NCBI GenBank assembly: GCA_037176725.1
Contig: JAZBRS010000076.1
Coordinates: 122,097,001-122,161,000, forward strand
Origin: Posidonia oceanica
Taxonomy: Eukaryota; Streptophyta; Magnoliopsida; Alismatales; Posidoniaceae
Reading direction: 5' to 3'
Length of the DNA: 64,000 bases
The notes beneath the pieces are model-generated. The model was not told the DNA's origin. It saw only the letters and a list, made by a program, of their open reading frames with translations, and did not search any database. Numbering within the stretch: position 1 is the stretch's first letter; each line of letters starts with the position of its first letter. A program made the position numbers and the translations under genes. Shown here one piece after another: positions 1 to 64,000 of this stretch.

Positions 1-1393
1 GGGCGCGCCAGCGGCCGACGTACTCCCCGAACGGCTCGCCAGAGTTCTGCTTGATGGCGATCAAGTCCGCCCTCTTTGGGACTAGATCGAGGTTGAAGGA
101 ATATTGTTCCAGGAATGCCTGACTGAGGTCGTTCCAAGTCTTGATGGCTGACATATCAAGTGATGTGAACCACTTGAGTGCCGGCCCGGTCAAACTCTTC
201 TGGAACAAGCGGATCAGCAACCTCTCGTCAGCCTGCAGCTGAGCGAGATCACCGTAATACGCCTTCAGGTGTGCTACAGGGCAGCCCCTACCATTATACT
301 TTTCGAAGTCCGGGATTTTGAACTTCGGAGGGAGTACCGCCTCTAGAAAGTAGCAGAGGTCCCGGAACTGGTAGGTCTGGTGCTCTGTACCCTGCACTAG
401 TCGTAGTGCCTTCTCCAAGACGTCCATCCGGTTATTGATGGGGTCTGGGATTGCTGCTGTAGGAGAGGGATCAGCAGGGGTAGTGAGCACATACGCCGAA
501 TGGGTCGCACCTAAGTGCTCCTCCGGATCTACCATAGCGTCGCCTGGTGGAGCAACGGGATGGCCGGTGTATCCGTGCTGGGGGACAGTGTATGCAGGAG
601 TGTATGCAGGATGCTGGACTGGGTGGAGAGGAGAGGAGTAAATGCCATGCTGTGCTGGAATAGGGGGAGGATGACGGAGCACCAGTTGCTGTACAAGCGG
701 GGTGCCAGACAGCGAGCCAGTGAGGTACTGGGCTCCAGCCGATCCAAAGGATTGACCACCAGAAGGAAGTGGAGCATGCTGTGCCAAGTGTTGTGCAGGA
801 GGCGGTAAACGGGCCCCCATCGTCGGAACCGTGAGCAGTTGCGACGATGGTCGAGGCGGAGGTGCAGAGGTCGATGCAAGAAATGTAGGAACTGGCCTCG
901 GAGGAACCTCAGGGACGACAGAGACAGAAGAAGGACGAACTGATAGAGCCATGCCCTGCAGTCTCTGGGCGAGCTCCATCAGGTGCTGGTACTGAGCTTC
1001 GGGCGTCTCGCCAGTGGGGACGCTGAAGTGCAGTGCCGGCGGGGATTGAGAAGTAAGTGGCACGGACACAGACTGTCCGGGAGGGAAGGATTCTACAGAA
1101 AGTGCCGCAGCAGCGGTGGAAGGGATGTCGAAAGCGACGTATCCCTGGGACGGAGGGGGCAGTGGCGTCTCCGGAGCGCGAGTAACGACCGTCAAGATAG
1201 ATTCGGCAACCGGATCTGGAGGAAGGGAGACTTGCCACTGTCCCGGGGTGTACTGAGAACCTAGAGACGTTAGAGGAGAAAACCCTGGCGTCGGAGGGGG
1301 AACAAGAGGGACAGAAAGAGCAACCGGAGGGGCCAGAACGGAAACACCCTCCGTAACAGGAGTAAAAGAAGGCTCACTAACGTACTGGGCCAT
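1..1393 (-). CDS. gag: Gag polyprotein, N-terminal part (open, runs off window)
   Basis: The start is the ATG whose complement is at 1391-1393 and begins MAQY; the equivalent ATG of the complete element is at 35373. By my reading the frame is open for all 464 visible codons. The first 300 or so residues are Pro/Ser/Thr/Gln-rich. A Retrotrans_gag-type capsid segment follows near the window edge (conserved FKIPDFEKYNG, LKAY, FQKSLTGPALKWF, TWNDL). Gag would form the cytoplasmic particle that packages element RNA. This copy keeps CAG at the two positions where the complete element has TAG (35799 and 36027), so the visible part is intact. Protease and pol would lie beyond position 1. Confidence 0.8.
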   Translation of the reverse strand, partial: MAQYVSEPSFTPVTEGVSVLAPPVALSVPLVPPPTPGFSPLTSLGSQYTPGQWQVSLPPDPVAESILTVVTRAPETPLPPPSQGYVAFDIPSTAAAALSVESFPPGQSVSVPLTSQSPPALHFSVPTGETPEAQYQHLMELAQRLQGMALSVRPSSVSVVPEVPPRPVPTFLASTSAPPPRPSSQLLTVPTMGARLPPPAQHLAQHAPLPSGGQSFGSAGAQYLTGSLSGTPLVQQLVLRHPPPIPAQHGIYSSPLHPVQHPAYTPAYTVPQHGYTGHPVAPPGDAMVDPEEHLGATHSAYVLTTPADPSPTAAIPDPINNRMDVLEKALRLVQGTEHQTYQFRDLCYFLEAVLPPKFKIPDFEKYNGRGCPVAHLKAYYGDLAQLQADERLLIRLFQKSLTGPALKWFTSLDMSAIKTWNDLSQAFLEQYSFNLDLVPKRADLIAIKQNSGEPFGEYVGRWRA

Positions 1394-2698
1394 CGTTGAC
1401 CTAGAGCGTGTGAGAACAGGGCTGCGACGGGTATTCAAGCGGTGAGTCCTAAGAGGAGCTATCGTCGCAAGTGCGGATAGCTCAGAGGGGGAATGGTCGT
1501 GAACTAAGTCGCAAAAGGGCGTCAATGAGGGTCGATACTCGAGCTCTAGCAAAGGGAAACTCGCTTACCGATCACGCTGACATGACAGAAGGAAATTAGG
1601 GTTAGAAACTAAAAGATGGATGCAAATGAGTTAGTTAAGTGGCATGAATGATGTGCATGCTTTCTAGTATGCCCCCCTTACCTAACTAGTGTTTCCTAGC
1701 AAGGCTGTCTACTCCGGGTATCCCTGGATGTACGGGTCACCGACTCAGGTCAGAAAAAGTAGGTCCCCTATCTAACTCCCGGCCCAAAGCTCAGGTAATG
1801 ACAAGGTGGTGCGTTAGTGGCCTCTACCCCGCCAAAGCGTGGGTGGTACCCTCTACTAACACCGACACGACCCCCGGACAAGGAGGGGACGGACCGACCA
1901 ACTTATGCCACGCCCAAAGCAGTGGAACAAGAGGCCGGAACCGTCCTTCGCAGACTAGTGGGTGGACTCAGAGGAGAAGAATGCATGCCCTATATGATGC
2001 TTGTGCAAAATGATTAGCGTTTTTTATTTTGCACATTTTATTAACCAAAGGGAGTGGAGGATTGTTTGTAGTCTCTAGTTGTTCCTAGAAGTTCTTTTTA
2101 CTTGCATTTTTTTGTTAACCATGGGGGAAGCAGACAAGTCTCTACTATCCTAAGCATGGCAAGTGCAAAAGGGAAGAAAATCAGTCAAAATGGCAAGCAA
2201 CCATCATACAACACAACAAAAGGCATGTTCATGGCATGTGTGAGTGTTTGTGAGCATGATGGTGAAAAAGAAACATTCATCAAGTCAAAAAGCATGTAAG
2301 CATAGTATGTGCATGTGTAGTGACATAGCAAGAGTGTAAAAGAAGCATTCAACGTTCAAAAAGCATATATTTTAGCCAAACAAAGTATGTAGACATGTAA
2401 TGTGCGAGAATTAAAGCAGTAATAAGCAAGTAAGGTAAAAGTAAGCAGACTGTAAAAGAAATAGGAGCACAAGCAAGACAGTAAGTAAATAAACAGGCAA
2501 AGGAGTAAAGCTAGGCAGAAGAAAGCTCAAATCGAGACGAAAGAGGTGCAAAACCTAAGCAAAGTAGCTATGAAGCGACTCGCTAGAGGTTTGCACAGAA
2601 AAGCGAGCAAAACAGGCGAAGAAGGCACACAAGGCAGACAAAGCTGCAAAACAAGCAAGCGAAAAGCCGGGAATGAAAGCCGGAGTCTAGTCTACAGT
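1394..2698 (-). other. 5' leader between PBS and gag (minus-strand copy)
   Basis: Untranslated leader homologous to 34062-35372. The segment 1690-2010 is especially similar to 34760-35090 and may hold packaging or dimerisation signals, which is inference. I see no supported gene in it. Confidence 0.6.
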
Positions 2699-2716
2699 TC
2701 CCCAGCAGAGTCGCCA
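2699..2716 (-). promoter_or_regulatory. Primer-binding site, tRNA-Arg type
   Basis: On the minus strand the 18 nt read TGGCGACTCTGCTGGGGA, one nucleotide after the LTR end. This differs by one base from the PBS at 34044. It begins with TGG, complementary to a tRNA CCA end, and fits the 3' end of plant tRNA-Arg(ACG) as I recall it. Confidence 0.75.
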
Positions 2717-2717
2717 C

Positions 2718-5700
2718 TGTAGCGATCCCGATCGGAACCAGGCTCGCTATATATAGCGGCGATTGAGATCCGAGGAAGAGGCTCAACTCGAAAACACTTG
2801 AAATCGAGGAGAAAAAGGAAAGATAAGACAAATCAGAGTCGCCACCACGTCTATTAACGGAAGGCGAGGAAAACCGGGGTAATGCGTGAATTAACGCGCA
2901 AAACCGAGCAAGGAATGCAAAGCAAAGCAATGCAAAGGAAAACAAATGCAAATGAGATGACTCTAGCCTGGGATAAGGGCAGTACGGTCATTGCGGGCCA
3001 AAAGACAGGGTAAGGACTCCTGTTACGTGCGGGGAAGGTGTTAGGCACCCCCGACACGCCCGAGAATCGGTCTTTCTAGGCTTACGCTCGCATACGCAGG
3101 GAAATGCAGGATTGAATGCCTATGTGCCTATAAATGCCTGAATGAATGCTCAAGGTGTGCTCTAAGTGGAAAGGAACAAAGCAAGGAAGTAAACGTGCTC
3201 TCTAAGTGCTCAGCTGCGCTATCTGTGTTCCGAACAAGGCGAAACCTAGCTCGTGAGAACTCCAGGCAGTAAGCATCACAGCCCTATATGCAAATGCAGG
3301 CGAGAAAGCAAAACGACGGGGAAACCATGCAATGCAATTGACATGCAGGGGAAAACGGTGCAAAACACGCAAAACGAGGCGAGAAATGAGCAACGCACGC
3401 AAAACGATGCAAAAGAGCAAAAACGGCGCGCAAAACAAGCGAGAAAGCAAGACAGCACGCAAAACAAGACAGGAGAGCAGGAAGGCACGCAAAACGAGAC
3501 GAGAAAACAGAATGGCACGCAAAACGGAGCGAAAGAATAAAACCGGTACGCAAAACGAGCGATAAAGTAAGGCAGCGCGCAAAACGAGACAAGGAAGCAA
3601 AGAGGCACGCAAAACGGTGCAAAAACGAGAGCGACATGCAAAACAAGCGAGAAAGCAAGGCAGCACACAAAATAAGGCAAGAAAACAGGTGGGCACGCAA
3701 AACGGTGCCAAAACAGGGGCGGGCACGCGAAACGGTGCCAAAACAGCGAAGGAAAAACCTCAGAAAGGCCATGCAAATGCAAGAATGCAGAGAAAGATCA
3801 GAAGAGGCCAAAGGGGAGACAAAACAACGTGTGTGTAAGAACAGACGTCGTTTAGGGCCACTCAGAGTAGGTGTGAAGACCTACGGAGGGGAGAGTGTGC
3901 AAACGGAGGGATTACCACCTCTTTGCGACTGTTTCCCACTAAACCGTTCCACGGTGTGTCTCGCATGCTGCCCAAAGCTCGCGATGCGATCGGATCGTGG
4001 AAAAGGGGGAAGGAAGTCACATTAAGTGGAAAACCCAGGGAAAACACAACGCAAATCACACAAGAATACGCGAAACGGAGGTTGGAAGATACAAGCAGAA
4101 AGGGGAGACCCTATTCTACATGCTCAAAGAGACAGAAAGCGAAAACACGGAAAACTGTGCGAATGGCATGCGAATGAATGCAATGCAGGAGTTCAGGAGG
4201 ACATACCTGGAAATCCAGGAGCCTGATCTGAAATTTGTCTGGTCCATGCTGAAGAGCGCTTCACTGCGGTCGCCTGGGCAGCTTACTTGAGAGGATCCAA
4301 CAGCCGGATTGAAAGATAACGTAGCTCCAAGGCAGAAGGGCCAGAACAGGGGAGAAGAATAGATCTAGGTGTTCAGGAGGTCCTAGGGGTGTGCAAAAAG
4401 GTCCTCCCAAGTGAAGGGGAGCTAAAAGTGCTTGGTGTGTGCAAGAAGATGCTAAAATGCAAGGCTAAATGGATGCAGAATGCATGCAAAAGCAAGAAAA
4501 TGCAAAGAGAAGTAATTGGGAAAAAACCAGGGATTCAGAAAGCATTTTGAAAAAGAAAGGGGCTAAAAATGCAAATTTTCCAGAAAACAGGGGTTCACAG
4601 GAAAGGGTTTTGAAAACAGGAGAGGGCTAGGCTTCATTTTGTAAAAACTAGGCTCAGAAAGCAGCTTTGAAAAGAGGGTATGCTTTAGAAGAAGTTTTGA
4701 AAGCAGAAAGGGGTCAGAAAGCAATTTTGGAAAAATTGGGGTCTAAAATGCAAATTTTCCAGAAAACAAGGTTCTGGGGAGTCTGGGAATACTAGTGGAG
4801 GGTTTGCATGCAATTTGGTAGGCATAGGAGCTAAGATGCAACCTAGGGGCAAAATGGTCTTTTCACATGACTTTTGAAAGATGCAAGGACCTATGTGTGA
4901 TTTTTAAATCATGTAGGGGTTAAAAATGCAATTTTGTATGGAAAACATGCTCTGAAAAATCAGGAACAGGACCACAGTGCAATTTTTAAAAAGATCAGGG
5001 TCAAAAATGCAATACAGTATGCTAAAAATGCATGCATGAGCTACTGTCCATTTAAAATGGACCTAAATGCAAATATGCAAAAACAGAGGGTAAAATATGC
5101 AATGCAGTATGCAAAAATCATAAATGAAACCTAGGTTGCTACAGTGCAAGGGCTTAAGTGCAAAAACAGAAACATGCAGGGACTTAGAATGCAATGCAGT
5201 ATGGTAAAATATATGCAAATAAATGTACTGATTGTGAGCAGGACTTACATGCAAAAAACGAAAACAGAGGGGCTAAAATGCAAAATATTATAACAGCACA
5301 GCACAGTAAATGGATCAGATTGCAAATACTGAAAAACATAAATAATAACAGCAATTTAACATAGTATTTAATTAGAAACTAAGCAAAAATAAATGGTAGA
5401 AGGACTAAAGTGCAAAAATTGAAGAACTTAAACTAAACATGCAATATTTACATCTAAAACTATACTGAAGAAAAATAAATGAACAGTGCTGATCGTCGAC
5501 GGCGACGAGCACTGTAGCACAAAGCTTCCAGAGCTCGTGGCCGTCGACAGGGGAGGCTAAGGATGCGCGGGAAGGCGGAGAGCGACGTCGGCGATCGTCC
5601 GGAGCTCCGGGGGTCGACTGGAGCTCGCTCTGTTGGTCGGAGTGTCCGGAGGAAGAGCAGCCGGCGCCGGAGAAGGAGGACTGTCCGGCGAGCTGACGAC

Positions 5701-8507
5701 GGAGCAGGAGGACCGGAAAGCCTATTCTAAAGGCCGGGGAAGCAAGAGAAGAAGAAGAGGAAGCTAAAGGAAGCAGTGGTTACCCTTTTCCGCGCCTGAG
5801 TCGTTCCCTCGACGTCAGTGGCTTCAGCTGTCGCCGGTGGGGGCCGTCCGGTCGCTGCGGGCGTCGCCGGCTGCTCGCGGAGATTGGAATTACTTCAGAG
5901 CGTTCCTTCGGTGCTTCCTGATCGACCGGACTGAAGTTCTACAGCTCAGGTAATGTTTCGGCTCTTTTGGGTTCAAGGGATGCTGCCGGAGACCGGGGAG
6001 GGTGTTTGCTGCTCCCCAGGCTAGATGGAGTGCTCCAGGGGATTGCTGGGGGTCTGGGGAAGGTTTCTGGGCGGTCGAATTGGGTTTCTGTAGAGCGTAG
6101 GTGGGGATTGAAGGTCGGGCCGGTTTCTGATCAGTGGGTGAAGCAACTGTTTGTGGTGGCGTTTGGAGTCTGTGGTGAGGGAAAGGGCTGAAGATCGGGT
6201 GGCCTGGAAAGGTGAAGTGCAGGTGAGTGTCGGGGAAGGATTTGGGGAGCTGCGGTGGATTGTGGTGAAGGCAATTCCAGGAGGGAAGGTGTTGGGTTGC
6301 AGTTGGTTTCAGTGGTGGAAGTTCGGGTGAATTCCGGGTGTTCTGGGTGGTGAAAGGCCGGGAAAAGGTGGAGGAAGGCTGCTGGGTTTCTGAGTGAACT
6401 TGGGGGATGAAATGCAAGAGAGTGGATGGCTGGAACGGGCTTGGTTTCTGGAGAAGAAAAGAGGGAGTATGCTGCTGAAAATCAGGGGGAGAAGAAGGAG
6501 ATTTTGGTGAGAATTCTCTAGATTTCTCTCGCTCTCTCTCTCGGATGGCAAAAGGCGAGCGAAGGAGGTGGAAAGCTGAGGCTTTATCAGCTGCTCTCCG
6601 GCTTGCTCGCGCGCTCTGGAATTCGAATTCCAGCGGCGCGATCCACTGCTGCTGAGGGAGACAAGCAGCCAGCGAGACGACAGGCAATTAAAGCCTCCCG
6701 GATTTGGTGCTGAGATGGAGGAGTCGGCGAGCTGCTGTAGATTGAAAGGATTGAGCTTCAAATTTAAACAAGGAGGGAAGGCTGTCGCAGCAGCTCGCGG
6801 GAGAAAACCGGCGGAAGAAAAAAAAGCAGGAGGTTGGAGGAGGAAGAAGGAAGGTGGAGAAGGCGGGCGGGCCGGACTGTGGGCCGAAAAAAGAAATAAA
6901 ACTTGAAGAAAAAAAAAGAGAAGCAGGCCGACAGGCCCAGTAAGGAAAGGAAAGAAAGAAAGAAGGGAAATAAGAAAGAAGGAGGGGGGCAAAAAGGGGA
7001 AATAAAGTTGGTAAAGATAAACCAAAAATAAATAAAGATATTAGAAGAGTTGTGCTGTAGATTAGGATTTTAATTAAGATTTTTAATGGTTATTTTGAGT
7101 TGATTAATGTGTTTTGGGCTTGATTAGGGTTTTAGGGCTTTGGTTTTGTTTTTAATTGGTTTTCACTTGATTAAATGCTTGTTGAACCCTTTTTAAATTG
7201 TTTTAAAAATTGTATTTCCCTTGTTGGACGCTTAAAATATTGATTAGGATTTTTTTAGGATTTATTTTGTATTAATTAGGGTTGGTTTTAGGTTCTTAAG
7301 TTTTAGTCTTTTTAGGGTTTTTTCCTTCTTAAGTCTTTTAAGTTGTGTTTTGATTTTTATTTTGATTTTCTTGAAGTTTTTAGTTGGATTTTTCTGGTTT
7401 GATAGGGTGTTTTTTAGGTCTTTCAGATGTGTTTTTCTTTTCTTTTTTTTAATTAAGTTTTTTACTTGTTTTTCTTATGTTTATTAAGTTAAGTCTTTTG
7501 CCTTCTTTAATTACTTGTTTTAGTATTTGATTTTTTAATTCTTCTTTTTGGGTTTGTTTTTTAATTCTTCTGATGGGTTTTTACCTTTGGTGGGTTTTGA
7601 TTTTATTTTAGCTTTTTCCTTGATTTTTTAGTGTTTTCTTTTGATTTGTTTTGCATTTTTTAGTTTGCATGTTTGGTTTTCTTTTTAGCTTGCTTAAGTT
7701 AAGTTTAAGTTGTTAATTGCTTGTTTAACATTTTTTAATTGTTTTTCTTAGGATTCTGATTTGCTCCTTTTATGTTTTGAGGTTTTTGCAGATTTTTATG
7801 GGTTTTTGTGGATTTTTGCAAGAGGGAGAAAAGGAAAAGAGAAGGAAGAAAGAAATGGAAAAAAGAGGAAAATAAGAGGAAAAGAGATAGGTTGGAGGAA
7901 AATGATTTTTTTAAAATTCAGAAAAAAATATTAAAAATAAAGTAAAAATAGGGATAAGATAGAGGAGAGATAGAAGCACAGAGGGGGCCCACAGCCAGAC
8001 CAGAAAAAGGATAAGAAAGGGATGAAAAGAGAGATGATAATCAGGAGAGAGAGAGGAGAGAGAAAATGATAATCCCGGAGAGAAAAAAGGATAATTTGGG
8101 TGAAAGAGGGTCTTAATGGTCTTGGAATGTGGTGGAAATTGGTGAGTGGGTAGTCTAGGGTTTGAAGTCTTGGGTCTGAAGTTTTGGTTTGATTTTAAGG
8201 AGGTTTTGGAGGGGTTTCAAGGTGTAGAAAAAGGGTAGTTTCACCTAGGTTTTCTAGGGTTTTTGGGAATGGGTCAGGTTTGGAAATTTCTAGGTTTTTG
8301 GGTAGGGTTGTTGAGTGGATAGTGGTGGGTTTTCCTATGGATTTTGGTTAGGTTTTGAGGTTGGGAAGGGGGGTAAAGGTTTAGGTCAAAATGGGCTGTT
8401 TTTGAAGGGTAGAGAGGAGGATTAGGGTTAGGGTTTGGTTGGGGTTTGATCCAGCAATTACCAGGAGGGCTCCAAGGGTCCAGGCCTGCCAAGATGGGGT
8501 GTCAACA
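2718..8507 (-). repeat. LTR of the minus-strand copy (shared by two internal regions)
   Basis: About 5.8 kb. On the minus strand it starts TGTTGACACCCCATC (8507 downward) and ends GGATCGCTACA (at 2718), the same termini as the LTRs at 27966 and 50457. It aligns along its length with them: a U3-like A-rich block (here T-rich, about 7020-7780), a GC-rich block (5490-5890), a stretch of TGCATTTAGTCC-like motifs (4440-5460), and a GTTTTGCG minisatellite (about 3340-3740). No protein-coding gene is supported; the open frames here are low-complexity by-products. Confidence 0.88.
3340..3740 (-). repeat. Minisatellite inside LTR with GTTTTGCG core
   Basis: Irregular units of roughly 20-35 bp carry the core CGCAAAAC on the plus strand (GTTTTGCG on the element strand), separated by variable GAGA/AAGCA-like spacers. 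It corresponds to 33090-33425 and 55576-55911. It explains the repetitive arginine- or phenylalanine-rich open frames seen here. Confidence 0.7.
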
Positions 8508-8574
8508 GATGCCCCTCCCTGAGCGAGGGCAAGCGGAGCGCGGCCGCTGCTCAGGGTTGACAAGACACCCCATC
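8493..8574 (-). promoter_or_regulatory. PPT and LTR-edge hairpin (minus-strand copy)
   Basis: The polypurine tract AGGGAGGGG (complement of 8512-8520) lies four bases from the LTR edge. Outer arms GATGGGGTGTC (8493-8503) and GACACCCCATC (8564-8574) are perfectly complementary. Inner arms CCCTGAGC (8517-8524) and GCTCAGGG (8549-8556) are also complementary and overlap the PPT. The same arrangement occurs at 50390-50471. Confidence 0.7.
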
Positions 8575-9060
8575 TGACCGGCGGGAGCAGCGAGTTGCTA
8601 TGGGCGTGAGCTACTTATTCGGCGGATGCACCGAAGATCGTAGCCCGTTGCCGTAATGCAAGATGCCAGTGCAGATGGATGCTGTGCTGTGTGTATGTAT
8701 GCTGATGCGAGTGCAATGCAAGAGTTAGTGTAAAAGTTAGTGCAGCTGTAAGAAAATGCTGATGCTGTGCAAGTGATACTGATGATGCCAAAGTAATATG
8801 CAGTGCTAGCTAAGAAAGTGCTGAGATGATGCAAAGAAAATGGTAAAAAGGCGCGATGTGGTGCGAATATCTGGCAGGGAGGCCAGACTTGCACGACAAA
8901 GCGAAGGAAAACAGGGTGCAGCTAGTCCCCGCCCGGGGAGCAAGCTAGCAGGGAGAAGAGAAAAGGGGCGCGAGGGGAGAGAGGCCAACTCTCCTATCGC
9001 AGGAAAGGGGGTGCGTGACTCCATCTTCCTGGGACAAGGTCACGCCGAAAAGGAAAAAAA
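8575..9060 (-). other. 3' noncoding region near PPT
   Basis: 8575-8830 matches 50130-50390 of the complete element in reverse complement. The rest (8830-9060) is less similar. No gene is supported. Confidence 0.55.
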
Positions 9061-10010
9061 ATGATAAGGTGACGGGCTTATCGTCCGGATAGTTTACGGT
9101 CCTATCAACCAGGAGTGACAGTTTACGGACCTGTCAACCGGAGCAGTTGTGAGTGATAGTTACTGGATATCAGCCGTATAACATGGTTGTGGGTGATAGT
9201 TTAGGAGTATCAGCCTAACGACAGTTTACGGTCCTGTCAACCGGTGGATAGTTTACAGACCTATCAACTGGAGGATAGTTTACAGACCTATCAACTGGAA
9301 ACCACAAACCATGAGTGATAGTTACTGGATATCAGCCGTATAACGCAATGCCGGATAGTTTACAGTCTATCATCTGGAACGACAGTTTACGGTCCTATCA
9401 ACCGGCGGATAGTTTACAGACCTATCAACTGGAGGATAGTTTACAGTCCTATCAACTGGAAACGGCATTGCGAGGGACTGTTACTGGATGTCAGCCGTAT
9501 AATATGATTGCGCGTGGTAGTTTACAGTCCTACCAACTGGTGGATAGTTTACAGACCTATCAACTGGAGCGACAGTTTACGGTCCTGTCAACCGGCGGAT
9601 AGTTTACAGACCTATCAACTGGAAACGCGCAATGATGAGGGATAGTTACTGGATATCAGCCGTATAATGCAATTGCGGGTGATAGTTTAGGAGTATCATC
9701 CTAACGACAGTTTACGGTCCTGTCAACCGGTGGATAGTTTACAGACCTATCAACTAGAGCGACAGTTTACGGTCCTGTCAACCGGAAACCGCAATTGCAA
9801 GGGACAGTTACTGGATGTCAGCCGTATAACGTAATTGCACGCGATAGTTTAGGGGTATCAGCCTAACGACAGTTTACGGTCCTGTCAACCGGTGGATAGT
9901 TTACAGACCTATCAACTGGAAAAGTGCAATTACGAGGGACAGTTACTGGATGTCAGCCGTATAACACAACTGTGGGCCGACCATGGATCGACCAGAAGAT
10001 AGTTTAGGAT
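9061..10010 (-). repeat. Nested hairpin array with covarying closing stems
   Basis: Short modules of the form GATAG-N9-CTATC, GACAG-N9-CTGTC and GATA-N9-TATC recur every 20-30 bp. They are grouped in five blocks, each bounded by long complementary arms that differ between blocks: 9182-9192 with 9302-9313; 9344-9353 with 9463-9472; 9507-9515 with 9625-9633; 9668-9678 with 9789-9799; 9830-9840 with 9924-9934. A linker hairpin of GATA-gttactgga-TATC type precedes each block. An outer 8-bp pair, 9144-9151 with 9965-9972, can enclose all five. The array lies in the 3' noncoding region and would be transcribed from the minus strand. The complete element has only a reduced counterpart near 49300-49445. 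Confidence 0.85.
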
Positions 10011-10021
10011 TATCAGCCTGA

Positions 10022-10195
10022 GATAGTTTCGGATATCAGCCTAGCACGAGTGATTGATTGATTGATAGTTTCGGATATCAGCCTAGCACGAGTGATTGAT
10101 TGATTGATAGTTTCGGATATCAGCCTAGCACGAGTGATTTGATTGATTGATAGTTTCGGATATCAGCCTAGCACGAGTGATTTGATTGATTGATA
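10022..10195 (-). repeat. 42-43 bp tandem repeat, four units
   Basis: Units start at 10022, 10064, 10106 and 10149. Each has the hairpin GATA-gtttcgga-TATC followed by AGCCTAGCACGAGTGATT. Two units of the same type occur in reverse complement at about 49305-49385. Confidence 0.8.
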
Positions 10196-10940
10196 AGAGG
10201 GGGCGAGATCATGATGAGAAATTAATCTAAAGAGGGGGACGAGATCAGGATGAGAAATTAAGCTAAAGAGGGGGATGAGATCATGATGAGAAACTAAGCT
10301 AAAGAGGGGGACGAGATCATGATGAGAAGCTAAGCTAAAGAGGGGGATGAGATCATGATGAGAAACTAAGCTAAAGAGGGGGATGAGATCATGATGAGAA
10401 ACTAATCTAAAGAGGGGGACGAGATCATGATGAGAAATTAAGCTAAAGAGGGGGATGAGGTCATGATGAGAAATTAAGCTAAAGAGGGGGATGAGGTCAT
10501 GATGAGAAATTAAGCTAAAGAGGGGGATGAGATCATGATGAGAAATTAAGCTAAAGAGGGGAATGAGGTCATGATGAGAAATTAAGCTAAAGAGGGGGAT
10601 GAGGTCATGATGAGAAATTAAGCTAAAGAGGGGGATGAGATCATGATGAGAATTTAAGCTAAAGAGGGGGATGAGATCATGATGAGAAATTAAGCTAAAG
10701 AGGGGGATGAGATCATGATGAGAAATTAAGCTAAAGAGGGGGGTGAGATCATGATGAGAAATTAAGCTAAAGAGGGGGATGGGATCATGATGAGAAGTTA
10801 AGCTAAAGAGGGGGATGAGATCATGATGAGAAATTAAGCTAAAGAGGGGGATGAGATCATGATGAGAAATTAAGCTAAAGAGGGGGATGGGATCATGATG
10901 AGAAGTTAAGCTAAAGAGGGGGATGCGATCATGATGAGAA
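10196..10940 (-). repeat. 36-bp tandem repeat, about 20 units
   Basis: The unit has GAGGGGGATGAGATCATGAT followed by GAGAAATTAAGCTAAA. It is homologous to the 35-bp array at 48451-49230 on the other strand. Being a multiple of three, it generates a long open frame with a 12-residue periodicity (HHDLIPLFSLIS) that I do not consider a gene. Confidence 0.88.
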
Positions 10941-10949
10941 GTGTTGATT

Positions 10950-11160
10950 GATAAGATATCGAACTTATCGGCCGGCAAAGAGGGGATGAGGGAATGATGA
11001 GAATGATAAGATATCGGACTTATCGGCCGGCAAAGAAGGGGATGAGGGAATGATGAGAATGATAAGATATCGGACTTATCGGCCGGCAAAGAAGGGGTAT
11101 GGGAATGATGAGAATGATAAGATATCGGACTTATCGGCCGGCAAAGAAGGGGTAAGGAAA
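10950..11160 (-). repeat. 55-56 bp tandem repeat, four units
   Basis: Units start at 10950, 11005, 11061 and 11116. Each begins GATAAG-atatcgga-CTTATC, a 6-bp-stem hairpin, followed by GGCCGGCAAAGAAGGGG. A single counterpart lies near 49232-49262 in the complete element. Confidence 0.8.
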
Positions 11161-11484
11161 TGATGAGAAGAAATCATCCCATGACGCCAGGAACGTCATA
11201 GGGGAAAGAGGGAAGGAATGATACCAAGGGGCGATCAAAAGATGCCCCTGGTGTCGGGATGACACCAGGGGTTGGCCTGCGCGTCCTCGGCATCGAAAGC
11301 AGAGAGTGATGACAAGAGTGTCGTGCATGTCAGACGAGTAGTTTGGGGTACCAGCCCGCAAGGGACTCAGCTGAGGGCGATCAGCTGGGGACTCAGCTGG
11401 GGATGACCAGCCGAGAAGAGTGTCAGGTTGACGGACCTTTCGCCGAGCAGTTTGGGGTGCCAGCCCGCAAGGGATTCAGCTGAG
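11161..11484 (-). other. Truncated end of the 3' noncoding region with an 11-bp-stem hairpin
   Basis: Contains the hairpin CCCCTGGTGTC (11245-11255), loop gggat, GACACCAGGGG (11261-11271), then partial units of the 114-bp repeat found at 47279-48330. Similarity to the element ends after CAGCTGAG at 11484. Satellite begins at 11485 with TGCTGGCGG. Confidence 0.75.
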
Positions 11485-14400
11485 TGCTGGCGGTCTGGTC
11501 TTGATAAGGCTTGCACTTATCGTTCTTGACCTCTTCCGTGTCCTGATAGGGCTTGCTCCTATCATTCCTGGCGGTTTGGTCTTGATAAGGCATGCACTTA
11601 TCAACCCTAACCACTTCCAGGTGTTGATTGGGCATGCACCTATCATTCCTAGCAGTTCGGTCTTGATAAGGCAATCACAAATCAATCCTGACCTCTTCCG
11701 GGTCTTGATAGGGCTTGCGCCAAACCTTCCAGGTGGTCCGGTCTTGATAAGGCTTGCACTTATCATTCTTGACCTCTTTCGTGTCTTGATAGGGCTTGCA
11801 CCAATCATTCCTGGTGGTCCGGTCATGATTCGGCTTGCACGAATCATTCCTGACCTCCCTCTGGGTCTTGATTGCGCAAGCACCGATCTTTCCTAGTGGT
11901 CCAGATTTGATAAGGCTTGCACTAATCATTCCTGACCTCTTCTGGGTTATGATAGGGCTTACGCCTATCAATCCTGGCGTTCCGGTCTTGAAACGGCTTG
12001 CGGTTATCATTCCTAACGTCTTCCGGGTCTTGAATGGGCTTGCACCTATCAATCCTCGCTATCCGGTCTTGATATGGCTTGCACTTATCAATCCTGACCT
12101 CTTCCGGGTCAGGATAGGGCTTGCACCTAGCATTCCTGGCGGTCTTGACATGGTAAGGCTTGCACTTATCATTCCTGACATCTTCCGGGTCTTGATAGTG
12201 CTTGCACCTATCATTCCTGGCGGTCCGGTCATGATAAGGCTTGCACTTATCATTCCTGACCACTTACGTGTCTAGGTAAGGGTAGCACCTAACAATCCAG
12301 GCGGTCTGGTGTTGATAAGGCATGCACAAATCATTCCTGGCCTCTGCCGAGTCTTGATAGGGCTTGCAGCAATCATTCCTACCGGTCCAGTCATGATAAG
12401 GCTTGCACTTATCATTCCTGACCTCTTCCAGGTCTTGATAAGGCTTGCACCAATCATTCCTGGTGGTCTAGTCATGATAAGGCTTGCACGAATCACTCCT
12501 GACCTCTCTCTGGGTCTTGATAGCGCTTGCACATATCATTCCTGGTGGTCCTATTTTGATTAGGCTTGCACTTATCATTCCTGACCTCTTCCAGGTCTTG
12601 ATAGGGCTTACGCCTGTCAATCCTGGTGGTCCGGTCTTGAGAAGGCTTGCACTAATCATTCCTGACCTCTTCTGGGTCTTGATAGGGCTTGCACCAACCA
12701 TTCCTGGTGGTTCGGTCTTGATAAGCCTTGCACTTATCATTCCTGACATCTTCTGGGTCTTGATAGTGCTTGCACCTATCATTCCTGGCAGTTCGGTCTT
12801 GATATGGCTTGCACTTATCAGTCCTGACCTCTTTCGGGTCTTGGTAGGGCTTGCACTTATCATTCCTGACGGTCCATTCATGATAAGGCATGCACTTATC
12901 ATTCCAGAACTCTTCCGGGTCTTGATAGGGCTTGCACCCATCATTCCTAGCGGTCCGGTCTTCATAAGGCATGCACTTTTCATTCCTGACTTCCTCTGGG
13001 TAATGATAGGGCCTGCACCTATCATTCCTGGCGGACCGGTCTTGATAAGTGTTGCACTTATCATTCCAGACCTCTTCCGAGTCTTGTTAGGGCTTGCACA
13101 TATCATTCTTCGCTGTTTGATCTTGATAAGGCTTGCACTTATCATTCCTGACCTCTCCCGGTGTCATGATAGGGCTTGCCCCTACCATTCCAAGCGGTCC
13201 GGTCTTGATAAGGCTTGCACTTGTCATTCCTGACCTCTTCCGGGTCATGATAGGGCTTGCGCCAATCAATCCTGCCGGTCCAGTCATGATTTGGCTTGCA
13301 CTTATCATTCCTGGCCTCTTCTAGGTCTTGATTGGGCTTGCAGCTATCATTCCTGGTGGTCCTGTCAAGATAAGGCTTGCACATATCATTCCAGACCACT
13401 TCCGGGTCTTGATAGGGCTTGCACCAATCATTCCTCGCAGTCCGGTCCTGATAAGGCTAGCACTTATCATTCTGGACCTCTTCCAGGTCTTGATAGTGCT
13501 TGCACCTATCATTCCAAGCTGTCTGGTCATGATATGGCTTGCACTTACTTTTCCTGACCTCATCCTGATCTTGATAGGACTTGCGCCTAACATTCCTGGC
13601 AGTCCGGTCTTGATATGGCTTGCACTTATCATTCCTGATCTCTTCCGGTTCTTGATAGGGCTTGCTCTATCATTCCTGGCGGTCTGGTCTTGATTAGGCT
13701 TGCACATTCCATTCTTGACATCTTCTAGGTCTTGATAGGGCATGCGCCAATCATTCCTGGCGGTCCGGTGTTGATATGGCTTGCACATATCATTCCTGTC
13801 CTTTTCCGAGTTTTGAAAGGGCATGCTCCAATCAATCCTGGCGTTACGTTCTTGATAAGTCTTGCTCTATTCAATGCTGACCTCTTCCAGGTCTTGATAG
13901 GGCTTGCACCTACCATTCCTGGCTGTCCGGTCTTGATAGGGCTTGCACCTACCATTCCTGGCTGTCCGGTCTTGATAAGGCTTGCGCTTATCATTCTTGA
14001 CCTCTTCCAGGTCTGGATAGGGCTTGCACCTATCATTCCTAGCGGTTCGGTCTTGATAAGGCTTGCACTTATCAATCCTGACCTATTCTAGGTTTTGGTA
14101 GGGCATGAACCTATCACTCTTGGCGGTCCGATCATGATTCGGCTTGCACTTATCATTCTTGACCTCTTCCGGGTCTTGATAGGGATTGCACCTATCATTC
14201 TTGGCGGTCTGGTCAAGATAAGGCTTGCACTTATCATTCCAGACCTCTTTCGGGTCTTGATAGGGCTTGCACCCAACATTCCTGGTGGTCCGGTCTTGAT
14301 AAGGCTTGCTCTTACCATTCCTTACCTCTTCCGGGTCTCGATAGGGCATGCACAAATCAATCTTGGCAGTCCGATGTTGATATAGCTTGCACTTATCATT

Positions 14401-17400
14401 CCTGACCTCTCCCTAGGTCTTGATCGGGTTTGCACCTATCATTCCTGGCGGTCCGGTCTTGATAAGGCTAGCACTTATCATTCCTGACCGCTTCTGGGTC
14501 AAGATTGGGCTTGCGCCTACCATTTTTGACGGTCCGGTCATGATAAGGCATGCACTTATCATTCCTGACCACTTCCGGGTGTTGATAGGTCTTGTAGCTA
14601 CCATTCCAGGTGGTCCGGTCATGATAATGCTTGTATTTGTCATTCCTGACCTCTTCCTGGTCTTGATAGTGCTTGCACCTATCATTCTTGGCGGTTCGAT
14701 CTTGATAAGGCTTGCACTTATCATTCCTGACCACTTCTAGGTCTTGATTGGGCTTGCACCTAACATTCCTAGTGGTCCGGTCATGATTAGGCTTGCACTT
14801 ATCATTCCTGACCTTGTCCGGGTCTTGATAGTGCTTGCTTCTATCATTCTGGGCGGTCCGGTCATCATAAGGCTTGCACCTATCATTCCTGACCTATCCA
14901 TGGGTCTTGATTGGGCTTGCACCTATCATTCTTGGCGGTCCAGTCGTGATACGGCTTGCACTTATCATTCCTGACCTCACCCAAGGTCTTGATAGGGCTT
15001 GCCGCTATCTTTCCTGGCAGTCCGGTCTTGATAAGGCTTGCACTTATCAATCCAGACCTCTTCCAGGTCTTGATAGGTTTTGCACCTATCATTCCTGGCG
15101 ATCCGGTCTTGATAAGGCTTGCACTATTCGTTCCTGACCTCTTCCGGGTCTTGATTGGGCTTGTACCTATCAATCCTAGTGGCCCGGTCTTGATAAGGCA
15201 TGCACTTATCGTCCTTGACCTCTTCCTGGTCTAGATTAGGCAAGCACCTAAAAATTCTGGCAGTCCGGTCATGATAAGGCAATCACTTATCAATCCTGAC
15301 GTCTTCCGGGTCTTGATAGGGCTTGCGCCAAACATTCCAGGCGGTCCAGTCATGATAAGGCTTGCACTTATCATTCCTGATCTCTTCCGGGTCTTGATAG
15401 GGCTTGCACTTATCATTCCTAGCAGTCCGGTCATGATTAGGGTTGTACGAATCGTTCCTGACCTCTCTCAGGGACTTGATTGCGCTAGCACCTATCATTC
15501 CTAGTGGTCCGGTTTTGATAAGACTGGCACTAACATTCCTGACCACTTCTGGGTCTCGCTTGGGCTTGCGCCTATCATTCCTGGCGGTCCAGTCTTGATG
15601 AGGCTTGCACTTATCATTCCTGACGTCTTCTGGGTCTTGATTGGGCTTGCACCTATCAATCCTGGCGGTCCAGTCTTGATAAGGCTTGCACTTATCTATA
15701 CGGACCTCTTCTGGGTCTGGATAAGGCTTGCTCCTAGCATTCCTGGCGGTTAGGTCTTGGTAAGGCTTGCACTTATCATTCCTGACAACGTCCGGGTCTT
15801 GATAGTGCTTGCACATATAATTCCTGGCGGTCCGGTCTTGATATGGCTTGCACTTATCACTCCTGACCTCTTCTGAGTCTTGGTAGGGCTAGCACCTATC
15901 ATTCCTGCTGATCCGGTCATGATAAGGCTAGAACTTATCATTCTTGACCTCTTCCAGGTCGTGATAGGGCTTGCCCCCATCATTCCTGGCGGTTCGGTCT
16001 TCATAAGGCATGCACTAATCATTCCAGACCTCCTCCGGCTCTTGATAGGGCTTGCTCCTATCATTCCTGGTGCTCCGGTCTTGATAAGGCGTGCACTTAT
16101 CATTCCTGACCTCTCTCGGGTCTTGATAGGGCTTGCACATGTCATTCTTGGCAGTCCGATCATGATAAGGCTTGCACTTATCAGTCTGATCTTGATAAGG
16201 CTTGCACTTATCATTCCTGACCTCTCCCTGGGTCATGATAGGGCTTGCCCCTATCATTCCTAGCAGTTCGGTCTTGATATGGCTTGCACTAATCAATCCT
16301 TACCTCTTCCCAGTCTTGATAGGGCTTGCGCCTATCATTCTTGGCGGTCCGATATTGATAACCCCTGCACTTAACATTCCTGACCTCTTTTTGGTCGTAA
16401 TAGGGCTTGCACCTATCATTCCTGGCATTCCGGTCATGATGAGGCAAGCACATATCATTCCTGACCTCTTCATGGTCTTGACAAGGCTTGCACCTGTCAT
16501 TCCTATCGGTCCGGTCATGATAAGGCTTGCACTAATCAATCCTGAGCTCTCCCTCGGTCTTGAGAGGGCTTGCACCTATCATTCCTAGCTGTCCGGTCAA
16601 GATAAGGCTTGCACTTATCATTCCTGACCTCTTCTCAGTCATGATAGGGCTTGCTCTATCATTCCTGGCGGTCTGGTCTTGATTAGGCTTGCACTTATCA
16701 TTCCTGACCTCCTCCTGTCTTGATAAGGCTTGAACATATCATTCCGGACCTCATCCGTGTCTTGATAGGGCTTGCACCTATCTTTCCTGGCGGTCTGGTC
16801 TTGATAAGGCTTGCACTTATCGTTCTTGACCTTTTCTGGGTTTTGATAGGGCATGCACCAATCATTCCTAGCGTTCTGCTCTTGATAAGTCATGTACTAA
16901 TCGTTCCACACCTCTTCTGGGTCTTGATAGGGCTTGCACCTACCATTCCCGGCGGTTCGGTCTTGATAAGGCTTGCGCTTATAATTCCTGACCTCTTCCG
17001 GGTCTTGATAGGGCTTGCACCTATCATTCCTGGTTGTTCGGTCCAGATAAGGCTTGCACTTGTCATTCCTGACCTACTTCGGGTCATGGTTGGGCTTGAA
17101 CCTATCACTCCTGGTGGTTCGGTCTTGATTAGGCTTGCACTTATCATTCCTGAACTCTTCCAGGTCTTGATAGGGCTTGCACTTACCAGTCCTAGCTTTC
17201 CGGTATTGATAAGGCTTGCACTTATCATTCCTGACCTCTTCTGGGTCTTGATAGGGCATGCACCTATCTTTCCCGGTGGACCAGTCATGATAAGGCATGC
17301 TCGTACCATTCCTGACCTCTTTCGGGTCTTGATATGGCATGCACATATCATTCTTGGCGGTCTGGTCTTGATAAGGCTTGCACTTATCATTCTTGACCTC

Positions 17401-20400
17401 TCCCTTGGTCTTGATAGGGCTTGCACCTATCATTCCTGGCGGTCCGGTCTTGATAAGGCCTGCACATATCATTCCTGACCCCTTCTGGGTCATGATAGGG
17501 CTAGCGCCTATCATTTTTGGCGGTCCGGTCAAGATAAGGCTTGAACTTATCATTCTTTACCTCTTCCTGTTCTTGAAAGGGCTTGTAGCAACCATTCCAG
17601 GCGGTCTGGTCATGATAATGCATGTACTTGTCATTCCTGACCTCTTCCTAGGCTTGATAGGGCTGGCACCTGTCATTCGTGGCGGTTCGGTCTTGATAAG
17701 GCTTGCACTTATCATTCTTGACCTCATCTGGGTCTTGATTGGGCTTGCTCCAAACATTCCTAGCGGTCCGGTCATGATAAGGCTTGCACTTATCGTTCCT
17801 GACCTCTTCTGGGTCTTGATAGTGCTTGCTCCTCTCTTTCGTGGCGGTCCGGTCATGATAGGGCTTGCATTTATCGTTCCTAACCTATCCAAGGGTCTTG
17901 ATAGGGCTTGCACCTATCATTCCTGGCGGTTCCGTCTGTTTAAGGCATGGACTTATCATTCCAGAACTCTTCCAGGTAATGATAGGGCTTGCGCCAGTCA
18001 TTCCTCGCGGTCCGGTCCAGATAAGGCTTGCACTTATCAATCCAGACCTCTTCTAGGTCTTGATAGGTTTCGTACCTACCATTCCTAGTGGTCCGGTCTT
18101 CATAAGGCTTGCATGTATCGTTCCTGACCTCTTCCGGGTCTTGATAGGGCTTGCACCTATCAATGCTGGCGGTCTGGTCTTGATAAGGCTTGCACTTATC
18201 GTTCCTGATCTCTTCCGTGTCCTGATAGGGCTTGCTCCTATCATTCATGGCGGTCTGGTCTTGATAAGGCATGCACTTATCAACCCTGACCACTTCCAGG
18301 TGTTGATTGGGCATGCACCTATCAATCCTAGCGGTTCGGTCATGATAAGGCAATCACAAATCAATCCTGAACTCTTCCGGGTCTTGATAGGGCTTGCGCC
18401 AAACATTCCAAGCAGTCCGGTCTTGATAAGGCTTGCACTTATCATTCTTGACCTCTTCCGTGTCTTGATAGGGCTTGCACCAATCATTCCTAGCGGTCCG
18501 ATCATGATTAGGCTTGCACGAATCATTCCTGACCTCCCTCTGGGTCTTGATTGCGCAAGCACCTATCTTTCCAAGTGGTCCGGATTTGATAAGGCTTGCA
18601 CAAACCATTCCTGACCTCTTCCGAGTCTTGATAGGGCTTGTGCCTATCATTCCTGGCGTTCCGGTCATGAAAAGGCTTGCACTTATCATTCCTAACGTCC
18701 TCCGGGTCTTGATTGGGCTTGCACCTATCAATCCTCGCTATCCGGTCTTGATAAGGCTTGCACTTATCAATCCTGACCTCTTCTGGGTCAGGATAGGGCT
18801 TGCGCCTAGCATTCCTGGTGGTCTTGTCATGATAAGGCTTGCACTTATCATTCCTGACATCTTCGGGTCTTGATAGTGCTTGCACCTATCATTCCTGGCG
18901 GTTCGGTCTTGTTAAGGCATGCACTTATCGTTCCTGACCTCTTCTGGGTTTTGATAGGGCTTGCACCTAACATTCCTAGCGGTCCGGTCTTGATAAGGCT
19001 TGCACTTATCATTCCAGACCTCCTCCGGATCATGATATCGCTTGCTCCAATCATTCCGGGCAGTCCGGTCATGATAAGGCTTGTACTTATCATTCCTGAC
19101 TTCTCCAAGGGTCATGATAGGGCTAGCCCATATCATTCCTAGCGGTCCGGTCTTGATAAGGCACGCACTAATCATTCTTGACCTCTTCTGGGTCATGAAA
19201 GGGCTTGCGCCTATCATTCCTGGCAGTCCGGTCTTGATAAGGCTTGCACTTAACATTCCAGACCTCTTCCAGGTCTTGATAGGGCTTGCACCTATCAATC
19301 CTGGCGGTCCGGTCATGATAAGGCTTGCACTTGTCATTCCAAACCTCTTCCGGGTCTAGATAAGGCTAGCACCTAACATTCCTGGCAGTCAGGTCATGAT
19401 AGGGCGTGCACATATCAATCCTGACCTCTTCTAGGTCTTGATAGGGCTTGCGCCTAACATTCCTGGCGGTCCGATCTTGATAAGGCTTGCACTTATGATT
19501 CCTGACCTCTTCTAGGTCATGATAGTGCTTGCACCAATCATTCCTGGCGGTCCAGTCATGATCAGGCTTGCACGAATCATTCCTGACCTCTCTCTAGGTC
19601 TTGATAGCGCTTGCACATATCATTCCTGACCTTTTTCGGGTCTTGATTGGGCATGCGCCTAACATTCCTGGCGGTCTGGTTTTGTTAAGGCTTGCACTTA
19701 TCATTCCTGACCTCTTCCTGGTCTTGATCAGGCTTGTACCAATCATTCCTGGCGGTCCAGTCTTCATAAGGCTTGCACTTTTCAATAATGACCTCTTCCT
19801 GGTCTTGATAGGGCTTGCACCTACCACTCCTGGCGGTCCGGTCTTGATGAGGCTTGCACTTATCTTTCCGAACATCTTCTGGGTCTTGATAGTGCTTGCA
19901 CTTATCATTCCTGACCTCTTCCGGGTCTTGGTAGGGCTTGCTCTGATTATTCCTGGCGGTCCGGTCTTGATAAGGCTTGCACTTATCATGCCTGAACTCT
20001 TCCGGTTCTTGATAGGGCATCCACCCATCACTCCTGGCGGTCCGGTCATCATAAGGCATGCACCCTTCATTCCAGACCTCCTCCAGGTCTTGTTCGGGCC
20101 TCCACCTATCATTCGTGGTGGTCCGGTTTTGATAAGGCTTGCCCTTATCTTTCCTGACCTCTTCTAGGTCTTGATAGGGCTTGCACATATCATTCTTGGC
20201 GGTCCGATCATGATAAGGCTAGCACTTATCGTTCCTGACCACCCCCTGTGTCGTGATAGGGCATGCCCCTATCATTCCTAGCGGTTCGGTCGTGTTAAGG
20301 CTTGCACTTACCATTCCTGACCTCTTCCGGGTCTGGATAGGGCTTGTGCATATCAATCCTGGCGGTCCGATCATGATAAGGCTGGCACTTATCATTCCTG

Positions 20401-23400
20401 ACCTCTTCCTGTTCTGATAGGGCTTGCAGCTATCATTCCTGGTCGTTCGATCAAGATAAGGCTTGCACTAATCATTCCTGACCTCCTCCTGGTCTTGATA
20501 GGGCTTGCACCAATCATTCATCGTGGTCCGGTCCAGATAAGGCTTGCACTTATCATTCCTGACCTCTTCCACGTCTTGATAGGGCTTGCACCTATCATTC
20601 CTAGTGGTCCGGTCTTGATAAGGCTTGCACTTATCATTCCTGACCTCATCCTGAACTTGACAGGGCTTGCGCCCATCATTCCTGGCGGTCCGGTCCAGAT
20701 AAGGCTTGCACTTATCATTCCTGACCTCTTTCAGGTCTTGATAGGGCATACAGCTATCAGTCGTTGCGGTCCAGTCTTGATAAGGCTTGCACTTATCATT
20801 CCTGACCTCTTTTGGGTCTTGATAGGGCTTGCACCTATCATTCCTGGCGGTCTGGCCTTGATGAGGCTTGCACTTATCACTCCTGACCTCTTTCGGGTCT
20901 TGATAGGGCTTGCACCTATCATTCCTAGCGGTCCGGTCTTGATAAGGCTTGCACTTATCATTCCTGACCTCTTCCTGAACTTGATAGGGCTTGCACCTCT
21001 CATTCTTGTCGGTCTGGTCCAGATAAGGCTTGCACTTATCAATCCTGACCTCTTTCGGGTCTTGATAGGGCATACAGCAATCATTCCTTATGGTTCTGTC
21101 TTGATAAGGCTTGCACTTATCATTCCTGACCTCTTCCAGGTCTTGATAGGGCTTGCACCTATCATTCCACGCGGTCTGGTCCTGATTAGGCTTGCACTTA
21201 TCATTCCTGACCTCTTCCGTGTCTTGATAGTGCTTGCACCTATCATTCCTGGCGGTCCGGTCTTGATATGGCTTGCACTTATCATTCCTGACCTCTCCAA
21301 GGGTCCTGATAAGGCTTGCACCTATCATTCCTGGCGGTCCGGTCTTGATAAGGCATGCATTTAGCATTTCTGACCTCTTCTGGGTCTTGGTAGGGCTTGC
21401 GCCTATCATTCCTGGCAGTCCGATCTTGATAAGGCTTGCACTTATCATTCCAGACCTTTTCCAGGTCTTGATAGGGCTTGCACCTATCATTCTTGGCGGT
21501 CCGGTCTTGATAAGGGTTGCACTTATCATTCCTGACCGCTTCTGGGTCTTGATAGGGCTCGCACCTATCATTCCTGGCGTTTCGGTCTTGATAAGGGTTG
21601 CACTTATCATTCATATCCTCTTTCGAGTCTTGATAGGGCTTGCACCAATCATTTCTGGCAGTCTGGTCTTGATAAGGTTTGCACTTATCATCCATGGCCT
21701 CTTCCAGGTCTTGGTAGGGCATGCACCTATCATTCCTGGCTGTCCGGTCTTGATTAGGCTTGCACTTATCATTCCTGACCTCTTCTGTGTCAAGATAAGG
21801 CCAGCACCTAACATTCCTGGCGGTCCGGACATGATTAGGCATGCACTAATCATTGCTGACCTCTTCCGGGTCTTGATAGGGTTTGCGCCTAACATTTCTG
21901 GCGGTCCGGTCTTGATTAGGCGACCACTAATCGTTCCTGACCTCTTCCGGGTCATGATAGGGCTTGTACGAATCATTCCTAGCGGTCCGATCTTGATAAG
22001 GCTAGCACGAATCATTCCTAGCCTCTCTCTGGGTCTTGATAGCGCTTGCACCTACCTTTCCTGGTGGTCCGGTTTTGATAAGGCTTGCACATATCATTCG
22101 TGACCTCTTCCGGGTCTTGATAGGGCTTGCGCCTATCTTTCCTGGTGGTCCGGTCTTCATATGGCTTGCACTCATCATTCCAGACCTCCTCCGGGTCTTT
22201 ATTGGGCTTACACCTATCCTTCCAAGCGGTCCGATCGTGATAAGCCTTGCACATATTTTTCCTGACCTCTTCCGGGTATGGATATGGATTGCACCTACCA
22301 TTCCTGGCGGTGCAGTCTTGGTAAGGCTTGCACTAATCATTCTTGACATCATCCGGGTCTTGACAGTCCTTGCACCTAACATTCCTGGCGGTCCGGTCTT
22401 GATAAGGCTTGTACTTATCAATCTTGACCTCTTCCTGGTCTTGGTGGGGCTTGCACCTATCATTCCTGGCGGTCCGGCCTTCATAAGGCTTGCACTTATC
22501 ATTCCTGACCTCTTCTGGGTCTTGATAGGGGTTGCACCTGTCATTCCTAGCGGTCAAGTCTTGATAAGGCTCGTACTTATCATTCCTGACCTCTTCTGGG
22601 TCTTGATAGGGCATGCACCTAGCATTCCTAGTGGTCCGGTCTTGATAAGGCTTGCATTCATCATTCCAGACCTCTTCCGGGTCTTCATAGCACTTGCACC
22701 TGTCATTCCTGGCGGTCCGGTCATGATATGGCTTGCACTTATCATTCCTAACCTCTTCTGGGTCTAGATACGGCCAACACCTAACATTCCTAATGGTCCG
22801 GACATGATTTGGCATGCACTAATCATTCCTGACCACTTCTGGGTCATGTTAGGGTTTTCGCCAAACATTACTAGCGGTCCGGTCTTGATAAGGCTTCCAC
22901 TTATCATTCCTGACCTCTTCCAGGTCATGATAGGTCTTGCGCCAATCATTCTTGGCTGTCCGGTCTTGATAAGGCATGCACTTATCATTCCAGACCTCTT
23001 CCAGGTCATGATAGGGCTTGCACATATCATTACTGGCAGTCCGGTCTTGATAAGTGTTGCACTTATCATTCCTGAACACTTTCGAGTCTTGATAGGGCTT
23101 GCACCAATCATTCTTGGCGGTCCAGTCTTCATAAGGCATGCAATTGTCATTCCTGACCTCTTCTGGGTCTTGATAGGGCTTGCACCTACCATTCCTGGCG
23201 GTCCGGTCCTGATAAGGCTTGCACTTATCATTGCTAACATCTTCTGGGTCTTGATAGTGCTTACACTTATCATTCCTGACCTCTTTCGGGTCTTGGTAGG
23301 GCTTGCACCTATCATTCTTGGCGGTCCAATCTTGATAAGGCTTGCACTTATCATTCCTAAACTCTTTTAAGTCCTGATAGGTCTTGCACCCATCACTCCT

Positions 23401-26400
23401 GGCGGTCCGGTCTTCATAAGGCATGCACTTTTCTTTCCGGACCTCCTCTGGGTCTTGATCGGGCCTCCACCTATCATTCCTGGCGGTCCGGTCTCGATAA
23501 GGCTTGCACTTATCATTCCTGACCTCTTCCTGGTCTTGATAGGGCTTGCACATATCATTCTTCGCGGTCCGATCAAGATAAGGCTTGCTCTTATCGTTCT
23601 TGACCACCACCTATGTCATGATAGGGCTTGCCCCAATCATTCCTAGCTGTCCGGTCCTGATAAGGCTTGCACTTATCATTCCTGACCTCTACCGGGTCTT
23701 GATAGGGCTTGCGTCAATCAATCCAGGCGGTCCGGTCATGATAAGGCTGGCACTTATCATTCCTGACCTCTTCGTGTCTTGATTGGGCTTGCAGCTATCA
23801 TTCCTGGTGGTCCAGTCAAGATACGGCTTGCACTTATCATTACTGACCTCTTCCAGGTCTTGATAAGGCTTGCACCTATCAGTCCTCACGGTCCGGTCCG
23901 GATAAGGCTTGCCTATATCCTTCCTGACCTCTGCCGTGTCTTGATAGGGCTCGTACCTATCATTCCTGGCGGTCCGGCCTAGATGAGGCTTGCACTTATC
24001 AATCCGGACATTTTTCAGGTCTTGATAGGGATTGCACCAACCATTCCAGGTGGTCCGGTCATGATAAGGCTTGCACTAATCATTCCTGACTTCTTCCGGG
24101 TCTTGATGGTGCTTGCACCTAACATTCCTGGCGGTCTGGTCTTGATAAGGCTTGCTCATATCATTCCTGACCTCTTCTTGGTCATGGTGGGGCTTGCACC
24201 TATCATTCTTGGCGGTCCGGCCTTGATAAGGCTTGCACTTATCATTCCTGACCTCTTCCTGGTCTTGGTGGGGCTTGCACCTATCATTCCTGGTGGTCCG
24301 GCCTTGATAAGGCTTGCACTTATCATTCCTGACATCTTCTGGGTCCTGATAGGGCATACAGCTACCATTCCTGGTTGTCCAGTCTTGATGAGGTTCGCAC
24401 TTACCATTCCTCACCTCTTCTCGGTCTTGATAGGGCATGCACCTTGCGTTCCTAGCCGTCCGGTCTTGATAAGGCTTCCATTTATCATTCCGGAGCTCCT
24501 CCAGGTCTTGATAGCGCTTGCACCTATCATTCCTGGCGGTCCGGTCATGATAAGGCCTGCACTTATCATTCCTGACCTCTTCTGGGTCTAGATAAGGCCA
24601 ACACCTGACATTCCTAGTGGTCCGGACCGGATTAGGCATGCACTTATCATTCCTGACCACTTCCAGGTCTTGATAGGGTTTGCGCCTAACATTCCTGGCG
24701 GTCCGGTCTTGATAAGGCTACCACGAATCATTCCTGACCTCTTCCGGGTCATGATTGGGCTTGCACCAATCATTCCTAGCAGTCCGATCATGATAAGGAT
24801 TGCACAATCATTCCTGGCCTCTCTCTGGGTCTTGATAGCGCTTGCACCTATCCTTCCTGGCGTTCCGGTCATGATAAGGCTTGCACATATCATCCTTGAC
24901 CTCTTCCGGGTCTTGATAGGGATTGCACCCACCATTCCAGGCGGTCCGGTTATGATAAGGCTTGCACTAATCATTCCTGACATCTTCCGGGTCTTGATAG
25001 TGCTTGCACCTAACATTCCTGGAGGTCCAGTCTTGATAAGGCCTGCACTTATCATTCTCGACCTCTTCCTGGTCTTGGTGGGGCTTGCACCTATCATTCC
25101 TGGCTGTCCGGCCATGATAAGGCTTGCACTTATCATTCCTGACCTCTTCCGGGTCTTGATAGGGCTTGCACCTATCATTCCGGGTGGTCCAGTCTTGATA
25201 AGGCTCGTACTTATCATTCCTGACCTCTTCAGGGTCAAGATAGGGCATGCACCTAACATTCCTAGTGGTCCGGTCTTGATAAGGCTTGCACTTTTCATTC
25301 CTAACCTCTTCCGGGTTTTGATAGCGCTTGCACCTATCATTCCTGGCGGTCCGGTCATGATAAGGCTTGCACTTATCATTCCTGACCTCTTTTGGGTCTA
25401 GATACGGCCAACACCTAACATTCCTAGCGGACAGTACTTGATTAGGCATGCACTTATCGTTCCAGACCACTTCTGGGTCTTGATAGGGTTTGCGCCAAAC
25501 ATTCCTGGCGGTCCGGTCTTGATAAGGCTTCTACTTATCATTCCTGACCTCTTCCGAGTCTTGATAGGGCTCGGACCTAACAGTGCTAGCGGTCTGGTCT
25601 TGATAATGCTTGCACTTATCATTTTTGACCTCTTCCAGGTCTTGATAGGGCTGGCACCTGTCATTCCTGGCGGTCCGGTCTTGGTGATGCTTGCACTTAT
25701 CATTCCTGACCTCATTCGGGTCTTGATAGGGCTTTCAGCTATCATTCCTGGCGGTCTAGTCTTGATAAGGCGTGCACTGATCATTCGTGACCTCTTCTGG
25801 GTCTTGATCGGGCTTGCACTAATCATTCCTGGCGGTCTGGTTTTGATAAGGCTTGCACTTATCATCCCTGTCCTCTTCCAGGTCTTGATAGTGCTTGCAC
25901 CTATCATTCCAGGCGATCCGGTCTTGATAAGGCTTGCACTTATCATTCCTGACTTCTTCTGGGTCGAGATACAGCCAGAACCAAACATTCCTAGCGGTCT
26001 GGACTTGATTAGGCATGCACTTATCATTCCTGACGACTTCTGGGTATTGATAGGGTTTGCGCCTAACATTCCTGGTGGTCCGGTCTTGATAAGGCTTCCA
26101 CTTATCGTTCCTGACCACTTCCAGGTATTGATAGGGTTGCTCCATTCAATCCTGGTGGTCCAGTCATGACAAGGCATGCACGAGTCATTCCTGACCTCTC
26201 TCTAGGTCTTGATAGCGCTTGCACCTATCCTTCCTGATGGTCCGGTCATGATAAGGCTTGCACTTATCAATCCTGACCACTTCTGGGTCATGATAGGGCT
26301 TGCGCCTATCTTTCCGGGTGGTCCGGTCATGATAAGGCTTACTGTAATCATTCCTGACCTCATCCGGGTCTTGATTGGGCTTGCACTTATCATTCCTGGC

Positions 26401-27965
26401 AGTCCGGTCATGATAAGGCGTGCACATATCGTTCCAGACCTCTTCCTGGTCTTGATAGGGATTGCACCTACAATTCCAAGCGGTCCGGTCGTGATAAGGC
26501 TTATACTTATCATTCCTGACATCTTTCTGGTCTTAATAGTGCTTGCACCTATCATTCCTAGCGGTCCGGTCATGATGAGGCTTGCACTTATCATTCCTGA
26601 CCTCTTCCGGGTCTTGGTTGGTCTTGCTCCAATCATTCCTGGCGGTCCGGTCTTGATAATGCTTGCACTTCTTTTTCCTGACCTCTTCTGGGTCATTATT
26701 GGGCTTGCACTTATCATTCCTGGCGGTCCGGTCTTCCTATGGCTTGCACATATCATTCCTGACCTCCTCCGGGTCTTGAAAGGGCTTGCACCTATCATTC
26801 CTGGCGGTCTAGTCTTGATATGGCTTACACTTAACATTCCAGACCTCTTCCAGGTCATGATAGGGCATGCACATATCATTCCTGGCGGTCCGATCTTGAT
26901 AATGCTTGCACCTATCTTTCCTGACCTCTCCCTGGGTCGTGATCGGGCATGCCCCTATCATTCCTGGTGGTCCGGTCTTGATAAGGCTTGCTCTAACCAT
27001 TCCAGACCACTTTCGGGTATTCATAGGGCGTGCACATATCATTCTTGGCAGTCCAGTGTTGATATGGCTTGCAGTTATCATTCCTGACCTCTCCCTTGGT
27101 CTTTATAGGGCTTGCACCTATCATTCCTGGCGGTCCGGTCAAGATTTGGCCAGCACTTATCATTCCGAACCGCTTCTGGTCAATATTGGGCTTCCACCTA
27201 CCATCTTTGATGGTCCGATCATGATAAGGCTTGCACTTATCATTCCTGACCACTTACGGGTCTTGATAGGGCTTGTAGCTACCAATGTTGGCTTTCCGGT
27301 CAAGATAATGCTTGTACTTATCATTCCTGACCTCTTCCTGGTCTTGATAGGGCTTGCACCTATCATTTTTGGCGGTTCGGTCTTGATACAGCTTGCACTT
27401 GTCATTCCTGACCACATCTGGGTCTTGCTTGGGCTTGCACCTAACATTCCTAGCGGTCCGGTCATGATTAGGCTTGCACTTACCATTCCTGACCTCTTCC
27501 GAGTCTTGATAGTGCTTGCCCCTATCATTCCTGGCGGTCCGGTCACGATAAGGCTTGCACTTATCATTCCTGACCTATCCATATGTCTTGTTAGGGCTTG
27601 CTACTATCATTCTTGGCGGTCCGGTCATGATAAGGCTTGCACTTATCCTTCCTAACCACACCCTAGGTCTTGATAGGGCTCGCACCTATCATTCTTGGCG
27701 GTCAGGTCTTGATAAGGCTTGCACATATCAATCCTGACCTCTTCGAGGTCTTGATAGGTTTTCCACCTATCATTCCTGGCGATCCGTTCTTGGTCATGAT
27801 AAGGCTAGCACTTATCCTTCCTGACCACTTCCGGGTCTTAATAGGGCTTGCACCTAACATTCCTGGCGGTCCGGTCAAGCTAAGGCTTGCACTTATCATT
27901 CCTAACCTCTTACGTGTCTTGATAGGGCTTGCACCAATCATTCCAGGCAGTCCGGTCTTGATAAG
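11485..27965. repeat. 81-bp satellite array, left part (about 200 units)
   Basis: The unit is a dimer of about 42 + 39 bp: GATAAGGCTTGCACTTATC then ATTCCTGACCTCTTCCGGGTCTT, and GATAGGGCTTGCACCTATC then ATTCCTGGCGGTCCGGTCTT. Each half contains an inverted repeat around the loop GCTTGCA. Units are diverged but in register throughout. Similar multi-unit segments recur about 6.7 kb apart (11485-11900 against 18164-18600), showing higher-order organisation. Because 81 is 27 codons, four of the six frames stay open over long stretches. These are by-products: they break at random places and show no domain. No other gene is visible in this 16.5-kb stretch. Confidence 0.93.
27961..27965 (+). other. 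Target-site duplication, left copy
   Basis: ATAAG immediately precedes the LTR's TGTTG and is repeated after the 3' LTR at 56529-56533. Confidence 0.92.
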
Positions 27966-30900
27966 TGTTGACACCCCATCTTGGTAGGCCTAGACCCTTG
28001 GAGCCCTCTGGTTGATTGCTGGATCAAACCCCAACCAAACCCTAACCCTAACCCTCCTCTCAACCCTTCAAAATCAGCCCGTTTTGGCCTAAACCTTTAC
28101 CCCCCTTCCCAACCTCAAAACCTAACCAAAATTCATAGGAAAACCCACCACTATCCACTCAACAAACCTACCCAAAAACCTAGAATTTTCCAAGCCTGAC
28201 CCATTCCCAAAAACCCTAGAAAACTTAGGTGAAACTACCCTTTTTCTACACCTTGAAACCCCTCCAAAACCTCTTTAGAATCAAACCAAAATTTCAGACC
28301 CAAGACTTCAAAACCTAGACTACCCTCCCACCAATTTTCACTCCATTCCAAGACCATTGAGACCTCCATTCACTCAAGTTATCCTTTTCTCTCTCCGGGA
28401 TTATCGTTTTCTCTCTCCTCTCTCTCTCCTAATTATCATCTCCCTTTTTCCCCCCTTCTCATCCTTTTTGGGTCTGGCTGTGGGCCCCCTCTGTGCTTCT
28501 ACCCTTCCTCTATCCTATCCCTATTTTTACTTTATTTTTAACACTTTTTCTGACTTTTAAAAATCGTTTTCCTCCAACCTATCTTTTTTCCTTTTATTCC
28601 CCTTTTTATTCCATCTCTTCCCTCCTTCTCTTTTCCTTTTCTCCCTTTTGCAAAAATCCACAAAAACCCATAAAAATCTGCAAAACCTCAAAGCATAAAA
28701 CAACAAATCAGTACCCTAAGAAAAACAATTAAAAAATATATTAAACAAGCCATTAAGAACTTGAACTTAACCAAAACAAGCTAAACTAAACATGCAAACT
28801 AAAAAATACAAAACAAATCAAAAGAAAACACTGAAAAATCAAGGAAAAAACTAAAATAAAATCAAAACCCGCCAAAGGTGAAAACCCATCAGAAGAATTA
28901 AAAAAAAAAAACCAAAAAGAAGAATTAAAAATCAAATACTAAGACAAGTAATTAAAGAAGGCAAAGGACTTAACCTAGCAAACATAAGAAAAACAAGTTA
29001 AAAGCTTAATTAAAAAAGAAAAGAAAAACACATCTGAAAAGCTTAAAAACACCCTATCAAACCAGAAAAATCCAACTAAAAACTTCAAGAAAAATCCTTA
29101 AATAAAAATCAAGACATAACTTAAAAGACTTAAGAAAGAAAAACCCTAAGAAGACTACAACTTTAAAATCTAAAACCAACCCTAAAATAATACAAAATAA
29201 ATCCTGAAAAATCCTAATCAATACCCTAAGTGTCCAACAAAAGAAATAAAATTTTTAAAATAATTTAAAAAGGGATTAACAAACATTTAAACAAGTGAAA
29301 ACCAATTAAGAACAAAACCAAAGTCCTAAAACCCTAATCAAGCCCAAAACACATTAATCAACTCAAAATAACCATTAAAAATCTTAATTAAAATCCTAAT
29401 CTACAGTACAACTCTTCTAATATTTTTATTTATTTTTTAGTTTATTTTTACCTATTTTATTTCCCCATTCTACCCTCTCCTTCTCTCTTACTTTTCTTTT
29501 TTATTCTTTCTTTTCTTTACTGGGCTCAATTCAGCCCGTTTCCTTTTTTCTTCGTTTTTTTTCTCGGCCCACAGTTCGGCCTTCCCCACCCTTCTTCTTC
29601 CTCAATCTTCCTCTGCGTTTTTCTCCGGCCGTTTCTCCCGCGAAGCTGCAGCAACAGGATTCCCTCCTCCTTTTAAATTCGAAGCTCCGTCACTTCATTC
29701 TACAGCAACTCGCCGCCTTTCCTTCGTCTCAGCAGCTTTTCCGGAGCCGGTCGCCCCGTCCTCTCTGCTGCAGTGGCCGCCGGTGGATTTCAAAAACTCC
29801 CAGCGCGCCAGCAGCCTCCCCTCCCCAGATATAAGCTTCCCGTCCTTCCTTCAGTGGAGGGGAGATAGACCTTCAATTGGCAGTGAGAGCGAGCAAGAGA
29901 GAGCAACGAGAGACCACCAGCAAACCAGAGACCAAATCCAAATTTTCCTTCCTTTCTGTGCGACCTTCCTCCTCCCCTGATCCTCTTCCAATTCCGGAGT
30001 GAAAAGAGAGAGGAGAAGAGAGTGTTTGTGAGTTCTGGGCATCCCGGAGAGAAGCCCTCATCAGAGCCCGATCCCTCCATCCAGTTTTCTTCTTTTCTTC
30101 TCTGAAAATATCAGCAGAGCATCCTTCTTTCTTTTCCAATCCCCCAACACCACTCCAAGCCTCCGCACTTCTCCCCATTGCTCCCCCAAGATCACCCAAA
30201 ACCCAGCCATTTCCCAGCCTCATTCTCCGGCCATTCCACCCACTGAAACCACCTAAAACCACCCAGAAACACCCTGATCACCAGACCTGCAACCCAGCTC
30301 CATTCTCTCGCAATTCCCATCACCCCAGCCTGCAACTCCCCCCCAAACTTCACCCAGTCATTCACCAGGCCTCCACCTTTCTAAAGCCCCCAGCCTCGAA
30401 CCCAACCGCTCACCACAGCTTCCATACTCCATCACAAACACTTACACCACTCACTGACCAGAAAACCAGCCGCCTTCCAATCTTCACCTACAGCCTCCCA
30501 AAAGACAATTCAACCACCCAGAACCACTCCCCGCACCTTCAGCAATCTCCCAGAACGCTCCATCCAAGCCGACGAGCAGCAACACCCCTCCCCGACCTCC
30601 AGCAGCAACCTGTGAACCCAAATCAGTCGAACCACCACCCGTGCTGCGAAGCTTCCGTCTGACCATCTGGGAAGCACCGGAGGAACACTCGGAAGCCGCT
30701 CCAACCTTCGCAAGCGACGGACGACGCCCGCTGTGACCGAACGACCTCCGTCGACCGGCTCTGGAACCACTGACGTCGGGGGAACGACTCAGACGCGGAA
30801 AGAGGTAAATTTTGCTTCCATTAGCTTCCTTTTCTTTTCCTCTCGCTTCCCCGCCCTTTAGACTAGCTTTTCCGGCCCTCCTGCTCCGTTTCCGCTCGCC

Positions 30901-31274
30901 GGTCCGGTCATCTTCTCCGGCAACGTCCTCCGGTCTCCACGGCGCTCCAGCCAACGGAACGCCATCCCGGTGATCCCCGGAGCTCCGCACGGACGTCAGG
31001 AGTCTCCTCCGGTCTTCAGAGTGCAGCTTCGCTGCGTCGAACGGCCGGACCGAGCTTCAGACCTTCTGTAGAGCTCCGGCGAACGCTCCGGCACGTTCCA
31101 GACAACGCCGTCCTCCACCGATTGCCGCCCTGCCTCCGCCAACTCCGGGAGCACCTCCTCCGCCCGACTGCGCATCCTCAGCCCCCCCCCCCCCGTCGGC
31201 GGCACGAACTCTGGAAGCTTCGTGCTACAGTGATCGTCGCCGTCGACGATCAATACTGTTTGCTTATTTTTCGG

Positions 31275-31284
31275 CTTATATAGT
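31275..31284 (+). promoter_or_regulatory. Candidate TATA box in the 5' LTR
   Basis: CTTATATAG follows the GC-rich block. The equivalent site of the minus-strand copy reads CAGTATAG, so conservation is weak. This is a position-based guess for the element promoter; no transcription start can be seen. Confidence 0.25.
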
Positions 31285-33089
31285 TTTAGGGTAAATATTG
31301 CATGTCTGTCCTAAGTTTCCTCTTTTTTGCATTCCAGTCCTTATTTCATTTATTCTGCTTAGTTCTTAATTAAATACTTTGCTAAATTGCACGATCTATT
31401 TATAGTTTTCAATATTTGCAACTGGATCCTTTTACTGTGCTGTGCTGCTTTAGTATTTTGTAATTTGGTCCTCCTGTTTTCAGTTTTTGCACTTAGGTCC
31501 TGCACTTAATCAGTTCATTTATTTACTCATATTTTACCATACTGTATTGCATCCTGGCCCCTTGCATGTTTTTATTTTTGCATTTAAGTCCCATGCACTG
31601 TTAGAACTTAGGATTATTTTTTATTTTTCCATACTGCATTGCATTCCAAGTCCCTGCATTTTTCTATTTTTTGCATTTAAGTCCATGCACTGTAGAAACT
31701 TAGGTTCTGATTTTTATTTTTGGTTGATGCATTGCATATTTGCCCCTCTACTTTATCATATTTGCAGTTAGGTCCATTTTAAATGGACAGTAACTGTGCT
31801 GCATGCATTTTAACTTACTGCATTGCATTTTTAACCCCATGTTTTCCAGAAATTGCACTGTGGTCCTGTCATTTAAACTCCAGAGCATATTTTCCATACT
31901 AAATTGCATTTTCAGCCCCTGCATGATTTGAAAATCACACCTAGGTCCCTGCATGTTTTAAAAAATCGTGTGAAAAGACCATTTTGCCCCTAGGTTGCAT
32001 TTTAGCCCCTATGCCTACCAAATTTCATACAGACCTTCCACTAGTACCCCCAGACTCCCCAGGACCTTGTTTTCTGGAAAATTTGCATTTTAGACCCTAG
32101 ATTTTTTCAAAATTGCACTCTGACCCCTTTTGGTTTCAAAATCTCTTTTAAAGCATACCTTCTTTTCAAAACACCCTTCTGAGCCTAGTTTTTTTTGCCA
32201 AATAGACCCTTGGCTTCCCCTGTTTTCAAAGTCTTCTCCTATAGAACCCTGTTTTCTGGAAAATTTGCACTTTTAGCCCCTCTTCTTTTTCAAAATGCTT
32301 TCTGAACTCCTGGTTTTTCTCAAATTACTTCTCTTTACTTTTCTTGCTTTTGCATACATCCTGCACTCATTTAGTCTTGCATTTTAGCATCTTCTTGCAC
32401 ACACTTAGCACTTCTAGCTCCCTTTCACTTGGGAGGCCCCTTTTACACATCCCTAGGACCTCCTGAACACCTAGATCTGTTCTTCTCCCCTGTTCTGGCC
32501 CTTCTGCCTTGGAGCTGCGATATCTTCCAATCCGACCGTTGGATCTTCTCAAGTGAGCTGCCCAAGCGACCGCAGCGAAGCGCTCTTCAGCATAGACCAG
32601 ACAGATTTCAGATCAGGCTCCCGGATTTCCAGGTATGTCCTCCTGAACCCCTGCATTGCATTCATTTGCATGGCATTTGCACAGTTTTCCTTGTTTTCGC
32701 TTTCTGTCTCTTTGAGCATGTAGAATAGGACTTCCCCTTTCTGCTTGTCTATTCAAATCCTCGTTTCGCGTTTCTCTGTGTGTTTCGTGTTGCGTTCTCC
32801 CTGGATTTGCCACTTTATGTGACTTTCTTCCCCTTTTTCCACGATCCGATCGCATCGCGAGCTTTGGGCAGCATGCGAGATACACCGTGGAACGGTTTAG
32901 TGGGAAATAGTCGCAAAGAGGTGGTGATCCCTCCATTTGCCCCTTCTCACCTCAGTAGGTCTTCACACCTACTCTGAGTGGTCCTAAACAGCGTTTGTTC
33001 TTATACACACGTTGTTTTGCCTCCCCTTTGACCCCCTTCTAATCTCTTTCTGCATTCTTGCATTTGCATGGCTTTTCCGAGATTTTTGC

Positions 33090-33425
33090 TTCGCTATTTT
33101 GGCACCGTTTCGCGTGCCCGCCCTCGTTTTCGCTCCGTTTTGCGTGCCCATCTGTTTTCTCGTCTCGTTTTGCGCACTGTCTTGCCTCCTCGTTCGTTTT
33201 GCGTGCCGGTTTTATTCTTTCGCCCCGTTTTGCATACCATTCTGTTTTCTCGTCCTGTTTTGCGCACCTTCTTGCTCTCTTATCTCGATTTGCGCGCTGC
33301 TTTGTTTTCCGCTCGTTTTGCGTGACGATTTCGCTCTTTTGCATCGTTTTGCGCGCGTTGTTTGCTTCCCGCCTCGTTTTGCGTGTTTCGCGCCGTTTTC
33401 TCCTGCATGTCGACCCCATTGCATG
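33090..33425 (+). repeat. GTTTTGCG minisatellite in 5' LTR
   Basis: Irregular 20-35 bp units with GTTTTGCG and TTTTCTCGTC-like spacers. It encodes only repetitive spurious frames. Confidence 0.7.
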
Positions 33426-34043
33426 GTTTTCACGCTGTTTTGTTTTCTCGCTTGCATTTGCATATAGGGCTGTGATGCTTACTGCCTGGAGTTCTCACGA
33501 GCTAGGTTACGCCTGGTTCGGAACACAGACAGCGCAGCTGAGCACTTAGAGAGCACGTTTACTTCCTTGCTTTGTTTCTTCCCACTTAGAGCACTCCTTG
33601 AGCATTCACTTAGGCATTCATAGGCACATAGGCATTCAATCCTGCATCTTTTTGCGTATGCGAGCGTAAGCCTAGAAAGACCGATTCTCGGGCGTGTCGG
33701 GGGTGCCTAACACCTTCCCCGCACGTAACAGGAGTCCTTACCCTGTCTTTTGGCCCGCAATGACCGTACCGCCCTTATCCTAGGTTAGAGTCATCTCATT
33801 TGCATTTGTTTGCATTTGTTTCCCTTTGCATTGCTTTGCTTTGCATTTATTGCTCGGTTTTGCGCGTTAATTCACGCATTACCCCGATTTTCCTCGTCTT
33901 CCGTTAATAGACGTGGTGGCGACTCTGATTTGTCTTATCTTTTCCTTTTCTCCTCGATTTTAAGTGTTTTTCGAGTTGAGCCTCTTCCTCGGATCTCAAT
34001 CGCCGCTAAATAGCGAGCCTGGTTCCGATCGGGATCGCTACAG

Positions 34044-34061
34044 TGGCGACTCCGCTGGGGA
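34044..34061 (+). promoter_or_regulatory. Primer-binding site, tRNA-Arg
   Basis: TGGCGACTCCGCTGGGGA starts one nucleotide after the LTR. It is complementary over 18 nt to the 3' end, including CCA, of plant tRNA-Arg(ACG) as I recall it. Arg primers are typical of Ogre/Tat elements. It would prime minus-strand DNA synthesis. Confidence 0.85.
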
Positions 34062-35372
34062 CTAGACTAGACTCCGGCTTTCGTTCTCGGCTTTTCGCTC
34101 GCTTGTTTCGTAGTTTTGTCTACCTTGTGTGCCTTTCTTGCCCGTTTTGCTCGCCTTTCTGTGCAAACCCCTAGCAAGTCGCTTCGTGGCTACTTTGCTT
34201 GGGTTTTGCACCTCTTTCGCCTCGATTTGCGCTTTCTTTTACCTGGCTTCGCTTATTTGCTTGTTTATTTACTTATTGTCTTGCTTATACTCCTATTTCT
34301 TTTACAGTCCGCTTACTTTTACCTTACTTAATTTTACTTGCTTATTACTGCTCTAATTCTTGCACATTGCATGTCTGCATACTTCGTTTGGCTAAAATAC
34401 ATGCTTTTTGGATGTTGAATGCTTCTTTTACACTCTTGCTATGTCACTACACACGCACATACTATGCTTACATGCCTTTTGACTTGATGAATGTTTCTTT
34501 TTCACCATCATATTCACAAACACTCGCACATGCCATGAACATGCCTTTTGTTGTGTTGTATGATGGTTGCTTGCCATTTTGATTGATTTTCTTCCCTTTC
34601 GCACTTGCCATGCTTAGGATAGTAGAGACTTGTCTGCTTCCCCCATTGTTAACTAAAAAACGCAAGTAAAAAGAACTTCTAGGGGCAACTAGAGACTACA
34701 AACAATCCTTCACTCCCTTTGGTTAATAAAATGTGCAAGATAAAAAACTCTAATCATTTGTATAAGCATCATATAGGGCATGCATTCTTCTCCTCTGAGT
34801 CCACCTACTAGTCTGCGAAGGACGATTCCGGCCTCTTGTTCCACTGCTTTGGGCATGGCATAAGTTGGTCGGTCCGTCCCCTCCTTGTCCGGGGGTCATG
34901 TCGGTGTTAGTAGAGGGTACCACCCACGCTTTGGTGGGGTAGAGGCCACCAACGCACCACCCTGTCATTACCTGAGCTTTGAGCCAGGAGTTAGGCAGGG
35001 GACCTACTTTTTCTGACCTGAGTCGGTGACCCGTACATCCAGGGATACCCGGAGTAGACAACCTTACTAGGACACACTAGTTAGGTGAGGGGGGCATACT
35101 AGAAAGCATGCATATCATTCACGCCACTTAACTAACTCATTTGCATTCATCCTCTAGTTTCTAACCCCAATTTCCTTCTGTTGTGTCAGCGTGATCAGTA
35201 AGCGAGTTCCCTTTGCCAGAGCTTGAGTACCGACCCTCGTTGACCCCCTTTTTGCGACTTAGTTCGCGACCATTCCCCTTCCGAGCTATCCGCACTTGCG
35301 ACGATAGCTCCTCTTAGGAAGCATCGCTTGAATACCCGTCGCAGCCCAGTTCTCACACGCTCTAGGTCAGCA
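34062..35372 (+). other. 5' leader, noncoding
   Basis: 1.3 kb between PBS and the gag ATG, with no supported ORF. A well-conserved stretch (about 34760-35090) matches 1690-2010 of the minus-strand copy and contains small complementary arms such as CCACC/GGTGG near 34920-34940. A packaging role is possible but unproven. Confidence 0.65.
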
Positions 35373-38300
35373 ATGGCCCAGTACGTTAGTGAGCCTTCTT
35401 TTACTCCTGTCACGGAGGGTGTTTCCGTTCTGGCCCCCCCGGTTGCTCTTTCTGTCCCACTTGTTCCCCCTCCGACGCCAGGGTTTCCTCCTCTGACGTC
35501 TCTAGGTTCTCAGTACACCCCGGGACAGTGGCAAGCCTCCCTTCCTCCGGATCTGGTCGCCGAATCTATCTTGACGGCCGTTACTCGCGCTCCAGAGATG
35601 CCACTGCCCCCTCCGTCCCAGGGATACGTCGCTTTCGACATCCCTTCCACCGCTGCTGCGACCTTCTCTGTAGAATCCTTCCCTCCCGGACAGTCTGTGT
35701 CCGTGCCACTTGTTTCTCAGCCTCCGCCGGCACTGCACTTCAGCGTCCCCACTGGCGAGACGCCCGAGGCGCAGTACCAGCATCTGATGGAGCTCGCCTA
35801 GAGACTGCAGGGCATGGCTCTATCAGTTCGTCCTCCTTCTGTCCCTGTCGTTCCTGAGGTTCCTCCGAGGCCAGTTCCTGCATCAACCTCTACACCTCCG
35901 CCTCGACCATCGTCGCAACTGCTCACAGTTCCGATGATGGGGGCTCGTTTGCCGCCTCCTGCACAACACTTGGCACAGCATGCTCCACTTCATTCTGGTG
36001 GTCAACCCTTCGGATCGGCTGGAGCCTAGTACCCCACTGGCTCGCTGTCTGGCACCCCGCCTGCACAGCAACTGGTGCTCCGCCATCCTACCCCTGTCCC
36101 AGCACAGCATGGCATTTATTCTTCTCCTCTCCCTCAAGTCCAGCATCCTGCATACACTCCTGCATACACCATCCCCCAGCACGGATACGCCGGCCATCCC
36201 GTTGCTCCACCAGGCGACGCTATGGTAGATCCGGAGGAGCACTTAGGTGCGACCCATTCGGCGTATGTGCTCGCTACCCCTGCGGATCCCTCTCCTACAG
36301 CAGCAATCCCAGACCCCATCAATAACCGGATGGACGTCTTGGAGAAAGCACTACGACTAGTGCAGGGTACTGAGCACCAGACCTACCAGTTCCGGGACCT
36401 CTGTTGCTTTCCAGAGGCGGTACTCCCTCCGAAGTTCAAAATCCCGGACTTCGAGAAGTATAATGGTAGGGGCTGCCCTGTAGCACACCTGAAGGCGTAT
36501 TGTGGTGATCTCGCTCAGCTTCAGGCTGACGAGAGGTTGCTGATCCGCTTGTTCCAGAAGAGTTTGACCGGGCCGGCGCTCAAGTGGTTCACGTCACTCG
36601 ATATGTCAGCCATCAAGACTTGGAACGACCTCAGTCAGGCGTTCCTGGAACAGTACTCCTTCAACCTCGATCTTGTCCCCAAAAGGGCGGACTTGATCGC
36701 CATCAAGCAGAACTCTGGTGAGCCGTTCGGGGAGTACGTCGGCCGCTGGCGCGCCCTTGCCTCTCAAGTTCGAGATAGACCCTCTGACGAGGAATCTATC
36801 GAGATTGTTATCAAAGGGGCGCAGCCGTCTCTCGGAGCTCTGCTTAGCATCCAACCAGTCACTACTTTCGCGGCACTCATCAGAGCTGGAGCGCGCGTGG
36901 AGAGTTCTTTGCGGAGTGGCAACTTCCCAGCTCTCTCTGCGTTCGCTAAGCAGGCAGTGATAAGCAGCAACAGTGCCAACAGCAGCACCCCCAACAACAA
37001 CAACAGCGGCAGCAACAACAACCGCCCGAAGAGGAAGGACTCGCCGAAACCCGCTGTTGCATTCGTCGATTCTCCTGCTGTGCCTGTTCGCTTGCCGTCA
37101 CGGCCTGCCCCAGCTCAGGTGGTGTACGCTCCTGCACCTAGGATCCCGCACACACCGCACATCACAACCACCGCTAGACCGGTCTATCCTGCCGCACCGG
37201 TTCAGCAAGGCCCGTACCCAAGGCAAAGAAGACCACCCGCTGAGAGGCGGAATTTCACCCCACTGGTGGAACCACTCACGGTCATCTTGCCAAAGGTGGC
37301 ATCGCTCCTGAAGTTCCCGGAGGTTCGTCCGCCGCCAAGCCCTCTGCCGCATTGGTTTAGGCCGGACCTCTTCTGCAATTTCCATCGAAGCGTCGGGCAT
37401 TCGACGGATAATTGCTTCTCCCTGCGGAACGCAATTCAGGACCTGATCGAATCGGGAACGATTGTGATCGACACGCACGAGGCTTCCTCTCAAGCACGCA
37501 CCCATGCATCTGCATCTCCAGCTGTTCCCCCGCATTCTGGCATCGTCCGCCAACCTTTACCGGAGCACTCTCATCCGGGAAGGGCGGGAACCTCAGGCGT
37601 CCACTCTGTTTTTCCTTCTAGGCCCGCTACCTCTGTAGTGGACCCTTCTGATCTTATCTCTGACCTCTCTGAGCCTTTCCCAGTCAGTCTCTATTTGGCG
37701 GCAGTTGCCGGCTCCGAGTCGGGAATCCATTTGATCCGACCGCGTGCCAGGCCGGAGCGCCCTCGCGCGTCTCCCACCGTGCTCCCTCAGGCTCAATCTC
37801 CCGTACACCTTTTAGCCAGAGCCCAGCCTAGTTCTCCCATTCACCTTCTAGGGCGACCTCAACCACACCTTCTAGGCAGACCTCAACCTGCCCCAACTTT
37901 CCCACCCCAACAACCATATCCCTTAGACAGACCTCAGTATCCTATAGGTCCCCCTGTAACCCCTCCTGTGCTCGCAGCACATGCTCCAGTCGTCATTAAC
38001 TTGACCATGGACACCCATCGCGTCCCTTACAGCTACGCCACAGAAATGTGCGCGGAAGTAACGCGATCGGGGAGGATTTACAGGCCCCCAGCACCAGCAA
38101 CTAGGCCAACTCATCCTAGACTTGTTATACCCTCACCCTCAGGCCAACCCTTAGCAAATCCAGCCCCAGATCAGCCTGTAGTTAGCCAAGCCCCTAGCCG
38201 GCCTGTAGTAACCCAGCTTCCTGCCACTACCCCTGTAGAACCTGCTAGAATCACCCCTCCAGCTGCTAGAAGAGACCAACCAAGAGCAGACCTAACCTCC

Positions 38301-40019
38301 CAGCTTAAGAAGGTCAAAGCCGACATCTCCATCTGGGACTTGATCCACACTTCTGCCGAACACCGCGAGGCTTTTCTTCGCGTGTTCCAGGCTGCTCGTG
38401 TGTCCCAGTCCATTGAGCCTTCTGCCTTGGAGAGCATGGTTGGGTTAATCGCGGAGCCCCAGGTCATCTCTTTTACGAGTGATGAGCTGCCTCCAGCAGG
38501 GATTAATCACAACCAGCCCCTATTCGTCACGGTGCAGTTCAAAAACTTCCGCATTCCCCTAACACTGGTTGATAACGGGTCAGGCCTCAACGTCTGCCCC
38601 TTGCGTACAGCAACCAAGCTCGGATTCAAAGCCGAGGATATCACGCCAGCCGTGAAGGGAATGACTGCTTTTGACAACACTCACCATGACGCTCTAGGGA
38701 TTCTGATTATCCCTCTGGCTATCGGCCCGGTCGTCTTCGACGTAGAATTCTATGTCGTCGACTTGAAGCCTAACTTCAATCTTCTGCTTGGGCGCCCCTG
38801 GCTTCACAAGCATCAGGTCCTTCCTTCAACCCTCCATCGAATGATAAAGTACCATCGTGGCGATGATGTCATTGTCGTCATGGCGGAGAACTTTGAGAAG
38901 GAGCGGATTGAAGCAGTCTCTCCCGTGTCTTCGCAATCCATCCCATTTGACCCTGAGACTTCTGAAGCCCTCTATCGCGTTAACCGGTGCAAGCCAGTTA
39001 ACTTTGTTCCTGATCTTGAACGTGTCAACTCCTTGACCGTTCACAGCAACCCCTTTCGAATGGTCGAGAATGTATGTCACAGGTGGGGTTACACAAAGGG
39101 TACGCCGCTCGGGCGTCACGGCCAAGGGATCGCGGAGCCGATCATAGCAGTGGAGCGAAGGAAGTCTGAAGGTCTCGGCTACGAACCAAAGCTCGACGAA
39201 GATCACTGCTATCAACACAGAGATCGTGCACCAGCCATTCCCAGAGACCTCACTAACTTTACCAGTGCAGGAATTCTGGGATCCACCGACGATCAAGCCA
39301 CAGCGCTGACAGAGGATTGGGTGTGTGTTGAGGACTACTACTCGGATGAGGAGCAGTCTGATGCAACAGAGGCAGTCCCAATCAGTTCAGCAGAAACAGT
39401 GGTTAGAGCAGAGGCCCCACAGTCAGTTTATTTAGCTCTCCCTCTGGCAGAAACAGCAGGTAGTTCAGCAGGCCCTGTGGCAAATGCAAATTCTCATCCT
39501 TTTCCAGCCACATCAGTTCCCCAGCAACAGTCAGCAGCAGTGCAGGGGTCAGAGACACTCCTCTTGGCAGAACCAAGCATGCTACCAGCGGTCACAGCAA
39601 CATCAGTGCCACTGCCCCCATCTCTGGAGGGGCAGTCCATCAACTCAGCCGGCAGCGCGGCTCAGCCCGCTCCAGCATCATCTTCAGGAATGCAGCTGGC
39701 GCAGTCCGCTTCGCATTCTCCTGACAACCAGCAGCAGCTCTCATGGCAAGACCCCATGGCGTCAGAGGCTGCACTCTCTCAGTTACGGCCTGATACAAAA
39801 GGCCAACTGAGCACTACATTATCCGGGCCCTTGAGCCCTCCAAAAAGCACCCCTGCTTATTCTCCAGCTGCGACCCCGACAGCTTATTCATCCTTAGCAC
39901 CGCTAGCCTGTCTATTTGGGCCATCTACTTCAGAGTTGCTACCATCAGACACGCCCGTGAACCAGATCATGCAGACCCCAAGGGCAGCGATCTGTCTTGC
40001 AGCCGGGCCAGTGCCGTAG
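35373..40019 (+). pseudogene. gag-pro: gag-protease ORF interrupted by two in-frame TAG codons
   Basis: The start is ATG 35373 (MAQYVSEP), matching the minus-strand copy. TAG at 35799-35801 and TAG at 36027-36029 interrupt a single frame that is otherwise open to TAG 40017-40019. The other copy has CAG at both internal positions, so these are C-to-T nonsense changes. Numbering residues from codon 36075: capsid-type Retrotrans_gag region about 112-255; zinc-knuckle-like CNFHRSVGHSTDNC at 434-447; Pro-rich linker with LLGRPQP repeats about 575-630; aspartic protease with VDNGSGLNV, catalytic Asp at 833 (38571); G-patch-like segment about 995-1040 ending GLGYEP; then a Ser/Ala/Gln-rich tail. Gag builds the particle and the protease matures the polyprotein. 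In this copy full-length Gag would need readthrough or supply from another copy. Confidence 0.88.
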
Positions 40020-40097
40020 GCCCCCGGCGCCTACTACGTCGACTCCCCCTCAGACGAAGAAGAAGGAGCGGCGATAGAAGCCCAGGTCGATTCTTGG

Positions 40098-43000
40098 ATG
40101 TCCGACTTAGAGCTACTCTATCAAGAACAGATCAAGTCGATAACAGAAGACCTGGCAGAGCATCAAGCTGCAGAAAGGAAAGGAAAAGCCGTAGTCACGG
40201 ATCCTCCTCTGCAAGACGACCATGCTTCTATCATGGTTCTAGAAGACTCAGCAGCGCCAGACTCCCCTAGACCAGATGAGCTCATCACTTTTCAACCAGA
40301 AGGCGGGTCTAGGTGGTTTGTGCAACCCATGCCTCACCTGAACAATATACCGAGCGGCAGTAACCAGATCAGCCGCCAGTCTGGCATATCCCCCACAAGC
40401 ACACTAGAAGACCCAGAGGGAGGAACATCAGCACTACATGCAGCAGCAGTAACAGAGCAGAATGCCTCAGAAACAGAGCAGAATGCCTCAGCAGCAGAGC
40501 AGTCAGCAGCCTCAGCAGCAGAGCAGTCAGCAGCCTCAGCAGCAGAACAGTCAGCAGTATCAGCAGTAGAGTCAGCTAAGCCCTCAGCATTATCAGCAGA
40601 GCACTCAGCAGAGCCAGCCAGGCCAGAGCAAACGGTAGAAGGAGTTGCTGGGACGGAGGTCGCGCACCGAGGCTACAAGAATACCCGAGTGAGCGTGACC
40701 ATCCTGAAGCATCACCAGGGCCAAGCAGCGGAACACATGCACTCTTTCGACATCACAAGCCCTTCCTTTGAGAAAGAGATCCTCTCAGAACTTATTGCCT
40801 ATGGAGAGGAGGATGATACGGGCATGGATGAGACTGACGAACCTTTGCCCGAGTTCCGGCCCTATGACGACGACCCAGAAGGCCCCAACCTCCATGTTGA
40901 AGAAGAAACGGAGGTTGTCAACATCGGCACAGCTGAGGAAGTTAGAGAAGTTTGCATCAGTGCCCAGCTGTCCACCCAGGCTCGAGCAGAATTCATCGCA
41001 TTCCTGAAAGAATATGCGGACGTCTTCGCCTGGAGTTATGAAGATATGGTCGGCCTTGACATAGAGATAGTGGTGCACAATCTGCCCTTAAATCCGGATG
41101 CCAAGCCAGTAAAGCAGAAATTGAGAAGATGGCGACCGCAGTGGCTGCTCATGATCAAAGAAGAGATAATGAAGCAGCTTGGAGTCAACTTTCTGAAGGT
41201 CGTTCTTTATCCTGAATGGCTGGCAAACATTGTACCTGTGCCCAAGAAAGATGGCCGAATCCGGATCTGTATCGACTACAGGGACCTGAACAAGGCGAGT
41301 CCCAAGGACGACTTTCCATTGCCTCACATTGACGTCCTAGTCGACAATACGGCAGGCCACAAGATGCTCTCCTTCATGGACGGCTTTTCTGGATACAATC
41401 AGATCAAAATGGCAGAAGAGGACATGGAAAAGACTTCATTCATCACCCCTTGGGGAGTCTTCTGCTACCAAGTCATGCTGTTCGGCCTGAAGAATGCTGG
41501 TGCAACCTATCAAAGGGCCATGACTGCGCTATTCCACGACCTCATGCACCAAGAAGTGGAGGTCTATGTAGACGATATGATTGCCAAAACCAAAGAGCCC
41601 GAGGATCATCTTGCCTGTCTCAGAAAGCTCTTTAACCGTCTACGGAAATACAAGCTGCGCCTGAATCCCAAGAAGTGCGTATTCGGGGTATCTTCTGGCA
41701 AATTGCTCGGCTACATTGTTAGCCAAAGGGGGATTGAGGTGGACCCGTTGAAAGCACAAGCCATCGTGGACATGCCACCCCCTAGAACTGAAAAGGAAGT
41801 CAGAAGTCTGCTTGGGTGTTTACAATATATCAGTCGCTTCATTGCACAGCTTACGCCCATCTGCGAACCCATATTCAAGCTCTTGAGGAAGAATGCGCAG
41901 ATTCACTGGAGCGAGGAGTGTCAGGCTGCATTTGCCAAGATCAAGCAGCTGTTAATCAAGCCTCCTGTCCTGGTCCCGCCTACGCCGGGGAGACCTTTGC
42001 TTCTCTACCTTTCTACCACGCAGCATTCCATGGGCGCCGTCTTGGGCCAGCATGACGAATCTGGTAGGAAGGAGCGCGCCATCTACTACCTGAGCAAGAA
42101 ATTTAATGAATGCGAAGCCAGGTACACAACACTAGAGAAGACTTGCTTGTCCCTTGTCTGGGCTGCACAGAAACTGAGGCACTACATGATGGCATACCCA
42201 GTACAGCTCTTATGCCGGCACGATCCCATCAAATTCCTCTTCCAGAAGCCGGCCATGGTGGGCAGATGTGCTAAGTGGCAGGTGTTATTGTCTCAGTACG
42301 ACATCACCTTCGTCACACAGAAATCCATGAAGGGTCAAGCAATGGCAGACCATCTTGCTGACCTCCCTCTGCCTGAATACCAACCCCTCCAGACGCAGTT
42401 CCCTGATGAAGACATTCTCTTTGCAATGGAGGACTCTGAGCAGAAAGATCCTGAAGAAGCAGAGGAATGGCAGCTCTACTTTGATGGTGCAGTCAACAAG
42501 AAGGGCCGAGGCGTAGGCGCAGTGCTGACCACGCCCCAAGGACAGATGACTCCTTTTGCGAGGAAGCTGACTTTCACCTGCACAAACAACGAAGCAGAAT
42601 ACGAAGCATGCATCCTGGGGTTGAAAGTCGCCCTCGAGCATGAGGCGCAGAAGCTGCATGTGCACGGTGATGCCATGCTGGTGATTTCTCAAGTGAACGG
42701 CGAATGGAAGACAAAAGATCCCAAGCTTGTGCCGTATCACGAACACTTGCTGAGGCTGATGAAAGAATTCAAGAGCATCCGCTTCACATACCTGAACAGA
42801 GCAAAGAACGCGTATGCAGACGCACTAGCAACTCTGGCATCCTGGCTCACAATATCAGAAGACAGCACTGTGGATGTATCAGTCACTCGCATTGACCAAC
42901 CTGCATACTGCATGAGCATAGAAGAAGCGGATCCCGCAGAGGGGCAGCCCTGGTATCAAGACATAAAATCTTTCCTGGAGTCTGGTAACTTTCCTCCTGA

Positions 43001-44192
43001 TACCACGGCAGCAGACAAGAGAACTCTGGCGCGTCTGGCGTCAAAATATGTGTTAGGGGCCGGGCAGCTATACAGAAGGTCATACAATCAGATGCTACTG
43101 CGCTGCCTGAACAAGTCGGAGGCTGACACGCTAATGCTTCAAGTGCATGCGGGAACCTGTGGCCCGCACATGAACGGCGTTCTCCTAGCCAAGAAGATCA
43201 TGCTGCAAGGTTATTTCTGGCAGACCATCGAAGCCGACTGCTGCCGGTTCGTGCGTAGATGCCACAACTGTCAGATCCATGGTAACTTCATCAAGGCCCC
43301 TCCACATCAGCTGCACAATATGTCTTCGCCATGGCCCTTCTCCACCTGGGGGATCGATGTCATCGGCGCCATCCACCCCGCTGCTTCAAATGGTCATCGT
43401 TACATTCTCGTAGCGATCGATTACTTTACCAAGTGGGTGGAAGCGGCCTCTTACAGGACAGTCACCGCTGCGGCAACAGAAAAATTTATCAGAAACAATA
43501 TTGTTGCCCGGTATGGGGTCCCGTACTCTGTCATCTCGGATAACGGCTCAAACTTTATTGCCAAAAGGATCGAAGAATACCTGCAAAGTCTCAAGATCAA
43601 GCACCATCGATCCTCGCCTTATCGGCCTCAGATGAACGGAGCAGTGGAATCTGCAAACAAAAACATTGTCAAGATCCTGAAGAAAATGGCAGAAATCCAC
43701 AAGGATTGGCATGACAAGCTCCCGTACGCACTCTGGGCGTACAGGACATCAATACGGACCTCTACAGGAGCCACCCCGTACTCTCTGGTGTACGGCATGG
43801 AAGCGGTGTTACCTGTTGAAGTGGAGATCCCCTCTCTACGGATCCTGCGGGAAGCTGAGTTGGAAGAAGCAGAATGGGTCGAAGACCGCTGCATCCAACT
43901 GAACTTGATTGATGAGCGCAGATTGCAAGCCATGCATAACGCTCACTGCTATCAGAAGCAGATGGCCAGAGCATTCTTGAAGAAGGTCCAGCCCAGAAGC
44001 TTCCTGCCAGGGGACCTTGTCTTGCGCGCCATTCACTTACCAGACGGTCGAGGGAAATTCCGACCCAATTGGCGTGGCCCCTTTGTGGTCAAGCAGATCT
44101 TTTCGGGAGGCGCTGTAACCCATGAAGATATGGACCAGGTCGAGCAGTCTGAGCCCGTCAACCTCTGCTATCTGAAGAAGTACTATCAGTAG
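40098..44192 (+). CDS. pol: Pol: reverse transcriptase, RNase H, archaeal-type RNase H, integrase
   Basis: 1364 codons from the first ATG, in the same frame as gag-protease and separated from it only by TAG 40017, so translation may really be a fusion. The N-terminus is acidic with an Ala/Glu/Gln repeat (about 40440-40640). RT spans about residues 340-570 with DYRDLNKASPKDDFPLPHID and YVDD at 490-493. The gypsy RNase H (about 630-750) lacks the usual first Asp (LYLSTTQHS), as in other Tat elements. An archaeal-type RNase H (about 790-920) has YFDGA (Asp 796), NNEAEYEA and HGDAMLVISQ. The integrase has an HHCC finger from about 1017 and catalytic Asp 1087, Asp 1148 and Glu 1184 (D-D35-E), then a C-terminal domain with GKFRPNWRGPF. 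No stop or frameshift is seen inside, so it looks catalytically complete. Confidence 0.95.
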   Translation: MSDLELLYQEQIKSITEDLAEHQAAERKGKAVVTDPPLQDDHASIMVLEDSAAPDSPRPDELITFQPEGGSRWFVQPMPHLNNIPSGSNQISRQSGISPTSTLEDPEGGTSALHAAAVTEQNASETEQNASAAEQSAASAAEQSAASAAEQSAVSAVESAKPSALSAEHSAEPARPEQTVEGVAGTEVAHRGYKNTRVSVTILKHHQGQAAEHMHSFDITSPSFEKEILSELIAYGEEDDTGMDETDEPLPEFRPYDDDPEGPNLHVEEETEVVNIGTAEEVREVCISAQLSTQARAEFIAFLKEYADVFAWSYEDMVGLDIEIVVHNLPLNPDAKPVKQKLRRWRPQWLLMIKEEIMKQLGVNFLKVVLYPEWLANIVPVPKKDGRIRICIDYRDLNKASPKDDFPLPHIDVLVDNTAGHKMLSFMDGFSGYNQIKMAEEDMEKTSFITPWGVFCYQVMLFGLKNAGATYQRAMTALFHDLMHQEVEVYVDDMIAKTKEPEDHLACLRKLFNRLRKYKLRLNPKKCVFGVSSGKLLGYIVSQRGIEVDPLKAQAIVDMPPPRTEKEVRSLLGCLQYISRFIAQLTPICEPIFKLLRKNAQIHWSEECQAAFAKIKQLLIKPPVLVPPTPGRPLLLYLSTTQHSMGAVLGQHDESGRKERAIYYLSKKFNECEARYTTLEKTCLSLVWAAQKLRHYMMAYPVQLLCRHDPIKFLFQKPAMVGRCAKWQVLLSQYDITFVTQKSMKGQAMADHLADLPLPEYQPLQTQFPDEDILFAMEDSEQKDPEEAEEWQLYFDGAVNKKGRGVGAVLTTPQGQMTPFARKLTFTCTNNEAEYEACILGLKVALEHEAQKLHVHGDAMLVISQVNGEWKTKDPKLVPYHEHLLRLMKEFKSIRFTYLNRAKNAYADALATLASWLTISEDSTVDVSVTRIDQPAYCMSIEEADPAEGQPWYQDIKSFLESGNFPPDTTAADKRTLARLASKYVLGAGQLYRRSYNQMLLRCLNKSEADTLMLQVHAGTCGPHMNGVLLAKKIMLQGYFWQTIEADCCRFVRRCHNCQIHGNFIKAPPHQLHNMSSPWPFSTWGIDVIGAIHPAASNGHRYILVAIDYFTKWVEAASYRTVTAAATEKFIRNNIVARYGVPYSVISDNGSNFIAKRIEEYLQSLKIKHHRSSPYRPQMNGAVESANKNIVKILKKMAEIHKDWHDKLPYALWAYRTSIRTSTGATPYSLVYGMEAVLPVEVEIPSLRILREAELEEAEWVEDRCIQLNLIDERRLQAMHNAHCYQKQMARAFLKKVQPRSFLPGDLVLRAIHLPDGRGKFRPNWRGPFVVKQIFSGGAVTHEDMDQVEQSEPVNLCYLKKYYQ

Positions 44193-45764
44193 CCGAAAGC
44201 GGCCCCGTTGCAGATGCCCTTCTCCCACCTACACTTGCATTTTCATTCTCGCCTTCTTGATTCATCTCCTTTCAAATCATGATCATCATTCTTTCAACTC
44301 TTGCGACTCTCTGTTTCAAATCATCATCATCCTTTCAACTCTTGCATCCCTAGTCAAATCATCATCGTCATTCTCTCAAGCATTGCATCTTGAGCCCGGT
44401 GATGACAACCGGAAGTGCTCGCCTGCTCTGGAAAGGGTCACCCTGCCTCACCCGGCACTACTTAGATGACTTAGCAAGTGAGGGAGCCACCACCAATTAG
44501 GACAGGCGAACTGCCCAATCTCACAAGGACATACACCTCTGAGGGAAAAAAAAAATGTTAGGTTGTGAGCTTAAAAAAAAAAAGTGGGAATAGACATCTA
44601 GGTTTGGGCACCTCCAAGGAACAGAAGACGAAGACAGAAGCCGGCCCTAGAGATAGGGGTGTGCAGTCTAACCCTGCTCCTTCCACCCATCACACAGCAA
44701 ACCCAAAATCTGAATCCATTACATTTCAAGCACCCTACTTTTGCCACCGGAATGGGGATAGCAAAAGCCTGAAGAAAAAAAAAGAGAGGAAAAGATCAAG
44801 CAAAAAAAAAAGGGAGAAAAAAAGAGGTCGAACAAAAACAAAGACAAAAGAAAAAACAAACAAAAAAAAAAAAGGGAGAAAAGCAAGCAAAACAAGCAAA
44901 AAAAGAGAGAAGAAGAAAAAGGGCAAAGGTAGCCCGAAAAGCACAGGCACCGTTATCCCCCATACTTTACTAAGAAATCCCCAACATGTCAAGCCTGAAA
45001 AAGGGGTCTACTACATCCTCCCAAGAGCAAACACATACCTTTTCCCAGCTAGGGGCAGAGAAAGACTGCATACCTATGAGGGAGAAACCTTTCAAAAAAG
45101 AGAGAGAGCTGAAAGAATAGGTGTAGGTCCTGAGAGTGCAGCCAGTAGCCTGTCCTCACCACACCACCATCTGTATAATGCCAACACCTGTTCCGGAGCG
45201 CCACCAATAGGCCGAGAGTCTGAGTAGGGCCCAGTGAGTCAAGGACCACTCCCTTCCTCTGCAGCAGGCACCAAAGCACTCCGTACGCTGAGGGCATTCA
45301 AGCATCCATCCAAGCATACCCATCCATCCGAGCATGCTAATCCATTCAAGCATACTCATTCATCTAATACTACTCGTCCGCGTAAGCATAGCACTTGCAT
45401 CCTGCATAGATGCATCCTCTTCTGTCATTTCTTTTCTCATCAATCACTCCGCTCTGCAACACACTCAGGCCCTGAGGCAGTACTTCTCCCCAGCAGAGGC
45501 ACGTCGACGGCACTTGAGCTGCGCTGGTCCAGATCTCCTGCCAGCCCTCACCCCCATGTCCGTAAGACTGCAACAAAATCCCCCTGCTTATCAGTGCTTA
45601 ACTGCTATGTTCCGTTATCAACTGCTAAATGCATATGGAACTACGTTTTCAGTTTCAGTTTCTGCTTGTTGCCAATGATTACATACCTACGAGATCTGAC
45701 TGTTTATTGATAGCAGGTACCTTCAAGCTTTGCATCCATCAGCCTGTCTTCTGCAATCAGCGCA
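44193..45764 (+). other. Noncoding spacer between pol and the extra ORF, with A-rich tract
   Basis: Contains a purine/A-rich low-complexity stretch (about 44550-44930) that yields a lysine-rich open frame starting at a GTG. I find no motif or plausible start, so I do not call it a gene. CATCCATCCAAGC-like short repeats lie at about 45295-45370. Confidence 0.6.
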
Positions 45765-46967
45765 ATGGGCTTCCCTACTCTGCTAACTCCTGCACATTGC
45801 TCGGAAACCCTGCGAGAATGGGTCAGCAGGCTCACTTTACATGACTGTGAACAGCTGCGCCTGTGGGGCATACCAACTAAACTGCTGAAGGCTGCTGATG
45901 TGGAAGTCAGCCGCCACCTTCTGTGTGCCGCCGCAAGATTCTGGAAACCGGCACACCACGTCTTCCGCTTTGGCAAGACCGAACTAACACCTACACTGGA
46001 AGAGGTGCGTCGGATCTGCGGCTTTTCAAAAATCATGGGGCCGCCAGTTTTCATGAGGCGCGACGGATATCTCCGAGTCCTGAACCAGCTGACTGGACTC
46101 TCCACTCAAGCCTGCCAACAAAAGCTAATCTGCACCAGTGGACCAGAGCCTATGCTTCGCCTTGCACACTTCAATGATATCATGAACAAGCGTGCTGACC
46201 TTGGAGATGAGCTGTGGCTCCGAGGATTTGTCATCCGCTTTTTGGGCGAACTAATCTTTACTCATGGCCGACTGACAGTGGCCATCGAGGTCGCAGAGAT
46301 TGCGCTAGCTGTGGTGACCCAGCACATAGACCTGGCACCAGTTGTCTTGGCAGAGACCTATCGCGGGCTGGACCGCATTTCTCATCGCTGCCGCCACTTC
46401 CACGGTTGCGGAGCACTCATACAAGTCTGGCTGACTGCGCACTTAGAGATGGACTTCCTGCGCCCTCAAGTACACGCCTTCGAAGCATACTGCAGCAGCG
46501 TCCGTACCAGAACAGACAAGAGCGTCAAAGACGAATACGAGAGGCTGTCAGCATTGACTGACGACGCTGTGATCTGGCGCATCATTCCCTCTGCAGCAGA
46601 GCCATTCACAGTCTTCTTCAGCGCGCGTGACATGCGACTGATCGTTCTTCCAGGCTTCACAGCAGGCGTAGAGTACCACCCAATCAGGGTCATGCGCCAG
46701 TTCGGCTTCCAGCAGGGCGCCTTCATCGACAGTACAGCGCCCAAGCTTCTACAGATGTACCCTCTCTGCACAACTGCCCTGACCAAGAAGCTTGCTAGTC
46801 TGATGCAGCATGGGGTCCAATCTACAGACATTGCAGCCGTGAGAGGTGTAGGATGCACCCTTGAATATGAAGCTGAAGTCCGACTGCTCTGGCCAATCAC
46901 TGAAATCCCGCCAGGCGGCCCCTTGTTCCCCGACTCCAGGCAGCCGAAGAAGGCCCGAACTGACTAG
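45765..46967 (+). CDS. Extra ORF downstream of pol, DUF7745/plant-mobile-domain-like protein
   Basis: 400 aa from ATG 45765, sense orientation, intact. The block FWKPAHHVFRFGKTELTPTL (residues 59-78) followed by EEVRRICGF resembles the conserved core of plant DUF7745 / plant mobile domain proteins. That is my recognition of the pattern and was not searched. No signal peptide or membrane segment is apparent. The C-terminus RQPKKARTD is basic and could be a nuclear signal. Tat-lineage elements are known to carry additional ORFs of unknown function outside gag-pol; in Ogre it lies upstream of gag, here it follows integrase. Its intactness beside an interrupted gag is notable. Function is unknown; it could be a captured host gene fragment now maintained by the element. 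Confidence 0.8.
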   Translation: MGFPTLLTPAHCSETLREWVSRLTLHDCEQLRLWGIPTKLLKAADVEVSRHLLCAAARFWKPAHHVFRFGKTELTPTLEEVRRICGFSKIMGPPVFMRRDGYLRVLNQLTGLSTQACQQKLICTSGPEPMLRLAHFNDIMNKRADLGDELWLRGFVIRFLGELIFTHGRLTVAIEVAEIALAVVTQHIDLAPVVLAETYRGLDRISHRCRHFHGCGALIQVWLTAHLEMDFLRPQVHAFEAYCSSVRTRTDKSVKDEYERLSALTDDAVIWRIIPSAAEPFTVFFSARDMRLIVLPGFTAGVEYHPIRVMRQFGFQQGAFIDSTAPKLLQMYPLCTTALTKKLASLMQHGVQSTDIAAVRGVGCTLEYEAEVRLLWPITEIPPGGPLFPDSRQPKKARTD

Positions 46968-47055
46968 GCCCTTGTGCAACCATCATATGGTCTTCTTTCA
47001 GACTATGCTGTACATTTCTGGCCTGCCATAGGCATTGTACTCATCAAGTCATATC

Positions 47056-47061
47056 AATAAA
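47056..47061 (+). terminator. Candidate polyadenylation signal after the extra ORF
   Basis: AATAAA lies 89 bp after the stop of the 400-aa ORF, within an AT-rich stretch. It could end a separate transcript, but a lone hexamer in plants is weak evidence. Confidence 0.35.
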
Positions 47062-47278
47062 AACTGTTTCTGCTTTCTGCTTGCACATCAAGACTCTTTG
47101 CTGCATCGCATATCATCATCATCATTATCTTGGGCCCTCTAATCAGACTTGCAGACATCCCAGCACGGCGAAGTCCTCAGCACCCAATCCGGAGCCCAGA
47201 GCATCTACAGGCCCGCGACACTCAGCTCCGCTGTCCGGCATCCCCAGCTGGTCATCCCCGGCTGGACCGCTGTCCTCT
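47062..47278 (+). other. 3' noncoding spacer
   Basis: Mixed sequence with a short CATCAT run (about 47110-47127). No gene is seen. Confidence 0.5.
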
Positions 47279-48330
47279 GGGGGCTGGCACCCCAAACTGC
47301 CCGGCGAAAGGTCTGTCAACCTGTCATCCTCCTCAGCTGTTCATCCTCAGCTGAGTCCCCTACGGGCTGGCACCCCAAACTGCCCGGCGAAAGGTCCGCC
47401 AACCTGTTATCCTCCTCAGCTGTTCATCCTCAGCTGAGTCCCTCGTGGGCTGGCACCCCAAACTGCTCGGCGATGGGTTCGTCAACCTATCATCCATCCA
47501 CTCATTCATCTATCTTTGCATCCTGATGCCAGGGGCGCTTCGGACATCCCCTGGTATCATCCTGATACCAGGGGCATCTTTTGGCTGCCCTATGGTATCA
47601 TCCCCAGCTGATCATCTTCAGCTGAGTCCCTTGCGGGCTGGCACCCCAAACTGCTTGGCGAAAGGTCCGTCAACCTGACACTCTTCTCGGCTGCTCACCC
47701 CAGCTGAGTCCCCAGCTGATCGCCCCCAGCTGGACCACAATCCCTTGCGGGCTGGCACCCCAAACTGCTCGGCGAAAGGTCCGTCAACCTGACACTCTTC
47801 TCGGCTGCTCACCCCAGCTGAGTCCCCAGCTGATCGCCCCCAGCTGGACCACCATCCCCTGTGGGCTGGCACCCCAAACTGCTCGGCGTAAGGTCCGTCA
47901 ACCTAACACTCTTCTCGGCTGCTCACCCCAGCTGAGTCCCCAGCTGATCGCCCCCAGCTGGACCACCATCCCCTGCGGGCTGGCACCCCAAACTGCTCGG
48001 CGAAAGGTCCGTCAACCTGACACTCTTCTCGGCTGCTCACCCCAGCTGAGTCCCCAGCTGATCGCCCCCAGCTGGACCACCATCCCCTGCGGGCTGGCAC
48101 CCCAAACTGCTCGGCGAAAGGTCCGTCAACCTAACACTCTTCTCGGCTGGTCACCCCAGCTGAGTCCCCAGCTGATCGCCCTCAGCTGAATCCCTTGCGG
48201 GCTGGCACCCCAAACTGCTCGGCGAAAGGTCCGTCAACCTGACACTCTTCTCGGCTGGTCATCCTCAGCTGAGTCCCCAGCTGATCGCCCTCAGCTGAAT
48301 CCCTTACGGGCTGGTACCCCAAACTACTCG
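47279..48330 (+). repeat. 114-bp tandem repeat in the 3' noncoding region
   Basis: About ten units carrying GGGCTGGCACCCCAAACTGC, CGGCGAAAGGTCCGTCAACC and several CAGCTG palindromes. Regular 114-bp spacing is seen from about 47749 to 48090; earlier units are shorter or interrupted. The arms AGGT/ACCT flank the loop CCGTCA (for example 47663-47676). A CCCCTGGTATC hairpin lies within the interruption at 47548-47574. The 38-residue periodic open frames on both strands follow from 114 being a multiple of three. Confidence 0.85.
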
Positions 48331-48393
48331 TCTGACAAGCACGACACTCTTGTCATCACTCCCTGCTTTCGATGCCATGGACGCGCTGGCCAA

Positions 48394-48420
48394 CCCCTGG
48401 TGTCATCCCGACACCAGGGG
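48394..48420 (+). other. Perfect 11-bp-stem hairpin
   Basis: CCCCTGGTGTC (48394-48404), loop ATCCC, GACACCAGGGG (48410-48420). Homologous hairpins are at 47548-47574 (GGTATC/GATACC arms) and 11245-11271. A terminator-like or processing role is conceivable but not shown. Confidence 0.7.
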
Positions 48421-48450
48421 CATCTTTTGATCGCCCCACGGTATCATTCT

Positions 48451-49230
48451 CTCCCCTCTTTAGCTTAATTTCTCATCATGATCTCATCCCCTCTTTAGCT
48501 TAATTTCTCATCATGATCTCATCCCCTCTTTAGCTTAATTTCTCATCATGATCTCATCCCCTCTTTAGCTTAACTTCTCATCATGATCTCATCCCCTCTT
48601 TAGCTTAATTTCTCATCATGATCTCATCCCCTCTTTAGCTTAATTTCTCATCATGATCTCATCCCCTCTTTAGCTTAACTTCTCATCATGATCTCATCCC
48701 CTCTTTAGCTTAATTTCTCATCATGATCTCATCCCCTCTTTAGCTTAATTTCTCATCATGATCTCATCCCCTCTTTAGCTTAATTTCTCATCATGATCTC
48801 ATCCCCTCTTTAGCTTAATTTCTCATCATGATCTCATCCCCTCTCTAGCTTAATTTCTCATCATGATCTCATCCCCTCTTTAGCTTAACTTCTCATCATG
48901 ATCTCATCCCCTCTTTAGCTTAATTTCTCATCATGATCTCATCCCCTCTTTAGCTTAATTTCTCATCATGATCTCATCCCCTCTTTAGCTTAATTTCTCA
49001 TCATGATCTCATCCCCTCTTTAGCTTAACTTCTCATCATGATCTCATCCCCTCTTTAGCTTAATTTCTCATCATGATCTCATCCCCTCTTTAGCTTAATT
49101 TCTCATCATGATCTCATCCCCTCTTTAGCTTAATTCCTCATCATGATCTCATCCCCTCTTTAGCTTAATTTCTCATCATGATCTCATCTCCTCTTTAGCT
49201 TAATTTCTCATCATTACCTCATCCCCTCTT
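48451..49230 (+). repeat. 35-bp tandem repeat, about 22 units
   Basis: The unit is ATCTCATCCCCTCTTTAGCT followed by TAATTTCTCATCATG, containing the 8-bp palindrome ATCATGAT. Units are nearly identical (a few T/C changes in TTAATTT/TTAACTT), indicating recent homogenisation. It is homologous to the 36-bp array at 10196-10940. Confidence 0.92.
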
Positions 49231-49231
49231 T

Positions 49232-49445
49232 GCCGACCGATAAGTCCGATATCTTATCATTCTCATCATGCTCTCGTCCCCTCTTATCAATCAGTCAATC
49301 AATCACTCGTGCTAGGCTGATATCCGAAACTATCAATCATCATCAAACAAACTCGTGCTAGGCTGATATCCGAAACTATCAACAATCAATCACTCTCGGG
49401 CTGATAACCCTAACTATCCGGCGATAAGTCCGTTAACTTATCACC
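49232..49445 (+). repeat. Reduced hairpin-module segment
   Basis: Holds single or double copies of modules that are expanded in the minus-strand element: GATAAG-tccgatat-CTTATC (about 49240), two GATA-tccgaaac-TATC modules (about 49318-49382), GATA-accctaac-TATC (49403-49418) and GATAAGT-ccgtta-ACTTATC (49423-49442). Confidence 0.75.
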
Positions 49446-50389
49446 TCATTTCTTCGTAATTTAATAGCATTCTGTTGCATATTCATGGCATATCATCAGC
49501 ATTCCCATTGCATGACATCATATAGCTTCTTTGTGCCCTCTGTAGAGTCAGTCCTAGTATTGCATTTCATCATTGCCCAGGCATCGTGCGCTTAAGATTC
49601 GAACCCTGGGTTCGTGTATTGCCTAAGGTAGCATCCTCAGCACCCGCAGGACTTTCGCAGCTTGCCAGCTTTGGATGATACTCGTGGCAGTGCGCGGCCT
49701 TGAGATCGTCTTCTCAGCTTCGCCTGCCTGGCGCTCCACTGTTTATACCCTGCATTCCACTGCATAACATTGCATAACATTGCACCCTTACTGCGCTACT
49801 GCTCCTCTGTGGTCCTTATGCCAACTTCCGCACTTCGCTTTCCCGGGCTCGCGCCCGCCACCGCATGCACATCCACAGCATATTTACTTTCCAGCTCTTT
49901 CTTTCCAGCATCTTTACTTTCCAGCACCTTTACATTCAGCCTTTACATTCAGTCTTTACATCCAGCACTTTCTTTACAGCAACTTTACATCCAGCACTTT
50001 CTTTACAGCAACTTTACATCCAGCACCTTTCTTACAAGTACTTTACTTCCAGCAATTTCCTTTCAGCACCTTACTTTCAGCACTTTACTTTCTGCTCTTG
50101 CATTGCATTTTCCACCCTCCCGCGTGCATGCACCATCTCGCTTTCCCCCAGAGGAGTACAGCACAGTAAGCTTTAGCATCATCAATATCACTTGCACAGC
50201 ATTAGCATTTTCTTCTAGCTGCACTAACTTTTATACTAACTCTTGCATTGCACTCGCATCAGCATACATACACACAGCACAGCATCCATCTGCACTGGCA
50301 TTTTGCATTGCGGCAACGGGCTACGATCTTCGGTGCATCCGCCGAATAAGTAGCTCACGCCCATAGCAACCCGCTGCTCCCGCCGGTCA
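49446..50389 (+). other. 3' noncoding region before PPT
   Basis: Contains short CCAGCACTTTCTTTACAGCA-like repeats (about 49890-50095). A CGAACCC/GGGTTCG palindrome lies at 49600-49614. The last 260 bp are conserved with 8575-8830. No gene is supported. Confidence 0.55.
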
Positions 50390-50471
50390 GATGGGGTGTC
50401 TTGTCAACCCTGAGCAGCGGCCGCGCTCCGCTTGCCCTCGCTCAGGGAGGGGCATCTGTTGACACCCCATC
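50390..50471 (+). promoter_or_regulatory. PPT within a conserved hairpin at the 3' LTR edge
   Basis: The polypurine tract AGGGAGGGG (50444-50452) lies four bases before the LTR and would prime plus-strand DNA. Outer arms 50390-50400 and 50461-50471 (GATGGGGTGTC/GACACCCCATC) and inner arms 50408-50415 and 50440-50447 (CCCTGAGC/GCTCAGGG) are perfect. The outer right arm is inside the LTR. Confidence 0.72.
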
Positions 50472-53400
50472 TTGGCAGGCCTAGACCCTTGGAGCCCTCT
50501 GGTTGATTGCTGGATCAAACCCCAACCAAACCCTAACCCTAACCCTCCTCTCAACCCTTCAAAATCAGCCCGTTTTGGCCTAAACCTTTACCCCCCTTCC
50601 CAACCTCAAAACCTAACCAAAATTCATAGGAAAACCCACCACTATCCACTCAACAAACCTACCCAAAAACCTAGAATTTTCCAAGCCTGACCCATTCCCA
50701 AAAACCCTAGAAAACTTAGGTGAAACTACCCTTTTTCTACACCTTGAAACCCCTCCAAAACCTCTTTAGAATCAAACCAAAATTTCAGACCCAAGACTTC
50801 AAAACCTAGACTACCCTCCCACCAATTTTCACTCCATTCCAAGACCATTGAGACCTCCATTCACTCAAGTTATCCTTTTCTCTCTCCGGGATTATCGTTT
50901 TCTCTCTCCTCTCTCTCTCCTAATTATCATCTCCCTTTTTCCCCCTTCTCATCCTTTTTGGGTCTGGCTGTGGGCCCCCTCTGTGCTTCTACCCTTCCTC
51001 TATCCTATCCCTATTTTTACTTTATTTTTAACACTTTTTCTGAATTTTAAAAATCATTTTCCTCCAACCTATCTTTTTTCCTTTTATTCCCCTTTTTATT
51101 CCATCTCTTCCCTCCTTCTCTTTTCCTTTTCTCCCTTTTGCAAAAATCCACAAAAACCCATAAAAATCTGCAAAACCTCAAAGCATAAAACAACAAATCA
51201 GTACCCTAAGAAAAACAATTAAAAAATATATTAAACAAGCCATTAAGAACTTGAACTTAACCAAAACAAGCTAAACTAAACATGCAAACTAAAAAATACA
51301 AAACAAATCAAAAGAAAACACTGAAAAATCAAGGAAAAAACTAAAATAAAATCAAAACCCGCCAAAGGTGAAAACCCATCAGAAGAATTAAAAAAAAAAA
51401 ACCAAAAAGAAGAATTAAAAATCAAATACTAAGACAAGTAATTAAAGAAGGCAAAGGACTTAACCTAGCAAACATAAGAAAAACAAGTTAAAAGCTTAAT
51501 TAAAAAAGAAAAGAAAAACACATCTGAAAAGCTTAAAAACACCCTATCAAACCAGAAAAATCCAACTAAAAACTTCAAGAAAAATCCTTAAATAAAAATC
51601 AAGACATAACTTAAAAGACTTAAGAAAGAAAAACCCTAAGAAGACTACAACTTTAAAATCTAAAACCAACCCTAAAATAATACAAAATAAATCCTGAAAA
51701 ATCCTAATCAATACCCTAAGTGTCCAACAAAAGAAATAAAATTTTTAAAATAATTTAAAAAGGGATTAACAAACATTTAAACAAGTGAAAACCAATTAAG
51801 AACAAAACCAAAGTCCTAAAACCCTAATCAAGCCCAAAACACATTAATCAACTCAAAATAACCATTAAAAATCTTAATTAAAATCCTAATCTACAGTACA
51901 ACTCTTCTAATATTTTTATTTATTTTTTAGTTTATTTTTACCTATTTTATTTCCCCATTCTACCCTCTCCTTCTCTCTTACTTTTCTTTTTTATTCTTTC
52001 TTTTCTTTACTGGGCTCAATTCAGCCCGTTTCCTTTTTTCTTCGTTTTTTTTCTCGGCCCACAGTTCGGCCTTCCCCACCCTTCTTCTTCCTCAATCTTC
52101 CTCTGCGTTTTTCTCCGGCCGTTTCTCCCGCGAAGCTGCAGCAACAGGATTCCCTCCTCCTTTTAAATTCGAAGCTCCGTCACTTCATTCTACAGCAACT
52201 CGCCGCCTTTCCTTCGTCTCAGCAGCTTTTCCGGAGCCGGTCGCCCCGTCCTCTCTGCTGCAGTGGCCGCCGGTGGATTTCAAAAACTCCCAGCGCGCCA
52301 GCAGCCTCCCCTCCCCAGATATAAGCTTCCCGTCCTTCCTTCAGTGGAGGGGAGATAGACCTTCAATTGGCAGTGAGAGCGAGCAAGAGAGAGCAACGAG
52401 AGACCACCAGCAAACCAGAGACCAAATCCAAATTTTCCTTCCTTTCTGTGCGACCTTCCTCCTCCCCTGATCCTCTTCCAATTCCGGAGTGAAAAGAGAG
52501 AGGAGAAGAGAGTGTTTGTGAGTTCTGGGCATCCCGGAGAGAAGCCCTCATCAGAGCCCGATCCCTCCATCCAGTTTTCTTCTTTTCTTCTCTGAAAATA
52601 TCAGCAGAGCATCCTTCTTTCTTTTCCAATCCCCCAACACCACTCCAAGCCTCCGCACTTCTCCCCATTGCTCCCCCAAGATCACCCAAAACCCAGCCAT
52701 TTCCCAGCCTCATTCTCCGGCCATTCCACCCACTGAAACCACCTAAAACCACCCAGAAACACCCTGATCACCAGACCTGCAACCCAGCTCCATTCTCTCG
52801 CAATTCCCATCACCCCAGCCTGCAACTCCCCCCCAAACTTCACCCAGTCATTCACCAGGCCTCCACCTTTCTAAAGCCCCCAGCCTCGAACCCAACCGCT
52901 CACCACAGCTTCCATACTCCATCACAAACACTTACACCACTCACTGACCAGAAAACCAGCCGCCTTCCAATCTTCACCTACAGCCTCCCAAAAGACAATT
53001 CAACCACCCAGAACCACTCCCCGCACCTTCAGCAATCTCCCAGAACGCTCCATCCAAGCCGACGAGCAGCAACACCCCTCCCCGACCTCCGGCAGCAACC
53101 TGTGAACCCAAATCAGTCGAACCACCACCCGTGCTGCGAAGCTTCCGTCTGACCATCTGGGAAGCACCGGAGGAACACTCGGAAGCCGCTCCAACCTTCG
53201 CGAGCGACGGACGACGCCCGCTGTGACCGAACGACCTCCGCCGACCGGCTCTGGAACCACTGACGTCGGGGGAACGACTCAGACGCGGAAAGAGGTAAAT
53301 TTTGCTTCCATTAGCTTCCTTTTCTTTTCCTCTCGCTTCCCCGCCCTTTAGACTAGCTTTTCCGGCCCTCCTGCTCCGTTTCCGCTCGCCGGTCCGGTCA

Positions 53401-56400
53401 TCTTCTCCGGCAACGTCCTCCGGTCTCCACGGCGCTCCAGCCAGCGGAACGCCATCCCGGTGATCCCCGGAGCTCCGCACGGACGTCAGGAGTCTCCTCC
53501 GGTCTTCAGAGTGCAGCTTCGCTGCGTCGAACGGCCGGACCGAGCTTCAGACCTTCTGTAGAGCTCCGGCGAACGCTCCGGCACGTTCCAGACAACGCCG
53601 TCCTCCACCGATTGCCGCCCTACCTCCGCCAACTCCGGGAGCACCTCCTCCGCCCGACTGCGCATCCTCAGCCCCCCCCCGTCGGCGGCACGAACTCTGG
53701 AAGCTTCGTGCTACAGTGATCGTCGCCGTCGACGATCAATACTGTTTGCTTATTTTTCGGCTTATATAGTTTTAGGGTAAATATTGCATGTCTGTCCTAA
53801 GTTTCCTCTTTTTTGCATTCCAGTCCTTATTTCATTTATTCTGCTTAGTTCTTAATTAAATACTTTGCTAAATTGCACGATCTATTTATAGTTTTCAATA
53901 TTTGCAACTGGATCCTTTTACTGTGCTGTGCTGCTTTAGTATTTTGTAATTTGGTCCTCCTGTTTTCAGTTTTTGCACTTAGGTCCTGCACTTAATCAGT
54001 TCATTTATTTACTCATATTTTACCATACTGTATTGCATCCTGGCCCCTTGCATGTTTTTATTTTTGCATTTAAGTCCCATGCACTGTTAGAACTTAGGAT
54101 TATTTTTTATTTTTCCATACTGCATTGCATTCCAAGTCCCTGCATTTTTCTATTTTTTGCATTTAAGTCCATGCACTGTAGAAACTTAGGTTCTGATTTT
54201 TATTTTTGGTTGATGCATTGCATATTTGCCCCTCTACTTTATCATATTTGCAGTTAGGTCCATTTTAAATGGACAGTAACTGTGCTGCATGCATTTTAAC
54301 TTACTGCATTGCATTTTTAATCCCATGTTTTCCAGAAATTGCACTGTGGTCCTGTCATTTAAACTCCAGAGCATATTTTCCATACTAAATTGCATTTTCA
54401 GCCCCTGCATGATTTGAAAATCACACCTAGGTCCCTGCATGTTTTAAAAAATCGTGTGAAAAGACCATTTTGCCCCTCGGTTGCATTTTAGCCCCTATGC
54501 CTACCAAATTTCATACAGACCTTCCACTAGTACCCCCAGACTCCCCAGGACCTTGTTTTCTGGAAAATTTGCATTTTAGACCCTAGATTTTTTCAAAATT
54601 GCACTCTAACCCCTTTTGGTTTCAAAATCTCTTTTAAAGCATACCTTCTTTTCAAAACACCCTTCTGAGCCTAGTTTTTTTTGCCAAATAGACCCTTGGC
54701 TTCCCCTGTTTTCAAAGTCTTCTCCTATGGAACCCTGTTTTCTGGAAAATTTGCACTTTTAGCCCCTCTTCTTTTTCAAAATGCTTTCTGAACTCCTGGT
54801 TTTTCTCAAATTACTTCTCTTTACTTTTCTTGCTTTTGCATACATCCTGCACTCATTTAGTCTTGCATTTTAGCATCTTCTTGCACACACTTAGCACTTC
54901 TAGCTCCCTTTCACTTGGGAGGCCCCTTTTACACATCCCTAGGACCTCCTGAACACCTAGATCTGTTCTTCTCCCCTGTTCTGGCCCTTCTGCCTTGGAG
55001 CTGCGATATCTTCCAATCCGGCCGTTGGATCTTCTCAAGTGAGCTGCCCAAGCGACCGCAGCGAAGCGCTCTTCAGCATAGACCAGACAGATTTCAGATC
55101 AGGCTCCCGGATTTCCAGGTATGTCCTCCTGAACCCCTGCATTGCATTCATTTGCATGGCATTTGCACAGTTTTCCTTGTTTTCGCTTTCTGTCTCTTTG
55201 AGCATGTAGAATAGGACTTCCCCTTTCTGCTTGTCTATTCAAATCCTCGTTTCGCGTTTCTCTGTGTGTTTCGTGTTGCGTTCTCCCTGGATTTGCCACT
55301 TTATGTGACTTTCTTCCCCTTTTTCCACGATCCGATCGCATCGCGAGCTTTGGGCAGCATGCGAGATACACCGTGGAACGGTTTAGTGGGAAATAGTCGC
55401 AAAGAGGTGGTGATCCCTCCATTTGCCCCTTCTCACCTCAGTAGGTCTTCACACCTACTCTGAGTGGTCCTAAACAGCGTTTGTTCTTATACACACGTTG
55501 TTTTGCCTCCCCTTTGACCCCCTTCTAATCTCTTTCTGCATTCTTGCATTTGCATGGCTTTTCCGAGATTTTTGCTTCGCTATTTTGGCACCGTTTCGCG
55601 TGCCCGCCCTCGTTTTCGCTCCGTTTTGCGTGCCCATCTGTTTTCTCGTCTCGTTTTGCGCACTGTCTTGCCTCCTCGTTCGTTTTGCGTGCCGATTTTA
55701 TTCTTTCGCCCCGTTTTGCATACCATTCTGTTTTCTCGTCCTGTTTTGCGCACCTTCTTGCTCTCCTATCTCGATTTGCGCGCTGCTTTGTTTTCCGCTC
55801 GTTTTGCATGACGATTTCGCTCTTTTGCATCATTTTGCGCGCGTTGTTTGCTTCCCGCCTCGTTTTGCGTGTTTCGCGCCGTTTTCTCCTGCATGTCGAC
55901 CCCATTGCATGGTTTTCACGCTGTTTTGTTTTCTCGCTTGCATTTGCATATAGGGCTGTGATGCTTACTGCCTGGAGTTCTCACGAGCTAGGTTACGCCT
56001 GGTTCGGAACACAGACAGCGCAGCTGAGCACTTAGAGAGCACGTTTACTTCCTTGCTTTGTTTCTTCCCACTTAGAGCACTCCTTGAGCATTCACTTAGG
56101 CATTCATAGGCACATAGGCATTCAATCCTGCATCTTTTTGCATATGCGAGCGTAAGCCTAGAAAGACCGATTCTCGGGCGTGTCGGGGGTGCCTAACACC
56201 TTCCCCGCACGTAATAGGAGTCCTTACCCTGTCTTTTGGCCCGCAATGACCGTACCGCCCTTATCCTAGGTTAGAGTCATCTCATTTGCATTTGTTTGCA
56301 TTTGTTTCCCTTTGCATTGCTTTGCTTTGCATTTATTGCTCGGTTTTGCGCGTTAATTCACGCATTACCCCGGTTTTCCTCGTCTTCCGTTAATAAACGT

Positions 56401-56528
56401 GGTGGCGACTCTGATTTGTCTTATCTTTTCCTTTTCTCCTCGATTTTAAGTGTTTTTCGAGTTGAGCCTCTTCCTCGGATCTCAATCGCCGCTAAATAGC
56501 GAGCCTGGTTCCGATCGGGATCGCTACA
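50457..56528 (+). repeat. 3' LTR
   Basis: Same termini and block order as the 5' LTR, 5 bp shorter in total, largely from the C-tract near 53671. Its right end GATCGCTACA is followed directly by ATAAG. Confidence 0.93.
55576..55911 (+). repeat. GTTTTGCG minisatellite in 3' LTR
   Basis: Counterpart of 33090-33425, with a few transitions. Confidence 0.7.
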
Positions 56529-56533
56529 ATAAG
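56529..56533 (+). other. Target-site duplication, right copy
   Basis: ATAAG directly after the 3' LTR. The paralogous unfilled site at 63337-63341 has a single ATAAG in the same satellite context. Confidence 0.92.
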
Positions 56534-59500
56534 GCAAGCACCTATCATTCCAGACCTCTTCCAGGTCTTGATAGGGCTTGCACCTATCATTCCTGCCGGT
56601 CAGGTCTTGATAAGTGTTGCACTTAACATTCCTGACCTCTTCCGGGTCTTGATAGGGCTTGTACCTATCATTCCTGGCGATCTAGTCTTCATAAGGCTTG
56701 CAATTGTCAGTCCTGGCATCTTCCGGTTCAAGATAGGGCTTGCACCTACCATTCCTGGTCGTCCGGTCTTGATAAGGCTTGCACTTATCATTCCTGAAAT
56801 CTTCCGGGTCTTGATAGGGCTTGCACCCATCACTCCTGGCGGTCCGATCTTCATATGGCATGCACTTTTCATTCCTGACCACCTCCAGGTCATGATAGGG
56901 CCTCCACCTATCATTCCAGGTGGTTCGGTCTTGATAAGGCTTGCACTTATCATTCCTGACCTCTTCTTGGTCTTGATAGGGCTTGCTCATATCATTCTTG
57001 GCGGTCTGATCATGATAAGGCTTGCACTTATCGTTCCTGACCACCACCTATGTCAAGATAGGGCTTGCCCCTATCATTCCTAGCGGTCCGGTCTTGATAA
57101 GGCTTCCACTAAACATTCCTGACCTCTTCCGAGTCTTGATAGGGCTTGCGCCTATCAATCCAGGCGGTCCGGTCATGATAAGGCTGGCACTTACCATTCC
57201 AGACCTCTTCGTGTCTTGATAGGGCTTGCAGCTATCATTCCTGGTGGTCCGGCCAAGATACGGCTTGCACTTACCATTCCTGACCTCTTCCTGGTCTTGA
57301 GAGGGCTTGCACCGATCAATCCACGCGGTCCGGTCCAGTTAAGGCTTGCACTTATCAATCATGACCACTTCCGGGTCTTGATTGGGCTTGCACCTATCAT
57401 TCCTGGCGGTCCGGCCGAGATGTAGCTTGCGCATATCATTCTTGACCTATTTCGGGTCTTGATAGGGATTGCACTTATCATTCCTAGCGGTCCGGTCTTG
57501 ATAAGGCTTGCACTTGTCATTCCTGACCTCTTCTTGAACATGATAGGGCTTGCGCCAATCATTCCTGGCGGTCCGGTCCAGATAAGTCTTGCACTTATCA
57601 TTCCTGACCACTTTCGGGTCTTGATAGGGCATACAGCAATCATTCCTTGCGGTTCAATCTTGATAAGGCTTGCACTTATCATTCCAGACCTCTTTCGGGT
57701 CTAGATAGGGCTAGCCCCTATCATTCCTCACAGTCCGGTCCTGATTAGGCTTGCACTTATCACTCCTGACCTCTTCCGGGTCTTGATAGCGCTTGCAACT
57801 ATCATTCCTGGCGGTCCGGTCTTGATAAGGGTTGCACTTATCATTCCTGTCCTCTTCCGGTTCTTTATAGGGCATGCACCTATCATTCCTAGCGTTTCGG
57901 TCTTGATATGGGTTGCACTTATCATTCCTATCCTCTTTCGGGTCATGATAGGGCATGCACCAATCATTCCTGGTGGTCTGGTCTTGATAAGGCTTGCACT
58001 TATCATCCATGGCCTCTTCCAAGTCTTGATAGGGCTTGCACCTCTCATTCCTGGCTGTCCGGTCATGATTAGGCTTGCTCCAATCATTCTTGACCTCTTC
58101 TGGGTCTAGATAAGGCCTGCACCTAAAATTCCTGGCGGTCCGGACCGGATTAGGCATGCACTTAACATTCCTGGCATCCATCGGGTCTTGATAGGGTTTG
58201 CGCATAACATTCCTGGCGGTCCGGTCTTGATAAGGCTACCTCTAATCATTCCTGACCTCTTCCGGGTCAAGATTGGGCTTGCACCAATCATTCCTGGCGG
58301 TCCGATCATGATAAGGCTTGCACGAATCATTCCTAGCCTCTCTCTAGGTCTTGATAGCGCTTGCACCTATCTTTCCAGGTGGTCCGGTCTTGATAAGGCT
58401 TGCACAAATCATTCTTGACCTCTTCCGGGTCTTGATTGGGCTTGCGCCTATCATTCCTGGTGGTCTGGTCATGAAAAGGCTTGCACTCATCATTCCTGAC
58501 CTCTACCGGGTCTTGATTGGGCTTACACCTATCCTTCCTGGCATTCCGGTCATGATAAGGCTTGCACATATCATCCCTGACCTCTTTCAAGTCTAGATAG
58601 GGATTGCACCAACCATTCCAGGCGGTCCAGTCATGATAAGGCTTGCATTAATCATTCCTGACATCTTCCGGGTCTTGATAGTGCTTGCACCTAACATTCC
58701 CGGACGTCCGGTCTTGATAAGGCCTGCACTTATCATTCCCGACCTCTTTCTGGTCTTGCTGGGGCTTGCACCTATCATTCCTGGCGGTCCGGCCAAGATA
58801 AGGCTTGCACTTATCATTCCTGACCTCTTCTGGGTCTTGATAGGGCTTGCACCTTTCATTCCTGGCGGTCCAGTCTTGATAAGGATCGTACTTATCATTC
58901 CTGACCTCTTCTGGGTCTTGATAGGGCATGCACCTAACATTCCTAGTGGTCTGGTCTAGATAAGGTTTGCACTTTTCATTCCTGTCCTCTTTTGGGTCTT
59001 GATAGCGCTTGCACCTATCATTCCTGGCGGTCCAGTGATGATAAGGCTTGCACTTATCATTCCTGACCTCTTCCGGGTCTAGATAAGGCCAACACCTAAC
59101 ATTCCTAGCAGTCAGGACTTGATTAGGCATGCTCTTATCGTTCCTGACCACTTCCGGGTCATGATAGGGTTTGTGCCATACATTCCTGGAGGTCCGGTAT
59201 TGATAAGGCTTCCACTTATCATTCCTGACCTCTTTCAAGTCTTGATAGGGCTCGAACCTAACATTCCTAGCGGTCTGGTCTTGATAAGCCTTGCACTTAC
59301 ATTTTTGACCTCTTCTAGGTCTTGATGGGGCTGGCACCTGTCATTCCTGGCGATCCGGTCTTGGTGAGGCTTGCACATATCATTCCTAACCTCTTCCGGG
59401 TTTTGATAGGGCTTGCACCGATCATTCCTGGCGGTCTGTTCTTGATAAGGCATGCACTTATCATTCGTGACCTCTTTCGGGTCTTGATCGGGCTTGCACC

Positions 59501-62500
59501 AATCATTCCTGGTGGTCTGGTTTTGATAAGGCTTGCACTTATCATCCCTGACCACTTCCAGGCCTTGATAGGGCTTGCACCTATCATTCCAGGCGGTCCG
59601 GTCTTGATAAGGCTTGCACTTATCATTCCTGATCTCTTCTGGGTCGAGATAGAGCCAGAACCTAACATACCTAGCGGTCCGGACTTGATTTGGCATGCAC
59701 CTATCATTCCTGACCACTTCCGGGTCTTGATAGGGTTTGCGCCTAACAGTCCTGTCGGTCCGGTCTTGATAAGGCTTCCACTTATCATTCCTGACCACTT
59801 CCGGGTGTTGATAGGGCTTGCTCCATTCAATCCTGGTGGTCCAGTCATGATAAGGCATGCACGAGTCATTCCTGACCTCTCTCTGGGTCTTGATAGCACT
59901 TGCACCTATCATTCCTGATGGTCCGGTCATGATAAGGCTTGCACTTATCATTCCTGACCTCTTCCGTGTTATGATAGGGCTTGCGCCTATCTTTCCGGGT
60001 GGTCTGGTCTTGATAAGGCATATCGTAACGATTGCTGACCTCATCCGGGTCTTGATTGGGCTTGCACCTATCATTCCTGGCGGTCCGGTCAAGATAAGGC
60101 TTGCACATATCATTCCTGACCGCTTCTGGGTCTTGATAGGGATTGCACCTACAATTCCAGGCGGTCCGGTCTTGATAAGGCTTGCACTTATCATTCCCGA
60201 CATCTTTCTGGTCATGATAGTGCTTGCACCTATCATTCCTGGCGGTCCGGTCATGATGAGGCCTGCACTTATCATTCCTGACCTCTTCCGGGTCTTGGTT
60301 GGTCTTGCTCCTATCATTCCTAGCGGTCCGGTCTTGATAAGGCTTGCACTTCTCAATCTGACATCTTCTGGGTCTTTATTGGGCTTGCACTCATCATTCT
60401 TGGCGGTCCGGTCTTCCTATGGCATGCACTTATCATTCCTGACCTCCTCCGGGTTTTGAAAGGACTTGCACCTATCATTCCTGGCGGTCTAGTCTTGATA
60501 TGGCTTGCACTTAACATTCCTGACCTCTTCCAGGTCATGATAGGGCATGCACATATCATTCCTGGCGGTCCGATCTTGATAAGGCTTGCACCTATCTTTC
60601 CTGACCTCTCCCTGGGTCGTGATCGGGCATGCCCCTATCATTCCTGGCGGTCCGGTCTTGATAAGGCTTGCTCTTACCATTCCTGACCTCTTCCGGGTAT
60701 TCATAGGGCGTGCACATATCATTCTTGGCAGTCCAGTGTTGATATGGCTTGCACTTATCATTCCTGACCTCTCCATTGGTCTTGATAGGGCATGCACCTA
60801 TCATTCCTGGCGGTCCGCTCTTGATATGGCCAGCACTTAACATTCCGGACAGCTTCTGGTCAATATTGGGCTTGCGCCTACAATCTTTGACGGTCCGGTC
60901 ATGATAAGGCTTGCACTTATCATTCCTGACCACTTCCGGGTCTTGATAGGGCTTGTAGCTACCATTGCTGGTGGTCCGGTCAAGATAATGCTTGTACTTA
61001 TCATTCCTGACCTCTTCCTAGTCTTGATAGGGCTTGCACCTATCATTCCTGGCGGTTCGGTCTTGATAAGGCTTGCACTTATCATTCCTGACCTCATCTG
61101 GGTCTTGATTGGGCTTGCACCTAACATTCCTAGCGGTCCGGTCATGATTAGGCTTGCACTTATCATTCCTGACCACTTCCGGGTCTTGATAGTGCTTGCC
61201 CCTATCATTCCTGGCGGTCTGGTTTTGATAAGGCTTGCACTTATCATCCCTGTCCTCTTCCAGGTCTTGATAGGGCTTGCTCCTATCTTTCCAAGCGGTC
61301 CGGTCTTGATGCACTTATCATTCCTGACTTCTTCTGGGTCGAGATACAGCCAGAACCAAACATTCCTAGCGGTCTGGACTTGATTAGGAAAGCACTTATC
61401 ATTCCTGACGACTTCCGGGTCTTGATAGGGTAAGCGCTTAACATTCCTGGCGGTCTGGTCATGATAAGGCTTCCACTTATCATTCCTGACCACTTCCGGG
61501 TGTTGATAGGGCTTGCTCCATTCAATCCTGGTGGTCCAGTCATGACAAGGCATGCACGAGTCATTCCTGACCTCTCTCAAGGTCCTGATAGCTCATGCAC
61601 CTACCATTCCTGATGGTCCGGTCATGATAAGGCTTGCACTTATCATTCCTGACCACTTCCGGGTCATGATAGGGCTTGCGCCTAACTTTCCGGGTGGTTC
61701 AGTCTTGATTAGGCTTACTGTAATCATTCCTGACCTCATCCGGGTCTTGATTGGGCTTGCACTTATCATTCCTGGCAGTCCGGTCATGATAAGGCTTGCA
61801 CATATCGTTCCAGACCTCTTCCTGGTCTTGATAGGGATTGCACCTACAATTCCAAGCGGTCCGGTCGTGATAAGGCTTGTACTTATCATTCCTGACATCT
61901 TTCTGGTCTTAATAGTGCTTGCACCTATCATTCCTAGCGGTCCGGTCATGATGAGGTTTGCACTTATCATTCCTGACCTCTTCCGGGTCTTGGTTGGTCT
62001 TGCTCCAATCATTCCTGGCGGTCCGGTCTTGGTAAGGCTTGCACTTCTCATTCTTGACCTCTTCTGGGTCATTATTGGGCTTGCACTTATCATTCCTGGC
62101 GGTCCGATCTTCCTATGGCTTGCACATATCATTCCTGACCTCCTCCGGGTCTTGAAAGGGCTTGCACCAATCATTCCTGGCGATCTAGTCTTGATATGGC
62201 TCGCACTTAACATTCTTGACCTCTTCAAGGTCATGATAGGGCATGCACATATCATTCCTGGCGGTCCGATCTTGATAAGGCTTGCACCTATCTTTCCTGA
62301 CCTCTCCCTAGGTCGTGATCGGGCATGCCCCTATCATTCCTGGTGGTCCGGTCTTGATAAGGCTTGCACTTACCATTCCTGACCTCTTCCGGGTATTCAT
62401 AGGGCGTGCACATATCATTCTTGGCAGTCCAGTGTTGATATGGCTAGCAGTTATCATTCCTGACCTCTCTCTTGGTCTTGATAGGGCTTGCACCTATCAT

Positions 62501-64000
62501 TCCTGGCGGTCCGGTCTTGATTTGGCCAGCACTTATCATTCCGGACCGCTTCTGGTCAATATTGGGCTTGCGCCTACCATCTTCGACGGTCCGATCATGA
62601 TAAGGCTTGCACTTATCATTCCTGACCACTTCTGGGTCTTGATAGGGCTTGTAGCTACCATTACTGGCGGTCCGGTCAAGATAATGCTTGTACTTATCAT
62701 TCTTGACCTCTTCCTGGTCTTGATAGGGCTTGCACCTCTCATTTCTGGCGGTTCGGTCTTGATGAGGCTTGCACTTATCATTCCTGACCCCATCTGGGTC
62801 TTGATTGGGCTTGCACCTAACATTCCGAGCGGTCCTGTCATGATTAGGCTTGCACTTATCATTCCTGACCTCTTTCGGGTCTTGATAGTGCTTGCCCCTA
62901 TCATTCCTGGCGGTCCGGTCACGATAAGGCTTGCACTTATCGTTCCTGACCTATCCATATGTCTTGATAGGGCTTGCAACTATCATTCTTGGCGGTCCGT
63001 TCATGATAAGGCTTGCACTTATCCTTCCTAACCACACCCTAGGTCTTGATAGGGCTCGCACCTATCATTCCTAGCGGTCAGGTCTTGATAAGGCTTGCAC
63101 ATATCAATCCTGACCTCTTCGAGGTCTTGATAGGTTTTCCACCTATAATTCCTGGCGATCCATTCTTGGTCATGATAAGGCTTGCACTTATCCATCCTGA
63201 CCACTTCCGGGTCTTAATAGGGCTTGCACCTAACATTCCTGGTGGTCCGGTCAAGCTAAGGCTTGCACTTATCATTCCTAACCTCTTACGTGTCCTGATA
63301 GGGCTTGCACCAATCATTCCAGGCAGTCCGGTCTTGATAAGGCATGCACCTATCATTCCAGACCTCTTCCAGGTCTTGATAGGGCTTGCACCTATCATTC
63401 CTGCCGGTCCAGTCTTGATAAGTGTTGCACTTATCATTCCTGACCTCTTCCGGGTCTTTATAGGGCTTGTACCTATCATTCCTGGCGATCCAGTCTTCAT
63501 AAGGCTTGCAATTGTCATTCCTGGCATCTTCCGGTTCAGGATAGGGCTTGCACCTACCATTCCTGGTGGTCCGGTCTTGATAAGGCATGCACTTATCATT
63601 CCTGAAATCTTCCGGGTCTTGATAGAGCATGCACCCATCACTCCTGGTGGTCCGATCTTCATAAGGCATGCACTTTTCATTCCTGACCACCTCTAGGTCA
63701 TGATAGGGCCTCCACCTATCATTCCAGGCGATTCGGTCTAGATAAGGCTTGCACTTATCATTCCTGACCTCTTCCTGGTCTTGATTGGGCTTGCTCATAT
63801 CATTCTTGGCGGTCCGATCATGATAAGGCTTGCACTTATCGTTCCTGACCACCACCTATGTCAAGATAGGGCTTGCCCCTATCATTCCTAGCGGTCCGGT
63901 CTTGATAAGGCTTCCACTAATCATTCCTGACCTCTTTCGAGTCTTGATAGGGCTTGCGCCTATCAATCCAGGCGGTCCGGTCAAGATAAGGCTGGCACTT
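56534..64000. repeat. 81-bp satellite array, right part (about 92 units)
   Basis: Continues the array at 11485-27965 in register. 56534-57190 is closely similar to 63342-64000, and 61330-63341 to 25960-27965, giving a higher-order period of about 6.8 kb once the inserted element is subtracted. A shorter period of about 1.7 kb is visible (TCCATTCAATCCTGGTGGTC at about 59822 and 61531). Long open frames on both strands are by-products of the 27-codon unit. No gene is supported. Confidence 0.93.

Follow-up and report, generated by a model that had tools for sequence, protein, structure and literature searches.

The window and its retrotransposons

The window, the whole 64-kb stretch of DNA that was analysed, bears two related LTR retrotransposon copies in opposite orientations and a satellite, arranged as follows.

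1-11486, minus strand: array-bearing LTR retrotransposon copy, cut by the window start and meeting the satellite at 11487
Below 2718, minus strand: 5' internal part of this copy
About 2718-8507, minus strand: LTR of this copy
8508-11486, minus strand: 3' non-coding internal region of this copy
11487-27965 and 56529-64000: array of an 81-bp satellite, 299 monomers parsed, with two GATAAG/GATAGG hairpins per monomer
27966-56528, plus strand: complete sister Ty3/gypsy LTR retrotransposon, without the nested array
27966-34042 and 50457-56528, plus strand: LTRs of the sister, 99.57% identical
36075-40019, plus strand: gag-pro of the sister, a long open frame
40098-44192, plus strand: pol of the sister, a long open frame
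45765-46967, plus strand: downstream ORF of the sister with a plant mobile domain (PF10536, E-value = 3.4e-21)
49395-49442, plus strand: site in the sister where the 0.9 kb array is missing and two units directly adjoin

The minus-strand copy (1-11486) is related to the complete plus-strand element (27966-56528), which has the target site duplication (TSD) ATAAG and sits inserted in the 81-bp satellite. The satellite may derive from the 3' repeats of an element of this kind. Specifically, the sister pol contains the domains RVT_1 (381-541), RNase H (604-734), RVT_3 (795-913) and an integrase core (1080-1177), and the element carries the marks by which Ogre/Tat elements are recognised: a second RNase H domain (aRH) between RH and INT, the plant-mobile-domain ORF, and tandem repeats between the coding region and the 3' LTR (83-, 114-, 35- and 46-bp arrays at 47281-49392). 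Its domain order is that of angiosperm Ogre/Retand elements. The host of the array is an Ogre/Tat-type LTR retrotransposon. As far as the available part of PMC6317226 goes, the angiosperm Ogre and Retand groups have their aRH placed between RH and INT, and a plant mobile domain ORF is carried by 57% of Ogre elements. The plant-mobile-domain ORF has 18 protein relatives on short contigs; among IMG/VR contigs none of four pattern matches for this protein was confirmed, and the unit motif described below had no match there.

Because the array (9144-9972) sits in the 3' non-coding region of the minus-strand copy, beside the LTR, the element-sense RNA corresponds to the minus strand. The nested array is missing from the sister, whose LTRs are highly similar and whose frames are open; hence not every recently mobile element needs it. 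With two adjoining units at that site and other repeats in the sister, the array would be at most one of several sequences filling the same role, or would be dispensable.

Some further properties of the two copies were recorded. At 2718-11486, 3' internal sequence adjoins one side of the LTR and 5' internal sequence the opposite side, which is the arrangement of tandem elements that share an LTR; the 3' part of the minus-strand copy breaks off at the satellite. The gag-pro frame of the sister (36075-40019, plus strand) encodes a G-patch domain (PF01585, residues 1005-1037) behind a protease-like region, an arrangement that occurs in some retroviruses.

Architecture of the array

The array comprises five blocks, each with complementary arms at its ends. 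Its six linker hairpins (D) are nearly identical and have near-constant flanks, and a sixth stem closes the whole.

9144-9151 and 9965-9972, minus strand: arms of the outer closing stem S0
9182-9313, minus strand: block 1, arms 9182-9192 / 9302-9313 with one bulged base
9344-9472, minus strand: block 2, arms 9344-9353 / 9463-9472
9503-9637, minus strand: block 3, core arms 9507-9515 / 9625-9633, extended to 9503-9515 / 9625-9637 in other copies
9668-9799, minus strand: block 4, arms 9668-9678 / 9789-9799
9830-9934, minus strand: block 5, arms 9830-9840 / 9924-9934
9155-9181, 9317-9343, 9476-9502, 9641-9667, 9803-9829 and 9938-9964, minus strand: linker hairpins D0 to D5

The layout reads R0-D-L1..R1-D-L2..R5-D-L6, where R0 pairs with L6 and closes everything. 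A preliminary description, made from the sequence alone, had proposed the five blocks and the outer stem; all arms were located at the positions given there and are complementary, with the single bulge in block 1. Among the 720 permutations of the L and R arms (six each), this pairing ranks first by alignment score, and again by duplex energy on both strands. Three details of the same description needed revision. The arms of block 3 are complementary as proposed but longer, with 13 positions, one of which pairs in just 12 of 40 near-identical copies. The two to four hairpins per block are actually 4, 4, 4, 4 and 3 units in blocks 1 to 5. Finally, the array does occupy 9144-9972, but similar units lie beyond these limits, from 9063 and up to 11169.

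Copies of the array in the genome

A search of the 2.96-Gb genome from which the window comes gave 2,562 candidates for the full array, of which 40 were scored, each full-length at 99-100% (the window copy and 39 others). Each stem pair is Watson-Crick in 37-40 of these 40 copies with two exceptions, namely the polymorphic S3 pair of block 3 and one optional extra S1 pair (21/40). On the junction side all six stems end at an A.A apposition (40/40; 39/40 for S4). The outer stem was found as predicted, with one correction: it has a ninth pair in 39 of the 40 copies, which is absent in the window copy.

Concerning abundance, the pattern of the R-arm/linker junction, which fixes the linker and a short flank and leaves the R arm free, had 30,228 + 30,822 = 61,050 exact matches in the genome, and the reversed control had none. 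At about five junctions per array, the genome would hold in the order of ten thousand arrays. Diverged arrays were examined at 40 loci (L078-L117, all on contig C1), which were chosen among the linker matches listed and found via the exact linker; for each locus the largest linker cluster was parsed, with up to 4 substitutions in the linker. Six of them, taken as a sample, are 82-89% identical to the window array. Six linkers are present in 29 of the 40 arrays, five in 5, four in 2, eight in 2, three in 1 and seven in 1.

If one mismatch or bulge is tolerated, 185 of the 193 blocks of the diverged arrays have closing stems of at least 6 bp and 148 have closing stems of at least 8 bp, while mismatched L and R arms of the same array gave 84/768 and 66/768. 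The outer stem S0 reaches at least 6 bp in 36 of 40 arrays. The eight failing blocks belong to L091, L093, L101 (two), L109 (two), L113 and L116, and the four failing outer stems to L085, L086, L101 and L112. Arrays with extra or shuffled blocks were observed at L091, L109, L113 and L084. In the first three, a rearrangement after insertion has apparently joined arms that do not match; L084, with its eight linkers, still has arms that pair.

Covariation of the closing stems

Compared over the outer 8 nt of each arm, and with the outer stem counted in, the diverged arrays contain 55 distinct arm pairs; of these, 17 were seen in at least two loci. The Watson-Crick fraction of these 17 shared pairs is 0.875, against a mean of 0.586 and a maximum of 0.735 in shuffles (0/2000 as high), although such p-values overstate independence because units and arrays have common descent. 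The arms vary between subfamilies and remain complementary: position 2 alternates between G-C and A-T, position 3 between C-G and T-A, and at position 6 every one of the four pair types occurs. Arms that drift in other copies without compensating change, which the preliminary description had named as evidence against its proposal, are thus not the rule, as 185 of 193 blocks keep their stem; the same figure supports its suggestion of selection on an RNA structure.

Counts over the genome point in the same direction. The L arm CGTAATTGC was found with its own partner 12,449 times and the L arm CATAATTGC with its own partner 2,234 times, while CGTAATTGC with the partner of CATAATTGC occurs 343 times; these counts cover three of the four combinations, all except L arm CATAATTGC with R arm GCAATTACG. 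The 343 mismatched combinations could stem from CpG decay of the matched class. It is this covariation of the closing stems, rather than folding energy, that constitutes the strong evidence.

A comparison of G.U with A.C mismatches was also considered as evidence for the sense strand. It was favourable on the window copy alone and was dropped after wider copies had been compared: with 39 further copies at hand, three sense G.U pairs seen in the window copy turned out to be confined, or almost confined, to that copy. In the 40 diverged arrays there is no sense-strand excess: the units have 8 against 8 and 25 against 24, and the arms, on antisense letters, have G.T 1 against A.C 4 in the shared pairs but G.T 28 against A.C 14 in the singletons, which lean the opposite way. 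Accordingly, no footprint of wobble tolerance is seen.

Predicted folding and strand preference

Folding of the whole region as RNA gave z = -2.8 for the sense and z = -2.6 for the antisense strand, with 0/20 shuffles as low in each case. The fold predicted for the whole region is therefore only moderately unusual: shuffled controls do not fold equally well, an outcome that the preliminary description had named as evidence against its proposal, but the margin is modest. Derangements of the R arms change the energy little and fold at least as well as the native order in 11/100 cases (sense) and 46/100 cases (antisense). Given these modest z values on both strands and the small effect of arm permutation, the folding energy of the whole array was discarded as proof. 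DNA parameters gave z = -4.6 for the plus and z = -2.8 for the minus strand. In the RNA folding of the diverged arrays the antisense strand is slightly more stable per base (-0.272 against -0.257 for sense).

The planar cloverleaf with every small hairpin, as drawn in the preliminary description, is not the predicted fold. Its energy of -169 lies about 71 (sense) and 94 kcal/mol (antisense) above the minima of -240 and -263, and only 2 of the 25 small hairpins of the window array (sense), or 7 of 25 (antisense), reach a pair probability of 0.5 in nested folding. The closing stems behave differently. In the sense RNA of the window copy all six have a pair probability of at least 0.81 (0.13 for the two outer pairs that lengthen the stem of block 3), whereas in the antisense RNA the stems of blocks 1 and 4 fail.

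The same preference is predicted for the diverged arrays, where 189 of the 193 blocks were scored, namely those with at least 4 of 6 outer pairs. The mean closing-stem probability is 0.819 for sense and 0.489 for antisense RNA; 163 (sense) and 91 (antisense) of the 189 blocks reach a probability of at least 0.5, and the sense value is higher by at least 0.2 in 92 blocks and the antisense value in 6. In four subfamily groups, which are a rough grouping of our own, the sense/antisense means are 0.87/0.33, 0.71/0.51, 0.89/0.64 and 0.97/0.93, the last group consisting of two arrays. The CATGAT arms are weak on both strands (0.49 sense, 0.39 antisense). When the arms were kept and all else was dinucleotide-shuffled, the values were 0.445 for sense and 0.377 for antisense (756 blocks). 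Composition thus appears to account for little of the strand preference, and it is the intervening sequence that is predicted to allow formation of the block stems in the sense RNA. For the outer stem there was no strand preference (0.955 sense against 0.941 antisense, 38 arrays). The minus strand, which had been put forward earlier as the one to fold, is indeed the element-sense strand, on which the block stems are predicted to form best.

The small units as candidate pseudoknots

The blocks hold short units that can be read as H-type pseudoknots.

9088-9919, minus strand: 25-27 nt unit, 18 copies, interpreted as an H-type pseudoknot; 9/18 lack the fourth S1 pair

In the sense RNA the 27-nt unit S1-L1-S2-L2-S1'-L3-S2' is CRGU, U, GAYAG, G, ACYG, UAAA, CURUC. 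An L3 of four A-rich bases and an L1 of 1-2 bases suit the classical H-type geometry; on the antisense strand the short and the long loops swap places. A Watson-Crick pseudoknot descriptor, composed after the units had been inspected, found 22 candidates on the sense and 4 on the antisense strand of the array-bearing 3' region, with a mean of 0.5 in 20 shuffles. In the 3' region of the sister it found 6 (sense) and 2 (antisense) against 0.55 in shuffles, four of the six being another motif, of 114 bp; in the LTRs and the coding parts it found about as many as in shuffles.

In the 18 window units (9 distinct) the cells changed on both sides and the covariation score lie above all 500 shuffles, the paired fraction exceeds 494 of 500, and these measures collapse once the partner is slid. 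Against the shuffles of these units, neither the count of pairs changed on both sides (84/500) nor that of pair types (496/500) was unusual. Among 290 diverged units one S1 pair is G-C in 201, A-U in 64 (20.2 expected) and mixed in 25, and the CGGU/GAUAG/ACCG/CUAUC unit is present in all 40 diverged loci. At one position of the CU-type units (40 loci and both window copies) 215 of 419 are Watson-Crick against 106 expected, and 131 are C with A, mostly in linker D and able to pair otherwise. The small units are candidate H-type pseudoknots in the sense RNA, with covariation in both stems; nested folding forms few of their S2 hairpins.

A probable structured RNA domain and competing explanations

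The region is likely a structured RNA domain within the genomic transcript of an Ogre/Tat-type LTR retrotransposon, kept by selection, and that selection acts on the sense-RNA structure is quite likely. The reading builds on the position, architecture and abundance of the array, on the covariation of arms and second stems in its sequences, and on the strand-specific folding predicted for the block stems. In the sense RNA, S0 would close a junction in which five long stems (S1-S5) alternate with six short linker hairpins (D), and in the window copy each of S1-S5 would hold three to four compact units able to form H-type pseudoknots. Comparison of copies shows that the closing stems, and likewise the units' second stems, have stayed complementary through changes as the family propagated; selection during retrotransposition would maintain the array.

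The main competing explanation is quasi-palindrome correction, in which reverse transcriptase or a replication polymerase switches template so that one arm is rewritten from its partner, without any selection on RNA, with switching during reverse transcription only as a possible variant. Such correction agrees with the almost purely Watson-Crick closing stems of the near-identical copies, and the units do look tandemly duplicated, with neighbouring repeats that differ in number between copies. However, the arm changes in the 40 near-identical copies are one-sided, none being matched in the partner arm, and hairpins in the satellite are left uncorrected. The latter, which are also of the GATAAG/CTTATC type, have double changes at chance (43 against 43.2 expected, 295/299 monomers), of which only 29 are Watson-Crick against 20.7 expected, and plus-strand mismatches of G.T 90 and A.C 94. 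Nor does switching predict that block stems form better in sense than in antisense RNA, beyond the shuffled-core control, or account for the plan of six linkers kept in 29 of 40 arrays. The mechanism, which the preliminary description had offered beside selection, is therefore less likely as the sole cause, and without RNA selection we consider it improbable. Its further idea of a Dicer substrate is not supported, as stems of 13 bp or shorter would hardly serve.

The array might also be an ordinary hypervariable 3' tandem-repeat array of an Ogre element, with arms inherited from an ancestral palindrome and nothing selected. Such arrays are usual in the lineage, according to the parts of PMC7004042, PMC11963269 and PMC3305785 that were available; the sister lacks the array, and the small hairpins are not favoured by nested folding. 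Yet the arms differ among slots and subfamilies and match inside each block. In addition, in eight loci chosen by full-length similarity (the window copy included) a 36-bp motif beside the array is present 1 to 16 times within the stretch examined, whereas the linker spacing of the array is kept, with six linkers by exact match in 6/8 and five in 2/8. This explanation is distinctly unlikely. A role of the structure as single-stranded DNA or cruciform, e.g., in the minus-strand cDNA of reverse transcription, or in chromatin, would suit the closing arms, which are Watson-Crick on both strands, and the low energies that DNA parameters give as well. Under RNA parameters, however, the block stems favour the sense strand, the minus-strand cDNA carries the antisense sequence, and the loop lengths of the putative pseudoknots fit mainly the sense strand, which makes a DNA structure very unlikely.

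Returning to selection on the sense RNA, the array may serve in the handling of genomic RNA. In such a scheme it would act in cis as a multivalent platform whose junction keeps about 20 similar units apart, and Gag or a host RNA-binding protein, as a repeated ligand, would recognise the full-length genomic RNA for packaging or export. We chose this scheme on four grounds: the roughly 20-fold repetition of the unit, its 3' non-coding position in the genomic RNA, the introns in Ogre transcripts and the structured export RNA of other LTR elements; a platform for genomic-RNA packaging or export nevertheless remains a doubtful, tentative proposal.

Relation to known systems

To our knowledge, no settled purpose has been assigned to the long 3' regions of Ogre/Tat elements, which are filled with repeats and seed plant satellites. 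Such hypervariable 3' regions are said to be treated by Macas et al. in 2009, and Ogre splicing reportedly by Steinbauerova et al. in 2008. Hypervariable 3' tandem repeats of Ogre/Tat elements as a source of satellites are described, in the portions available, by Vondrak et al., 2019 (PMC7004042), Vicient, 2025 (PMC11963269) and Mogil et al., 2012 (Gmr9/GmOgre, PMC3305785). As far as those accounts extend, the array resembles such repeats in its position between the coding region and the 3' LTR, the interleaving of tandem families, the family-specific units and the satellite nearby. Unlike the Ogre/Tat 3' repeats described, its repeats form one closed, covarying architecture. The terms "hairpin" and "secondary structure" are absent from the main text of the three papers, and among open-access PMC full texts no paper was found on a closed nested RNA fold of such repeats. 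Variable tandem repeats at this position are well known, while a closed nested RNA fold built from them was not found described in those texts.

Pseudoknots in tandem occur at plant-virus 3' ends, as in the upstream pseudoknot domain of tobamoviruses, which has few knots and no enclosing nested stems. The array would share with this domain the stacked H-type pseudoknots (predicted here) in a 3' non-coding region, but its units sit inside enclosing nested stems. Among LTR elements, the CTE of Mason-Pfizer virus is an RNA export element, and RTE, MTE and CTE are short and compact. In the available part of PMC12786077, the IAP RTE and the MusD MTE are RNA export elements with complex folds, pseudoknot and kissing-loop motifs being given for the MTE, and Ogre elements have intron-containing transcripts. 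Like RTE, MTE and CTE, the array would be a structured cis RNA element of an LTR element, as far as that part of the source allows the comparison; unlike them, it is about 830 nt long and modular, with about 20 repeated units, and an export role is suggested here by analogy.

Perhaps, with somewhat less than even confidence, the array represents a new class of very large modular retroelement RNA domain, a closed multi-branch junction with slot-specific stems that differ from one another and about 20 tandem pseudoknots, present in the order of ten thousand copies in one plant genome and selected on genomic RNA, so that Ogre 3' repeats would be an evolving scaffold rather than a passive satellite seed. 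If the 3' regions are modular RNA scaffolds, there would be a testable reason for their existence and for which of their repeats expand. The arrays would then also form a large natural data set of RNA structural evolution within one genome; compensatory change, the choice of stem for each slot and the gain and loss of modules could be read from it directly.

Other structured repeats of the 3' regions

Units of similar topology lie around the array.

9063-9087, minus strand: single unit of the same topology at the array edge, sense CGG..GAUAAG..CCG..CUUAUC, with a counterpart in the sister at 49419-49442
10022-10195, minus strand: 42-bp repeats; every repeat bears a CU-type unit made of GAUA/UAUC and a second, weak stem
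10949-11169, minus strand: 55-bp repeats, each with the unit CGG-CC-GAUAAG-U-CCG-AUAU-CUUAUC, one of four with a changed letter

The 55-bp repeat and the sequences at 9063-9087, 49419-49442 and 48328-48355 share the topology of the unit with different letters; the pseudoknot reading of the 83/114-bp and 42-bp units was made by eye and is partly weak. Rfam 15 gave no match at gathering scores in the window, and none at E-values up to 1 in 8500-11600. The sequence at 48328-48355 (plus strand) is a non-repeated, nearly ideal H-type pseudoknot candidate (UCGU-C-UGACAAG-C-ACGA-CACU-CUUGUCA), which the minus-strand copy has too, with one mismatch. Finally, a three-arm motif resembling GATACCA...TGGTATC...GATACCA was observed in both copies (11205-11290, 47560-47620 and 48390-48450). 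Its middle arm can pair with either outer arm, which is an arrangement of alternative hairpins.
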